A stretch of 64,000 bases of DNA from Sabellastarte sp. h YS-2021. Lineage: Eukaryota > Annelida > Polychaeta > Sabellida > Sabellidae. This document shows, in pieces, positions 1 to 64,000 of the stretch (its first letter is position 1; each line of letters begins with the position of its first letter). The notes below the pieces were generated by a model, which saw only the letters and a program-made list of their open reading frames with translations, did no database searches and was not told the origin of the DNA. The stretch is from contig OZ024938.1 in the NCBI GenBank assembly GCA_964017235.1, positions 12,267,454-12,331,453 of the forward strand, written 5' to 3'. A program made the translations under genes and the position numbers.

Positions 1-169
1 GGAAATTCTAAAAAAAAAAATTTGCAAAATTACCATAAAGTGTATTTCTAATGCCACAGATTATTATGTTGCAAACACAAACATGTAAATTCTATTAACC
101 AAATGATAACAAAACAGCTCTTCATGTATGCATAATACACATCATTTTGAATGATTTCTTTCTTTGCAG

Positions 170-2607
170 AATGCCACCCATTGCGACTTGCTCGATGATG
201 GTGGTTGGAACTGTAAGCTTTGATCTAATCTTAACTAATGTGGACTTTTATACCACTTAATCTCCATCAGTCGATAGACTCTAGGGCGCAACTTAACTTA
301 AACAAGGTAAAAAATCCTAAGTCCCGTAACATAGCCTGGTCATACCAGAAAAGTCACAGGGTGACAGGAAGGCTATGGTGAATAGGCTTTTGCAAATAGG
401 CAAGTGTTGAACTTTTTCCTGAATCAGGCAATGGACCATAGGCTGCAGCTGTCATGAATGAGGAGCAGATGACACTCCTGTTGGATGGTCCAAAATAGCT
501 AGAACCACTGTAGAGAAATTTATAATCCATTGTTGCAGTTTTAAACATGCAGCAGTAACTATCTAGTATAGTCGCTTTAGGATGGGTGTGGGTTTAGTAG
601 ATTTAGATAGCAGTGTGTGGTCAATCCTTCAATCAAAATTTTATAGATCTAGATATTAGTATAGGATCAATCCTTCACTGAAATTTAGTAGATCTAGATA
701 GGTGTATATGGTCAGTCCTTCTCTGAAATTTACCTATTTTTACCTAAAATCCTGTTTAAGTAAAAGAATTTTTTCGTCCAATCAGCTTCCGCAACTGAAC
801 GCGCTCTTCATTAAATCTCCATGATGTAGGGTCACAGCGGTCGGATGCACAAAATTTGTCCAGCCTCAAATCTGAAGGTTTTTCTGAACTGCATGATCTG
901 TACAAGACTTGAGATTCTCAGTGAGTTATTTCTCTCTCAAGACAGATAAAACATCAGCTGGGTAGTTTTGTTTCTGGATATATTTGCTTAAAAATATATT
1001 ATTGTAATTAGAGCAGAAACTGATAAAACCTCAAATGTGAGATAATGACTTGAGATCTTTCATTAACCTGGTTGAGAATCAAAACAAGCTTTTGTGCATG
1101 CATGTCCTGTGGTAATTGCAGTGTGCCACACCACAGGATTTTGCTTCACAGTAGACGATTCCCGTCTGGATGAGTACAGGACTTTCATTCAGGGCTTTAC
1201 AGCAGCTTTCTTCACAGCTCACATACAGGTGGGTTCTATTTCAGACTTTTAAGCTCATGGTCACATGTACACTTGGGGCTGTCCTGGTATGACTTGGGCT
1301 TTTAAAAGGGATGTAAACCCCTAGCTTTGATATTTAACTTTAGCAGATTTTCTGGCCACCAAATAGACATAAAACAATATTCTGAGGTACAAGAATAGCA
1401 GGAGTGGCTTGATTTGGAGTCAATTTATTTTGTTCAGCTCACATTAAATCATAGTTCAACTTTAACAAACTTGTTGGACAAGCAACTATGGAGACACAGA
1501 ACATCCCAGATCAACGTGCGGAATGTTGCTGAACTGATAATCGCCATCTTTCAACACCTAGTCATATTAAGACAAGTTGTCAGTGCCACATCCTATCGTG
1601 AGCTAGGTTCCTATCAACAACCACAAATGAGTCATTGCCCTGTAAATCAAAGCCTTTGTTCTGCTAACAATTTGTTTTGTTGTAAGGTGATGGGTGATAC
1701 CTAAATGGTACCTAAATTTTACAATATATGACACATATCAATTAACATTTTTGATCTAGAGGAAATCTCTAACGACAGTGTACCGACTACCTATAGTCTC
1801 GGATAGTGTAACGACTACTCAAGAAAGATTCTATTTACTCCCTGAATTCTTTAGTAAAAGTGTCATTGCACTGTTATTTGGTATTAGTTAGTGTGCTGTT
1901 TTACGAATATTTCCATTTACTGCCCCCTGGTGACAAAATGTCAAACATGTGATTTACCAAGCAATGAGACATCAGACAAGAGTTTTGACAGGATTGTCGT
2001 TAATCAGACACCCCAAAATGCAGGTAGAGAGCTAGTGTGAATGGACTTTGTGTATACTGTTAGATGTTATGCTGGCCCAGATCACCTTTAGCACTGATGA
2101 AAATATGTGGCCCTCCTGTGTCAAAGAGACAGATGCATAAAAGAAATGGTGTCAAGGCCAAATAATGATACAAAAATAAGTCAAAGCCAAAGAGTGACAA
2201 AAGAATATGTTTAAAGTCAAACAGTCACACAAAAGTGGATCAAGGCCATTTGAATGTGCCATTATCTGGAATTTCTGATTAAGTAGAGGTATTTTTCAAG
2301 TGCTTTGAGGTTCAACACATTTAAATTGTTGATTTAACATCACTTTTAACAAAGAAATCAGTGATTCTAGGTAACATACAACCATTTCTAAACAATGGGC
2401 TTCAAAATTATTTTAAGAGTGTGAATATCCAGAAAGTAAGTCTGATTTTCCATAGCCGTTTATATTATTCAAGAATGTGATTGTTGTCCATAGTAAAGTA
2501 ACTTATGTATATTTCTCTAGGGCAATATGGAACAGCTACAGTATGTCACAGACCCAGACTTAATGCCCTGGGAACTGGTGCAACACGAAGTAGAACTGGA
2601 GTGCTGA
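170..2607 (+). CDS. 3' end of an unidentified spliced gene (three exons seen)
   Basis: Three exons fit together in frame: 170-212, 1122-1228 and 2521-2607. Each internal boundary has a standard signal: acceptor TTCTTTGCAG before 170, donor GTAAGC after 212, acceptor AATTGCAG before 1122, donor GTGGGT after 1228, and acceptor TTTCTCTAG before 2521. Exon lengths (43, 107, 87) keep one open frame that ends at TGA 2605-2607. The visible part encodes about 79 residues, Cys-poor and acidic near the end, with pieces such as DDSRLDEYRTFIQGFTAAFF and MPWELVQHEVELEC. I do not recognise the family. The start and upstream exons lie left of the window. The short lengths of the exons and the consistent phases argue for a real gene rather than chance. 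Confidence 0.6.
580..740. repeat. Short tandem repeat, about 2.5 units of 60-68 bp
   Basis: The phrases TTTAGTAGATTTAGATAG, TTTTATAGATCTAGATATT and TTTAGTAGATCTAGATAG recur, each followed by GGTCAATCCTTC or close variants. It lies inside the first visible intron of the unidentified gene. Confidence 0.55.
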
Positions 2608-2650
2608 GACGTGGAATAAATCACGTGTTTCACAAATATATCTGTGTAGA

Positions 2651-2656
2651 AATAAA
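2651..2656 (+). promoter_or_regulatory. Poly(A) signal AATAAA of the gene ending at 2607
   Basis: AATAAA lies 44 bases after the stop codon, which implies a short 3' UTR. A T-rich stretch follows from about 2665. Confidence 0.5.
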
Positions 2657-2659
2657 GCT

Positions 2660-4100
2660 GTGATTCTTCTTGCTTTCTTTTAAGAGGTCATCCCATTTCT
2701 TGCTCTAAAATCTATGTTAAAATGGACGAAAGATCAGAAACACCTAAAACAGGAGTGTCAACAAATTTGGTTGAAGGAAAGGGACAATACTGTCACGACA
2801 ATGAAATCGAGACCATGAATCTGAAAAACCAAATGAGTTTATGGGGCGAGACTGAAAAAGGTGATTACATGTCCACACTTGTTGGGGTACAACTAATACA
2901 TTCAAAGACTTCAGAATAAATACAAACTAAATCTTACTATTGTTGTATTAAATAGAACTGTTTACAAATATAAGTGAAATTTTACATCAAGATTGTCAAA
3001 AATGACAATCACACAGAATTCATTGTTACAAAAGCAGTATTTTAAAAAAAATATTCTGTGACAGTTAAGTAAATGTGTGTATATTATACAGAGAATTTCA
3101 TTCTTCTGTTAAAGTCAATATATTGAACCAACATCTACATGTACATGCAACAGAATCTTCAGGCTGAGTATAAATGGCTTCCCCAAAAGCTCTTGAACAA
3201 TGGACAATGGGAATTCGACATATACGACAAAATCTGACATGAATTTGTTCTACAAGCTACTAAGTCATGACATTTTTTCATATTTATATTAATCAATTGA
3301 CACCCCAAAAAATTTATAAAGGATCCCTACTCAGCTTCCTTGTTTTTAATATTGAGACCAATGAAAAGTATTAATTCAATAACGTTCCTCAGATCACATG
3401 GGGAAGTATTTTATATCTACTTTATCAGCACTACTTTATATTGTTATCATTAATATTCATAAGCATGCGTAAACATTTTTTGATAAATGAGGCATCGGTG
3501 GCTTTGAAAGAGCGTATTTTATGGTGTAAAAAAAAATTTCAATACAGTTTGATATGTCACGTGAATTTAAATTCGATATTGACACTGAAAGTGCACGACA
3601 ATCTCTACCCTACTAAAGAAAATTAAAAAATGAATAGTTAAAGGCTAACATGGATATTTTGAACTAGTGGACATAAAGTTGATGAAGTCCACTGACATTG
3701 TAACAGAAAACTAAACAATTGCAACTTGACTTTTTAAAAATAAATGCTCTACATTTTCCATGCCAGAAAAAGTTTTTAGCCATTTTAATACTAAACCTGC
3801 GCGAGTGATGTCTGTTTCACGCACCTGTCAGCACTAATTTGGAAAAGCCAACAATGTATAAATACAAGCATTAAAAGATGAAGTACCTCAAGTGTATATT
3901 TTAGGGAGAAAAGATTAAAAGTTTTTTTTTTCTGTGTTGACAAAAAAAAATTTGTTTAAAACAGTAATACACATATGATCATGTACTACTCCAAAATATA
4001 ACTGGTAAAATAAATTTAACCATTGTACCAAATGCTTGCATTTATTGGGTGCCCTCTTCAGGGACTAACTTAAAATACCACATGGAGTGAGGCTTACAAG
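2660..4100. other. Intergenic, no gene recognised
   Basis: AT-rich DNA with short chance frames only. I see no splice-consistent coding series and no terminal-repeat pair in this stretch. Confidence 0.4.
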
Positions 4101-4102
4101 CT

Positions 4103-4914
4103 AGTATATATGTCGTGACAGGACTTCCAATTTGACAGAATTTGAAATTCCGTCAACAGAACTTCTAATTGCAAGTTGCTTCCAATTGGAACTTCTGTTG
4201 ACAGAATTTCAAATTCTGTCAATATTTCTTAACAGAACTTCCAATCCAATTTTGGACCTCAAGAGTAATACCCCCAAAGGTTTGATATTCAGTTCATAAG
4301 CACTAGTGTTTCACTTCTATATTAATTTAACTTCAATTACACTATTTTATCATGTATTTTTCAGTTGTTTTTTTCCTACTTCATCACAGGTTTACCTATT
4401 TTCTAATTAGTTACAGATTAACTACCTATACTCATGTAATCAATTTAACATTTAATTTATGGATTTATAACATAGCTTTGCCCTTTTTATATTTTTTATT
4501 ATTTACCTGCTCAGTCATGTCATGTATGTTAGTTTAAAATTCTTATTTGCTACAGCGATGTGCTACATGCTATACAAGTTATAAATGTGACATTTCTCTG
4601 TTAATGGAAATTATATTTAGTTATTGTAGCCTTTTCATATATGTTACTTTCTATTAAGTTACTAAGTCTTTCTATGTCCTGAATAAAGATTAAATGACTG
4701 TATATTCTTTTAACAGTTGTAACATTACAACAGGATTTGAAGTTCTGTCAACTAGATTTGAAATTCTTTCAGCAGAACTTGAAATTCTGTCGACAGAAGT
4801 TCAAATCTATTTAAACCAATCAAATACAAGGATTGGAAGTTCTGTGGACTTCCAATTGGAAGTTCTGAACTTGAAATTCTGTCAGATTGGCAGTTCTGTC
4901 ATGACATATACATA
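4103..4914. mobile_element. Non-autonomous inverted-repeat (MITE/foldback) element, ~0.8 kb
   Basis: The left end reads GTATATATGTCGTGACAGGA and the right end, reverse-complemented, reads GTATATGTCATGACAGAACT. Inside, near-palindromic blocks built from GACAGAATTTCAAATTCTGTC and CAATTGGAAGTTCTG recur at 4120-4250 and 4730-4890. No coding capacity is visible. The target duplication is not clear. Confidence 0.6.
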
Positions 4915-5889
4915 AAAAAGTGATAACCATATGCCATATAAATTACTGAAAAAAATTGTGAACATTTTAGTTGTTAGACACTTATTATTTGGCTGGTATG
5001 ACTCATCTTTAGGGTGTTATAACTAACCTTGCACACTCTTAGGTACAAACATAATCATCTTCACTCACAAGCAGATTCTGCCTGCCGATTCATGCAAAAC
5101 AATTATCAGGGATACGACTTATTTTTATAAATCGTAGCAGGTGGGATCAAGACATGAGACTTGTATTCTGCCGATATGGCTCATCTCTCCACATGGTACA
5201 AATCACATGTTTTGGCACTTGAAATCGGGGTATTAAGACTGTCAATTTGAAAATCATATCATGGATTATCTATAATTATAATACTCTATAATTTAGGCAA
5301 ATATTATTAGTAATTTATTACCACTGAGAACATAGATTCTTTAAAACTGTGAAAAAATGTGACAAATCTTACTGCAATTTGTGTCTATCTGTCACTGTGA
5401 GCCAGTGGGCAACACACTTTCATAGAACACTGAGACGACATGGATTCATTTTCAGGAACAGAGAGATGCACAGTGGCTTGGATGGCAACTTAAAAATGTC
5501 TGTCCTCTGTTACTGGGTCCCATCACAGTGGCAGTTTCTGTCTTTCAGTTACCGAAATGTCCGTCACAAGCGCTAGGGCTGTAATTGTGCAGTTGGGATG
5601 TGTCAAGTAGTGTCAAATATATACGATATCTTATCACAAAAGTTTTAAATTTCTTTACACTGGTTCATGCTCTACCATTTCCACTCAAACCAGAAACAAA
5701 CTAGATTGGGCCAACTCGGCGCCAACATATCCCCAGACAGGTCATCACTCACGCCACAGGTTTTGATCGGGAATTTTTTAAAACATAATTACCCATTATT
5801 ATATGAACTTCAGCACATCAATCTACTCTGTTTATATCTTCCAAGGAAGATGGTGTATCCCCAGACGCCGAATACATAACTCAAATTAT

Positions 5890-6170
5890 ATTTTCAATCT
5901 TCCTGCAATGATAACTCTAAACCTATTTTCAAAGTATTTAAATGATTGATGATTGAATGTCCATTCTAAAATAATAATCCCAAAAGAGCATATCTGTTTC
6001 TATATTTGTTGACAAATAAAATATTATTTTTAACTCAACTCATCATACTTTTCAATCTTCCTTCAAAGTATTTAAATGATTGATGATTCAATGTCCATTC
6101 TAAAATTCATAATCCCAAAAGCGCATATCTGTTTCTATATTTGTTCACAAATAAAATATTATTTAAAAAA
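5890..6170 (+). repeat. Direct duplication of ~120 bp
   Basis: The segment with AAAGTATTTAAATGATTGAT, TGTCCATTCTAAAAT and ATATCTGTTTCTATATTTGT at about 5925-6033 is repeated at about 6064-6167 with few changes. It holds no gene. Confidence 0.65.
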
Positions 6171-6729
6171 AAATTATTTATATTATTATTTTATTATATT
6201 ATTTTTAGAATTTGCAAATTGTTTTCAGTTATTCATTTCCTCTATACCTATATATGTGGTCCATATATATGCAACCTAAATATGTGACACAATCTCAGTT
6301 CTGACTCCCCTTTGTGTTATATGTAATGAAGCCCACCACCTCCCACCCCCACCCCTCTCCCCTTCTCCACACCTCTCTCACTATTACACAAGATCTGCAA
6401 CCCCATTGAGTTCTTTGTTTCTCATCTGATATCATTAAATACCTTTGTTTATTTAGTGTCACTCAATATAGCTGGAGGTCCCAGAGGTGGGTGGGGGGAA
6501 TCCGGGTGGGGGATGCATAAATGGTAAACAAACAATCTATATAAAAGTGTTATGGGGTACTCAAATACAAAAAGAATTGAGAATTTTAAGTATGTGATTA
6601 TCAACTGAAATGAGTTCATAACTGTAGGAGCTGTGTCAAAATTAACTGAGGCAAGTTGAATAAAACTGGGCTAGTTGAGGGTTAAAAATCCCCTAGTTTT
6701 ACTACATAAGGATATAATTTCATTAATAT

Positions 6730-8972
6730 TGGGACTTAAAGCTCACTTAAAGTGTCCATTTTGTCTACTTGAATATGTTTAACCAGTTTCATTTTAAAAA
6801 GTTAAAAACTCAGCAAGCAGAGGTATAACACACAAAAATAAGTTCTTAAAAGACTAAGATAGCCATAACATTATTAATATTCAAAATTTAAATAGACAGG
6901 CATTTCCTTTTAAAAATTCAAAGATTTCAGCTCTATAACCCACATAGTTTGACAGTTACTGGGCTTTAAAGTGGCATAATGTCCATAAATTGGGTTTCTA
7001 TGGTCATTTTACAATTGTTAAAGAGACCTTAGCAATTAAACAACAGATCTGAAACTTTTTGGGGGACATACATAACAAACAAAAATTATATATAATACAG
7101 TTTAAGACTTGTCACACTAAGCATTTCCAAATAACAGGGCAAAATACGGAAAAAATGTCCAAAAAGGCACTTGGGCGAGTGTCTATGGCCCTCATACACA
7201 GGTTAAATGTCTACTAAAAACCTTGATTTTCAGCATATGTAAAAAGGACATAATAATGCATTCCCAGATGGGATTTCAGCTCCATCAATCATATAGTTTA
7301 ACAGTCACAGGGCTTAAAGGTGGTAAAAAGTCCAAATATTGGGTCTCTGTGGGCCTTTTAGAGATCTCGATGTGGCTTTCAAATTAAAGCTTCAGACTTA
7401 AAATTTGTTACATACTAAGATTACACATAGAATATGTATCTAATAAAGTTTGAAACTTCTGAGACTTACCATTTCCAAGTTACAGAGCAAAATATGTGAA
7501 AAATGTCTTAAAAGGGTCACTCAGGTGGGTGTTTAAGGTCCTCATACACAGGTTAAATGTCTACTTGAAGCCTTGATTTTTGGCACATGTAAAAAGAACA
7601 TAATAATGTATTCCCAGATGAGATTTCAGCTCTATCAGTCACATAGTTTAACAGTCACAGGCCTTAAAATTGGCAAAAAGTCCAAATACTGGGTCTTTAT
7701 GGGGCCTTCTAGAGACCTAAATGTGGCCTTCAAATTAAAGCCTCAGACTTAAAATTTGTCACATACTAAGATTACACATAGAATATGCATCTAATACAGT
7801 TTGAAACTTCTTAGACTTACCATTTCCAAGTTACAGGGCAAAATATGTGAAAAATGTCTAAAAATGGTCACTCGGGTGGGGATTTATGGTCCTCATACAC
7901 AGGTTAAATGTCTTCTTAAAGCCTTAATTTTTGGCACATATATAAATAACATACTAATATCTTCCCAGATAGGATTTGAGCTCTATCAGTCACATAGTTT
8001 GACAGTCACAGGGCTTAAAAGTAGCAAAAAGTCCAAATATTGTGTCTTTGGGAGCCTTTTAGAGACCTCAATTTGACCTTCAAAATTAAAGCTTCAGACT
8101 TAAAATCTGTTACATACTAAGATTACACACAGAATATATATCTAATACAGTTTGAAACTTCTCAGACTTACCATTTCCAAGTTACAGGGAAAAAGATGTG
8201 AAAAATGTCTTATAAGGGTCACTCGGGTGGGTGTTTATGGTCCTGATACACAGGTTAACTGTCTATTAAAGGCCTAAATGTTGGGGCACATATAAGAAAA
8301 CACATAGATATATTCCCAGATGATATTTAACTTAGATGAGAGACATAGTTTGAAAGCTACAGTGCTTGAAAGTGGCAAAAAGTGCATAAATTGGGTCTCT
8401 GTGGGCACTTTTGAGACCTTAAGTCGACCCCTTTGGGTAAACCTACAGCCCTAAAATTTTCTACAGACAAGGATTACATATCAAAGTTATACCTAGCGCA
8501 GTTTGAGACTCATCAGAATTACCACTTCCAAATTATAGGGCAAAATATGTGAAAAGTATAGCAAAAAATCCCCAAGTGGGGGTATTTATGGGCCTCAAAC
8601 ACAATTTTCTCCTCAACTTAAAGTCGTGATTTTCGGCACATGTACTAAGAACATATTAATGTGTTGTCAGGTAAAATTTCAGCCAGCTGAGCATCATAGT
8701 TTGTGACCTACAGGGCTCTAAGTGGCCAAAAGTCCAATTTCTGACCTTAAGGTGGCCATAAGTTCTTTTTTACTGGGAGTTTAAGGTCACCTTAAAATAG
8801 GGATCTTCCTTTGGGCACCCTTAACATGTGTACCAAGTTTGAAAAAAAAATATTAATTTGTTTTTGAGTTATCGCGTCCACAAGGAAATTTCTACGGCGG
8901 CGGCGGCGGCGGCGGCGGCGGCGCGACGGACCTGAATCCAATATATCCCCGACTTTCGTCTGGGGATATAAT
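6730..8972. mobile_element. Dispersed element with ~352-bp tandem core (copy 1)
   Basis: A unit containing ACACAGGTTAAATGTCTAC starts near 7192, 7544, 7896 and 8250, a spacing of 352-355, with more diverged units before and after. The array runs into a unique end (8790-8972) that closes with TATATCCCCGAC, a short loop and GTCTGGGGATATA, a strong hairpin. The same end occurs at 60580-60625, so this is a mobile family with an expandable core and not a local satellite. Short frames here (for example 7801-8076) are repeat translation. Confidence 0.6.
8895..8922. repeat. (CGG)n microsatellite, about nine units
   Basis: An uninterrupted CGG run sits inside the terminal part of the 352-bp-core element. 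It is absent from the sister copy at 60560, so it expanded after the copies separated. Confidence 0.9.
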
Positions 8973-9444
8973 AAATATTTGCAGTCGTAAATACTTCACA
9001 CAACTGTGTGTGTGACTCAGAGGCTGTTGATCTGTGTTTTGCTAGTATCAACCTAAATCGGGATTCTCACTGTAAGTACTGAAAACATGGCAGTTTGTGT
9101 GAAAAAATTTATTGAAAATAAAATATCTGTGAAAACTAGGAAAATAATTTTAAAAACCAATACTGGGTTCCTAAATGTGACTGGTAATAGGTTATTAATA
9201 TTTGAAAAGTTTTTACTCAGTCTTACTCAGTTTGTCAAAGTACCCCACCTATTTTTTGAGTATCAGGACGACCTGTCAGAGCAACGAGTGATATAAGTTT
9301 TCTAATCATGTTCACTAAAGGCTTGTATGTATCAAACTGATTCAAAATGCCATGACATGATTTATCGATTTAACATTGTGCCTGGTACTTTGTATCGGTT
9401 ATATTGCGACATGACCACCATTTGAGTGATCATCCAAATCACTA

Positions 9445-9570
9445 GGTTTCAACCCAGACCTGGCCCAGAACTCAGACAGTCACCCATCCAAGTACTAACC
9501 AAGCTCAGCGCTGCCCAACTACAGTGAACTGACAAGAATTGGTTAAGCTGCACCACACAGACAAGATATA
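9445..9570 (-). repeat. 5S rRNA-derived fragment, possibly a 5S-type SINE
   Basis: The reverse complement of 9476-9510 contains GGTTAGTACTTGGATGGG followed by TGAC, the highly conserved internal control region of 5S rRNA, preceded by a GCGCTGAGCTT-like stretch. The flanks do not fold as a full 5S gene. It is either a 5S pseudogene or the head of a 5S-derived SINE. Confidence 0.55.
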
Positions 9571-9796
9571 TCATACCTGTTCCAACTATATTATCTGCTT
9601 GTAATATATTGTCCGATATCCCACGTATTGTACCATTGCCGGTGGTAATAGGGCCATAAGAAATTGTGATGCCAATTTTGTGTGATGATGCCCTCTATAT
9701 ACCCAGATCTTACTTTGGAAAAAAGATGCTATATGACTATAACACTTAGCATTACTTACTACATTCATCTTAAACAGGTTTCACAATAATTCTGCA

Positions 9797-10806
9797 AAAA
9801 TAGCATCAGAGATGCCCATACCCCACAGCCTGGGGAAACAGTTTATAACACCACGAGATATAGAAGTAGTGACACAGTATAAAGACCAGGAGACTTTCAG
9901 ACCAAACAGCATGACATGATATTCCAAACCTACACCCCAACTAATGTCCCTATCAAGTATCACCTTCCTATTCCTTTCAGTTTCCAAAATATATCCAAGG
10001 CAAGATTTTAAAGGTCAATGTCATTACAGCGAGCTCAAAGGTCAAACCAATGTACGGCATAATGTAGCACACCTGCACCCTTAACCAATATCCCTACCAA
10101 GTATCAACTTCCTATACATTACAGTTTCTGAGATATAGCATGGACAATATTTTAAAGATCAAGGTCACTAAAGCAGGGTCAAAGGTCAAATCAAAGTCAA
10201 ATCATGAAATTGTATACCTACACACTTCCTGACCAATTTCCCTATCAAATATCAATTTCCTACATCTTAAGGTTTCTGAGATATAGGCCGGGCAAGATTT
10301 TCTAACTCAAGGTCACTATGGCAAGGTCAAAGGTCATATTAAGGTCACACCCTGACATTACACACCTACACCACATAACCAATGTCTCACCAAGTATCAA
10401 CTTCCTACACTTTACCATTTCTGCGATATAGCCCAGATGAAATTTTAAAATTCAAGGTCACTACAACAAGGTCAAAGGTCAAATCAAGGTCACACCTTGA
10501 CATTGTACACCTACACCCTATACCCAATATCCCTACCAAGTGTGAACTTTCTATGCCTTGCAGTTTCTGACATACAGGCCAGACAAGATTCTCAAATTCA
10601 ACGTCACTACGGCAAGGTCAAAGGTTAAATCAAGGCACACCATGACGTAGTACACCTACACCCCCAACCAGTGTCCCCACCAAGTATCAACTTCTTACAC
10701 CTTACGATTTCTGAGATACAGCCCGAATAAGCTTTCTGTCATCTGCCCATTCAGATGCCATGGGTGAAAACAATAACCGCAAACCCCTTAAAGGCTGTGA
10801 GGTAAA
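9797..10806 (+). mobile_element. AGGTCA-array element, copy 1 (~5 units of ~145 bp)
   Basis: The head shares the phrase TAGCATCAGAGATGCCC with copies at 12697 and 61650. The body repeats a ~145-bp unit (near 10010, 10155, 10300, 10450, 10598) carrying CAAGGTCACTA and GGTCAAAGGTCA. TACCCCACAGCC near the head (9819-9830) and GGCTGTGAGGTA near the tail (10793-10804) are inverted partners. It lies just past the PYM1 stop codon. Confidence 0.6.
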
Positions 10807-10991
10807 AAGTACAAAAGCAAATACTGTGAAAGTGGAATTTTTCACTAAGCATTATTTTTATCAAATATTGACAATATTTAGTACTTGTAAGCAAAAAATC
10901 AACCTTTTGGTACAATAATGAAAACTAATACTAGCAAGTTTCTTGAAATTCAAATTTAATAAATATTCTTGATAAAATAAAATCCTTTCTC

Positions 10992-13900
10992 CTATGAATC
11001 ATCCATTTCTAGTTCAAGATCTTCAATTTCCTCTAAAATTGTCTGTTTTTTCTCCACTTTCTCTCTCTGTTCTTTGGTCAGCTCACTTATTGCTCCAGAG
11101 TCCAGTTTCCCCTGCAATTCCTCGATTTGCTTCAACTTTTTCCGAAGATTGCGGAGTCGCTTTTGCGGTTCTTGTACAACACTACTACTATTTCCTTGAC
11201 CTGAACTTGTGGCTTCTTTCACTTCCTGTTTCGGGACAGTTTGGGTTTCCGATAAGGTTGTACTTTCTATGGCAGCTTCTAACTTCCTCACCCCGTCCTG
11301 TTCTTGCTGTTGTTTCTTTTTTTCCTTACGTTTCAAGTTTTTCTTTGCACTTTTGGAAAGCCCAGCAGTGGATGGTGGTAATTGAGAAGAAGAGGCAGAG
11401 GATTCAGGTGCCTTGGTGACGCTTTGTTCTGAACTTACGTGTAACCCTACTGGACCTTGTGGAATACTTTTCAGCCACTGTACTCCTTTATTTTCATAAC
11501 TGCAATGAAACAGAGAAAGAATCCCAGTTCACAAGTATTCTCTATACTGCGGATTGAGAACATTTTCAATTCAATTTGTTTATTTGTACTTTGCTATGTA
11601 CAACATGCAATTTAAATGTTCAAAGTATTTACGTTTATTGCAATTAAACATAGAAAAAAAAACAAGAACAAAAGAAAAAAAAATTTGATAGGTTTGAAGA
11701 TGACTGTATTCAGAACTAACATTAATGATTCACTGTAGTACCTAAATAATAAGAAAAGATGCCATGATATACAATATAGTTTGCAAAAGTCATTTATATT
11801 CTAAATAAATTGATTTTGTGAGATATATGACAGTCCATGAAATTTTGTACATTTTGTTGTTGTTTCATGATGAAACATTAACAATATTTCAGACAGATAA
11901 TGTAGATTGTCAAGAACCACTTTATCACAATTCTTAATGGTTATCGATCAATTTTCACCACAACCAACCGAAAGAAAAGCAGGCTACTTTAATATGTAAA
12001 CAAAACTACTACTTACTCGCAGTGGATTGCATTTCACTTTTAAGGTCGAAGCCAAGGGAATTTAAATGCCAATTTGACAGTATAAGACTTACAATATGAA
12101 GCCTTTGTTCAACTGTCTTTCCGTACACTGAAGTTACCACAGCAATGGAACCAAATGGCTTTCAACAAATTGTGTAGGTCATTTTGCAACAGATACTTGA
12201 TTTATTAGAATACACATAAAGAAAGTTTCATTTTACTGTCATTTTTGTTCGCACATATAGAGTTTACACCGAAGTTACCATAGCAATGGAACCAACTGAC
12301 TTTCAACACATTGTATAGGTTATTTCAAGATAGGTAGTTGATGGAATGTAGGAAAGTAGTTCAGACAGGTCAGTCATGTTTCTGCTCTGAAAATCATTGG
12401 CAACCAACTAACTCAGAGCTAGAAGGCACCTGTGGTACATATTCTGCCAAAAACTGAGAGCTATACAGATCACCTCAGTACTTGCTAAAGAAAAGAGTGC
12501 TGAATTATTTGGAAGAAATTAGGAAGAATGTATTCTTTTCTTGTTTTGTATCATCAGTTTCACAAATAATTTCATAAAATATACCCTATCCCTATTCATT
12601 ATCTGTAACCTTCGCAAAAAAATCACACACAATCTTTGGCCAGTTTTATGCCAAGAAAGTGTACTCAAAAAAGAGCAGAGATCTAGAAAGCATAATTTAG
12701 AAAAAATAGCATCAGAGATGCCCGTACACCACAGCCTAGGGAAATATTTTCAACACCATCAGATATAGAAGTACTGTACCAGTACAAACTTCAGGATACT
12801 TTCAGAGCACTGTGAGTTATATAAAGGTCCAAACAATGTTTAAATAGGAAATAATGTTTAAAAGAAAGATAATGCGTATAAAGATGAATTATTAAAACAA
12901 GATAATTCAATAACAAGATGACAGCATTAATCAGTAAACTAAAATTCAACACTCTTTATCTACATCTGCATGGCCGAATTATGGTTTAGATGGTTTGAAT
13001 ATTACCATGTATACAGAAGTGGTAATACATTTAATGAATGCTTATTGTGGTGTTGGAGCAAAATCTGTGGCTCACTTGATGAAATTCTATCTCTTACAAT
13101 GGGAAGTTATGAAAGTAAATTTCTTAATAAATTCTAATATGACTTTTGCTTAATCTGCATCAAAAGACAGACCCAAAGGTCCAAGAAGATTTTAAAGGTC
13201 AAGGTCACTACGACAAGGTAAAAGGTCAAATTAAGGTCACACCATGATAATATACACCTATAGCCCCTAACCAATGTCCCTAGCAAGTATCAACTTCCTA
13301 CACCTTACGGTTTCCCAGATATAGCCCTGACAAGATTTTATAGGTCAAGGTCACTATGGCAAGGTCAAAGGTCAAATCAAGGTCACACCATGATGCTGCA
13401 CACCTACACCCCCTAACCAATGTCTCTACCAAATATCAACTTCCTACACCTTACAGTTTCCGAGATATAGCCCGGACAAGATTTTATAGGTCAAGGTCAC
13501 TACGGCAAGGTCAAATCAAGGTCAGAGCATGACGTTGCACAACTACACCCCCTAACCAATGTCCCTACCAAGTATCAACTTCCTACACCTTACGGTTTCC
13601 GAGATATAGCCCGGACAAGATTTTATAGGTCAAGGTCACTACGGCAAGGTCAAAGGTCAAATTAAGGTCACACCATGACATTGCACACGTACACCCCCAA
13701 CCAATATCCCCACCAAGTATCAACTTCCTACACCTTACGGTTTCTGAGATATAGCCCGGGCAAGATTTTATAGGTCAAGGTCACTACGGCAAGGTCAAAT
13801 CAAGGTCAGACTATGACGTTGCACAACTACACCCCCTAACCAATGTCCCTACCAAGTATCAACTTCCTACACCTTACAGTTTCCGAGATATAGCCCGGAC

Positions 13901-16900
13901 AAGATTTTCAAACTCAAGGTCACTACGGCAAGGTCAAAGGTCAAATCAAGGTCAGAACATGACGTTGCACACCTACACCCCCTAACCAATGTCCCTACCA
14001 AGTATCAACTTCCTACACCTTACGGTTTCTGAGATACAGCCCGGACAAACTATTTCCCGCCGCCTGCACACACACACACCCCCCCCCCCCCCCCCCCCAC
14101 CCGCCCATCCGGACACCATGGGTGAAAACAATACCCCGATAGCCCTTAAGGGCTGTGGGGTAAAAAACTAATACCATAGGTTTAAACCATGTCCATCAAA
14201 AAAAAAACTGCCAACTCTGACAGGGTCTTAAATTGTATCTTTATTATGGGGCTGCAAAAAGTACATGTTATAGCCTTGTAAACTTACACTGGCACCTCTT
14301 CCTGAGGTATGTACCCATCTTTCACCTTTCGTGGTTTTCTCCAGGAGCCATCTGGTCTCTGAGTGGCCGGCAAATACCACTCCCCTTTAACCAATACAAA
14401 ATACAATATATAAGATAACAGGCACCATCCTTCTATAGTCACACCAAGTGTGGTTAATAGGTTAGGCACTGTATAGCAACATTTCAACATCGATCGACAT
14501 AGCTTTCTCAATTTCAACACAACACCAAAAAGGATTGATTGAATTTTATTTCTAATACCCAATTAGAAATTGCTTTCAAAATATTGTTGAATTTCAGAAT
14601 TACTTTAATTGTGATAAATAATTTTTAGATATTAGAACATCAACTGCTTGAGCCATTAATATAACCTGTTTGACCAATGACCACACAAGTGAACAAGTGA
14701 AGTTAGGCCTTGACAATAAAATCTCAGAAATTTTGGTGACCTTTCAGCTGTGGGAATGTGGAAATAGGCGTCGCTGAAGTCCCGCAAAATCACACATTCC
14801 CCTGTCCGTAGAGAGATTCTTATGATCTCTGGAGTCTCCATTTTGAAGGCTTTCACTGCCAAAACCAGTTCAGAGTACTCAGATTCAGAATGGGATGCCA
14901 CTTTTTGTGGGGTTTGGACACTAGCAACAACCTGTTGATAAAGGCTGGAGGATCGAACCCAAACTATCTGTTAAACTGCCTGTTTTTGAATCAAGGAAAG
15001 CAAACCCTCCTCCAGGTAGCTGTTCCCGAGGGAGTTTGCATATCTGTTGATTATTAAAGGGTCCCTGGTGAGAGGAGGTCTGACTTTGAATGGAAGCTTT
15101 TACCATCCTTCAAGATCAAGACTACTCTGTGATTCACACCCAGATGAGCCCACGCCTGCACAAAGCATTTGCAGATGACTGCTCACAGGTGGAGTTGTTG
15201 TAACACTGGGGGCATTGGAGACATTGGGGACAAAAAGACATTGATCTACAAAAAAAGCACTTTTCACAAATTTTATTCTTTTCTGTTTTAATAAAGGCCT
15301 GACGTCCTTCTTTTGTGACTGCCTTGACAAGCTTTTACAAAATGTGCAAGACTGACAACAAAACAAACAATATTGGTAGTCATAGGTACAAACTTGTCTT
15401 TTCTTTCTACATTAGGGCTCAACATGAACTGTCCCTGGACCGGGCTGCCATCACTGGTCCTGTCTTGCAATAATTGTCATTTATACTGTATAGTACTCTT
15501 CGGGGGCTGGGAACCACATCCGTCCATGTGACTCAACCAGCAGATTTCCAGGCCGGTTGTCCCTGACCAGTCGGCTGAGACTGACAGGCAGATTCTGGAG
15601 GTTGTTTCCATGCAGTAGTGTTAGGCTGATAATGTTTGCTGATAACGTTTCTTTGGTAGCCTTTTAATATTTGTGTAGGGCATCTTGTAAGAGTGGATGT
15701 GAAGCTGGTGGTGAAAATCCTGAAGCAGAATGTTTTGCACTCTGGCAATAGGGGCCATTCAATAAAGCTGCATTATTTGGTCAGATATTGACACATTTCC
15801 GAGTCAGGAATGATCCTTGGGTTCTTCCCAATGTATCATGTACCTTCTACTCTGCGATTTTGCGAGAAGCAGATACTGATCCATGTGTAATCCACAGGGC
15901 CCATATTCACTGGCTTTGGAAGGATATCCTTCAATCAAAACAAAGTTCAAGTTCTGTAGTTTCTTATACAACCAGTCCTCTGGTGGAAGCAAAATAGAAA
16001 CTTTACCCACTGGCTATGTCCTATGACCTCTCCAAGGATTGTCCACTCAAGATGTGGACAGGTATTCTTTTCTGGCAAAAGAGGTTTTATTATGTTTTCC
16101 TACTTTAAACAAAAAGTTTTAAATGTACTCGTACCTGTACTCCAGTACCTTCCAAGTAGTGGTCCTACGATTCGATGGAAAATCGATTCGATGTCTATTT
16201 AAAAGTTTCGATGTAGAAAATCAATTCTCATTTTAAGAATCGATTATGAAACGAAAGTAAGATTTATAAACTACCTAATTTTCCCTTTTTCTGCACATAT
16301 TTAACATTTTATTTTCGTAGCATTTGTTTACATTATCTGCCATGTTTCTTTCACTGGTATCTACTTCCTGTTGGTTACAACTAAAACTCAAAATTTCTGT
16401 ACGTATTTAAAAGATCTTTTAATACAATAAACTAAGTTCAACCTAAATTAAATTTAACTTTCACTGCTTCATACACAACATGCAAACTCCCTATAAATGG
16501 GGAATAACAACCTTGGCCATAAATCAAGTGGAGAGAGATCACACTACTGTAATACTTTAGCAGTCTGCCATGAATATTTTTGACAAATTTTGTTGAACAA
16601 AAAAACTGAAATGTTTACTACATTGCCATACTTAGAATTTTATAGTACCTAAGAAATTATAATTATATGAAATGAACAGATCATGAAGATCTGCTTAGAA
16701 AGGGAAATTCATGGAATATTGTTTTCAGGATGAGAGAAAATTAACAGAATAAATAGACAAATGCTTTACAGTAACATAAATACACAGAAAATGTGAGGGG
16801 GTATCTGACTTCGTTGAAGCTGGTGGGAGTTACTTAGCCTTGCCACAGGCATTTATATGTATAAAGAAGGCATAATGTTCTCATACACTTAGACTCCCAG

Positions 16901-19900
16901 ACTAGAAAGGCCTTGGATACAGTGTGCATTATGGCAAAAATATTTCACGTTTGCATTATGATTCAGACAGCCTGGAAGGCCAGGCTAGGAGATATTTTCA
17001 GTCTGAAGTAAAATTAAGAAAGAAAAAGATATGTGTTATAAAAACAGTACACCTGTGTTGCTAACTCATGATGGTTTTAACTCAGGACACCCATGTACTG
17101 AAACATATACAAGTGCTAAATACACTTGATAAAATAACTGCACCATCCATGTATCAATGATATACAACTATTTATGTCATATATATGCTGCTTTGAGAAA
17201 TTTTTATCATATTATTCCTGAGATAAGAGTCACATTTTCCAGACCCCATCCAATACACATATACATGAGTGACAATGCTGAAATACATGTTCACTTGTGC
17301 CAAACTGTACTCTAATAATTTGGTGTTATGTCTTGTTTCATATAACCTAGTATATATTACAAAACATTAATATTGACCAGAAACAATAAAAATCACTCTT
17401 TCATTTGATTAACGAAAATAGCATGTCTTTGAAAAGTGTCCTGAGTTAAAAATAGAAGGAAAATTCCATAAATACATGTCTATTTATTGTTTAGTTCCCA
17501 AAGAAGCATTTTATTCAGGATAATTTTCAGAAGCTGCTTGGCAGTCACTGTTCTTGACATATGATAAGGATAAGCTGATGTTATATTCTTCTTTCTTGTA
17601 TATACACTGTTTGTTAAAAAAGTGTCCTGAACTCGCAACACAGGTGTAACCACAAAGTGATGTTGAACAAAAGGGGTTGAAATATTGTTTATTTTAAGCA
17701 TGATTGGTTGATAATCTGCTGAAGTTACATTCAAACACTGTAAATGATTTAGCTGAGGAAAAGGGAGAATGAAAATAAATATTATTTTGTAACTGTTAAG
17801 GCCACCTTAATAGATTATTATATTATTGCTGATACACATACTTATTGACTCTTCAACCTACTGGTTTGCTAATATACCCCCTTCCCTACCCCAAACTGTA
17901 AGCAAATAACCTGGATTTTTTCACCACTGACCTATCAGAAGACTACTGTTATTTTATTTGATAAAAAAAGAATATTCTGTCTTTATTACAAAGCGAGCAG
18001 AAAAACGATTATAATCGATCGCTTAGAATTACCGATTAATCGATTCTGATTTTTTAGACCGATTCCTAACACTACTTCCAAGAGTACTCATACTTTATTA
18101 CACTGCAGAAAAATGTACTTGTACTCCTACTCAAATATTTTGGATGTACTAGTACTCAAGTACATTGTAATCAGCCCGAAACCTAATTCATATGTACTTG
18201 TTTTCTGGGTAAATTTTCAATGACATATTTCTGTTCTGCTTTCCAATTTACTTATTTATTTGAATCAATTGTATGGGAAACAAATTATTATATAAATATG
18301 TCTTGCAAACACTTCAGACATTACAATAATATACAGTTATGGCGAAAGTAAAGAATGATGAAGTTTGTTTATATTCTTAAAATTAAGGCTGTGACCGGGT
18401 GGTCGGTATTCCCGATTGGGGTCGATTTAGGGAGATCTCGAGTGCTATCTGGTCAACCTGATAGTCATTAACTACTACAATATATTATATTGTCGCCCAC
18501 TAGGTTATGTTTTTTTGGAAAGAGAAAACATGACAACACAGCAAAACGTCAGAATACTTTGTATATTGGGGAGTTTCACATAATATTCTCCATTTTATAA
18601 CAATATAATAAGTTTTAAATACCTTTCACAACTATTTCAATGCAAAGACATCGTTTCCGGAAACCACCATTGTGTTTATGGAGAGGAAAAAACGTGCATA
18701 CTAAACTACGCGATTACCGAATTGCGCGACGAATTTAGAGTGAGTGATGTAAATTCGCCAGTTTTTTTTGCACTTTTGGTTCTGCTACACCAAATCACAA
18801 TTTTTTTTTTCAATTTTTTGTTTTAATAAATATGGCCCATCCCTGCGTTATCCAAACCTGGAAAAAAAAATTATCTCACTTGGACATAGGTTCACTTAGA
18901 GAGCTGTTATTATTTCATACAAAAATATCTATTATTTATAAAAATGGATGTAAATTCGTCGTTGTTTGAAAAAACTGGTTTTTAAGCATAATACCTACCA
19001 TACTGTGAAAAATTTAAGCTAAATAATTATTTTACATCTTTTCTAGCCAAAAATTATTATTAACATAGATTTAAATTTTCAAAAGTTTGTCCCAGAGAAG
19101 TTTAAAATGTTGGTTGGTATTTGTTAAAAATTGCATAATTTACACTCTCTAAAGTCATTTGTAAAAAAGTATTATTCAAAAATATACTTAATACTGTGAA
19201 AATATAAAATGCCCAGTAAACATAGCAAAGGTTTATAAACGTTTATAAACGTTTAGTAAACCTATAAACGTTTTTTAAACCAAATATAAACCTAAATATT
19301 GACAATTATTCAACATTATGGGTTTATAAACGTTTCAGCGACATTAGTTTGGTTTATAAACGTGTATAAACGTTTTTAAACGTTTATATATAAACGTTTA
19401 TAAACATTTATATATAAACGTTTGTGCATAAACGTTTATAAACGTTTTTAAACGTTTACAAAGAGTGAAGAATATCTTAACCTCACTTTCATTTGGGATA
19501 ATGACATCAGCACAGCCATTTTGAGAGAAACTTGAGAAATATTTCTGTTACGATATCTTGCTGTATCACTGTTATTTGAAGCCATCATTACATTCTAAGT
19601 AGAGATATAAAAGTATATAATATTATCAAATTACATACTTCTATATATCTACTTAGAATGTAATGATGGATTCAAACAACAGTGATACAGCAAGATATAC
19701 TTACAGAAATATTTCTCCAGATTTTCAACACGTGTATAAACGTTTATAAACGTTTATGTATAAACGTTTATAAACATTTATATGTAAACGTTTATAAACG
19801 TTTATGCATAAACGTTTATGGGCAAACGTTTAGGGACCCATCATTTTAAACCTAATCTAAACCGTTGCTAGTTAGGTTTATAAACGTTTATAAACGTTTG

Positions 19901-20590
19901 TAATGTTTACTGGGTGTTGGACTATGAAATCTTGTAGGGCAATTGATAAGTATTTTTCTATGTATATGCAACATAATTATGACATGTTTTCCATATTTGT
20001 GCTGTAAAATTGACAAAAACCAAAAAGTGGCGAATTTACATCCACTGGCGAATTTACATCACTTGCTCTAGGTAGCTCGGTTACCGGGGTGGATTTTAAC
20101 CACTCGTCGCAGCCTTAATTAAAATATGTTGAAATTCATCCAGAGCAGTTCAATAGTTTAATATGAGTGAATGGCACACATATTTACCTCAAATACTGCA
20201 AATAACACTTTAAAATTGTCAAAATATGTGTACAAATATACTGTTCAAGATTTGCAGAGAAGAAAAAAGCAATAAATTAATGAACAATGTCCCTCATAAT
20301 TGCATATCGTTAGCATATCGATAACAATTGGCGGTGGGACAGAAACTCAGTCTAGAATGTGGTAAAAATGCAAATGACGAACTTCGGTAGGCGAGGAACT
20401 TGAGTAGCTGAGCAGTACTGTACACCTGTCAAAATAACACCAATGTATGGAATTATCGCCCACACATACATATAGCTGCAATAGCTGCTTAAATTTTAAC
20501 TTCATTACCAAAAAAGACGTTCAACAAATGAAACCAAGTACCTGTTTTCTCATCCTGTGTCAGCCCTTCCCGTTTTACATTTGTAGCCAT
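10992..20590 (-). CDS. PYM1: PYM homolog 1, exon junction complex disassembly factor
   Basis: Three coding exons on the - strand: 20590-20542 (start [16 protein letters not shown]), 14384-14288 ([18 protein letters not shown], then IPQEEVPV) and 11499-10992 ([22 protein letters not shown], a C-terminal coiled-coil-like [18 protein letters not shown], stop). Lengths 49, 97 and 508 sum to 218 codons including stop, close to the usual ~200 residues. Donors GTACTT and GTAAGT and acceptors TTAAAG and ATTGCAG are in phase. Exon 1-2 match the N-terminal Mago-Y14 binding motif of the family, and exon 3 the C-terminal ribosome-associated region. PYM removes exon junction complexes from translated mRNA in the cytoplasm. 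Introns of about 6.2 and 2.8 kb are filled with mobile DNA. Confidence 0.93.
12080..12340. repeat. Direct duplication in PYM1 intron 2
   Basis: GAAGTTACCACAGCAATGGA at about 12130 is repeated with small changes at about 12273, and both are followed by CTTTCAACA and a T-rich stretch. It lies between PYM1 exons 2 and 3. Confidence 0.55.
12697..14168 (+). mobile_element. AGGTCA-array element, copy 2 (~6 units of ~143 bp)
   Basis: Head at 12703 (ATAGCATCAGAGATGCCC), then core units beginning near 13199, 13346, 13489, 13628, 13770 and 13913, then the tail GGCTGTGGGGTA at 14151-14162. TACACCACAGCC at 12725-12736 is the inverted partner of the tail. Each unit carries AAGGTCACTACGGCAAGG and most carry AGGTCAAAGGTCA. 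It sits in PYM1 intron 2, ending about 125 bp from exon 2. Confidence 0.65.
14077..14099. repeat. CA/poly(C) low-complexity run
   Basis: A CACACACA stretch grades into about 19 C residues within the last part of AGGTCA copy 2. The other copies have a shorter run of mixed C and G here. Confidence 0.85.
14650..16060 (-). mobile_element. DIRS copy E: decayed fragment of RT and gag
   Basis: Read on the - strand, 16010-15804 matches the conserved gag block ([12 protein letters not shown], then EGYPSK), 15470-15120 covers the Cys-rich region with several frame breaks, and 14901-14690 matches the RT palm ([20 protein letters not shown]). YR, RNase H and both terminal repeats are missing or unrecognisable. 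Many stops and frameshifts make it the oldest DIRS copy here. It lies in PYM1 intron 1, sense to the gene. Confidence 0.75.
16157..18074. mobile_element. Non-autonomous hAT-like element, 1.9 kb, 8-bp TSD CTTCCAAG
   Basis: The ends are TAGTGGTCCTACGATTCG and, reverse-complemented from the right, TAGTGTTAGGAATCGG. They are flanked by identical CTTCCAAG at 16149-16156 and 18075-18082. An 8-bp duplication with TAGTG-type ends is typical of hAT transposons. Subterminal ATCGAT-rich inverted blocks lie on both sides. No transposase frame is visible. It is in PYM1 intron 1. Confidence 0.8.
18738..20068. mobile_element. Middle inverted-repeat element, TA-flanked
   Basis: GAGTGAGTGATGTAAATTCG on the left matches reverse-complemented GAGCAAGTGATGTAAATTCG on the right, each directly bordered by TA. 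Additional copies of GATGTAAATTCG lie just inside both ends. TA borders would fit the Tc1/mariner superfamily, but no transposase is present. It could also be an internal part of the outer element. Confidence 0.5.
19212..19914. mobile_element. Foldback element built of TTTATAAACG repeats
   Basis: Terminal CCCAGTAAACAT (left) and its reverse complement ATGTTTACTGGG (right). Inside are arrays of TTTATAAACG, each with the palindrome AAACGTTT, at 19230-19460 and 19735-19890. Between them is a large inverted repeat with arms at about 19534-19612 and 19636-19717 and a loop of ~24 bases. The whole unit can fold into one long hairpin. Confidence 0.75.
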
Positions 20591-20750
20591 AATAAACTTT
20601 TAAGGTCTGAGAAAACAAAAGGGCGAGTGCATATTACAACGGGTGCATTCAGACGGAAGTATTTTTCTTCTATTTTCTTCTATTTGCGCTTGCGCAAATG
20701 ATGTTTGGTACTAAACCTCAAACTATGGAGTAGCTTATTCGATAGTTAGT
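20591..20750 (-). promoter_or_regulatory. Probable PYM1 core promoter
   Basis: Just upstream of the PYM1 start codon are TGCGCTTGCGCA at 20685-20696, close to the NRF1 palindrome, and ACGGAAGT at 20653-20660, an ETS-type core. Both motifs are common in TATA-less housekeeping promoters. I see no TATA box. The position fits, but the role is inferred. Confidence 0.45.
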
Positions 20751-20863
20751 ACCCCCGGGAAATGCCCATTCATACAGCTCTTGAGCATGTTATCATCATG
20801 TTCCTGATTCGATCTGTGCCAACTCTCGATCATCAGTGATTCACTGGGAACGGAATGCCTGGG

Positions 20864-21559
20864 CTGGGATTCACAAAAGGTCTTAAGTTTAGGCAATTTT
20901 TTTGCTTAGATAAATTTTAAAGTTATGACTTTTGTCTTAGCTAAGATTTCTCTTAAATTGGGATTCACAAAAAGTGCTTAGCAAAATCTTAGCTGAGACA
21001 AAATTTGTGCAAAAAGTCTTAACTATTTTGAATTCAAATTAACTAATCTTAGTAAAACAAAATTATTTTTCATCAATAAATACACCAAACATGCTCTTTA
21101 AAATTATAAACAGATTTGTTACTTTTTCTTTGTAAAATTAGGTAAAAATAGTAGTTTTTGTGTTTTATTCTGAGTCAGCCATTTTTATGACAATATTTTT
21201 ACCACAAAAAGGTAAAATGTGGAAATTTATAGGTAATTAAATAATGTAAATTTTTATTACAATTCACAGAAGTTACTTTTATAGGAAGTATAGATCCCCA
21301 TAGTATATTTTTTTTGGCATAACAAAGGGTAAAATGTAAATACATGCAATGGAATATTTTAAAATTGTCTTAAGTCTGCCCTGCAGTGGTCTTAAACTTA
21401 TGACAAAATCTAAGACAAATTTTTGTCTGAGACCTTTTGTGAATCCCATTTTGTCTAAGCAAAAAAAGTCTTAACTTTATGACAAAATTCTTGCACAGTT
21501 AAGACTTTTCTCTTAAAGTTATGACAATTTTTTGCTTAAGACCTTTTGTGAATCCTGGC
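20864..21559. mobile_element. Foldback MITE with CCTGGG target duplication
   Basis: The left end runs GGATTCACAAAAGGTCTTAA and the right end is its reverse complement (CTTAAGACCTTTTGTGAATC). Further inverted copies of the TTCACAAAA...TCTTA motif lie at about 20952 and 21430. CCTGGG flanks both sides (20858-20863, 21560-21565). Related array units show the empty site with a single CCTGGG (for example near 28122). Confidence 0.75.
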
Positions 21560-22939
21560 CCTGGGATGTAAGCTGAGGCCACCCCCATGGAATGGCTCCT
21601 ACATGTCTTTTTTCTGGTCTTGTGGGCATGTAATCATCATGAATGTGAGCCAGACTGATTGGGTATTTGTTCCTGAGTCGATCTGAGTCACCTCTTAGTC
21701 ATGAGTGAGCCACTGGGGAATGGAATTCCTAGGTCAAAGATTCAACATACATCCCAGTCAACAGCCAGGGTCATATTGGGACAGGTCCTCCGCATTTTCA
21801 CTTGTGGCAGTCGAACCCATACAGAGGTGATTGCCTTTGATTAGATGCCAAAATTACTAACCACTAATCACCCCCATGGAACTGGTCACACATGTCTTTT
21901 TCCTGGTCTTTTCAGCATGTTTCCATCATGAATGTGACCCAGAATGATACGGTATATGTTCCTGAGTCGATCTGAGTCACCTCTCAGTCGTCAGTGAGTC
22001 ACTGAAGAACATAATCCCTGAGATGTAAGGTGAGGCCATCCCCATGGAATGGCTGAAACATGTCCTTTTTCAGTCATGTGAGCAAGTAATCATCTTAAAT
22101 GTGACCCAGACTGATTTGGTATTTGTTCCTGAGTCGATCTGAGTCACCTCTTTGTCATGAGTGAGCCACTGGGGAATGGAATGCCTAGGTCAAAGATTAA
22201 ACATATGTCCCAGTCAACAGCCAGGGTCATATTGGGACAGGTCCTAAGCATTGTCACTTGTGGCGGTCAAACCCATATAGAGGTGACTGCCTTTGATTAG
22301 ATGCCAAAATTACTAACCACTAATCACCCCCATGGAATTGGTCATACATATATTTTTTCTGGGCTTTTCAACATGCTTTCATCATGAATGTGACTGAAGA
22401 ACATAATCCCTGAGATGTAAGCTGAGTCCACCCCCATGGAATGACTGAAACAGGTCTTTTTTCTGGTCTTGTGAGCATGTAATCATCATGAATGTGACCC
22501 AGACTGATTGGGTATTTGTTCTGGAGTCGATCTGAGTCACCTCTTAGTCATGAGTGAGCCACTGGGGAATGGAATGCCTAGGTCAAAGATTAAATATATG
22601 TCCCTGTTAACAGCTAGGGTCATATTGGGACAGGTCCTAAGCATTGTCACTTGTGGCAGTCAAACCCATATAGAGGTGACTGCCTTTGATTGTATGCCAA
22701 AATTACTAACCACTAATCACCCCCATGGAATTGGTCATACATATATTTTTTCTGGGCTTTTCAGCATGCTTTCATCATGAATGTGACCCAGACTGATTGG
22801 GATGTGTTCCTGGTCGACCTGAGTCACCTCTCAGTCATTGAAGAACATAATCCCTGGGATGTAAGCTGACTCCACCCCCATGGAATGACTGAAACTTGCA
22901 AATGTAATAAGTAAATTAAATTATTTTTTAACTTAATAC

Positions 22940-23942
22940 TGTTACGGTCACGGGCAAGCACGGTAGCAATTACCGGTTGTCTTTAAGTTGTAACAGAAAA
23001 AGCAAAAAGTTGAACTTAACAAATTTATTTAATAGTCAACAATAATGATTACAGTCAACTGGTATGCTCTTAACTAAACACACTAATACAATAATAAGAT
23101 TTAGCTGACCTGACCACAGAGATTATGAGTTAAATTTATCCGCCGTATCCAGCAATCTGTTCCGTAATCCGTCCTGTAGTATATTCTCCAATGTCCTGTG
23201 GTCTGTCCCGTGATCTGTCCAGCGTTCACTCGCACACAGATGTCTATATTCTGTGCCCTGTCCCACACTCAACAACACAAAAGGTGCTTGTCCTGCTAGC
23301 CTTTATATATCCAGTCACACAGATGGTCTGTCTGGAGATTTTTAGAGAGTTAACACAATTGTACTGTCTGCTCCAAGATATGGACAATGTCCAAGATGCA
23401 GTAAATCCACTCTCTGTTATATAACTGTACAATATCCAAAAATATCCAAAGTGCAATAAATCTGTCCAGACAATGTATCTAGTTCACTCCAGTAAAAGTT
23501 CACAGCAACACAAGTTATATTATATTCCAAAACACAATAGCTCTCCTTATAGCCAGCGAATACAAAGTTCACTTGTGGTCAGATGTACATTCCTTATATA
23601 CCTTCACAGATTTCTCTGGAATTGTACAGAACCAACTCAGAAAAGCTTGAGCCATCTAGGCCAAAGGAGGAAGTTCTAGAAACTACTGGTAATTGGGTTT
23701 CCCCAAATCTAACATAACCACTGAGGTGGGATTTCCCCCAGTCTGTGAACAGATCAATAAACACTAAAACACAAAAGTCAATAACTCCCTTACTTTAAAT
23801 GTCAACACACAAAAAGAACCAACAACACAATTATCTTTTATGACAATGTATAAACATAAAGCTTAAATTAAACAATGCACTAATATAGTGCCTAATATAT
23901 GTAATATACAATGTACTAATATAGTGTCCAATATATGTAACA
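22940..23942 (-). mobile_element. Solo LTR, ~1.0 kb, 4-bp TSD ATAC
   Basis: It begins TGTTACGG and ends TGTAACA (TG...CA termini) and is flanked by ATAC on both sides (22936-22939, 23943-23946). It splits the left terminal repeat of DIRS copy F, whose sequence is restored exactly when the insert and one ATAC are set aside. On the - strand a TATATAAAGG box lies near 23300 and AATAAA near 23020, so transcription probably runs on the - strand. No pol frame is present in the window, consistent with LTR-LTR recombination of a Gypsy- or BEL-like element. Confidence 0.75.
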
Positions 23943-23949
23943 ATACCCT

Positions 23950-24845
23950 ATCCAATGGACAATTGCTTCTGGATCTGATCTTGTCTGTCAAGGTCTGCCA
24001 ACGATCTTCTGATGGTCTGACCCTGCCCTCTTTCAGGTCGAACTGGTAACCTATGCACTTGAAGACCTGTTTGGGGACCAGTTCTGACTTTTCCCTGTTC
24101 ACCAGCCACCCTAGATCCTGACACAGTGTGACCAGGTTTTGAGTATGCTGGAGACAGGTGTCGTGGGTAGAGGCTCTCACCAGCCAGTCATCTAGGTACT
24201 GGTGGATCCTTTTACCCTTCTGAAGTGCCATGAGTTTGACCTCTTTGGCCACCACTGTGAACTCCATGGGGGCTGTCTCCACCGGTTGTTGGTTTTGGGT
24301 AGCAAAAATAGCCGCGTGTAAAAACCCAGTGAGTTTTGATTTTCTACCGGTTCGACTGCATTCTTGTATATCATCTGAAACAGTGCCTCTAAAAGGAAGG
24401 ACTGCTTGTCTGATTTGTGGTAGTTGCTTATTACAGTCGGTGACCTTGTCAAGTGGGGTCTGAACCGGAACGGGAGAGTATAACCCTCCCTCAGAGTGGT
24501 GACTACTTTTGCACTTAAACCCAGGGCTTCCCATTTCTCCCAATACTGGTTTAACCTCGCCCCTACAGGAGGATCTAAAACAGCATCTTGGGCATTGGTG
24601 ACAAGATTTACAGAAGACAAGTGACCTACAGATAAAACATATTTCACATATTTTATTTCTGTGTACATTTGACATGCATTGGGATTTATGCCTTTCCTTT
24701 GTGGCCACCCGGTGACAATATGAGCATTTGCAACACACAAGTTTACAGTCAAATTTAATGTCACTTTGCTGTTCTCTGCTACCACTGGTGCTGGGTCCAA
24801 GCCTCCCTCACCGGAAACACAAACAGAGTTCTTCTGACCGGTCAC
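23950..24845 (-). pseudogene. DIRS copy F: Cys-rich module and RT fragment
   Basis: Two overlapping frames. One begins with the Cys-rich block (CCKCSYCHRVATKERHKS, ICEICFICRSLVFCKSC) and, after an internal deletion, runs directly into RT with MEFTVVAKEV and the catalytic YLDDWL. The other carries the RT N-terminal region (NQYWEKWEALGL, RLFLLPKTNNRWRQP). The palm motif with the first catalytic Asp is lost in the deletion. The 3' side is cut at the terminal repeat, so the thumb, RNase H and YR are missing. It cannot encode a working RT. Confidence 0.8.
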
Positions 24846-24921
24846 AAAATTTACACAGTAATTGTCATTTATGAGGCTTGGACCCCTTGGCAGGCTTCTG
24901 GGAGAAAGTGGAGGCCTTGCC

Positions 24922-26780
24922 TCAACCTATCCTGGCTTGTTGTTTGTCCTTGATCTGTTTCCAAGCAGGGACGTTCTTCTTGTCGCTGTGATGACTAGTA
25001 GACCTATCACTTGCAGCATATGGGTGGAAGCGACCCTGATGTCGGTGTGAAGTACCGGACGAACGCCTCTCCTCACTTTTGCTGATTTCCTCTTCAGCCT
25101 TAGCAATAAGCGGATCCGGGAACAGTGCGTTGAGATGTACCGGAGACATTCTTAAGGCATTCACAGTGTCTTGTTTCACCCCAGCATGCAAATTGTCCAG
25201 GTAACTATCCCTGCGAGCAAGGATGAAGTTGGCCATGTTGATGAAAACTGCTTCTGATAGATCTTGCATAGTCCTGGCCATTGCTTGAGATATTGACCGG
25301 TTGAAAGTGGTCAAATACTCCAGGTCACTAACAGCTTGCCTCATCTTCTCTGATGACTTTCCTTTACTATCCAGACGCAGGGTTTTTAGCTGAGTGTTCA
25401 TGGAGTCCTGAACCCTGGTCAAGCACCTTGACAAACCAGCAGCCTGGTTGCACATTACTGTCTGTTCCCGTGCTGCTCTCTCCCAATGCCTGAGCAGATC
25501 TTGACTTGAAGGCCCGGGAGGGTGGGGCAGTAGGCATGTTTCTTCTTGCAACCCTGCTGAAGGAATGGTTGAGTTTGGCCGGGTCCGGTGACCAGGTGCA
25601 TACTGTTGAACTCTCATTGTCCTTCTCAGCATGCATACCATACCATCTGGAAGGTCTAGGGGTTTTGATGAATTGATCCCTGAGGAGGCCAGTGTTGTCA
25701 GTGTTTCTGGTGGGGTAGCCCTCTCTGATGGTGAGGTTGAGGCTGGACATCTTTCTGCAAAGCCACTCGTCCACCGGTAGTTTAACACTGAATTTCCCGT
25801 TTGGCTGAGCACGTGCACCATCAAAGGGATTGTCATCAGCAGTGGTGGACACAGTTTCGAACTCAGGAACCCTGTGCCAGTTCATAAAACTTCTCACACC
25901 CCTCATGGTCTCTCTGTATTTGGCCTCCTCATTTGGTTCAGAGTCAGGGTCATCTCTGGAGGCATCTCTGTCTGCTGACCGGTCCCTGTGGATGTCACCA
26001 TCCAGGGAACCGGTAGTACTGAGCTGATCAGCTTCACTGTCAGAGGCTGCACTCAGATATTCATCACCGGTTGGCTGAACCTCTGGGAATGAACCGGGGG
26101 CCTGAACAGGCTGGGTTGCTATCCCTGCACCGGGAGCCCCAAGGGGCTGGGTGGCAGTCTGCATCTCCTGTACAGCAATACCGGTGGCCTAGTCAAGGCA
26201 GGGACCGGATTTCTCAGTGGGCATGATCTTGTCAACAGGCAGCTTAGTGGTGGTAGGCTCCAAAAATGGTTTCTCAGTGGGAGTCACATCAGAAGCTGGC
26301 TTCACAACCGGTTCAAGCAGCACTGTGAAGGTCTTGGCTAGCAGCATTGCCTCAAGTCTGGAGAACCTCTCTGCCCACTTGTCGTCCAGTTCTTTGAGAT
26401 CTTCAGCTGATGCTCTACTGCTTGAAGATCTCTTCTTGCTGGTAGATGGCTTAGGAGACTCACTACGCTTCGTCTTCTTGGTAGTAGGGGTAGACTGCAC
26501 AGCCTTGACCTTCACCACTTTACCCAACACATTGACGTGTGGAGGGTCCACGAGAGTGGGAGTGGAGGAGGTCGTAGTTGAAGAGCTCGTCTTCTTCTCT
26601 TTTCTGTCCCTGTAGGTTGGAGTGGCCAACTGTAGGACTTGATCAGGGGTAAACCCCTTGCAGATAACATATTATTTCTTCAGGATGCAGGGGTCGTCGC
26701 CTAGCCCTTTGTCCCTACAACGTGCACACTTGGAGTGGGTGTCGAACCCAGCCATAGCATGTCCGCAGGAACCTCTTCTC
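24922..26780 (-). pseudogene. DIRS copy F: broken gag
   Basis: Gag-like pieces in order: an N-terminal H/C-rich block (26700-26780, with a CRDK-like motif), the Ser/Thr-rich linker, the DEWLCRKMSSLNLTIREGYP block, RDQFIKTPRPSRWYG, then in a second frame the CNQAAGLSRCLTRVQ helix block and a basic C-terminus. There is an in-frame TAG near 26189 and a frame change near 25500-25640. Compared with copy B it keeps Trp in SRWYG, where B has TGA. The product would be the DIRS structural protein. Confidence 0.8.
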
Positions 26781-26903
26781 TATTCTTGGAGATGACATAG
26801 TTGTTGATAATACTTCTAACTTCTTCAAAGATGAAATAAAGCAGTTGGGTTTGGTAAAACACCAAAAAATCCTTGTCGTTGAAAACACATCTTCACTCTC
26901 CAC

Positions 26904-27102
26904 GCGCCAAACGAAAAAGATGCTATGACGTCACGTTGTCTAGACAGCAAGGAAGTACGAGGCGACACCTGGCGAATGCGCTCTCTTGACTGGTCCTGCC
27001 GGTATTATATACAGGACGTCTTTTGGTGACGTTTGGCGGGACCGGTCGCGCCGACTGGTAAAGCAATTGTCCATTGGATAGGATGTATTAACACAATAAA
27101 AA
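26904..27102 (-). repeat. DIRS copy F: right terminal repeat (5' end of the element)
   Basis: It runs from GCGCCAAACGAAAAAGATGC to the end ACACAATAAAAA and includes TGACGTCA at 26926-26933, GTCTAGAC next to it, and CCATTGGATAGGATGTATTA. It is diverged from copy B and carries a small rearranged stretch near 26985-27015. Confidence 0.8.
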
Positions 27103-28280
27103 GGTCTTTTTTCTGGTCTTGTGAGCATGTAATCATCATGAATGTGACCCAGACTGATTGGGTATTTGTTCCCGAGTCGATCTGAGTCACCTCTTAGTCA
27201 TGACTGAGCCACTGGGGAAAGGACTGCCTGGGTCAAAGATTAAACATACATCCCAGTCAACAGCCAGGGTCATATTGGGACAGGTCCTCCGCATTGTCAC
27301 TTGTGGCAGTCGAACCCATACAGAGGTGATTGCCTTTGATTAGATGCCAAAATTACTAACCACTAATCACCCCCATGGAATTGGTCACACATGTCTTTTT
27401 TCAGGACTTTTCAGCATGTTTCCATCATGAATGTGACCCAGAATGATACGGTATATGTTCCTGAGTCGATCTGAGTCACCTCTCAGTCATCAGTGAGTCA
27501 CTGAAGAACATAATCCCTGAGGTGTAAGCTGAGGCCATCCCCATGGAATGGCTGAAACATGTCTTTTTTCAGGACTTTTCAGCATGTTTCCATCATGAAT
27601 GTGACCCAGAATGATACGGTATATGTTCCTGAGTCGATCTGAGTCACCTCTCAGTCATCAGTGAGTCACTGAAGAACATAATCCCTGAGGTGTAAGCTGA
27701 GGCCATCCCCATGGAATGGCTGAAACATGTCTTTTTTCATGTCTTGTGAGCATGTAATCATCTTAAATGTGACCCAGACTGATTGGGTATTTGTTCCTGA
27801 CTCGATCTGAGTCACCTCTTAGTCATGAGTGAGCCACTGGGGAATGGAATGCCTAGGTCAAAGATTAAACATATGTCCCAGTCAACAGCCAGGGTCATAT
27901 TGGGACAGGTTCTAAGCATTGTCACTTGTGGTGGTCAAACCCATATAGAGGTGACTGCCTTTGAATAGATGCCAAAATTACAAACCACTAATCACCCCCA
28001 TGGAATTGGTCATATATTTTTTCTGGGCTTTTCAGCATGTTTTCATCATGAATGTGACCCAGACTGATTGGGGATGTGTTTCTGAGTCGACCTGAGTCAC
28101 CTCTCAGTCATCAGTGAGTCACTGAATGCCTGGGATATAAGCTGAGACCACTCCCATGGAATGACTAAAACATGTCTTTTTCTTTTAGTAATCATCATGA
28201 ATGTGACCCAGAATGATTTGGTATTTGTTCCAGAGTCGATCCGAGTCACCTCTTAGTCATCAGTGAGTCACTGGTTTCTT

Positions 28281-28880
28281 GTTATATTTTAGGGGTTTAC
28301 TCCTTCTTGGTATGGGACTGCTCCTATTTGGGCTGAAATGTCCTTTCTGTGATCTAATTTCTTCTGTTCATATTTAGTTTATTTATTTTGTTCATTTCTT
28401 TTTTAGTTCACCGCATAAATATTTTTAATACATAATGAATAAGACTAAGAGGGCTGTACCACTATTGAGATTTTCCTCTCCGATTGATTACGGATCCCAA
28501 AATATCAATCTTGTTCATCTTTTCCATCATAAACCTGGATCACAACATTCAGTTTGCTTTTGTAAACCTTATCACAAAGATATCATTTACATCATTTAAG
28601 TCCATCTTTTGGCTTGTATTTAGACTTTAAGCCAATTGTTTTGGTTACAAACCTACTGGGAACTTTTCGATTGCAAACCTTTTCCCATTGTCGGTGACAT
28701 ATAAAAAGATTTGAAAATCATGAATTTAATTCTCTCTATGAAAGTAATACAATGTCAAAAGAAGCCTTCCCAATCCAAAAGAAAGGGGTTAATGATAAAA
28801 AAGATTATGATAGTATTAAGATAGTTTTGTGATAGGTTCAAGATTGCTTTCTTTTGGGGATTTGATTAAAACTATCACTT
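28281..28880. other. Intergenic, no gene recognised
   Basis: AT-rich sequence after the satellite array. No terminal repeats, splice-consistent exons or tandem units are seen. Confidence 0.4.
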
Positions 28881-28889
28881 CAAAGCCAC

Positions 28890-29335
28890 CCATACAAGAA
28901 TAAACTTCCTACTCTTTACCTTTCCTGGGATATAGCCCAGACAAGATTTTACAGAAGATCACTACAGCAAGGTCAAAGCTTAAATCAAGGTCACATATTG
29001 TGTTGCACACCTACACCCTGCAACCAATATCCCTACTATATTTCAACTTCCTACACCTTACAGAGATACAGCCTGAAAAAATGTTTAAAGATCAAGGTCA
29101 CTACAGCAAGTTCAAATTTAGGTCACATTATGACATTGCACACCTAAACCCACCAACCAATGTCCTTGTCAAGTATCAATATCCTACATCGTACACTTTA
29201 TGAGATAGGACTGAACAAGATTTTCAACTGAGGTCACTACGGCAAGGTCATACTAAGTTTGTACCATCATCTCCCACATCTGGATAAAAACAATACTTGC
29301 ACTGCCCGGAACGTTTGTGGGGTAAAAATGTCTGA
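28890..29335 (+). repeat. AGGTCA-array element, partial copy with ~3 units
   Basis: GATATAGCCCAGACAAGATTTT and GATCAAGGTCACTACAGCAAG-type units recur at about 28930, 29085 and 29225. The tail GTTTGTGGGGTAAAAA (29318-29333) is the family end. The head is missing, so the copy is 5' truncated or too diverged to see. Confidence 0.55.
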
Positions 29336-29344
29336 ATATATTCC

Positions 29345-29690
29345 CACACGAAAAAAGGGCAGCGCCAGGGGTTCAAACCCTGCCTGCATCAACTATCATC
29401 AAAATTGTAGGTCACAGAACCTAACCTACCCCAAAAAAGTTTCAAGTTAAATTTAGATTGGGGAGGGTTCAAATCCTGCCTCATCTGTCATCCAAACCCC
29501 CAAAATTTTAAAGTCATACAAGGGAGGTTTCAAACCCTGCCTCACCTCTCGTCCAAACCTACAAAAATTGAAGTCATATGGGCTAGGGTTTAACCCCTGC
29601 TTCACCTCTCTCATCCAAATCCCCAAAAAGTTTGAAAGTAGAAGTCATATAGGGGAGGGTCCAAAGTCTGCCTCCTCTCTCATTCAAACC
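29345..29690 (+). repeat. Minisatellite, ~60-70 bp units, each with a tRNA B-box-like motif
   Basis: GGGGTTCAAACCCTGCCTG (29361), GGGTTCAAATCCTGCCTC (29465), GGTTTCAAACCCTGCCTC (29524), GGGTTTAACCCCTGCTTC (29586) and GGGTCCAAAGTCTGCCTC (29656) recur with spacing near 60-70, with CATCCAAACCCCCAAAA between. GGTTCAAATCC fits the RNA polymerase III B-box, but no A-box or cloverleaf is present. Confidence 0.6.
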
Positions 29691-30049
29691 AAAACCGTTT
29701 AAATTTTCAAACAGGATTCAGGCGATCATCAACAAAGAAAGATTCAGTTTTCAAGAAATTTATTCAACTTTATTACAAGAAATGAAATTTATTTCATACA
29801 ATTTAAGGCTGGCAAAACATAGGCAATGCAGATTACTTTTCACATAAACAAGTTTGTGAATATTTCTAACAATAAATTTTAAGTTAAAAAAATTAATGAT
29901 TCCAAATACAGGAATTACCGTATTCAAAGAAATTAGCGCACAGTGCGCTCACAAAAACAAATTAACCCTGTAAATGTGATTAAAATTATCTTCCTTATAA
30001 AAGGCAACTCTGTCAGTAGGGACTCTAGATATATGTTATGTACAATTTG

Positions 30050-30190
30050 AGATTTTGTACAAGTTGCAACTTGTACGAAAAGCCTGTACAAGTTGCAACT
30101 CGTAGAAGCAGTTTTGTAGAAGTTGCAACTCATACAAGATTGGCTGTACATTAAATAAACCCAACTTGTACAATACTCTTGTACAAGTTG
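30050..30190. repeat. Cluster of GTACAAGTTGCAACT palindromes
   Basis: GTACAAGTTGCAACTTGTAC at 30057-30076 is a perfect 20-bp palindrome. Related copies follow at about 30085, 30112, 30166 and 30181, the last two forming GTACAA...TTGTAC pairs. Confidence 0.7.
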
Positions 30191-30245
30191 GATTTACAAA
30201 GAATTTTGGTTAAAATTAACAATTTTATTGAAAATATACCTTATT

Positions 30246-30416
30246 ATATGTATATGTTACAGGCAATCTGTGTAACGAGGCATTAAACGTAATGACTGCC
30301 TAAACAGTTCAGGCATTTCACGAAATGTCTAAACTGTTTAAGCATTTCATGAAATGACTGAAATATTTAGCCATTACGCATAATGCCTAGTTACACAGAT
30401 TGCCTGTAACATATAT
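30246..30416. mobile_element. Short palindromic element, ~170 bp
   Basis: The left arm GTTACAGGCAATCTGTGTAA is answered on the right by TTACACAGATTGCCTGTAAC, and the complementarity extends inward through AGGCATTA and CATTACG. The centre has imperfect GCATTTCATGAAATG palindromes. The whole unit folds into one hairpin. I see no clear target duplication. Confidence 0.65.
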
Positions 30417-31104
30417 AAATATCCAAATTAATGCCCGAGTATAACATATGTAGAATTTCTCCATGAAAAGTAACTGAATTTACATAAAAACCTTGACAAT
30501 TTTGCCAGATATTAAAAAGTTATTAAGTTATCAATATCAATACATCAATTTGGTAGTTTATCATTCAAGAGTAAAGGTTTTTACACTGTTCAATATTTTA
30601 ATCTTATTACTTTGCTGCTTGTTCCTTCTACATCAAGTATCATAACTTGACATATATTTTGATATTTAAATTTATAGACTTGTTAATTTACATTTTATTT
30701 GACATGAAAAAAGTAGCAATGCAGAGGCCCTGCACCAATACCAGACTAGCTGTTGAATAAGATCTTATTTATAAAATTGACTCCGACTCCATGTAAGCCA
30801 GAGTCATGTCAGGATGAAGGCATAAAAAAGTTTATAATGTGACCACAAGTTTGGATTTTTTTAAATATTACATAAACTTTTAAATTTTAATAAGTTAAAT
30901 GTCCAATATTTTTTCATTTGCAAATGATATAATGAACAGTGAAAACCTAAAAGTAGCCATTGCTCATCTATGCAATGAGCGGAGGGACTGCAATTTTACC
31001 ATGTTACAGCTGACCCCAAAATAGGTGAAGAACACATTTAAACTAACTACTGTAAATGTTATATTTTCAAGTTACAACTCATTTACTCAAAATATGCTAT
31101 GAGC

Positions 31105-31822
31105 TATATATATGTTAAAGGAAATATGTGAAATCAGTAAATATGCGTACTTAACAATAGATTCTTTGAGAATACATGCAAACTTGTTTGGGCGTGAATC
31201 ATGTTGTCTTAAATGATAAGGTAAATTTCTGCTGAATGAAAGTAGTCAAATATATTAAAATTTAGAAATTTAAATTAGTTTCTTTAAGTTAGTTTCTTAA
31301 ACTTTTATTTATTTTCAATAAAAACACTTTTTATGTATCAGTCACAAAAAGTTAAATGATCTTTAATCATTTGTAGGGATTGTAGCAGCTGTGGGATTGA
31401 AAATAATATAAGCTTAAATGAAATCTCTACAGAAAGCACAGATATAAAGTTTTTAAAAATAAACATTTAAAAGCCTAGTGCTATTTTGTTAACATATTGT
31501 AATGTACTGTAAAATGAAGTATGCTTAGTATATTGTAATAGTCGTCATAATAGAGTAAGATGTTCCAATATAATTCACAGTTTGGTTTACCATTTAATAT
31601 TAAACAGAGTAAAATGTTCCCAATATAATGTACATTTTGGTTCATCATTTAATATAGTTACAACCAGTGAATATCAAAGTTTCATTTAACATATTTACTG
31701 CAAGTCAAACCAGTAAACTTGTGAAATAACACAGGTCATAAATCAGCAAATACGCATATTTACTGAAAATTTTAGGGAATACGCGTATTTACTGATTTCA
31801 CATATTTACTGTAAGAGATATA
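31105..31822. mobile_element. Inverted-repeat element (AAATATGTGAAATCAGTAAA family), ~0.7 kb
   Basis: The left end has ATATGTGAAATCAGTAAATA and the right end its reverse complement (TATTTACTGATTTCACATAT). The termini are TATATATGTTA and, from the right, TATATCTCTTACAG. A shorter sister lies at 52015-52478. It is non-coding. Confidence 0.6.
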
Positions 31823-32092
31823 CAATTGCATTATGTTATAGGTGACTGCAAAGTAGATGAACAGCATATTTAAACCAAATACTGTAAATGCAAGAGTTTT
31901 CAAGTTTCAATTGATTTTCTTAATAGTATAAACCTGGAACTAGCTATTTCTCAGCTATGCAATGACCTACAGGTCTGCTATTTCACTATGTTATAGCTGA
32001 ACCAAAAAGCAGCTGAATAACATAAAATAATATACAAACTTCTGTAAATGCAACAGTTTTCAAGTTACAAGTGATTTTACTCATTATGGAAG

Positions 32093-32137
32093 GTACTGCT
32101 CTCAGGTAGGGGAAGAGAGGGATGAGTTCAGTCACAC
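32093..32137 (-). repeat. Small DIRS fragment (3' untranslated part)
   Basis: GCTCTCAGGTAGGGGAAGAG and AGGGATGAGTTCAGTC match the segment between the ICR and the YR frame in copies A (35812), B (43312) and D (63568). Nothing DIRS-like flanks it. Confidence 0.6.
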
Positions 32138-33371
32138 CCCATAGTTTACACCCCCAAACAACAAGTGCCTGAAAGGGTCAAATTATGTGGTTATAATTTA
32201 TAACATGTACTTTCCAAGAAACTAACCTAAAACAAAAACCAAAGAGTTTTTTTTAAATGATCATAAACACCAAAATCATTACTTGTCTAAATCTTTTCCT
32301 TGCCTATTCATTAAACCCGGCCAAAAAAAAAAAACTAGACTTAGCATATCGGAGAACCAATGTAAATTGTATCCACCATAAAGACAATGCACCAAAGCCG
32401 AGCAAGTATTGCCTACTTGGAAGGAGGCCAAATTAGACCATGAGAAGATCCCAGGCCATGATATCCTTTTGGTTGGTTTCACACTCGAAAAATGTATGAG
32501 CAATAAGGGATCTATAAGCACCTTTAAGTTTGGGTACTCTCATTTGATCTTGAAGGAGAAGCCCAAGGTCAAAGGTGACCACATGATTTCCTATATTTTG
32601 GTTTACCATCCCAAACCTCTAGGATCGATAATAAGCGAGTTATAAGCACTTTTAAGTTTGGCTATCCTCGTTTGACCTTGAAGGAGGGGTCCAAGGTCAA
32701 ATCTGACAACATCAGAAGATTCCCAGCACATGATTTTCTATAGGTTGGGAGATATAGGCACTTTTAAAGTCCGCTATGTGGGGTACTCTGGCACTCCGTG
32801 GATGACCTGGAGTTAAGAGCTTCAAGGTCAAACTTGTGCAAGCTTGTAGAGGACATCTATATCTGTTATACATATCACCTATGAAGAGATTCAACCTTCT
32901 ACCTATGAGAAACAGCCAATAGCAAAATGTATATTATTTTCAAAGAAATACCCGTGGCGGCCATCTTGTTTTTCAGAATGAAGCTATTTTCCTTCCAAGA
33001 GAAGCTTACCCCCCAATAAAGATATCCTGCAAATTTGGTGAACCTAGCTGCTTTTGTTTTCCTCTTGGAGCGTTAACGCTGAAAATCTCTCTAAGCACGG
33101 TGGCGGCAGCATAGCGAACGCAAAACCAAAGTATCCAACTGATGCTTCCGGTGGATACAAAAACCAACAACCAAAAAAACAAAAAAAAACAAAACCCCAC
33201 CAACCAACCATTTTCATGTCTTATATTAAGGAGGTAATGAAGTAAGAAATAATGTTGTGGTGTAGGCTGTCCGAAAACAGAGCCAATTCCAATAAGCATC
33301 CAATAAGTAGGCTTTTAGTGGACATAAAATCTCCACTAAATTGAAATTAAAATATTTTTCTGACAGGATAA

Positions 33372-36300
33372 TCAACTGGAAGAAAGAAACTTTTCATAAT
33401 CTTCTATATTGACATTGACTATGAAACTGCTTCTTGTGTATCTGACTTTGTTGTGAATCAACCAAGAATACAAAACACGGGTGAGAAAATGAGCAGTTTC
33501 TGGGATGTGTTGGCAACCTTGTCTATGTTCTTTCCACTGATCAAAAACATTAAACTGTTCCTCAGTCAGAAGCAGAAATGATTGACTTGAATCAACTTTC
33601 ACTCGTACACCATTCAAGTATAGCCCATACAAAAACAGTCCAGTTGATTCATCTAAGTGTAGGGCCCTGTGCAATGGATTGCTCTTCATATCCTGCAACA
33701 CATTAACAGTAAAAGTACTAACAACTAGAAAAATGTTTTTGCTAACAAAAACTAAGCGTCCCAAAAAGATTAAATGCAATATAATATATACTAGAAAAAG
33801 GTTTTTGAAAATAAAAACATGCAGTGCTGAGAGAAGAAGTGAAAGTTAAGCAGACAGTGTGGAAGTTTATGCATTAACATGAAACAAAAATTTAAGCTTT
33901 ATTTTGTTTTCTATGGTCATAAATTGCGAAAAGTTAATTGTAAAAATGCTGAGGCTAAGAATGCATAAAGCATCAATACTTATAATAAGTTGAAAGTTAC
34001 ACCATAAAACTACTTAATTAAAGAGTAACAGTACTTTATAAATGCCATATATTTATTTACATTTCAGAAAAAAGGCGCAGTAAAATTTGAGCCTTTAGAA
34101 AGGCAAGAAGTTTATAACACAATGCTCTGAACACATCTGTCCAAATGAGTACATAAAAGGTCAATGTTCCCATAAGCCTCTTTATATCTTATGAATAACG
34201 CTCATTTCTATTTAGATATAACTGCCAGTCTTTGACAGTCCCCAGAGAATTAGTCCACTGGGTATATGCTGATAAGGGATAAAATCAATAGTTAATGTGT
34301 CTCCCCCAATCTCCCTGTTTTAGTATATTCATGAAGAAATGCTCATATAGGGAGTAAGATGTTATCTTTATCTATGCTCTGTTGAAAATGTCAGTGATAT
34401 GTAGATTTATGTATAAATAAGGGACATAGTAAAGAGGGAATCCACTAAAGAATATGTTTGCATTGCTGAATTATTAGTTTACTGCAGAAGAATGGAAGTC
34501 AGAAGAAGTGATAATTAGCTGAAAATGGGAATTTATAAATGTGTCATTATCAAACTGCTGCACTGAAATAAGCTTGTAAATATTTGGACCCAGTTTTTTT
34601 ACAACAAAACAAGCATAATTTAATGCATATCTTAATTTTAGATAATGACAAAATAGAAATGTATTTTGCCTGCTTTAATAGTATGTATAAGTCATGAGTG
34701 CAATTTCAAAAAGTTACACCCTTTGTACTAAGATATGAAAATAACATTAAGATAATGACATCATTAATATTGAAATATTACGAGCTATTAAGACTTTCCA
34801 CATATGGTTTCCTACTACCTCTTAAAATAATGTAAAACTGTAAAAGCAATAATAAAGATATGAGGCAACAAACCGAAAAATTGATATTTTATGACCTCAG
34901 TCTGACTCGTAAGAGGGGTCAGAGGACTAATTTGACCAGCTACCTAGACTCTCGAATTCCAGCTACCTGTTAATACATTCTAAAGCTGTAAAAGCAAAAA
35001 TCCAAAGGACATATGACCCCTATTTTATGACCCCAGTTTGACCCATAAGGGGTGGGGGGTGGGTGGGGTCAGGCGGTAAACGTGATAGACTATCTTAACT
35101 CCTCACATAGGTTCTAAAGCTCTAAAAGCAAGAATAAAGGAGATATAAGGCAAAAACACTGAATCAGCTATTTCATGACCAAAGTTTGACCCATAAAGGG
35201 GGGGGGGGGGTCAGGGGGTAAATCTGACCGGCTATCTGTATTCTTAACTTGCAAATTTAATAAGTAAATTAAATTTTTATAAGTTAATACCCTATCCAAT
35301 GGACAATATGCTAAACCGGTCGGCGCAGACCGGCCCGCCAAAAGTCAGAAAAAGATGTCCTGTGTTTCCACCGGCCCTCCGGTCCTCACACTGCACTCAC
35401 CAGGTGGCGCATCGTACTTCCTTGCTGTCTAGACAACCTGACGTCATGGCATCTTTTTCACTGTCTAAAACTAATAGACCCCTGGTAAGCTGATAGCGGG
35501 GTCGGTGGGAGGGTCTTGTGTGTCCATTGGATAGGGTATTAACTTATCAAAATTTAATTTACTTATTAAATTTGCAATTTTATTGCGTTAATACATCCTA
35601 TCCAATGGACAATATGCTGAATAACTACCACTTGGTTGGCGGGTAAGTTACTAGGGACTATATGAACTCAGAAGAAAACTAACAAAGGAATCCACTATGC
35701 TGGGTCGACTCCAAAGGTCAGGAAACCCATAAGGCGTGTGGTCGGTCAACAGAGGCCGGATGACCGGTCCAGACCGACCTACCCCCCCTTTTTGAACAGA
35801 CCTCCTCTGAGGTAGGGAAGGGGAGGGATGAGTTCAGTCCCTGAGAAGTTAAAAACCTCCCGAAGGAAGCACGTCAGAGTTTTTTTTTTGTTTTTTGTTT
35901 AAAGTTGCTTCTTAACTATATGTACAATATATACAAATGTGCACTATTTACATATGTACAAGTCTCCTCTGTGCCCTGGTCAGTGGTGGATCTGTTGGGC
36001 AGCCACTACTGGTCCCAGATGGAAGAGCTCTGAGTCGGCCCAAGCCACATCCTTCAGATAAAATTGTGTGAAGGTGTTGTGAGATTTCCAGTGGCAGGCC
36101 GACAGAATCTGATATAAGGAAACTCCCGACTGGAAGGCCTTAGATGCAGCAAAGGCCCTTACATCACGGGCTTTAACCTGGTGTAAGGTCAGGGCCTGCT
36201 GATCAGAGAGTTCGTAGCACTGGATCACAGTTTGTTTAATCCATGAGGAGACAGTGGCAGGGGAGATATCTTTATCAAAGCCTTTCTTGAAGGAGATAAA

Positions 36301-39300
36301 GACTAATTCCTTGTTCTGCCTAAGGTCCGAGGTCCTGTCCAAATACTAGCGTAAAGCTCTAACTGGACAATTTTATTTATATTTTATTTATTTGGGGTTT
36401 AACGTCGCTTTCAACACTGTACAGGTCATATCACGACGGGTATTTGGAAGGGCAGAGGAAACCAGTACATAGAGTTCGCTAGGGTTGTGTACTGTAAACT
36501 GCCGACCAACAGCAAGCAACTACCAGCTTTCCTACTTGAGCCCGTGTGTGGATAGAACCCCGGTCTCAGAGGTGGGAGGCGAGAGTGTTACCACTCTGCC
36601 ACCGTGGCCCCTCTCTAACTGGACAAAGGGATCTGTCAGACTTGAGGGATTTATCCAAAGTTGGGGCCAGGGCTGGGATAACCACTGGGGCCACACTGTT
36701 TGGACCCTCCTTGGCCAGCTGATTCTTGGATAGAAAGCTGGGTGATGGATACAGCGACACCTTAGACCAGTTGGACTGGTGCCTAATGTTCTTGTGCTGC
36801 CAGGCGTGTATCTCACTCCTCCTTTTGCCAGAATCCAGGGCTACGAGGAAAACAGTTTTGAGTGTTAAATGCTTCAGAGATGCCTCTCCTAGGGGCTCGA
36901 AAGGAGGCTTAGTAAGCTGGTGTAATACCAGAGAAAGGTTCTAAGAAGGAACTCCCCTTCTACCTTTGGGCCTGTCTCTCTGGAAACTGTCCAGGAGACG
37001 AGTAAGATTTTCGTCTTTGCCGATGTTAGTGGGGGAATTTCCCATTTTGTCAGCAATGGCAGATCTGTAATCATCAATGGTACCAGGTTGCAGCTTCCTG
37101 TCGTGAAAGAGGTCCAAGAGGAAGTCTGCAATGGATTTCACAGGTGGTGACCTGAAGTCCACCTGATTAGAGAGGCACCACTTTTGAAAAATGGTCCACT
37201 TTGCCTCATAGACTGATCTGGTTGATCCTCTCTGAGGAGCCTCAATTCTCGCTGCCACAGCCTGAGAGAACCCTTGTTTCCTGATAAGTGTGGCTCTAGG
37301 AGCCATGCATGGAGATTCAGGTTTGACAGACTTCTGTGAGTGGTCTGATTGAAGGGCTGAGTTAGAAGGTCGGGCATTTGAGGCAATAGTAGGGGAATCT
37401 GGCTGGACATCTCCACCAGGTCCCAGAACCAAGTCATGTTTGGCCACCCCGGAGCAATGAGGATTACCCTCTTACAAGGGCAGTCTTGCAATTTTTCCAC
37501 CACTTTGCCCAAGATAGCTGTCGGTGGAAAGGCATAGGCATCCAGATCCCCCCAAGGAAGGCTGAGTGCATCTATTACAGTGGCCTGGGGGTCCGGAACT
37601 GTTGATACAAAGAGGGGTAGCTTGCTGTTGAATCTTGTTGCAAAGAGATCTATTTGAGGTCGGTGCCACCTTTGGCATATCCTTTGAAAAACTTGTGGGA
37701 GAAGGGACCATTCTGTCTGGATGGTCTGCCTCAGTCTGGACAGCTTGTCGGCCAATACATTCAAACGACCCGGAATGTGTCGTGCCCGTAGAGTGACTTG
37801 CTTGCTGGTACACCAGGTCAAGATTCTCCATAGTAGGGCACAAAGTGGGCCGGACCTCATACCTCCCTCTTTGTTTATGTAAGCTACTACTGTGGTGTTG
37901 TCGGTTGCTACAAGAACCATTTTGCCCATGCATAGATTTTGAAACTCTTATAAGGCTAGCAGAACTGACTTGAGTTCTAGATAGTTTATGTGCAGCTTGC
38001 TTTCTGGAAGGGACCAAGTTCCTCTGGCAGTGAACTCGTTTAAGTGAGCGCCCCACCCTTCTTTTGATGCGTCTGTAAAGACTTGAAGAGCATGCTGCAA
38101 TGGGTGTAATGGTTGGCCGGTGAGGACATTGTTCTCGTTTAGCCACCATTGTAGATGGGGGTGTAAAGATCTGGGTAGGGGAATCCTCTTCTCTAGGGAT
38201 TCCAGAATTCTCCAATTGTTCTTGAGATGCCACTGAATGGGTGTCATGTGTAACCTGCCTAAGTGAACTTGTTTCTCTGTGGCTGTTAAGAGACCTATCA
38301 GAGACATGAACTCCCTCACCGAACACGTCCGGAGGGAGAGTAGTTCCCTTATCTTCTCTTGTAAGTTCTGCCACCGGTCCAGTGTTAGTCGGACCCGACC
38401 AGACTGAAGGTCGAACTGGTAACTGACAAAATTGAAGATTTGTTTGGGTTCTATTCCGACTTTTCTGTGTTGACCATCCAGCCCAGATCCTGGCACATTT
38501 TCACTAAAAATTGTGTATGTAGGAGACATTACCGTTGGGATGTGGCTCTCACCAACCAGTCGTCTAGGTATTGGTGGATCCTTATACCCTTTTGAGTGGC
38601 CATCAGCTTTACCTCCTTTGCTATGATAGTGAACTCCATGGGAGATGTAGAAAGGCCAAAGGGAAGAGCTTTGAACTGAAAGGTCTGACCTTGAACGTGA
38701 AATCTTAAGTACTTCCTGGACTGTTCCTGTATTGGAATGTAGAAATAAGCATCCGTGAAGTCTACGGAGGTTACCCATTCTCCCTGTTGGAGAGATGTTC
38801 TGATGGTTTCCGGGGTCTCCATCTTGAATTTTTTGGTCTTGAGGAAAAAATTCAGATTGCTCAGGTCTAGGATTGGTCGCCATTTGTTTTTGGACTTGGG
38901 GACTAGAAATAGTCAGTTGAAAAACCCTAGTGAAGTCTGCTTTTGTACTAGTTCTATGGCCTTTTTGTCTATAAGCTGATGTAATGCCTCTAACAGTTTC
39001 AGGTTTCTGTGAGGATTGCCATAACAGCTTACGACTGTGGGAACTTTTGATAATTTTGGCCGGGTCCGGAAGAGGAGGGTGTAGCCCTCTTTCAGGATTT
39101 GAACAACCTTCGGAGCGGCACCCAGATCCAATCACTTTTTCCAAAACCTTTGTAGTCTGGCCCCTACAGGTAAGTTTCTGACAACATTGGGAGCATTTGT
39201 TACATTGTTTACATATGACAATGGAATGACACAAGAAACACTTTTCACAGATTTTAATGTATTTTGCTCTGAGTGACAAACTGCTGCCCCGGGAGCAGTA

Positions 39301-42300
39301 TGAGCAGAATGAACAACATTTAGCTTTGCATTTAAAAAAGTGTCTATTGTCTCTGTTGTCGGGCTCCCGGTCAGCAGCAGAGGTTTCAACTAAGTTACAC
39401 ATTGATTGTCATTTACGCTGCTGCTGACCTTTGGCCGGTCGGGATGAGTACTGGTGTCTAGCCTTCTGCTTTCTACGTTGAGTGCGGGACATGTTCTTCC
39501 TAGCCGGCCTATCCTGACGACTATCTGTCCTGGAGTCCTGTCTTTCATAGGGGTGGTATCTTCTGCTCTTGTAGACAGTACCGGACCGACCCTTGTCAAA
39601 ATTTGAGATATCCTCCTCTGCCTTTTTAACAACATTGTCCGGGAACAGTGTATCTAGCTGAAGTGGGGCTGTTCGTAAGGCATGAAGAGTGTCCGCCTTC
39701 ACACCGGCCTTGAGATAAATCAGGTAAGAGTCACGTCTCAGCAGGGTGGTATTGGCCATATTGACAAACACAAATTCAGTAAGGTGCTCCATGGATTTCG
39801 CCATGGCCTGGCAAACACTAGAGTTAAAATCTAGAAGAAACTGAAGTTCGTCTACTGCTGAAGACACTTTATTTGCTGTCTTGCCCTTGGATTCGACTCT
39901 GATAGCTTTAAGTTGAGAGTTCATATTTTCCTGGATTTTCAACAGACACCGGTTGAAACTGGCTGCATGATTGCAAATGACTGGATTCGCGTGCAGACCT
40001 CTCCCACTTGCGCAGACTTTCCTGAGATATGGGGCGTGACATGGGAGGAGAGCTAGCAATACCGGCCTGTCGAGCTATCCTGAGATATGTACTGTTGAGT
40101 CTTGAAGCTCCAGTATGCCAAGAAGAAACAGCCTGGTCAGAGTCCTTCTTTCAGTTGGGATGGAACCCGTACCACTTCTGCTGAGACTTTGGAGGGCGGA
40201 CAAACTGATCCTTTAAAAGTCCTGCTGCCTCAAAGTATGTGTAGGATAACCCTGGACTAGTGTAATGTTCAGCTTTGCCATTTTCTTACACAACCATTCG
40301 GCGGTGGGTAGGTTAACAGAAGTCTTGCCCGGTTTGTGAAGCTTCGGGCCGGCAAAGGGGTTGTCTTCTGATGTAGTAGCAGCAGAATCAGTGTCTGGTA
40401 TGTGACTCCAACCCATATATGATCTGATTCCGCGCATGGTTTCCCGGTATGACTGCTCTTCGGACAAAGATTGTTCATGATCAGAGATGTTAAGTTCCTG
40501 ATCGTCCGACAGTTCACCTTCTTCGGGAAGAATATCCAGGGGAGGTCGGTCAGAAGATAAAGATTCTGAGTCGGAGTCACTAGAGGAGGGAGAGTCCTTG
40601 CGTGACACATCAAAAGCAGAGGATAACTGTCTCTGAACCTTGGCTGAGGCCGGTGGGTCTGGCTGAGTAGAAGTTGAAGCCTTAAGATCCGACTTGTGAT
40701 GACAAGAGTCGGTGGCCGGTGAATCTATAGCTGTGTCAGTCGGTGGAACAGACTGAGAGGCTGGCTTCAAAAAGGGGTCGGTCCGGGCCACGTTAGTCGG
40801 TGGAGCATGAGCTGGAGCCACCTTCACTGTACTAAAGACAGGGTCCCATGGAGGATCCAGCGTCTTGGCCAAAAGTAAGGCTTCCAGCCTGTTAAATCTG
40901 TCCGACCACTTCTTGTCCAGGTCGGCAATCTTGGTGTCGGTAGTGGAGGTGGAAGGCTTGTTCTGGTCGGCTGAAGAGGTCGGAGGTCGGCTGGTGGTAG
41001 ACTTGACCGACTTGGTAGATTTAGATGAAGATGAATGTTTTGTCTCTGCCTTCTTAGCCTTCTTTTCCACCGGTCCACTCAAACCAGAAGCACCGGGGGT
41101 GCTCTGGCCATCCACAACCCCCACCACCGACACAAGTGCCGGGTCCACAAGGGTGGGACTGAGAGTGTCTGAGTCCTTTACAGGTGTTAATGACTTGGCT
41201 TCTTTCTTCTCTTTCTTGATCTTGTAGGAGGGGGTTGAGAGCTGGGTCTTCTGTTCCGGTGTCAAAATATCACAATGACCACAAGGTTCTGGTGGAGTCT
41301 TGATACAAGGGTCAGAGCCTTTCTTCTTGTCGCGACACCTTGCACATACAGCGTGGTGGTCAAAACCAGCCATCATATGGCCGCAACCCCCCCTACGCTG
41401 ACTAGGAGAACACATGACAGTAGCAAGCAAAGTGAGGAAGTGATCTGTAAGGTATATAAAACCGCACTTCTAAAACTCACCAACAAAGTTCCAAATCCAA
41501 TATATATATAACAATGATCTATAACATGTGAGGAAGTGATTCGCAAAGTCTAAAAGTCCAGCACTTCTACAAACTCACATAAAACTTAAAATTCAAACAA
41601 TTTCCAAATATTCGTTCAAGCAGTGCATGCGCCAAACGAAAAAGATGCCATGACGTCAGGTTGTCTATACAGCAAGGAAGTACGATGCGCCACCTGGCGA
41701 GTGCAGTGTGAGGACCAGCCGGCCAGTGGAAACGCAGGACGTCTTTTTCTGACGTTTGGCGGGCCGGTCTGCGCCGACCGGTTTAGCATACTGTCCATTG
41801 GATATGATGTATTAACGCAATAAAAATATGGTTTCCCAATACCTCTTAATACATTCTAAAGCTGTAAAAGCATGAATAAAGGAGATATAAGGGACAATAT
41901 AAAAATTGGCTAATTTACGACCCCAAGGGAATTTGACTTGCTTTCTAGACTCTCCACATATGGTTTCCTAATACATTTTATGGCTCTAAATGCAATACAT
42001 AAGATAATAGGGGGGTTCACAGGAATTTTAAGCTTTCTGGTTAGTACCTGTGAGAAAATCACTCCTAAATCAGTCATTATTCATCGGATCGTTCCCAAAA
42101 TCTAACCAGCTCGCATTTTTGATGGTATGAACATGTGTGTATCATTACAAGCGTCTGTGGTAAGTAGATTTTGCTGAGCGGCGATGACGGGCGGGTGTAC
42201 CTAAAAACTTATTTTTGATCATGTGACCTTGATAAAGATCAAAGGCCAAATTTAAGTATGTGGAAATATTTTCCCACACCTAAGGTATATAACTGCCAAA

Positions 42301-45300
42301 TATGGTTAAAAAGCTTCCAATAATAAGGGAGATATTCAAGGGAGACCATAATGCGGCGGCAAAGAAACTGACGCGAAAACAAGCGCCCTTTTCAGGGACA
42401 CTTAATTATCACTTGGTGTATACTTTAATAATGTAACAGACATTTAAAAGTTTTCTACTTAATATCCCCAACTGTGAAATAAAACCCACGAAAAACAATA
42501 ATAGAAAGCACACATTTAACTACCCTGTATAGGGATGAATTACAGAGATGTACATGGTATGTAAAGGGGGTGGGGGGAGAGATAACTTCATTATGCACTT
42601 TCTTTGACAGTACCAATATCAGTGCATGGACAATAGACATGGAATTTCTATATCATAACAATGAAGGACGTTAAATATACTTCAAAAGTTGTCCCTAAAA
42701 TGTTTCCACAATACTAAATTGCAAATTTAATAAGTAAATTAAATTTTTATAAGTTAATACCCTATCCAATGGACAATTGCTAATCCGGTCGGCGCAGACC
42801 GGCCCGCCAAACGACAGAAAAAGTCGCCTTATATGAGTGCATAATGCCCCCACAAGCGTTCCGGTCCCTGTGTGTGCTCGCAAGGTGGCGTGTCGTACTT
42901 CCTTCCTGTCTAGACAGCGTGACGTCATAGCATCTTTTTCGTTGTCTAAACCTATTAGACCCCTAGTAAGCTGATAGCGGGGTCGGATGGGAGGGTCTTG
43001 CGTGTCCATTGGATAGGGTATTAACTTATAAAAATTTAATTTACTTATTAGCAATTTTATTGCGTTAATACATCCTATCCAATGGACAATTGCTGAATAA
43101 CTACCGCTTGGTTGGCGGGTAAGCTACTAGGGACTAGCAGTGAACTCATAAACAGAAGTAAAAAACATCCCTTTCCAAGTCTAAGTAGTTCTTGGAGTCA
43201 AGAACCTTAAAGGCTCTGGTCGGATATCATCATTCGGTTAACCGTTATTCGGGTTTGAACCGTCAGAACCGACCGCCCCTCCCCCCCCCCTTTTGTCGCC
43301 TAGAGACCTGCTCTGATCTAGGGGAGGAGAGGGCTGAGTTCAGTCCCATAAAACCTAAAAACCTCCCACAAGGAAGCAAATGAGAAGACTTTTTTTTTTT
43401 TTTTTTTTTTAAATTATATGTGCAATATATACAGACGTACAGATATCTACATATGTACAGATCTCCTCTATGTGTTGGACTGCTGGTGGATCTGCTGTGC
43501 AGCCACTACAGGGCCCAGATGGTAAAGCTCTGAGTCAGCCCAAGCCACATCCTTTAAATAAAATTGTGTAAAGGTGTTATGTGACTTCCAATGACAAGCT
43601 GACAGGATTTGTTCTAAGGAGACTCCCGATTGGAAGGCCTTAGAAGCAGCAAAGGCTCTGACATCATGGGCCTTGACCTGATGTAGAGTGTGGGAATCAT
43701 GGTCCGAGAGCTCATAACATAGGATCACAGTCTGCTTGATCCATGAGGAGATAGTGGCAGGGGAGATGTCTTTGTCAAACCCTTTCTTAAAGGAGACGAA
43801 AACCAACTCCTTATTCTGCCTGAGAGCTGAGGTCCTGTCCAAATAGTAGCGCAAAGCTCTGACTGGACAGAGGGACCTGTCAGACTTGAGGGACTTATCC
43901 AGAGTAGGGGCCAGGGCTGGTATAACCACTGGGGCCACACTTTCTGGGCCCTCCTTGGCCAGCTGATTCTTTGAGAGAAAGCTGGGTGAGGGGTACAGGG
44001 ACACCCTTGACCAATCAGATTGGTGTCTGATGTTCTTGTTTTGCCAAGCATGAATCTCACTTCTACGTTTGCCTGACCCTAAGGCTAGCAAAAAGACTGT
44101 TTTGAAGGTTAAATGCTTCAAAGAGGCTTCCCCAATTGGCTCAAAGGGTGGTTTTGACAATTGATGTAGAACCAGGGAGAGGTTCCAGGAAGGGATTCCC
44201 CTCCTGCCCCTGGGTCTGTCCCTGTGGAAGCTATCCAGAAGACGAGTGAGATTGTCATCTTTGCTGATATTGATGGGGAAATTACCCAATTTATCAGCAA
44301 TGGCAGACCTATAACCATCAATGGTACTGGGCTGTAACTTTTTGTCTTGAAAAAGGTACATAAGAAAATCAGCTACTGCCTTCACAGGGGGTGCTCTGAA
44401 GTCCACCTTATTAGAGAGGCACCACTTTGTAAAAATGGCCCATTTTGCTTCATAGACTGATCTGGTTGATTTTCTTTGAGGAGCTTCAATTCTTGTTGCC
44501 ACCTCCTCAGAGAAACCGTGCTCCTTGATTGCTGAGGCTCTAGGAGCCAAGCATGGAGATTTAGATTTGTCAGATTCCTGTGAGGGGTCTGGCTGAAGGG
44601 CTGAGTCAACAGGTTGGGCAGCTTGGGCAAACTCAGTGGGATTTGACTGGACATGGCTACCAGGTCCCAAAACCAGGGCATGTTTGGCCACCCTGGGGCG
44701 ATCAGAATGATTCTGCTGCACTGGGAGTCCTGCAACTTCTCCACTACCTTGCCCAATATGGCTGTTGGGGGAAAGGCATAAGGGTCCAGATCCTCCCATG
44801 GTAGGCTGAGTGCATCCACTGCTGAGGCCATGGGATCCGGAAAGGGTGACACAAAGAGAGGTAGTTTGTTGTTGAATCTGGTGGCAAAGAGGTCTATTTG
44901 AGGTCGGTGCCACCTGTAACATATTGCTTCGAATACCTGCGGAAGGAGGGACCACTCTGTTTGAATGGTCTGTCCTAATCTGGACAGCTTGTCTGCCACC
45001 ACGTTCAGCCGACCCGGAATGTGTCGGGCTTTCAGTGTAACGTGTTTCCTGGTACACCAGGTCAGGATTCTCCATAGTAAGGCACAGAGTGGGCCTGACC
45101 TCATGCCTCCCTCTTTGTTTATGTAGGCCACCACTGTTGTATTGTCGGTGGCCACTAGTACTATATTGTTTACACAGAGGTCCTGGAATTCTCTTAAGGC
45201 TAGGAACACTGCTTTTAGTTCTAGATAATTTATGTGTAACCTGCTTTCCGGCAGTGACCAGTGGCCTCTTGCAGTGCGTTCGTTTAAATGAGCGCCCCAA

Positions 45301-48300
45301 CCTTCTTTTGATGCGTCTGTAAAAATTTGCAGAGCATGCTTTAAGGGGTGTAATGGTTGACCTTGTAGCACACTGCCTTCCTCCAGCCACCACCTTAAGT
45401 GGGGGTGCAGTGATCTGGGCAACGGAATAACTTTCCCCAGAGATTCTGGTACCCTCCAATTGTTTTTGAGGTGCCACTGTATGGGCCTCATATGTAGTCG
45501 ACCTAAATGGACTTGCTTTTCTGTGGCTGTTAACAGGCCTATCAAGGACATGAACTGCCGGACCGGACAGGCCGGAAGTGACAGGAGAGTCTGTATCTTC
45601 CCTTGAAGGGCTCTCCACCGGTCCGGAGTAGGTCGGACCCGTCCGGACTGGAGGTCGAATTGATAGCCTACAAATTCGAAGACCTGCTTGGGTTCGAGTT
45701 CTGATTTTTCTACATTCACCAACCAGCCCAGTTCCTGACAAATCTGGACCAGCTTTTGGGTATATTGAAGGCAAAGGGGGTGGGAGCTGGCTCTCACCAA
45801 CCAGTCGTCTAGGTACTGGTGGATTCTTATACCCTTGCTTATAGCCATCAGCTTCACTTCCTTGGCTATTACCGTGAACTCCATAGGAGCTGTTGAGAGG
45901 CCAAAGGGAAGTGCTTTGAACTGGTAGGTCTGGCCCTGGACATGAAATCTGAGATATTTTCGAGACCTCCGGTGGATGGGTATGTGAAAGTAGGCGTCCT
46001 TGAAATCTATTGAGGTGACCCATTCCCCCTGTTGAAGGGAAGTCCGGATGGTTTCCGGGGTTTCCATTTTGAATTTCTCCACCTTGAGGAAAAGATTGAG
46101 TTTGCTCAGATCCAGTATAGGTCTCCACTTTTTTTCTGGCTTTGGAACTAGAAATAGTCGGTTGAAGAAGCCTAGAGATTTGGGGTTTTGTACGATTTCT
46201 ATTGCATTTTTGGCTATAAGCTGATGCAATGCCTCTACCAGGTAGCTGTTCCTGTGGGGATTTACATAACAGCTTATGACCGTGGGATTTCTTGTTAACC
46301 TGGGTCGGATCCGAAAGGGAAGGTGGTAGCCCTCCCTTAGGATTTGAACTACTATTGGGTTTGCACCCCGATCCAACCATTTTGTCCAATAGTTTTGAAG
46401 TCTGGTCCCTACAGGAAGATTGGGAGCAACATTTGGGACATTTGCTACAGGTTTTACAGAACACAAGTGATCTACAAACAAAGCATTGTTCACATATTTT
46501 AATGGCTGAACTTTGTTTAAGTTTACAGACACTGGACTTATGCCTTTCTTTTGCGGCTGCCCGGTTGCAAAAGGTGCAGGAGAAACAACAAATGAATTTA
46601 CAGAGTTTAAATTTCTTGCCACATGAATTAAAGTCTGTTTTGAGTCCGGTCCGGTCTGCTGATCCGGTACTCCACTGCAAAGTTCCTGCCTTTTGCCCTG
46701 GACCTTCAACTGAAGGTCTGTACTTTGATTGTCATTTAAATGAATTGTATCCCCGGGCCTGTCGCGAGGAGTACTTCTGCCCCTGGAATTTAGCCTTTTT
46801 CTTTTGAAATCTGCCAATATTCTTCCAGGCAGGCCTAGTCTGTTTGTTTTCTTGATAGGATTGTTCGGGTTTCTTATAAGGGTGGAAACGTGAGTCCTTC
46901 CGGCCAGTGGAACCAGGGTGAGAACGGCCTCTATCCTCGAATTTGGAGATATCCTCCTCTGCTTTTTTCAACACAAGATCAGGGAATAAAGTATCCAATT
47001 GCATAGGGGCCTGTCGGAGAGAAGCCAGTGTATCCTGTTTGATGCCCGGTTTGACCAGTGCGAGGTAAGAATCTCGTCTGGCCAAGGTGAAGTTGTACAT
47101 GCTCACAAATGCGAAATCTGATAGATGTTCCATCGTCTTCGCCATACATTGAAAAATGGAAGAGTTAAAATGCATGAGATGCTGTAGCTCGTCCGTGGCA
47201 CTACTGGCTCTACTGGCAGACTTGCCTTTACTATGTTCACCTTGAAGGACCTTTAAGTGGCCGGACATTTCCTGTTGAACCTTATTTAAGCATCTGCTTA
47301 AACCCGCCGCTTGATTACACATGTAGGAGGCCTCACGTGCACTTTTCTCCCACTTGCGAAGAGTGTCCTGAGCAATAAAGCGCGAAGCAGGAGCTGGTGA
47401 TGAGAGAGCAGAATATCTGGCAATTCTGCTGAAAGTACTGTTAATTTTTGCATTGTCACTGTGCCAGAAGGAGACAGAACCAGCCGGTTTGTCTTGACTG
47501 GGATGTAAACCATATCATCTTCCTTGCGACTTGGTAGGTTTAATGAATTGGTCCCTTTGCAGTCCACCGGGTTCAGACCCTTTAGAAGGGTATCCTTGCG
47601 TTAATGTGAGATTTAGTCTATCCATCTTACGGCATAGCCAATCATCCGTAGGTAGTTGTACACTGATCTTCCCTGCCGGTTGGATCTTAGGGGCGGCAAA
47701 GGGGTTGTCTTCAGCACTGGCTAGAGTTGTATCCAAATCTGGAATGTGATTCCAGTTCATATAAGCTCTGATACCTCGCATTGTTTCTCTATATGTCTGT
47801 TCCTCAGACGGGGCCTGGTCAACATCAGAGAGTGAATTATCCGGATCAAGATCTGAGAGTTCACCTTCTTCACCTTTAACCGACAAATCTGGCATAGAAG
47901 CAGATTCTGATGCACTGTCGACGTCCATTTCCGGTTCAGAATGGGCTTGAGAACTTAATAATCCTGATGAGCCGGCCACCGGCTTGAGAACTGGCATATC
48001 AGAAGGGTGGTCAGTAGATAGAGATTTTACCCCTTGCTCATGAGATGAAGGCACTTTGGAAGTCGGAGCAAAAAGGGGGTTAACAGTTTCAGAGATGCCA
48101 GCAGGGGATGGCCTGACCGGTGAGAGTTTCACTGGTTGAAAGGTCGGTTCCGGTTGGGAAAGACTTTTAGATAACAACATAGCTTCCAGTCTGTTAAACC
48201 GGTCTAACCATTTAATATCCATTGCCTCCAGTTTACTCTCTGTAGACGCTTTAGACGGCTTGGGAGAAGACTGGCGTTTCTTGCCCTTTTCCGGTTTTTC

Positions 48301-51300
48301 TTTGGAGGTTGTAGGGGATTTAATCTTCTTGGCTTTCACGTTAGATGAAACGCTACTCGCCTCTTCTGAGCTCTGCATGTGCTTCTTAGCTTTCACAACT
48401 TCCATGTTGCTACTCGCCTCTTCTGAGCTCTTAATCCCGGTATCTGTAGATACACCCAGCACAGAAACTAGGGCAGGGTCGACTAACGTACACTCTTCTA
48501 TAGCCGCTTTGGTTTCCTTCTTTTCCTTTTTATTTTGATAAACTGGGGTGGCTAAGCGTAGTTTTTGTTCTTCAGTAAGAATATTGCATGAAGGACAGAT
48601 ATTTCCTTTAACACAAGGGTCAGACCCTTTCTTTTTGTCCCTGCAACGAGCACAATGCGCGTGCTGGTCAAAGCCAGCCATGGCGTGTCCACAAACTCCC
48701 CTACGCTGACCAGGAGATGCCATTATATCCACAATGAAGCAAAATTCTTTTCAAGTAAAATAAGGTTCCTTGATTAAATTAACACACACCAATATAATAA
48801 CTTGCGAGAGCTGTGAAAAAACACGTCCACACACACGTGCGCCAAACGAAAAAAGATGCTATGACGTCACGCTGTCTAGACAGGAAGGAAGTACGACACG
48901 CCACCTTGCGAGCACACACAGGGACCGGAACGCTTGTGGGGGCATTATGCACTCATATAAGGCGACTTTTTCTGTCGTTTGGCGGGCCGGTCTGCGCCGA
49001 CCGGATTAGCAATTGTCCATTGGATAGGATGTATTAACGCAATAAAAACCAAAAATTTGCCAACACCAAGTTTCCTCTGCTATGTATCCATGCTGAAAAA
49101 AATTGAACACACTGAAATGGTGGGAGATCCATCTATACTTTGACATGTCAAGGAAAGAAAATTGTAAATTTAAATAAGTAAATTAAATTTTTGTAAGTTA
49201 ATACCCTATGCAGTAGACAATTGCTAATCCAGTCCGCGCAGACCAGCCTGCCAAACAACAGAAAAAGTCGCCTTATATGTGTCCATTATGAACACAAGCT
49301 GGCCGGTCCCCTTGTGCACTCGCCAGGTGGCACATCGTACTTCCTTCATGTCTAGACAGCGAGACATCATAGCATCTTTTTCCTTGTCTAAACCTATTAA
49401 GACCCCTAATAAGCTGACAGTGGGGCTGGTTGGGAAGGCCTTGTCTGTCCATTGGAAGACCCAAGATTGGCTTTTTTTTGGGGAGACTTTTTTTGTTGAA
49501 TATTGTATGTACACTAATGACTTAACTAACATGTACATATATACAGATCTCCTCAATATTAGGGCTACTTGTGGATCTGCTGGGCAGCCACTAACGGGCC
49601 CAAATGGAAAAGCTCTGAATCAGCCCAAGCCACATCCTTCACACAAAATTGTGTTAAGGTGTTATGTGACCTACAGTGGCAGACTGATAGGATCTGTTCC
49701 AAAGAGACTCCCGACTGGAAGGCCTTGGAAGCAGCAAAGGCCCTGACATCATGGGCTTTAACCTGATGTAAGGTGAGGGTCGCCTGATCAGAGAGGTCAT
49801 AGCATAGGATCACAGTTTGTTTGATCCACGAGGAGATAGTGGCAGGCAAGATTTCCTTGTCAAAACCTTTCTTGAAGGAGACAAAGACCAACTCCTATGT
49901 TCTACCTAATGTCTGAGGTCCTGTCCAAATAGTAATGCAATGCTCTGTCTGCACATAAGGACCTATCATACTTGATGGAGCTATCCAGAGTTGGGGCCAT
50001 GGCTGGTATAACCACTGGAGCCACACAGTCTGGACCCTCTTTGGCCAGTTGATTCTTTGACAGAAAGCTGGGAGATGGGTACAGGGACACCTTAGACCAA
50101 TCTGACTGGTGTCTGATGTTTTTGCCAAGCATATATTTCACTTCTACGTTTGCCCGACCCTACGGCCAAAAGGAAAACCGTATTGTAACTCAAATGTTTA
50201 AAAGAGACCTCCTTGATTGGTTCAAAAGGAGAGGTTCCAAGAAGGGATCCCCATTCTTCCTTTGGGTCTGTCTCTGTGGAAGCTATCCAGGAGACGAGAG
50301 ATTTTCATCTTTGCTGACCTTAAGGGGTGAATTTCCCAATTTATCAGCAACTGCTGACGTCTACCCATCAAAGGTTCTGGGTTGTAACTACCTGTCCTGG
50401 AAAAGGTACTTACTTCGTAGGGGTGCCCTGGCGTCCACCTGATTACTGAGGCATCACTTTGTAAAAATGGTCCACTTTGCTTCAGACTGACCTGGTTGAT
50501 CTCTGAGGAGGCTCAATTCGTGCTGCCACTGCTTCAGAGAAGCCCTGCTCCTTCATTGCTGAGGCTCTAGGAACCACGCATGTCGATTTAGGTTTGACAG
50601 ATTCCTGTGTGGAGTCTAACTGAATGGTTTCGTGAGCAGGTTGGGTAGGCTCAGTGGAATCTGACTGGACATGGCCACTAGATCCCAAAACCAGGGCATG
50701 TTTGACCACACCGGGGCAATGACGATTCTCCTGCATGGACAGTTTGTAGTTTATACACCACTTTTCCCAAGATGGCTGCTGGTGGGAATGCATATGGGTC
50801 CAAATCCTCCCAGGGCAGGGCGAGTGCAGAGACCGCCCAGGCCTGGGGGTCTGGCACTGGTGACACAAACTCTACTAACTTGTTGAACCTTGTTTCTTTG
50901 GCAGCTGATACAATGCCTCCAACAGGTACAGGTTCCTGTGGGGATTTACATAGCAGCTGACAATTGTGGGTTCTCTGGTTAAGTTTGGTCTGGTTTGGAA
51001 AGGTAGAATATACCCTTCTTTTAACATTTGTACTACTTTGGGTCCGGCCCCCAAGGTTTCCCAAGTTTCCAAAAACTGGTTTAGTCTGGCCCCTACAGGC
51101 AGATTTTGTACAACAACTGGGACATTTAGTGCAAATTTTACAGAACACAATTGATAAGGCGCGGGCAGTTGAAGATTCTGTTCTGCTGTTAGAACGCTAC
51201 AGTGGGGGCAATCTTCTTTATTCACACAAGGATCAGTACCTTTGAGTTTGTCCCTGCATCTCACGCAATACGTGTTTATCAAATCCAGCCATCAAGTGGC

Positions 51301-54300
51301 CACATGCCCCCCTTTTTTGACCTGGAGAAGACAACGTCCTATAATTTCTAAAATTCACTCTGATATAAAGTTCAATTTATGAAATATAAAATAAAGTTCA
51401 ATTTATGAAATATTACAGAGAATACTTCGATTTTAAAACTTCACTCAAAATTTCCGTTTGCACAAGGCACGTACCAAACGAAAAGGATGCTATGAAGTCA
51501 CGCTGTCTAGACAGGAAGGAAGTATGATGCGCCACCTGGCGAGTGCACAAGGGGACCGGCCAGCTTGGGTGTTCATAATGGACGCAAATAAGGCCACTTT
51601 TTCTGTCATTTGGCTGGCCGGTCTGCGCCGACCAGATTAGCAATTGTCCACTGGATAGGAATCACAGGATGTATTAACACAATACAATTGTCATGACTTC
51701 AAATTTTTAATACTTAATATTCAGTGACTTACATAGCAAGGCTCCTCTGATGACCTATATTCTGGAGCCAAACAGTCTCTTAATTCATCTTCTTGAAGTA
51801 GAACTGGAGGCTTAAACTTGAATCCCTTCAGGCTGTTTCTCACATTTCCTGATTTATAGGGATCAGCAAAGGCCTCCAAACACTCCAGTAAATCTAAATT
51901 AAGCATCAAAAGATTACTTTTTTCGGTATCAATCATACATAATTCATTTCAACTTAACATCACTTTCAATGGCCTTTTGGGCATTCACGACATAAGATAG
52001 TACACCTTATGAAGCATATGTATGTTACAGTGAATATGTGAAATCAGTAAATACGAAATACATTGTTAAAACTACAGTGAAATTCAGTTCTTGAACGAGA
52101 AATATATCTTAATCTTATTATGTTGCTTGTGCCATACATCATAATTCGATAAATATTTGGACATTTAAATTTATAAACCTGTCTATTTATATTACAATTT
52201 ATTTTGCATGAAGAAAAAATATTACAAGTTTTTATCACATGCAAATGCTTTTGAAATTATTAACTGATGTAAAATAGTTATCCCGGTGCTGGATTGTAAA
52301 CAACGATCAAACTTTGAATATGACAAAGCCATTTAAAGTCAGAAATAACTGTTAATATGAACACATAGCAGATAACACCCAGCCTTTAAAGATATAAAGT
52401 CTTCATAATGATTTTAGTAAATACGTGTATTTACAGACCAAAAAAACAATGATTTCGCATATTTACTGTAACATGTACACTAAACCATCATTGTTTGGAT
52501 TTCTAAATAGCACATCTCAGAGTAAGAAGACTTGTCCCTTACCTTGGCAATACTGCACTCTGTCATAATGTAACGATACAAGAAACTATGCATTTCACAG
52601 CTCTACAAGAATGGGCAGCTTTTCTTGTGACTGAATTTTTTCTGATAAGAAAAAATCTGCCCTAATCAATTGCCTTATTTGTCACTGTTATTACCTAAGG
52701 CTGAATTTTGATTCTGACAAACAATGGTTAGATAATATGCATATGCATAAGTAAAAAGGTCACATATTGCAGGCAGTTATTTATTTTTGCATGACTGGAC
52801 ATATAACGCTCCTTATTTTCGAAAAACTGTTGCTTTCACTTGATTAACTTACTTATTACCATATTTATATTAAAACTTGTAGAGCCAAGAAATATCCAAA
52901 TACCTTGGTGCTCTGTCTTCTGCTTGGTCTTTTGTTTCTTCAGTCTAGGCATCATAATGTCCCTCCACCTTCTACAAACAAGTGTTGCAGTTAGAGCAAA
53001 GGGATCTTCTTCACTCTCCATGGCACCAAAGAGAATTTTATCAAGAATCTCAGAGGGAAGGTCGTTTACCTGCACATTGTAAATTAAAAAAACAACAATT
53101 ACTTACATGTGGCCAATGTTGAATCAATCACATCTTTAGATTTGGCATGGACCTCAAGGACGGTCTAGTCCCTTTTATCACCTATTTAAGATAAAACCAG
53201 TTAAATACTTAATGTTTACCTGGCATGTATGATATAAAATTTGAATGCACCAAAAAAAATTGGGGCTATGATATCGTAGTTGTTTTGACATCCCAAATCT
53301 GCAAGACCACAAACAAAGGAAATGCAGGATACTGAAAGTATCAATGAACCTGTATTACCTTAAAGGAAGGGTAAAATTTCAAATCAGACCCACCAAAAGA
53401 TTCAGGGCACATGATTTCCTGTAAGCTGTCTTCATATCCCAAACCTGTAGGACCAATAATAAAGATCTGTTTAAGGTACACTTTTGCACCAAATTTGATA
53501 AAAATATGGCCTAAGTTCAGTCTACAGGACAAAAAATATAACAAAGCATAAAAATTTTAATTGAAATTTCACTGTATCTGGTTGAAAACCTGAAGCATAT
53601 ATCTTTTCAGATACACCATTCCACCAAATTTGGTGAAAAACCAATGAAGATTTTTGGAAGTTATGGGTCAGGTTAAAGTTTTTGTGATGGGCAGGACAAA
53701 CAAGATTACTGTGCCCATTTCCACCAAAGTGACGGACAATAAAGAGACTAGAAGCTCTGTTTCATTGTCTTTCTTCCTACTTGTTTACTTTTTCTTTCGT
53801 GGACTGTCACATACTTACATTCATTTCTAATGCTGGCTGCTTGTTGCAAGAGGGACAGTACCATTTCACCAAAGAATCACATTCTGACTTTTTCATTGAC
53901 ACACATCTCAGATGATACCATTCATTGCAGTTATCGCAGGCAATCATTGGGCTACAATCAATATAATATTGTGTGACAGCTCCAGTTATTCTTTAAAATG
54001 TATATTCTTTACAATTCACACACAAGAAAGAATATTGCAATTTATATAGGTTTTACACCCTAGACCACATCTTAATAAAGCATTAATTGCAAGCACATAC
54101 ACATTAGTGGTGGGATCGGCAGGTTAAATGGCAGATCGAGCATCATATGTTAGAAGTGAGTTGAACTCGAGTTAAACTCGAGTAATTTTCGGAATAAAGT
54201 ATTTCGTTTGTTAGCCATTAATATGGCGAAAATATTTTACATGACCGTACATGAGGCAAAACTTTGACCTGGAAATGGGTTTTCGCGATAGAAATTTAAG

Positions 54301-57300
54301 TTAAATCTTCATTGATTTAAGCCAGAATAAAGTAAAAATACAATATATTTTTGAAAATTTCAGATATTTCTATTGTTTTGATGAAGTGTCAGCCTTAGAC
54401 GGTGAAAATATTGACGTTTTCAAAAAGTTTCACTAGCGCAGATCGATGAGACCCCAATTATCGCCCATCGAGTTTCAACTCGAGTTTCCGTCAATTCGTC
54501 CCAGCACTAATACACATGAAATAAATACAAGTAATCAAGAGCAGAAATCTATTTTGGTCATTGATTTCAGTTTATCCAGTCAATGAAACAATGTTACAAA
54601 AACACGTTCAGATTACGTATAGTCAATTAACTGCACAATGTGATAAATTAAACCTAAAATTCACAGCAAAGTCTCCCAATAACAGGGACATAATCAATAA
54701 CTTACCCTTTACCTGCTGGTTTTCTGCAGTAACAGTAAACTTTCTGAAATCATATGAAATTAAAGAATATTGTTACCCACATTTGTGACTGTAAAGGAGA
54801 CATTAAAGAGAGGCACCAAGAAAAACACGCTGAAAAAAGTGTCCTTCTCAAGGGATGCTTTGTATGCTGATCACTCTGATCCATGCTTTCCTTGCAGACC
54901 CCTCTACACACAAAAATAAAATATTTAACTCCTCTGGGCTTGTTTCTTGCTTAAAGATTTTTGTGCTTTAGTAGCATCCATTGTCATGATTCACATTTTG
55001 GGCAGGATACATTTCACATAAAATGAATAGGATTTTTGGGGCAGGAGTGCCTTTTAATAATGTTTGAAATATTTGTTACATCCTCATATGAGCTTTATTG
55101 AAGTGTACATGTAGATAATGGTCAGCCCAATTCAAAAACTGGATTTCAGGGCTTTCAAACCCAAACAGAACCTATATTTCACATGCTTGCCAATTTTCTA
55201 AACAAGCAATCAGTGACCAATTGAAAAAAAAAAAATTATTGTCAAGTCAGCTGACATATAAAAGAAACTTGTCCACAAATTTCTATTAAAGTGACAGAAG
55301 AATGGCAAAGAAACTGAAAGATTTTTCAAAACCTACAGAAAACGGCAATTACTGACCACTCGAAAAGCTAATATTCACACAGAAAGCCTTGCACAAATCG
55401 ATGACAATATATATTTGGCAGGCGCATGCACACCACCAACTCTATAACAAAAGGAGGTGTATTGTTTTACCATTCACACGTGTCGAAGGGTGCCTCATTT
55501 TTAAACATATGATCTCCCTTCATGGAGCAATAAGGGCAAGCTTGTGAAGCCAAATTTAAGTGGGTCTTAAATTCATCACACGTAACAGTTTAAACAGGCC
55601 TAAATATGTGGTAACACTCTTGCCTCCCACCTCTGTGATCGGGGTTCGGTTCCCAGCCCGACCTCTAGTGGGAAAGCTGGTAGTTTCTTGCCATTGGTCG
55701 CCAGATTACAGTATAGAACCTTGACCAACTGTATTACTGGTTTCCTCTGCCAATAAAACTACCTGTCATGATATGACCCATACAATGTGCTGAAAGCGAC
55801 ATTAAAACCAAAATAAATAAACTTAAAAATGTTTTTTTTTTGTGCTGGTATGCCTAAGGTATAGAACTGCCAAATATGGTTAGAAAGCTGCCATTAATAA
55901 GGGAGATATTCAAGGGAGACCATAATGCAGCAGCAGTGGTGGCGAGGAAATAAGTGAAAACAAATAAGTGGAATTTCATGGACGCTTAATAAATATGCAT
56001 GGTTGTAATTTATCTGAGTTTGAAGTACTGATGGGATACAGTGTAAACTTAAATTGCATTAATTGTTTTTCAATACAATGTACACAAAAGTTATTTTAAA
56101 AAATTTTGTATTGGCAAGCACTTAAAGCCTATTTGTTGGATCAAAATCTGAATTTTGCTCTGTATAGCAGAATTACACTAACTTCAATATATTCTTATTT
56201 CCATGGTTCATGCAGTATTGCTATATACAGTGAAAAATTACCTTTGATTTCCCATCCTTTGATGATTTAGGAAATACTTCTGGATAATGCCAACTCTCTC
56301 TCTTCTTTTTCTAGAAATTACATCCATTTCATTAAATCCATTGTAAATAAACAAGCTATTTACATATTTATAACTTTCTATCTACCAGACATAAACCTTT
56401 TACCAGCCGCTCCCAAGAAGTGTCAGACAAAGATATCCCAAGGTATGCTCTAGATGAACTGGCAGTATACCCTCCCCTTGTTAGGTGGCTAATGCCTGCT
56501 TCACTGACAAAATGAGTGTAACCAGTCTGTGATGTCAGCTTCTTTTATTGTAGCCTGATCATGGGGATGGTAGGGTAGGACGCCCGTCTCTCTTAGGTAA
56601 GATATTCACTTATAAAAATTTAATTTACAATTAAACTTTTCTGCTTCACTGCATAAATATATCTTACTTAACAGGCACATTGCAAACTAGTGGCATATGG
56701 CGATTAGGTGAAAAATGTAAATGCAATAAAACAGCTAATTTTGTTGTATTTCTGTCACTTAAAAATACTGAATAGTTATGGATTAAGTCTACAGGTTCTC
56801 TTTTATATTATTCAAATCTTTCATTAAAATTATTGTACAATTTCAAATTGGAAGCTGTTAATTGGATCAGTGAAATGAACTACCAGTTTCTGTTAAGTAC
56901 CTTTATCTTGGGATCTCTTAACCTGTATGTTATGGATTGCTCCCCTACACTGCAATCTTTTGATTTTTTGGTTGGTGCTCCAACTTCTGTATACCACAAG
57001 ATGTAGCACTCTCGCTGTTCAAAATATAAAGATACATCTCAAATATTTTACAAATATCTAAACTAAATAACTATATGCAGTTTGTGAATACATTCGGTCA
57101 AAGATCCATCAGTGAAGAAATTTGATTAAACACTTCATATAAGTACTTGTACTGCCTGATAAGAAAAATATCATCATATAGGCTTCTGCAAATAATTAAG
57201 TTTGGAGTTTCCTTTCCTGAATGAAGCAATAGAGGTTGCACTGTATACATTGACATTTAGGTCATTCTGACATGGCACAAGATTTTATATCAAAATGGGA

Positions 57301-57438
57301 AAAAAATTAAGCAAACGCACAGTAAAAGGTGTTATACCTGGATCTTGATTTCATTCAGAACATCAACAGTTTTCTGTTTGTAGATATGGTCATCATCACA
57401 CAAAAAAGCCACTTCGTCTTTGAACAAGACGGTAGTGT
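33372..57438 (-). CDS. PHD-like zinc finger and F-box protein, 5' end not found
   Basis: Eight exons in phase on the - strand: 57438-57338, 57014-56901, 56310-56242, 55565-55471, 53951-53819, 53069-52904, 51893-51733 and 33692-33372 (stop TGA 33374-33372). All have GT donors and AG acceptors; the 55565 acceptor is weak and lies close to a SINE. The encoded protein (~386 residues seen) has a Cys-rich zinc-binding region (ACPYCSMKGDHMF, then PMIACDNCNEWYHLRC and WYCPSC), which resembles a PHD finger, then an F-box (NDLPSEILDKILFG, CRRWRDIMM), and a C-terminal region I do not recognise. F-box proteins recruit SCF ubiquitin ligases; PHD fingers read histone tails. Combining both suggests a chromatin-linked ubiquitin role, but that is inference. 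Linking the last exon across the ~18-kb intron rests on phase only. Confidence 0.72.
33700..34780. other. Intronic, nothing recognised
   Basis: AT-rich sequence inside the long last intron of the F-box gene. I see no coding series or inverted terminal repeats. Confidence 0.4.
34780..35248 (+). repeat. Tandem repeat of ~130-150 bp, interrupted by DIRS copy A
   Basis: CTAAAGCTGTAAAAGCAA and variants recur near 34832, 34980 and 35112, with ATATAAGGCAA, TTTGACCCATAA and GGGGTGGGGGG between. The same units resume right after copy A (CATTCTAAAGCTGTAAAAGC near 41852, TATGGTTTCCTAATAC near 41960). Copy A therefore landed within the array. The G-rich run at 35041-35071 could form a quadruplex. Confidence 0.65.
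35249..35461 (-). repeat. DIRS copy A: left terminal repeat (3' end of the element)
   Basis: It starts TTGCAAATTTAATAAGTAAA, then CCCTATCCAATGGACAATAT, the dyad CCGGTCGGCGCAGACCGG, and CTGACGTCATGG near its inner end (TGACGTCA 35439-35446). From CTATCCAATGG inward it is the inverted partner of 41629-41812, with visible differences. Confidence 0.88.
35520..35618 (-). other. DIRS copy A: internal complementary region (ICR)
   Basis: The first half is the reverse complement of the element's left tip (GGATAGGGTATTAACTTATC to TTAAATTTGCAA). The second half is the reverse complement of its right tip (TTTTATTGCGTTAATACATC, then CTATCCAATGG). Together they equal the antisense of a head-to-tail circle junction. 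It carries the copy-A variant ACAATATGCT. Confidence 0.9.
35980..37447 (-). pseudogene. DIRS copy A: tyrosine recombinase, split by a SINE
   Basis: The 3' part (36342-35980) keeps the catalytic HxxR-like motif as ARDVRAFAA (His replaced by Arg), then ACHWKSHNTFTQFYL with Trp and the nucleophile Tyr. The 5' part (37447-36626) keeps the core-binding domain (SVYEAKWTIFQKWCLSNQVD). Breaks: the 242-bp SINE at 36371-36612, TAG in place of a Tyr codon near 36345, and TAG in place of Trp near 36941. The family cuts and joins DNA to integrate circular cDNA. This copy is dead. Confidence 0.88.
36371..36612 (-). mobile_element. tRNA-derived SINE in the DIRS copy A recombinase
   Basis: A perfect 14-bp target duplication, CTCTAACTGGACAA, flanks it (36357-36370, 36613-36626). 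Reading the - strand, the head has an A-box-like GTGGCAGAGTGGTAA and a B-box-like GGGGTTCTATCC; the tail has GAAAGCGACGTTAAACCCCA followed by AAATAAATA repeats. The tail type is widespread in molluscan SINEs. Two relatives lie at 55601 and 62140. Confidence 0.88.
37138..39635 (-). pseudogene. DIRS copy A: RT/RNase H with overlapping Cys-rich frame, frameshifted
   Basis: RT pieces: GYTLLFRTRP-like N-terminus (39131-38913), then FTDAYFYIP, LPFGLSTSPMEFT and YLDDWLVRA (38822-38529). RNase H pieces: FTDASKEGWGAHL and NYLELKSV (near 38000), then TDNTTVVAYINKEGG and ADKLSR (37929-37720). In the other frame, 39402-38500 encodes a Cys-rich start (KCCSFCSYCSRG, KICEKCFLCHSIVICKQC) and a Ser/Pro-rich stretch aligned with the overlapping frame in B. 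A shift near 38480 fuses this to RT, and a stop near 37948 interrupts RNase H. Confidence 0.88.
39409..41430 (-). pseudogene. DIRS copy A: gag, frameshifted
   Basis: It begins at 41430 with CGHMMAGFDHHAVCARCRDK, a Cys/His block likely to bind zinc, then a Ser/Thr/Pro-rich linker, an acidic stretch, the TAEWLCKKMAKLNITLVQGY block, and after a shift near 40213-40240 the CNHAASFNRCLLKIQENM helix block and a basic Arg/Gln-rich C-terminus ending at 39409. The two open pieces are in the same frame, so at least two compensating indels lie between them (40060-40240). Confidence 0.87.
41629..41826 (-). repeat. DIRS copy A: right terminal repeat (5' end of the element)
   Basis: It runs from GCGCCAAACGAAAAAGATGC through TGACGTCA (41651-41658), GACGTTTGGCGGGCCGGTCT and CATACTGTCCATTGGATATG to the end ACGCAATAAAAA. 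It is the inverted partner of 35290-35450. Confidence 0.88.
42010..42718. other. Intronic, nothing recognised
   Basis: AT-rich DNA between the repeat array after copy A and copy B. TGGTTAAAAAGCTTCCAATAATAAGGGAG near 42303 (first 20 bases TGGTTAAAAAGCTTCCAATA) recurs near 55878, so part of it is a dispersed repeat. Confidence 0.4.
42719..42944 (-). repeat. DIRS copy B: left terminal repeat (3' end of the element)
   Basis: It starts TTGCAAATTTAATAAGTAAA, then CCTATCCAATGGACAATTGC, the dyad CCGGTCGGCGCAGACCGG, GTCTAGAC and TGACGTCA (42920-42927). The outer ~43 bp has no inverted partner at the right end, as is normal for DIRS. The remainder is the reverse complement of 48852-49031. Confidence 0.93.
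43003..43094 (-). other. DIRS copy B: internal complementary region (ICR)
   Basis: CCATTGGATAGGGTATTAAC through TTTACTTATTA is the antisense of the left tip. GCAATTTTATTGCGTTAATA through CTATCCAATGGACAATTGCT is the antisense of the right tip. The two meet directly, with about 7 bp fewer than in A and D at the join. In DIRS1 the ICR is the template that completes both ends of the circular cDNA. Confidence 0.93.
43468..46680 (-). CDS. DIRS copy B: Cys-rich module plus tyrosine recombinase (ORF2), 1070 codons
   Basis: Residues ~20-91 hold many Cys in CxxC spacing (FICCFSCTFC, KICEQCFVCRSLVFCKTC, CPKCC), a likely zinc-binding module. Residues ~92-690 are Ser/Pro/Gly-rich and probably disordered, and are encoded over the RT/RNase H gene in another frame. 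The YR follows: a core-binding domain (SVYEAKWAIFTKWCLSNKVD), then catalytic Arg near 872 (GSGKRRSEIHAW), His1005 and Arg1008 (AHDVRAF), Trp1031 and Tyr1041 (CHWKSHNTFTQFYL). All expected YR residues are present. The role is joining circular DIRS DNA to the host chromosome. The start at 46680 is the first Met; usage is not shown. Confidence 0.9.
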   Translation of the reverse strand: MQWSTGSADRTGLKTDFNSCGKKFKLCKFICCFSCTFCNRAAAKERHKSSVCKLKQSSAIKICEQCFVCRSLVFCKTCSKCPKCCSQSSCRDQTSKLLDKMVGSGCKPNSSSNPKGGLPPSLSDPTQVNKKSHGHKLLCKSPQEQLPGRGIASAYSQKCNRNRTKPQISRLLQPTISSSKARKKVETYTGSEQTQSFPQGGEIQNGNPGNHPDFPSTGGMGHLNRFQGRLLSHTHPPEVSKISQISCPGPDLPVQSTSLWPLNSSYGVHGNSQGSEADGYKQGYKNPPVPRRLVGESQLPPPLPSIYPKAGPDLSGTGLVGECRKIRTRTQAGLRICRLSIRPPVRTGPTYSGPVESPSREDTDSPVTSGLSGPAVHVLDRPVNSHRKASPFRSTTYEAHTVAPQKQLEGTRISGESYSVAQITAPPLKVVAGGRQCATRSTITPLKACSANFYRRIKRRLGRSFKRTHCKRPLVTAGKQVTHKLSRTKSSVPSLKRIPGPLCKQYSTSGHRQYNSGGLHKQRGRHEVRPTLCLTMENPDLVYQETRYTESPTHSGSAERGGRQAVQIRTDHSNRVVPPSAGIRSNMLQVAPTSNRPLCHQIQQQTTSLCVTLSGSHGLSSGCTQPTMGGSGPLCLSPNSHIGQGSGEVAGLPVQQNHSDRPRVAKHALVLGPGSHVQSNPTEFAQAAQPVDSALQPDPSQESDKSKSPCLAPRASAIKEHGFSEEVATRIEAPQRKSTRSVYEAKWAIFTKWCLSNKVDFRAPPVKAVADFLMYLFQDKKLQPSTIDGYRSAIADKLGNFPINISKDDNLTRLLDSFHRDRPRGRRGIPSWNLSLVLHQLSKPPFEPIGEASLKHLTFKTVFLLALGSGKRRSEIHAWQNKNIRHQSDWSRVSLYPSPSFLSKNQLAKEGPESVAPVVIPALAPTLDKSLKSDRSLCPVRALRYYLDRTSALRQNKELVFVSFKKGFDKDISPATISSWIKQTVILCYELSDHDSHTLHQVKAHDVRAFAASKAFQSGVSLEQILSACHWKSHNTFTQFYLKDVAWADSELYHLGPVVAAQQIHQQSNT
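44382..46817 (-). CDS. DIRS copy B: reverse transcriptase and RNase H (ORF3), 811 codons
   Basis: RT motifs in order: LFLVPKPEKKWRPILDLSKL (~221), IDFKDAYFHIP with the first catalytic Asp (~270), LPFGLSTAPMEFT (~303), YLDDWL with the Asp pair (~335). RNase H catalytic set: Asp of FTDASKEGWGAHL (~501), Glu of YLELKAV (~533), Asp of ATDNTTVVAYINK (~558), Asp of VVADKLSR (~609). The C-terminal ~200 residues (LFATRFNNKLP, IAPGWPNMPWF) are conserved in DIRS and Ngaro polyproteins. No protease or integrase is present. It overlaps the gag end by ~86 nt and the YR frame by ~2.3 kb. It copies element RNA into cDNA; all key residues are intact. Confidence 0.95.
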   Translation of the reverse strand: MADFKRKRLNSRGRSTPRDRPGDTIHLNDNQSTDLQLKVQGKRQELCSGVPDQQTGPDSKQTLIHVARNLNSVNSFVVSPAPFATGQPQKKGISPVSVNLNKVQPLKYVNNALFVDHLCSVKPVANVPNVAPNLPVGTRLQNYWTKWLDRGANPIVVQILREGYHLPFRIRPRLTRNPTVISCYVNPHRNSYLVEALHQLIAKNAIEIVQNPKSLGFFNRLFLVPKPEKKWRPILDLSKLNLFLKVEKFKMETPETIRTSLQQGEWVTSIDFKDAYFHIPIHRRSRKYLRFHVQGQTYQFKALPFGLSTAPMEFTVIAKEVKLMAISKGIRIHQYLDDWLVRASSHPLCLQYTQKLVQICQELGWLVNVEKSELEPKQVFEFVGYQFDLQSGRVRPTPDRWRALQGKIQTLLSLPACPVRQFMSLIGLLTATEKQVHLGRLHMRPIQWHLKNNWRVPESLGKVIPLPRSLHPHLRWWLEEGSVLQGQPLHPLKHALQIFTDASKEGWGAHLNERTARGHWSLPESRLHINYLELKAVFLALREFQDLCVNNIVLVATDNTTVVAYINKEGGMRSGPLCALLWRILTWCTRKHVTLKARHIPGRLNVVADKLSRLGQTIQTEWSLLPQVFEAICYRWHRPQIDLFATRFNNKLPLFVSPFPDPMASAVDALSLPWEDLDPYAFPPTAILGKVVEKLQDSQCSRIILIAPGWPNMPWFWDLVAMSSQIPLSLPKLPNLLTQPFSQTPHRNLTNLNLHAWLLEPQQSRSTVSLRRWQQELKLLKENQPDQSMKQNGPFLQSGASLIRWTSEHPL
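46732..48732 (-). pseudogene. DIRS copy B: gag, one in-frame TGA
   Basis: One frame of about 666 codons from Met 48732 to the stop at 46732, interrupted only by TGA at 47515-47517, where the aligned codon in copies F and A is Trp. N-terminus: CGHAMAGFDQHAHCARCRDK, then KGSDPC and CPSC, a Cys/His block that may bind zinc or nucleic acid. Middle: charged, Ser-rich linker; the TDDWLCRKMDRLNLTLTQGY block; after the TGA, CNQAAGLSRCLNKVQQEM and a predicted helical part; basic Lys/Arg/Gln C-terminus. This is the DIRS nucleocapsid-like protein. The TGA could be a recent mutation or could be read through. Confidence 0.88.
48839..49047 (-). repeat. DIRS copy B: right terminal repeat (5' end and probable promoter)
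   Basis: It contains TGACGTCA (48862-48869, a perfect CRE palindrome), GTCTAGAC, TATAAGGCGACTTTTTCTGT (a possible TATA-like start) and CCATTGGATAGGATGTATTA, and ends ACGCAATAAAAA. DIRS transcription starts in this terminal repeat; the exact start is not visible. Confidence 0.88.
49565..50560 (-). pseudogene. DIRS copy C: tyrosine recombinase remnant
   Basis: 49891-49565 keeps VKAHDVRAFAASKAFQSGVS and a diverged SVCHCRSHNTLTQFCVKD, in which the catalytic Trp is Cys and the nucleophile Tyr is Cys. 50141-49902 keeps the upstream WSKVSLYPSPSFLSKNQL block in a shifted frame. 50560-50200 has core-binding domain pieces with indels. The recombinase is inactive. Confidence 0.85.
50678..51300 (-). pseudogene. 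DIRS copy C: gag start fused to RT fragments
   Basis: From 51290: YCVRCRDKLKGTDPC and CPHCSVLTAEQ (gag N-terminus) then, after a large deletion, NLPVGARLNQFLETWETLG and EGYILPFQTRPNLT (RT start). The other frame shows the Cys-rich module (FCKICTKCPSCCTKSACRGQ). 50868-50678 corresponds to the region after RNase H (ALPWEDLDPYAFPPAAILGK). RT palm and RNase H core are deleted. Confidence 0.82.
51470..51687 (-). repeat. DIRS copy C: right terminal repeat, decayed
   Basis: ACCAAACGAAAAGGATGCTA, GTCTAGACAGGAAGGAAGTA, GGCTGGCCGGTCTGCGCCGA and CAATTGTCCACTGGATAGGA identify it. There is a small insertion (ATCACAGG) next to GATGTATTAACAC. The left partner is 49162-49390. Confidence 0.83.
52015..52478. 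mobile_element. Inverted-repeat element (AAATATGTGAAATCAGTAAA family), ~0.46 kb
   Basis: The left end GAATATGTGAAATCAGTAAA and right end GATTTCGCATATTTACTGTA are inverted partners, with TGTTACAG at the left tip and CTGTAACA at the right tip. The interior (52100-52220) resembles 30600-30720. It is a shorter relative of 31105-31822. It lies in an intron of the F-box gene. Confidence 0.65.
53280..53760. repeat. Dispersed repeat with CCACCAAATTTGGTGAAAA motif
   Basis: TCCACCAAATTTGGTGAAAA (53611) and CCAAACCTGTAGGACCAATA (53439) recur in related form near 32590-32660 and 57980-58330. This phrase type is common in bivalve intergenic repeats. No coding content. Confidence 0.4.
54105..54509. mobile_element. 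hAT-like MITE, 405 bp, 8-bp TSD ATACACAT
   Basis: The ends are TAGTGGTGGGATCGG and, from the right, TAGTGCTGGGACGAATTG. They are flanked by identical ATACACAT (54097-54104, 54510-54517). Subterminal CTCGAGTT blocks and ATCGAT repeat on both sides. No transposase. Confidence 0.9.
55601..55822 (+). mobile_element. tRNA-derived SINE, second copy
   Basis: TGTGGTAACACTCTTGCCTC (A-box side), GGGGTTCGGTTCCC (B-box), TGGTTTCCTCTGCCAATAAA, GAAAGCGACATTAAAACCAA and an AATAAATAA tail match the SINE at 36371 read on the opposite strand. The head is slightly truncated. It lies just upstream of the PHD-like exon 55565-55471, near its weak acceptor. Confidence 0.8.
56410..56640 (-). repeat. DIRS relic: left terminal repeat and first half of an ICR
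   Basis: CTTATAAAAATTTAATTTAC (56611) is the diagnostic antisense of the DIRS left tip, and CTGATCATGGGGATGGTAGG before it aligns with CTGATAGCGGGGTCGGTGGG in D. Further left, TGTGATGTCAGCTTCTTTT resembles the CRE segment. It is strongly decayed and lies between exons of the F-box gene. Confidence 0.55.
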
Positions 57439-58064
57439 CTGAAAACAGAGTACGAAAAAAAATGAAGTAGTTTTATTTTTACTTGAAAGAACCCAAAATA
57501 TATCATGTTATTGTCATAAAAACAATTCCTTTCCCTCCGATATAAAAAATTACTGCCTAATATGAAGACATGAAGCGCTTCTATATATATTAATGTACAT
57601 AATACTCCTTTTCCACTTTAAAGAACTTGGTTTTGACATAAATAAAAATAGCCAGCCTCGGCAGGCAAGAACCCCAGCCCGCAGGTACAGCTAAATAAAT
57701 GGTCAACAACATTGAAATTTGGGAAAATCTTAGGAACAACTTCTGCTGTAAGAAATGTAGAGAACCCACAATATGTTCTACAAAAGATTCAAAGGCCATG
57801 ATTTGTTACAAGTAGTTTTCATATTTTGACACCAAAGAAACAATCATAAGGGAGATATAAGGCCTTTTTGATATGATGACCCTCCTATTTGCCATTAAAG
57901 ATTAATCTGGTGGCCATTTTGTTTGCAAAACAAGGACACAATTACTCTCAGGCAAGCTTTCCTATCCATTTGCATTTTCTGCAAATCTGATGAAGCTAGC
58001 TGCAATATTTTATGTTACAGAAAACATTAAAGATTTTAGAACAAACTTTAAGACCCCAAAATTT

Positions 58065-58355
58065 TAAAAGTGTTGCCATGGCAACATATATTACTGGGTA
58101 CCCAACAAAACCTAATCAACTCTAGATCCTCCTGGAGTAAACATACCCTGAAAATTTGGTGAAAATCTGTGCTGGGGTTTAGTTTGTGGAACACCCACAA
58201 AGTTTAAGACCAAAAAATCTTAAGTGTTACCATGTCAACAGTTGTTACCAGATACCCCCCAAAACCTAGTCAGCTCTAGATCCTCTTGGGGTAAACATAC
58301 CCTCAAAATTTGGAGAAAATTCGTGCAGTTGTTTAGGATGAGGAACACCCACAAG
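58065..58355. repeat. Tandem duplication of ~145 bp with an X-box-like palindrome
   Basis: ACTCTAGATCCTCCTGGAGT and AGCTCTAGATCCTCTTGGGG, GTAAACATACCCTGAAAATT and GTAAACATACCCTCAAAATT, and GGAACACCCACAA recur in the same order. The first unit contains GTTGCCATGGCAAC (58072-58085); the second has it mutated. Confidence 0.65.
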
Positions 58356-58445
58356 CTTTATACCCCCCGCCGCCGATGCCTGGACGGTGCAGGGGACGAC
58401 TATAAAATCGACTAGCAAATCTATGAAATTGTGTTTAATCTGCTT

Positions 58446-58653
58446 TTTGCCAAACAAAAAGAGGAAGTGCACATGCGTGCACAAGTACAGTACACTGGCA
58501 GGAAGACTACACAGCCACCTGGTAAATGAACAGGACACTAGCGGTCCCAGGGAGAGCCCAGCTCAGGATGTTTTTTCTAACGTTTGGCAAGACTGGCAGG
58601 GCGCCGGACAAATGCATCTGTCCACTAGGTAATCTGTATTAACGCAATAAAAA
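58446..58653 (-). repeat. DIRS relic: solo right terminal repeat
   Basis: GCCAAACAAAAAGAGG, CCACCTGGTAAATGAAC, TTTTTTCTAACGTTTGGCAA, TGTCCACTAGGTAATCTGTA and the tip TTAACGCAATAAAAA follow the order in the right terminal repeats of A and B. The tip is intact while the interior is decayed. Confidence 0.72.
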
Positions 58654-59090
58654 TTTCCTCTCCCACCATACTTGTTTTACACTGAAAGATCTACTTCTAA
58701 TTTCCTTTCTTACATTCCTGTTTTTAAAATGTTTACATTTGTAAGTATTATCATATTGTAAGTATAGCTCTCCAGGTTTAATTTTTTTATATTCTTATTT
58801 TTGCCTGTGTTGTGGGATTCAAAATGCCAATTTTCATCCAAATGACACCAGGTAATAAAATATTAAAAATAATATTTAACAATTATGTCTTGGATGCTTC
58901 TTTGTCCTGGTTACAGACTAATCAAGCAATATCTCAAGAAGGCACTAATCCTTGACCCCGAGTAGTGCTGAAAGAGAAACAAAATTCTGATTTTCCAGAC
59001 AGATTTGATGAGATCATGATCAACCATGACATGGACCAAATCTAGTGTGAAAACAAAATCATGCGACAAGAAATAACTTTGGGTCATGCA

Positions 59091-59531
59091 TAGTGCTGTA
59101 ACGAGTTGACCGAAACTCGAGTCGTAACTCGGTGGGCGATATTTGGGACCACATCGATTTACGTAATTTAAACTCGAGTTTTTAAGAAATAAATTATGAT
59201 ATACCAGTCTTGTTATAAAACCAGCACTTTTACAATTTATCTAACCATAAAGACAATAAATTCAATGAGCAATGGCCGTTTTTTTATTTCCTTATTTACG
59301 TGGATGTTTCATAATGTGCTCATACATACCTGTACAATTTAACCGGCAACAGAATATATTTCCTTGCAATAGAATGGTACTAAATACGTCAATGGCGGAT
59401 CCCTTGATGACAATATTTGGACATTATTATTTTATTTATATTTGTGTCATTTACTCGAGTTCAACTCGAGTTCAACTCGCATCTAACAAGCGAGCATCGA
59501 TCTACAGAAATCACTGTTGATTACAGCTCTA
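59091..59531. mobile_element. hAT-like MITE, 441 bp, 8-bp TSD GTCATGCA
   Basis: The ends are TAGTGCTGTAACGAGTTG and, from the right, TAGAGCTGTAATCAAC. Flanked by identical GTCATGCA (59083-59090, 59532-59539). The subterminal CTCGAGTT and ATCGAT blocks match those of the element at 54105, so the two are one family. Confidence 0.9.
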
Positions 59532-60059
59532 GTCATGCATACAGGTACTCCCCCAAAATCTGGATTCATGGTTCCAATTTCAATGCACACCATGTGTATG
59601 GACTAAGCCATGGTAACATCTCCAGCCTTTTAAAAAAATGGCCAGCCTCAGCAGGAACAACTAAATGGGCAAAAACATTAAGATTTTGGAAAATCTTTGG
59701 AACAACTTTAGTTGTAATAAATATACAAAACCCATGATATGTTATCAGATGTAAAAACCTTCATGGAGCTGATGTTGGGTGATGACCCCCTATTTGACAT
59801 TAAAGATATGATATGGCTGCAATTATGTGTTCAAAGAGGGCCAAAATTACTCTCTGATGAAGCTAGCTGTAATACTTTCACTTTTAGAACATATACTGAT
59901 TTTCAAACAATTGGCTATGGCAGCCTTATTGTTTTTAAAAATGAGGACAAAATTTTTCAGACAAGTTTTCACAGCCATAAACATTCTATCCAAATTTGGA
60001 GAAGATATCTCTGGTGTAGATATCTTGCTGGTCTTTCGACTAGATGAAAGATAAAGTTT

Positions 60060-60625
60060 AAAAGTTACAGAGGTTACGAGTGGCAAAGAGTCCATAAATT
60101 TGGTCTCTGTTGGCAATTTTGAGACCTTAAGGTTGCCCTTTAATTACAGCTACAGGCCTCAAATTTTTCATAGACCAATATTACGTATGAAAATAACATC
60201 TAGTACAATTTTAGACTCATTGGAATTACCACTTCCAGATTACAGAGCATAATGTGTAAAAAATGTAGCCAAAAATCCGTAAGTGGGTCTTCATGGGCTT
60301 CAAACACGATTTTATCCTCAACTTAAAGTCTTTATTTTCGGCACATGAAAGAGATAAAATTTTATCCAGATGAGCCTCATACTTTGTGACCTAGAGGGTT
60401 TTAAGTAGCCATAGGTTCCTTTTAGACTTAAGGTGGCCATAAGTACTTTAGTACAAGTAGTTTAAGGTCCCCTTAAAATGGGATATTTTGATATTCCTTC
60501 GGCCTTCCTCAACAGGCATACCAAATTTTAAAAAATTTTTTAATGCATTTTAATGCAGGTACACAAGGAAAGCGCGAAAGACCTGAATCCAGTATATCCC
60601 TGACTTTTGTCTGGGGATATAATAC
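60060..60625. mobile_element. 352-bp-core element, copy 2, single core unit
   Basis: TAAATTTGGTCTCTGTTGGC, CACTTCCAGATTACAGAGCA, CCTCAACTTAAAGTC and the closing hairpin TATATCCCTGAC...GTCTGGGGATATA follow the same order as 8330-8972. There is one core unit against about five in copy 1, and no CGG run. Confidence 0.6.
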
Positions 60626-61649
60626 CCTCCAGTGTTTGTCTAAACTAAATTTGTACTCAACTACACTTGTTAGTTAAAGTAACAGTTAAATATTACTTCG
60701 ACAAGCATTCTCACAATCATAGGGATTTTGGAGACTTTGGGAGAACTTCCAAGAATTCGGTCACAATGTCAAAGAAGACTTGATGTTATCACATATTAAA
60801 AACAATTAAACTACTGACAACCAACTGAATTTAATTCACCTAACAAACATGCAGCAACCTGATACAAATCTTCACTGGATTTGGTTTACAACTAAGTGGT
60901 TGAACAACTGAAAAGACACATGCTGCAACTTCATGGTAAACACTTGGATGTATTTACGTAGTTGCTCCAAGAACTTACAATGTCCTGCATTTAAATGAAC
61001 TCCATGATGACACTGAAATTATTTTCAACATTGTTAAGGTTGATGATCAGGTCTTGAGGGACTCCACATTTTAATGGGTAAACCTACATGACTTGTGCAT
61101 TCAATTTCCAAAACAAACAAGAGAAATAGCCTGCCTTGGTAGGCAGGAACCACAGCCCATCTTGTGACAAGCTTATACCTAATAAAATATATACATGTAT
61201 ACTGTTTGTCAAATAAATTATGTAGTATACCAAATAGTCAGCTTTTATGTTAGTTTTCCAAAAATATATTCAAATTTGAAATTAAATTTCATTTAGTTGC
61301 TTTTAAGACTAAAATACTAGGTTGTTTCAACTTACTAAAGTTTTAATTTACTAAATCTTTACCAATGGATATATTAACTGAAAATAGATTAAAAGAAAAC
61401 CTTCGATAAATACAACAAAAAAATAACATGAATTTTAGTCCAAAGGGATGAAGAGTTTCAAAGCCAGTTGACGTGAAAACTACCTTTTGCCAAAGTGATA
61501 TTTTTATGTTTTTATTATGGTACAGCGAAAGCTACATTGTAAAATCATGTTGGGAGATTATATTGGATCTAGTACCTGAACACAGTAATGCTATTTCACA
61601 AGAACACAAAGCTGCTTTCTCAACATTTTCTAGTACAAAACATCAAAAA

Positions 61650-62618
61650 TAGCACCAGAGACGCCCGTACCTCACAGCCTGGGGAAATAGTTTTCAACAC
61701 CATGAGGTATAAAAGTATTGAAACAGTACATAGATTGGGATATTTTCAGAGCAGTGTCAGTGTCCAAATAATGTTTAATTAGGGAAAATAACATCTAAGA
61801 GAAAGAAAATGCATGTAAAGATTAAGTATTAAACCAAGACAATTCAGTAAAATAAAAATTATGAAGTTTGAAGACTTCTCCCATTTTGATTTTCATTTGG
61901 ATGGTGGAATTATGGTTTGGATGTTTTGAATATTACCCATATATACAGATGTGGCAATACATGCTTTTATGTGGACTTGGGGCAAAACCTGTGGCTCACT
62001 TGATGCAATACCATCTGTTAAAATGGGAATTTGCAAAAGTAAAATGGTGAATGAATTCTAATATTACTTTAACAGTCCTTAATCTACATCAAGACACCCA
62101 AAGGTGCAACAACCAAGATTCAAGTAAGAAAATATAAGATTTATTTGTAGTTTTACGTCGCGTTCAACAGCCAGGGTCATATTGCAACGGGTAGTTTACA
62201 GGTGGAGGAAACCAATGCATACAGCACTATAAACCACCGGGCATTGGCAAGTAACTACCAACTTTCCAACATGAAACCCCCGGCCCGAGATTAGAACCGG
62301 CGGTCTCAGAGGTTGGAGGCGAGAACTCTAACCACTACACTACCGAGCCCCCTAAGAAGATATAAGAGAGAAATAAGAGAGATAAAATACTATCAAATAT
62401 CCTCGTAGAGACATAAAATACCAGTAGCATCAGATATGCAAGATCAAATCCAGGTCATACCATGATGTTGCACACATATAACCCCTAGACAATGTCCCTA
62501 CCAAGTATCAACTTCCTACATATTACAGTTTCTGAGATACAAGCCGGACAAACTTCTTCCGACTGCCCGCCCATCCGGACACCATGGGTGAAAACAATAC
62601 CCCGACATGTGGGGTAAA
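61650..62618 (+). mobile_element. AGGTCA-array element, copy 3, core reduced and split by a SINE
   Basis: The head AAAAATAGCACCAGAGACGC and TACCTCACAGCC (61668-61679) match copies 1 and 2. The core is reduced to about one unit (CCAAGTATCAACTTCCTACA at 62499), and the tail is ACATGTGGGGTAAAAA (62606-62621). The SINE at 62140-62353 lies inside it. Confidence 0.6.
62140..62353 (-). mobile_element. tRNA-derived SINE, third copy
   Basis: Flanked by AAGAAAATATAAGA (62126-62139) and AAGAAGATATAAGA (62354-62367), a 14-bp duplication with one mismatch. The reverse complement shows GTGTAGTGGTTAGAGTTC (A-box side), CGGTTCTAATC (B-box) and AACGCGACGTAAAAC near the tail. Oriented opposite to the copy at 55601. 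Confidence 0.82.
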
Positions 62619-63248
62619 AACCAGAGAATACACATTCACTATAACATATACAACTTAATCAGCTAAAATATTGAGATTTGGGAAAAGCTAAGAACAAATT
62701 CAAATGAAAGCCTATTGGAGAATATTGTATTCTTTTTTTGCGTTTTACGCAGAAATTTAAGATGGCCACCAAAAAATGGCACAAGACAACTATTTTTGGG
62801 AAAAGTCACCAGTAGACTGCTGATACCCTGTGGATCAAACATTTTGTCAAAATCGCTCTATCTCGCACTGTTTCTGAGATACTAAATATTTTTATTTTCA
62901 GCGTTAAGAAAAATTGTGCCAATTAGTTAATTGTTAATAAGTCGGCCATTTTGTATTGGATCACTTGCACAATTTTGCAAATTTAATAAGTAAATTAAAT
63001 TTTTATAAGTTAATACCCTATCCAATGGACAATTGCTAAACCGGTCGGCGCAGACCGGCCCGCCAAACGCCAGAAAAAGACGTCCTGTGTTTCCACCGGC
63101 TGGCCGGTCCCAGTACTGTGCATTCGCAAGGTGGCGCATGGTATTTACTTCCTGTCTAGACAAGATGACGTCATAGCATCTTTTTCGTTGTCTAAAACTA
63201 TTAGACCCCTAGTAAGCTGATAGCGGGGTCGGTGGGAGGGTCTTGTGT

Positions 63249-63344
63249 GTCCATTGGATAGGGTATTAACTTATAAAAATTTAATTTACTTATTAAATTT
63301 GCAATTTTATTGCGTTAATACATCCTATCCAATGGACAATTGCT
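63249..63344 (-). other. DIRS copy D: internal complementary region (ICR)
   Basis: It reads GTCCATTGGATAGGGTATTA through TTATTAAATTTGCAATTTTA to CCTATCCAATGGACAATTGC. Both halves are exact antisense matches to the left tip of D (62975-63034) and to the right-tip sequence known from B. It carries the ACAATTGCT variant found in D's own terminal repeat. Confidence 0.92.
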
Positions 63345-63689
63345 GAATAACTACCGCTTGGTCGGCGGGTAAGTTACTAGGGACTTATGTGAACTCACAA
63401 GTAATAGCAAATTTTAACCTACGGTCTAGGCTGACTTCGTCAGGAGACCTATAGGTCCAGGCCTGGGTTGACTTTAAGGTCAGGAAACCCTGCAAGGCCA
63501 TGGTCGGTTGCCAGCAGCCGGTTACCCGGGGCTATACTGCCGTCGCCCCCCCCCCCTTTTGCAGACCTGCTCTGAGGTAGGGGAAGAGAGGGATGAGTTC
63601 AGTCCCAGAATGCAAATAAACCTCCCAAAGGAAGCACGCCACACTTAATTCTTATGTACATGAAGAAACTGTTTATACATCTATACAAA

Positions 63690-64000
63690 TCTCCTCAATC
63701 TAAGGGCCACTTGTGGATCTGCTGAGCAGCCACTACCGAGCCCAATTGGTAAAGCTCTGAATCAGCCCAAGCCCCGCCCTTCATATAGAACTGTGTGAAG
63801 GTATTGTGACTTCAGTGGCAGGCTGACAAGATTGGATCTAAGGAGACTCCCGACTGGAAGGCCTTAGAAGCAGCAAAGGCCCTGACATCATGGGCTTTAA
63901 CCTGATGTTAAATGTGGGCCTCCTGGTCAGAGAGCTCATAACATAGGATCACAGTCTGCTTGATCCAAGAGGAGATAGTGGCAGGTGAGATGTCTTTGCT
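63690..64000 (-). pseudogene. DIRS copy D: C-terminal part of the tyrosine recombinase, partial
   Basis: The - strand encodes pieces aligned to the end of B's YR: KAHDVRAFAASKAF-like near 63890-63860 and a C-terminal LYQLGSVVAAQQIHK-like end near 63710. The CHWKSHNTF segment (near 63800-63830) is short by a few bases (GTGACTTCAGTGG against GTGACTTCCAATGAC in B), so the frame is probably broken there. Cut by the window end. Confidence 0.7.

What the first reader, a model, noticed from the sequence alone, without database searches (positions are those of the whole stretch)
42719..49047. A nearly intact DIRS1-type retrotransposon that could be recently active
Copy B keeps matching terminal repeats (no differences seen over ~175 bp apart from one extra T), an ICR, complete RT, RNase H and YR catalytic residues, and only one nonsense codon (in gag). 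DIRS elements are patchy in animals, and a near-intact copy gives a usable reference for the family.
Basis: partly seen in the sequence, partly recalled or inferred. Interest (0 to 1): 0.75.

Follow-up and report, generated by a model that had tools for sequence, protein, structure and literature searches.

The report
Retrotransposon with a leaky gag stop
A young DIRS-type jumping element, probably in an animal genome, is really there, and its family appears to make its DNA-joining enzyme by letting ribosomes read through a conserved leaky stop codon, so that about 2,350 bases of one gene are kept readable in two frames at once.

Summary
Window 42716-49047 (minus strand) is a DIRS-like retrotransposon with 179-nt perfect inverted repeats, an internal complementary region (ICR), gag, RT/RNase H and tyrosine recombinase (YR). 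The family is young: 28 of 29 other genomic loci examined are at least 98% identical. This copy is broken: 29 of 29 loci lack its gag stop, and 28 of 29 keep 5 nt that its ICR has lost. It sits in a segmental duplication of roughly 40 kb or more.

The unexpected result concerns expression. A 13-mer, TAAATGACAATYA, marks the gag end in 4 of 4 window copies that keep the junction (flanks 26-46% identical) and in 14 of 14 fetched loci of a second family. UGA-CARYYA is a published readthrough signal. In frame behind it lie a Cys-rich block (14 Cys invariant in three copies) and, in all, 1,087 stop-free codons to YR, 783 of them shared with pol; synonymous shuffling of pol predicts 34 stops in those 783. 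I infer that Gag-Cys-YR is made by UGA readthrough. Pol is in the +1 frame, perhaps by shifting at the same UGA (unproven). Eight literature searches here showed no such report for DIRS. No expression was measured.

The parts
48850..49047 (-). Left terminus (5' end of element): ITR 48850-49028 plus divergent outer end to 49047
42716..42939 (-). Right terminus: ITR 42761-42939, right extension out to the terminal trinucleotide at 42716
43003..43094 (-). ICR: 43003-43050 complementary to the right terminus, 43055-43094 to the left terminus; 5 nt shorter than in 28 of 29 sister loci
46732..48723 (-). gag (Met at 48723; 663 codons; premature TGA at 47517-47515, absent from 29 of 29 sister loci)
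46726..46738 (-). Gag-end 13-mer, TAAATGACAATCA, proposed recoding signal; the UGA is 46734-46732
46411..46602 (-). Cys-rich block in the gag/YR frame behind the UGA (14 Cys invariant in copies B, A, E), overlapping the start of pol
44382..46967 (-). Pol frame (861 aa, +1 of gag): RT about 45657-46148, RNase H about 44979-45338, C-terminal region 44385-44972 where a methyltransferase domain would be expected; first Met only at 46067, inside RT
43468..46731 (-). YR frame, same frame as gag, open 1,087 codons; first Met at 46380; recombinase domain about 43471-44511
35245..41834 (-). Copy A, another DIRS family (about 76-78% to B), decayed; junction TGA at 39411
49159..51689 (-). Copy C, internally deleted; lacks the gag end
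62975..64000 (-). Copy D, cut by the window end; no junction found in its continuation on the C8 duplicate
23956..27102 (-). Copy E, third family, left part only; junction TGA at 24867
14701..16043 (-). Copy F, distant fragment; 13-mer with TGA at 15479, between a gag and a pol remnant

Best explanation
This is a member of a recently active DIRS-like (DIRS1-type) retrotransposon family. Shown: termini, ICR, gag, RT/RNase H, YR, many near-identical copies, and two defects of this copy. Inferred from strong sequence evidence: the family makes its tyrosine recombinase by reading through the gag UGA, which sits in a conserved CARYYA context. This gives Gag - Cys-rich domain - long linker - YR in the gag frame. 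The linker is the pol gene read in another frame. Selection keeps that frame free of stops but, beyond the Cys block and the YR start, does not conserve its amino acids. Inferred more weakly: Pol (RT/RNase H) is made by a +1 shift from gag, possibly at the same UGA. As in the published DIRS model, a circular intermediate guided by the ICR would then be integrated by YR without target-site duplication.
For: (1) Stop depletion: 0 stops in the 2,349 nt of the pol/YR overlap, against mean 34.2 and minimum 18 in 2,000 synonymous permutations. A codon-final T before AA/AG/GA occurs 0 of 191 times, against 150 of 591 elsewhere. The third sense frame is not depleted (78 against 65.0). Also seen in copy A (1 vs 19.5; 1 vs 19.9) and E (3 vs 14.6). 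(2) The 13-mer TAAATGACAATYA occurs 4 times in the window: at the gag end of B, A and E, and between the gag and pol remnants of F. 12 of 13 columns are invariant, against 5 of 78 flanking columns. In the genome it is exact in 25 of 29 B-family loci, 6 of 8 B subfamily loci and 14 of 14 fetched E-family loci. (3) UGA-CARYYA gave about 15% readthrough in a reporter in a mammalian gene context (PMC4132726, passages). (4) A Cys-rich block behind the UGA in the gag frame: 14 invariant Cys in B, A and E, silent T/C change in 7 of those 14 codons, and the third codon position of this frame is the fastest in the block (0.43 against 0.38, 0.33, summed over three pairs), whereas after it pol's third position is the fastest. 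Cys counts exceed all 2,000 synonymous resamplings in each of B, A, E. (5) In B no Met lies between the UGA and the end of the block, and stops are depleted there: 0 vs 8.7 in B; over 450 nt 0 vs 8.3 in A and 1 vs 7.3 in E.
Against: No RNA, ribosome or protein data. All families come from one genome. In A an in-frame AUG lies three codons behind the UGA, and in 7 of 14 E-family loci one lies 15 codons behind it, so a start behind the UGA is not excluded for those families. Copy F gives no significant depletion (0 vs 1.44, P=0.15; 9 vs 14.2, minimum 7). Small or decayed blocks do not help: E1 2 vs 3.9, C1 4 vs 5.4. When codons are drawn from the rest of pol instead of shuffled in place, zero stops near the UGA also occur by chance (means 5.3, 3.6, 3.6, minimum 0). 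One antisense frame of pol is also low in stops (31 vs 43.9). 2 of 29 B-family loci and 2 of 8 subfamily loci have a 4-nt deletion right behind the UGA, which changes the frame; 3 of 14 E-family loci lose the block by indels. The 13-mer also reads NDN in the pol frame, so part of its conservation could be pol coding. In the B-A pair alone, positions 1 and 3 of the block tie. No Pfam match for the Cys block. The predicted fold 3' of the UGA is not remarkable (z -1.62). The pol frame is open about 80 codons upstream of the UGA in B and A, as expected by chance, so the place of the pol shift is not fixed.
Confidence: 0.72

Rival explanations
1. Ordinary DIRS element whose ORF overlap is open by chance or codon bias; YR is started from an AUG inside or just behind gag.
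For: Long pol/YR overlaps are reported in half of 28 DIRS1-like elements (PMC3266345 Table 3), with no mechanism in the passages read. In B AUGs exist at 46380 and, 21 nt past the pol stop, at 44361; A and 7 of 14 E-family loci have an in-frame AUG 3 or 15 codons behind the UGA.
Against: 0 stops against 34 expected; in B the stretch before the first Met is depleted as well and the Cys block ends before that Met; the AUG position is not shared between families; by my reading the Met at 44361 would cut into the recombinase's N-terminal domain.
Confidence: 0.08
2. Splicing joins gag (or a 5' exon) to the Cys-rich/YR frame, so no readthrough is needed.
For: Splicing is used by some retroelements (recalled); it would also explain a lack of start codons.
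Against: Splicing past pol would not need the frame to stay open through pol, nor a conserved UGA-CAA-UYA. RNA was not available to test it.
Confidence: 0.1
3. The conserved 13-mer serves only Pol (frameshift site or Pol N-terminus NDN); the gag frame behind it is used by some other route.
For: +1 from the UGA enters the pol frame exactly; [quoted passage not shown]
Against: The Cys block and the stop-free YR frame need an entry too, and UGA-CARYYA is a readthrough context.
Confidence: 0.08
4. High identity of copies reflects segmental duplication, not transposition, so the family need not be recently active.
For: Two loci (C8, C7) share B's flanks; window 32.4-64 kb matches C8 at 98.5-99.8%, and the 24-25.2 kb stretch at 100% as rounded.
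Against: 8 of 10 copies with fetched ends have other left flanks, and 7 of these 8 show other right flanks, the eighth right end not being found; places lie on many contigs.
Confidence: 0.03

Closest known systems
DIRS-like (DIRS1-type) retrotransposons, e.g. XtDIRS2/XtDIRS3, AcDIRS2, TnDIRS1a (PMC3266345 Table 3); Xenopus DIRS-37_XT (PMC9210276)
   Same: By published features, not by sequence: length about 6.3 kb (XtDIRS3 6,196), gag of about 650 aa, RT/RH, YR, ITR, ICR with arms of about 40-65 nt, right extension, terminal NTT-type trinucleotide, long pol/YR overlap
   Different: A readthrough signal at the gag end, a Cys-rich domain behind it and selection on the overlap were not described in the passages read; perfect ITR of 179 nt against conserved ITRs of 102-148 in the vertebrate rows read. 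Host not identified, so no closer placing
DIRS-1 of Dictyostelium discoideum
   Same: Three ORFs with the YR ORF overlapping the RT ORF, inverted terminal repeats (PMC5633606, passages)
   Different: No sequence comparison was made here
Stop codon readthrough of the CARYYA type (tobacco mosaic virus)
   Same: Same six-base 3' context; UGA works about as well as UAG with it in a reporter (PMC4132726, passages)
   Different: Here in a retrotransposon, used (by inference) to reach a recombinase
Gag-pol UGA in the retrotransposon Tca2 (PMC2194720, search listing with start of abstract only)
   Same: A UGA separates gag from the next ORF
   Different: Element of Candida albicans; pol lies behind the stop; nothing more was read

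Membership tests
DIRS-like (DIRS1-type) retrotransposon | Inverted terminal repeats | tested here: met
   179 nt, 100%
DIRS-like (DIRS1-type) retrotransposon | ICR complementary to both ends, at the 3' side | tested here: met
   48 and 40 nt, 100%; 5-nt deletion between the arms in this copy
DIRS-like (DIRS1-type) retrotransposon | RT and RNase H | tested here: met
   RVT_1 5e-21, RVT_3 1.3e-6; the 60 best PDB sequence hits shown are named as RT or as polyproteins that contain it
DIRS-like (DIRS1-type) retrotransposon | Tyrosine recombinase instead of a DDE integrase | tested here: met
   Phage_integrase E=1.4e-5 (just under cut-off), Phage_int_SAM_1 over cut-off; R, HxxR, W, Y in place by eye
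DIRS-like (DIRS1-type) retrotransposon | No target-site duplication; terminal trinucleotide shared with the circle junction | tested here: met
   By eye no repeat in the about 22-nt flanks shown; right end GCAA plus TTT/ATT/AAT in 10 of the 11 end pairs looked at, B included, one right end not found. Empty sites were not examined
DIRS-like (DIRS1-type) retrotransposon | Methyltransferase-like domain behind RNase H | tested here: inconclusive
   No Pfam match at E<=10; the region is 78% identical in copy A; structure prediction never ran
DIRS-like (DIRS1-type) retrotransposon | Gag with LAP2alpha domain (reported for Xenopus, PMC9210276) | tested here: inconclusive
   No such Pfam match for either gag piece; none in the PDB for the C-terminal piece, the only one searched
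Ngaro / PAT / VIPER (other YR retrotransposons) | Split direct repeats | tested here: not met
   Ends are inverted repeats; the direct repeats listed pair B with copy C or are short
Programmed stop codon readthrough (CARYYA type) | Stop followed by CARYYA, conserved across families | tested here: met
   4 of 4 window copies with the junction; 14 of 14 E-family loci fetched; most B-family loci
Programmed stop codon readthrough (CARYYA type) | Protein-coding selection on the extension | tested here: met
   Cys block and stop depletion
Programmed stop codon readthrough (CARYYA type) | Measured extended product | not testable with these tools
   Needs reporter, ribosome profiling or peptides

The most novel reading that the evidence does not exclude
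One UGA controls the whole DIRS proteome: termination gives Gag, a +1 shift at the UGA gives Gag-Pol, and readthrough of the same UGA gives Gag-Cys-YR. About 2.35 kb of the element are thus dual-frame: fully coding in one frame and, in the other, held open mainly as a conduit to the recombinase. This would be a general rule for DIRS elements with long ORF overlaps.
Probability: 0.3. Interest if true: 0.8.

Novelty: new variant of a known kind. Interest (0 to 1): 0.55.

Why it matters
The long overlap of the pol and recombinase frames in DIRS elements has been catalogued, but the passages read here give no route by which the recombinase is made. The conserved UGA-CARYYA site, the Cys-rich block and the purged frame turn this into a directly testable claim. 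Under the model a single stop in gag would silence every product of a copy, as in this one. If right, DIRS elements are a case of very long dual-frame coding kept by translational recoding, and the ORFs of DIRS libraries should be annotated anew with Gag-YR as one product. The young, multi-copy family in one assembly also gives material for dating and for expression work.

Tried and rejected
External relatives: no relative of the RT in viral contigs, GTDB genomes, plasmids or phages. Alignment A2 was too diverse to search with. Rfam at gathering scores: 0 matches in the window. An RNA hairpin 3' of the UGA as a stimulator: z -1.62, not pursued. Reinitiation at the ATG that overlaps the UGA: it lies in the third, stop-rich frame. 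Amino-acid conservation of the whole overlap: rejected; fourfold sites of pol differ in 125 of 251 cases in the overlap, as in gag (67 of 132) and the YR-only part (50 of 119). Narrowing the pol shift by stops upstream in copies E and F: rejected, because 14 of 14 other E-family loci show no such stop in the roughly 100 nt fetched upstream and chance predicts openness there. First count over loci was wrong for reverse-strand loci, which had not been turned; one search replaces it. Host: open frames that I recognise from memory as PYM1-like and F-box suggest an animal; the species was not identified.

Literature: 8 searches in a library of open PMC papers only. Listed of found: 25 of 59, 15 of 373, 15 of 16, 15 of 18, 15 of 27, 0 of 0, 12 of 232, 8 of 8. 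None of these titles and abstract starts names readthrough or recoding for DIRS elements. Papers seen: PMC3266345, PMC5633606, PMC6681497, PMC5941688, PMC4132726 (passages); PMC9210276 (part 1 of 5 of the text, and passages); PMC9841425 (abstract, outline, passages); PMC2194720 in search listings only.

Full report
What is there. The element lies on the minus strand. The self-comparison gives inverted repeats 42761-42939 / 48850-49028 (179 nt, 100%) and an ICR whose two arms match the right end (48 nt, 100%) and the left end (40 nt, 100%). One extra T separates the inner edges of the repeats. With the terminal trinucleotide the element runs 42716-49047. Gag starts at 48723 and ends with a TGA at 46734-46732; one premature TGA sits at codon 403 of 663. 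The pol frame is open 46967-44382, with RT (E=5e-21) and RNase H (E=1.3e-6). The YR frame is open 46731-43468 and ends in the recombinase domain. These are features that PMC3266345 gives for DIRS1-like elements, including a long pol/YR overlap in half of its 28 elements (passages). Six DIRS copies or remnants lie in the window, all on the minus strand (A, B, C, D, E, F).

Age and state of this copy. Over 267 base comparisons (179+48+40, partly of the same bases) there is no substitution; by the rule of three (my calculation) this puts divergence under about 1.1%. In one like-for-like alignment that also takes in the outer, divergent part of the ends, B has 2 mismatches in 200, A 16 in 194 and C 24 in 200. 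The own genome (1.786 Gb, 647 contigs; species not named) was searched with 2,119 nt of pol. It gave 41 places, one of them the window; 30 of the other 40 are at least 98% identical. Only 40 candidates of 22,489 were scored, so this is a lower bound. Of 29 further loci examined over window 42882-48000, 28 are at least 98% and 15 at least 99% identical. All 29 have a sense codon where B has its gag stop, and 28 of 29 have the 5 nt that B's ICR lacks; one, L019, does not show them. Of 10 copies whose ends were fetched, 9 could be measured: 5 with 0, 2 with 1 and 2 with 2 mismatches in about 183 ITR positions, apart from small gaps; two of the five are the segmental duplicates. So the family moved recently, and B's gag stop is its own.

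Segmental duplication. The two nearest loci, on contigs C8 and C7 (99.84%), share B's flanks. Window 32.4-42.2 and 49.1-59.1 kb match C8 and C7 at 98.5-99.9%, and 59.2-64 kb matches C8 at 99.8%. The 24-25.2 kb stretch matches both at 100% as rounded; 25.2-32.4 kb was not compared. The first 10 kb do not match at the expected place on C8, nor do places about 100 kb to either side match each other. Hence roughly 40 kb or more is duplicated. B's gag stop and ICR deletion are absent from both duplicates, so most simply they arose after it. A misassembly cannot be excluded.

The open overlap is selected. Gag and YR are in one frame and pol is in the +1 frame. In B the YR frame has no stop in the 2,349 nt (783 codons) that it shares with pol. 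Shuffling synonymous codons of pol predicts 34.2 stops on average, minimum 18 in 2,000 shuffles. The third sense frame is not depleted (78 observed, 65.0 expected); of the antisense frames two are not depleted and one is lower than expected (31 against 43.9). A codon-final T, which would make a stop, precedes AA/AG/GA in 0 of 191 cases but is used in 150 of 591 others. The same test on the other copies gives, observed against expected: A 1 vs 19.5 and 1 vs 19.9; E 3 vs 14.6 and 2 vs 3.9; C 4 vs 5.4, 0 vs 5.4 and 0 vs 1.9; F 9 vs 14.2. The clear results are A and the longer E block; the rest are small or decayed. At the amino-acid level most of the overlap is free: pol's fourfold sites differ between A and B in 125 of 251 cases, as in gag (67 of 132) and in the YR-only part (50 of 119). 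So most of the frame is kept open, not kept alike. The exceptions are its two ends: identity in the YR frame is 0.73 and 1.0 in the last two windows near the YR start, and it exceeds that of pol in the two windows next to gag, 0.44 vs 0.39 and 0.62 vs 0.46.

The entry point. In B the frame has no Met before 46380, and the stretch before it is depleted too: 0 vs 8.7. Over the 450 nt behind the UGA it is 0 vs 8.3 in A and 1 vs 7.3 in E; over 180 nt F is uninformative (0 vs 1.4). So in B ribosomes most likely come from gag. A has an in-frame AUG three codons behind the UGA and 7 of 14 E-family loci have one 15 codons behind it; the position is not shared, but a start there is not excluded for those families. 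All four window copies that retain the junction (B, A, E, F) carry TAAATGACAATYA; 12 of 13 columns are invariant against 5 of 78 around it, and ungapped flank identity is 26-46%. The 13-mer occurs nowhere else in the window. In the genome it is exact in 25 of 29 B-family loci (2 have a substitution, 2 a 4-nt deletion), in 6 of 8 loci that are 92-97% identical to B in pol (the other 2 have the 4-nt deletion), and in 14 of 14 E-family loci, the best-scoring of the 40 scored places apart from the window and its two duplicates. Some of these loci are near-identical to one another. UGA followed by CARYYA gave about 15% readthrough in a reporter built on the mammalian OPRL1 context, and UGA and UAG were very similar there (PMC4132726, passages).

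The extension codes for a protein domain. Behind the UGA, in the gag frame, B, A and E share 14 invariant cysteines. In 7 of these 14 columns the codons differ silently (TGT/TGC), changes that fall on the second codon position of pol. Summed over the three pairs, the third position of the gag frame varies most in this block (0.43 against 0.38 and 0.33; in the B-A pair positions 1 and 3 tie). After it, mostly in the A-E pair, pol's third position does (0.58 against 0.34 and 0.30). If the pol protein is kept and its codons are drawn anew from the rest of pol, none of 2,000 draws reaches the observed number of Cys in B (16), A (17) or E (19); in these draws a run without stops does occur by chance (mean 5.3, 3.6 and 3.6 stops, minimum 0). 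In 11 of 14 further E-family loci the first 116 codons have 17-20 Cys; 3 lose the block by indels. Stops in the gag frame over the about 500 nt fetched are 0 in 10 of 14, 1 in 3 and 7 in 1, but in 3 of those 10 the frame has passed into pol. Pfam shows no such domain. By analogy with nucleocapsid zinc knuckles (recalled) it may bind nucleic acid.

Pol. In B it has no Met before the RT domain, so it too needs recoding or splicing. [quoted passage not shown] But the pol frame is open about 80 codons upstream in B and A, as chance predicts, so the place of the shift is not shown.

Limits. One genome, no expression data, no structure model, no access to Repbase or Dfam. The methyltransferase and LAP2alpha features reported for DIRS elements were not recovered by sequence profiles, which neither supports nor excludes them.

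Noticed in passing
window about 24-64 kb; G000 C8:20.17-20.21 Mb and C7:103.46-103.50 Mb: Roughly 40 kb of the window (24-25.2 and 32.4-64 kb compared), with copies E, A, B, C and the start of D, is present on three large contigs (59-64 kb checked on C8 only) at about 98.5-100% identity: a young segmental duplication or a misassembly.
   Followed up: partly
window 14.7-16.0, 24-27.1, 35.2-41.8, 42.7-49.0, 49.2-51.7, 63.0-64.0 kb: All six DIRS copies or remnants lie in the same orientation, B and C only about 110 bases apart.
   Followed up: no
L062 and L064; B-family loci L020 and L029: A 4-nt deletion directly behind the gag UGA, which brings the pol frame into the gag frame behind the stop: a possible variant lineage or plain decay.
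   Followed up: partly
window 10995-11528, 14287-14562 and 52839-53102, minus strand: Open frames that resemble PYM1 (two) and an F-box protein (one) by eye (recalled, not tested); the DIRS fragment F lies next to one of them.
   Followed up: no
window 9928-10724, 13186-14048, 21559-22898, 27098-28274: Several minisatellite arrays (periods about 145, 168, 393 nt), some shared between distant places of the window.
   Followed up: no
window 43390-43410: A run of 21 T on the plus strand (A on the element strand) between the YR stop and the ICR.
   Followed up: no
window 46967-44382, antisense: One antisense frame of pol has fewer stops than synonymous shuffles predict (31 vs 43.9; 2 of 1,000 as low).
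   Followed up: no
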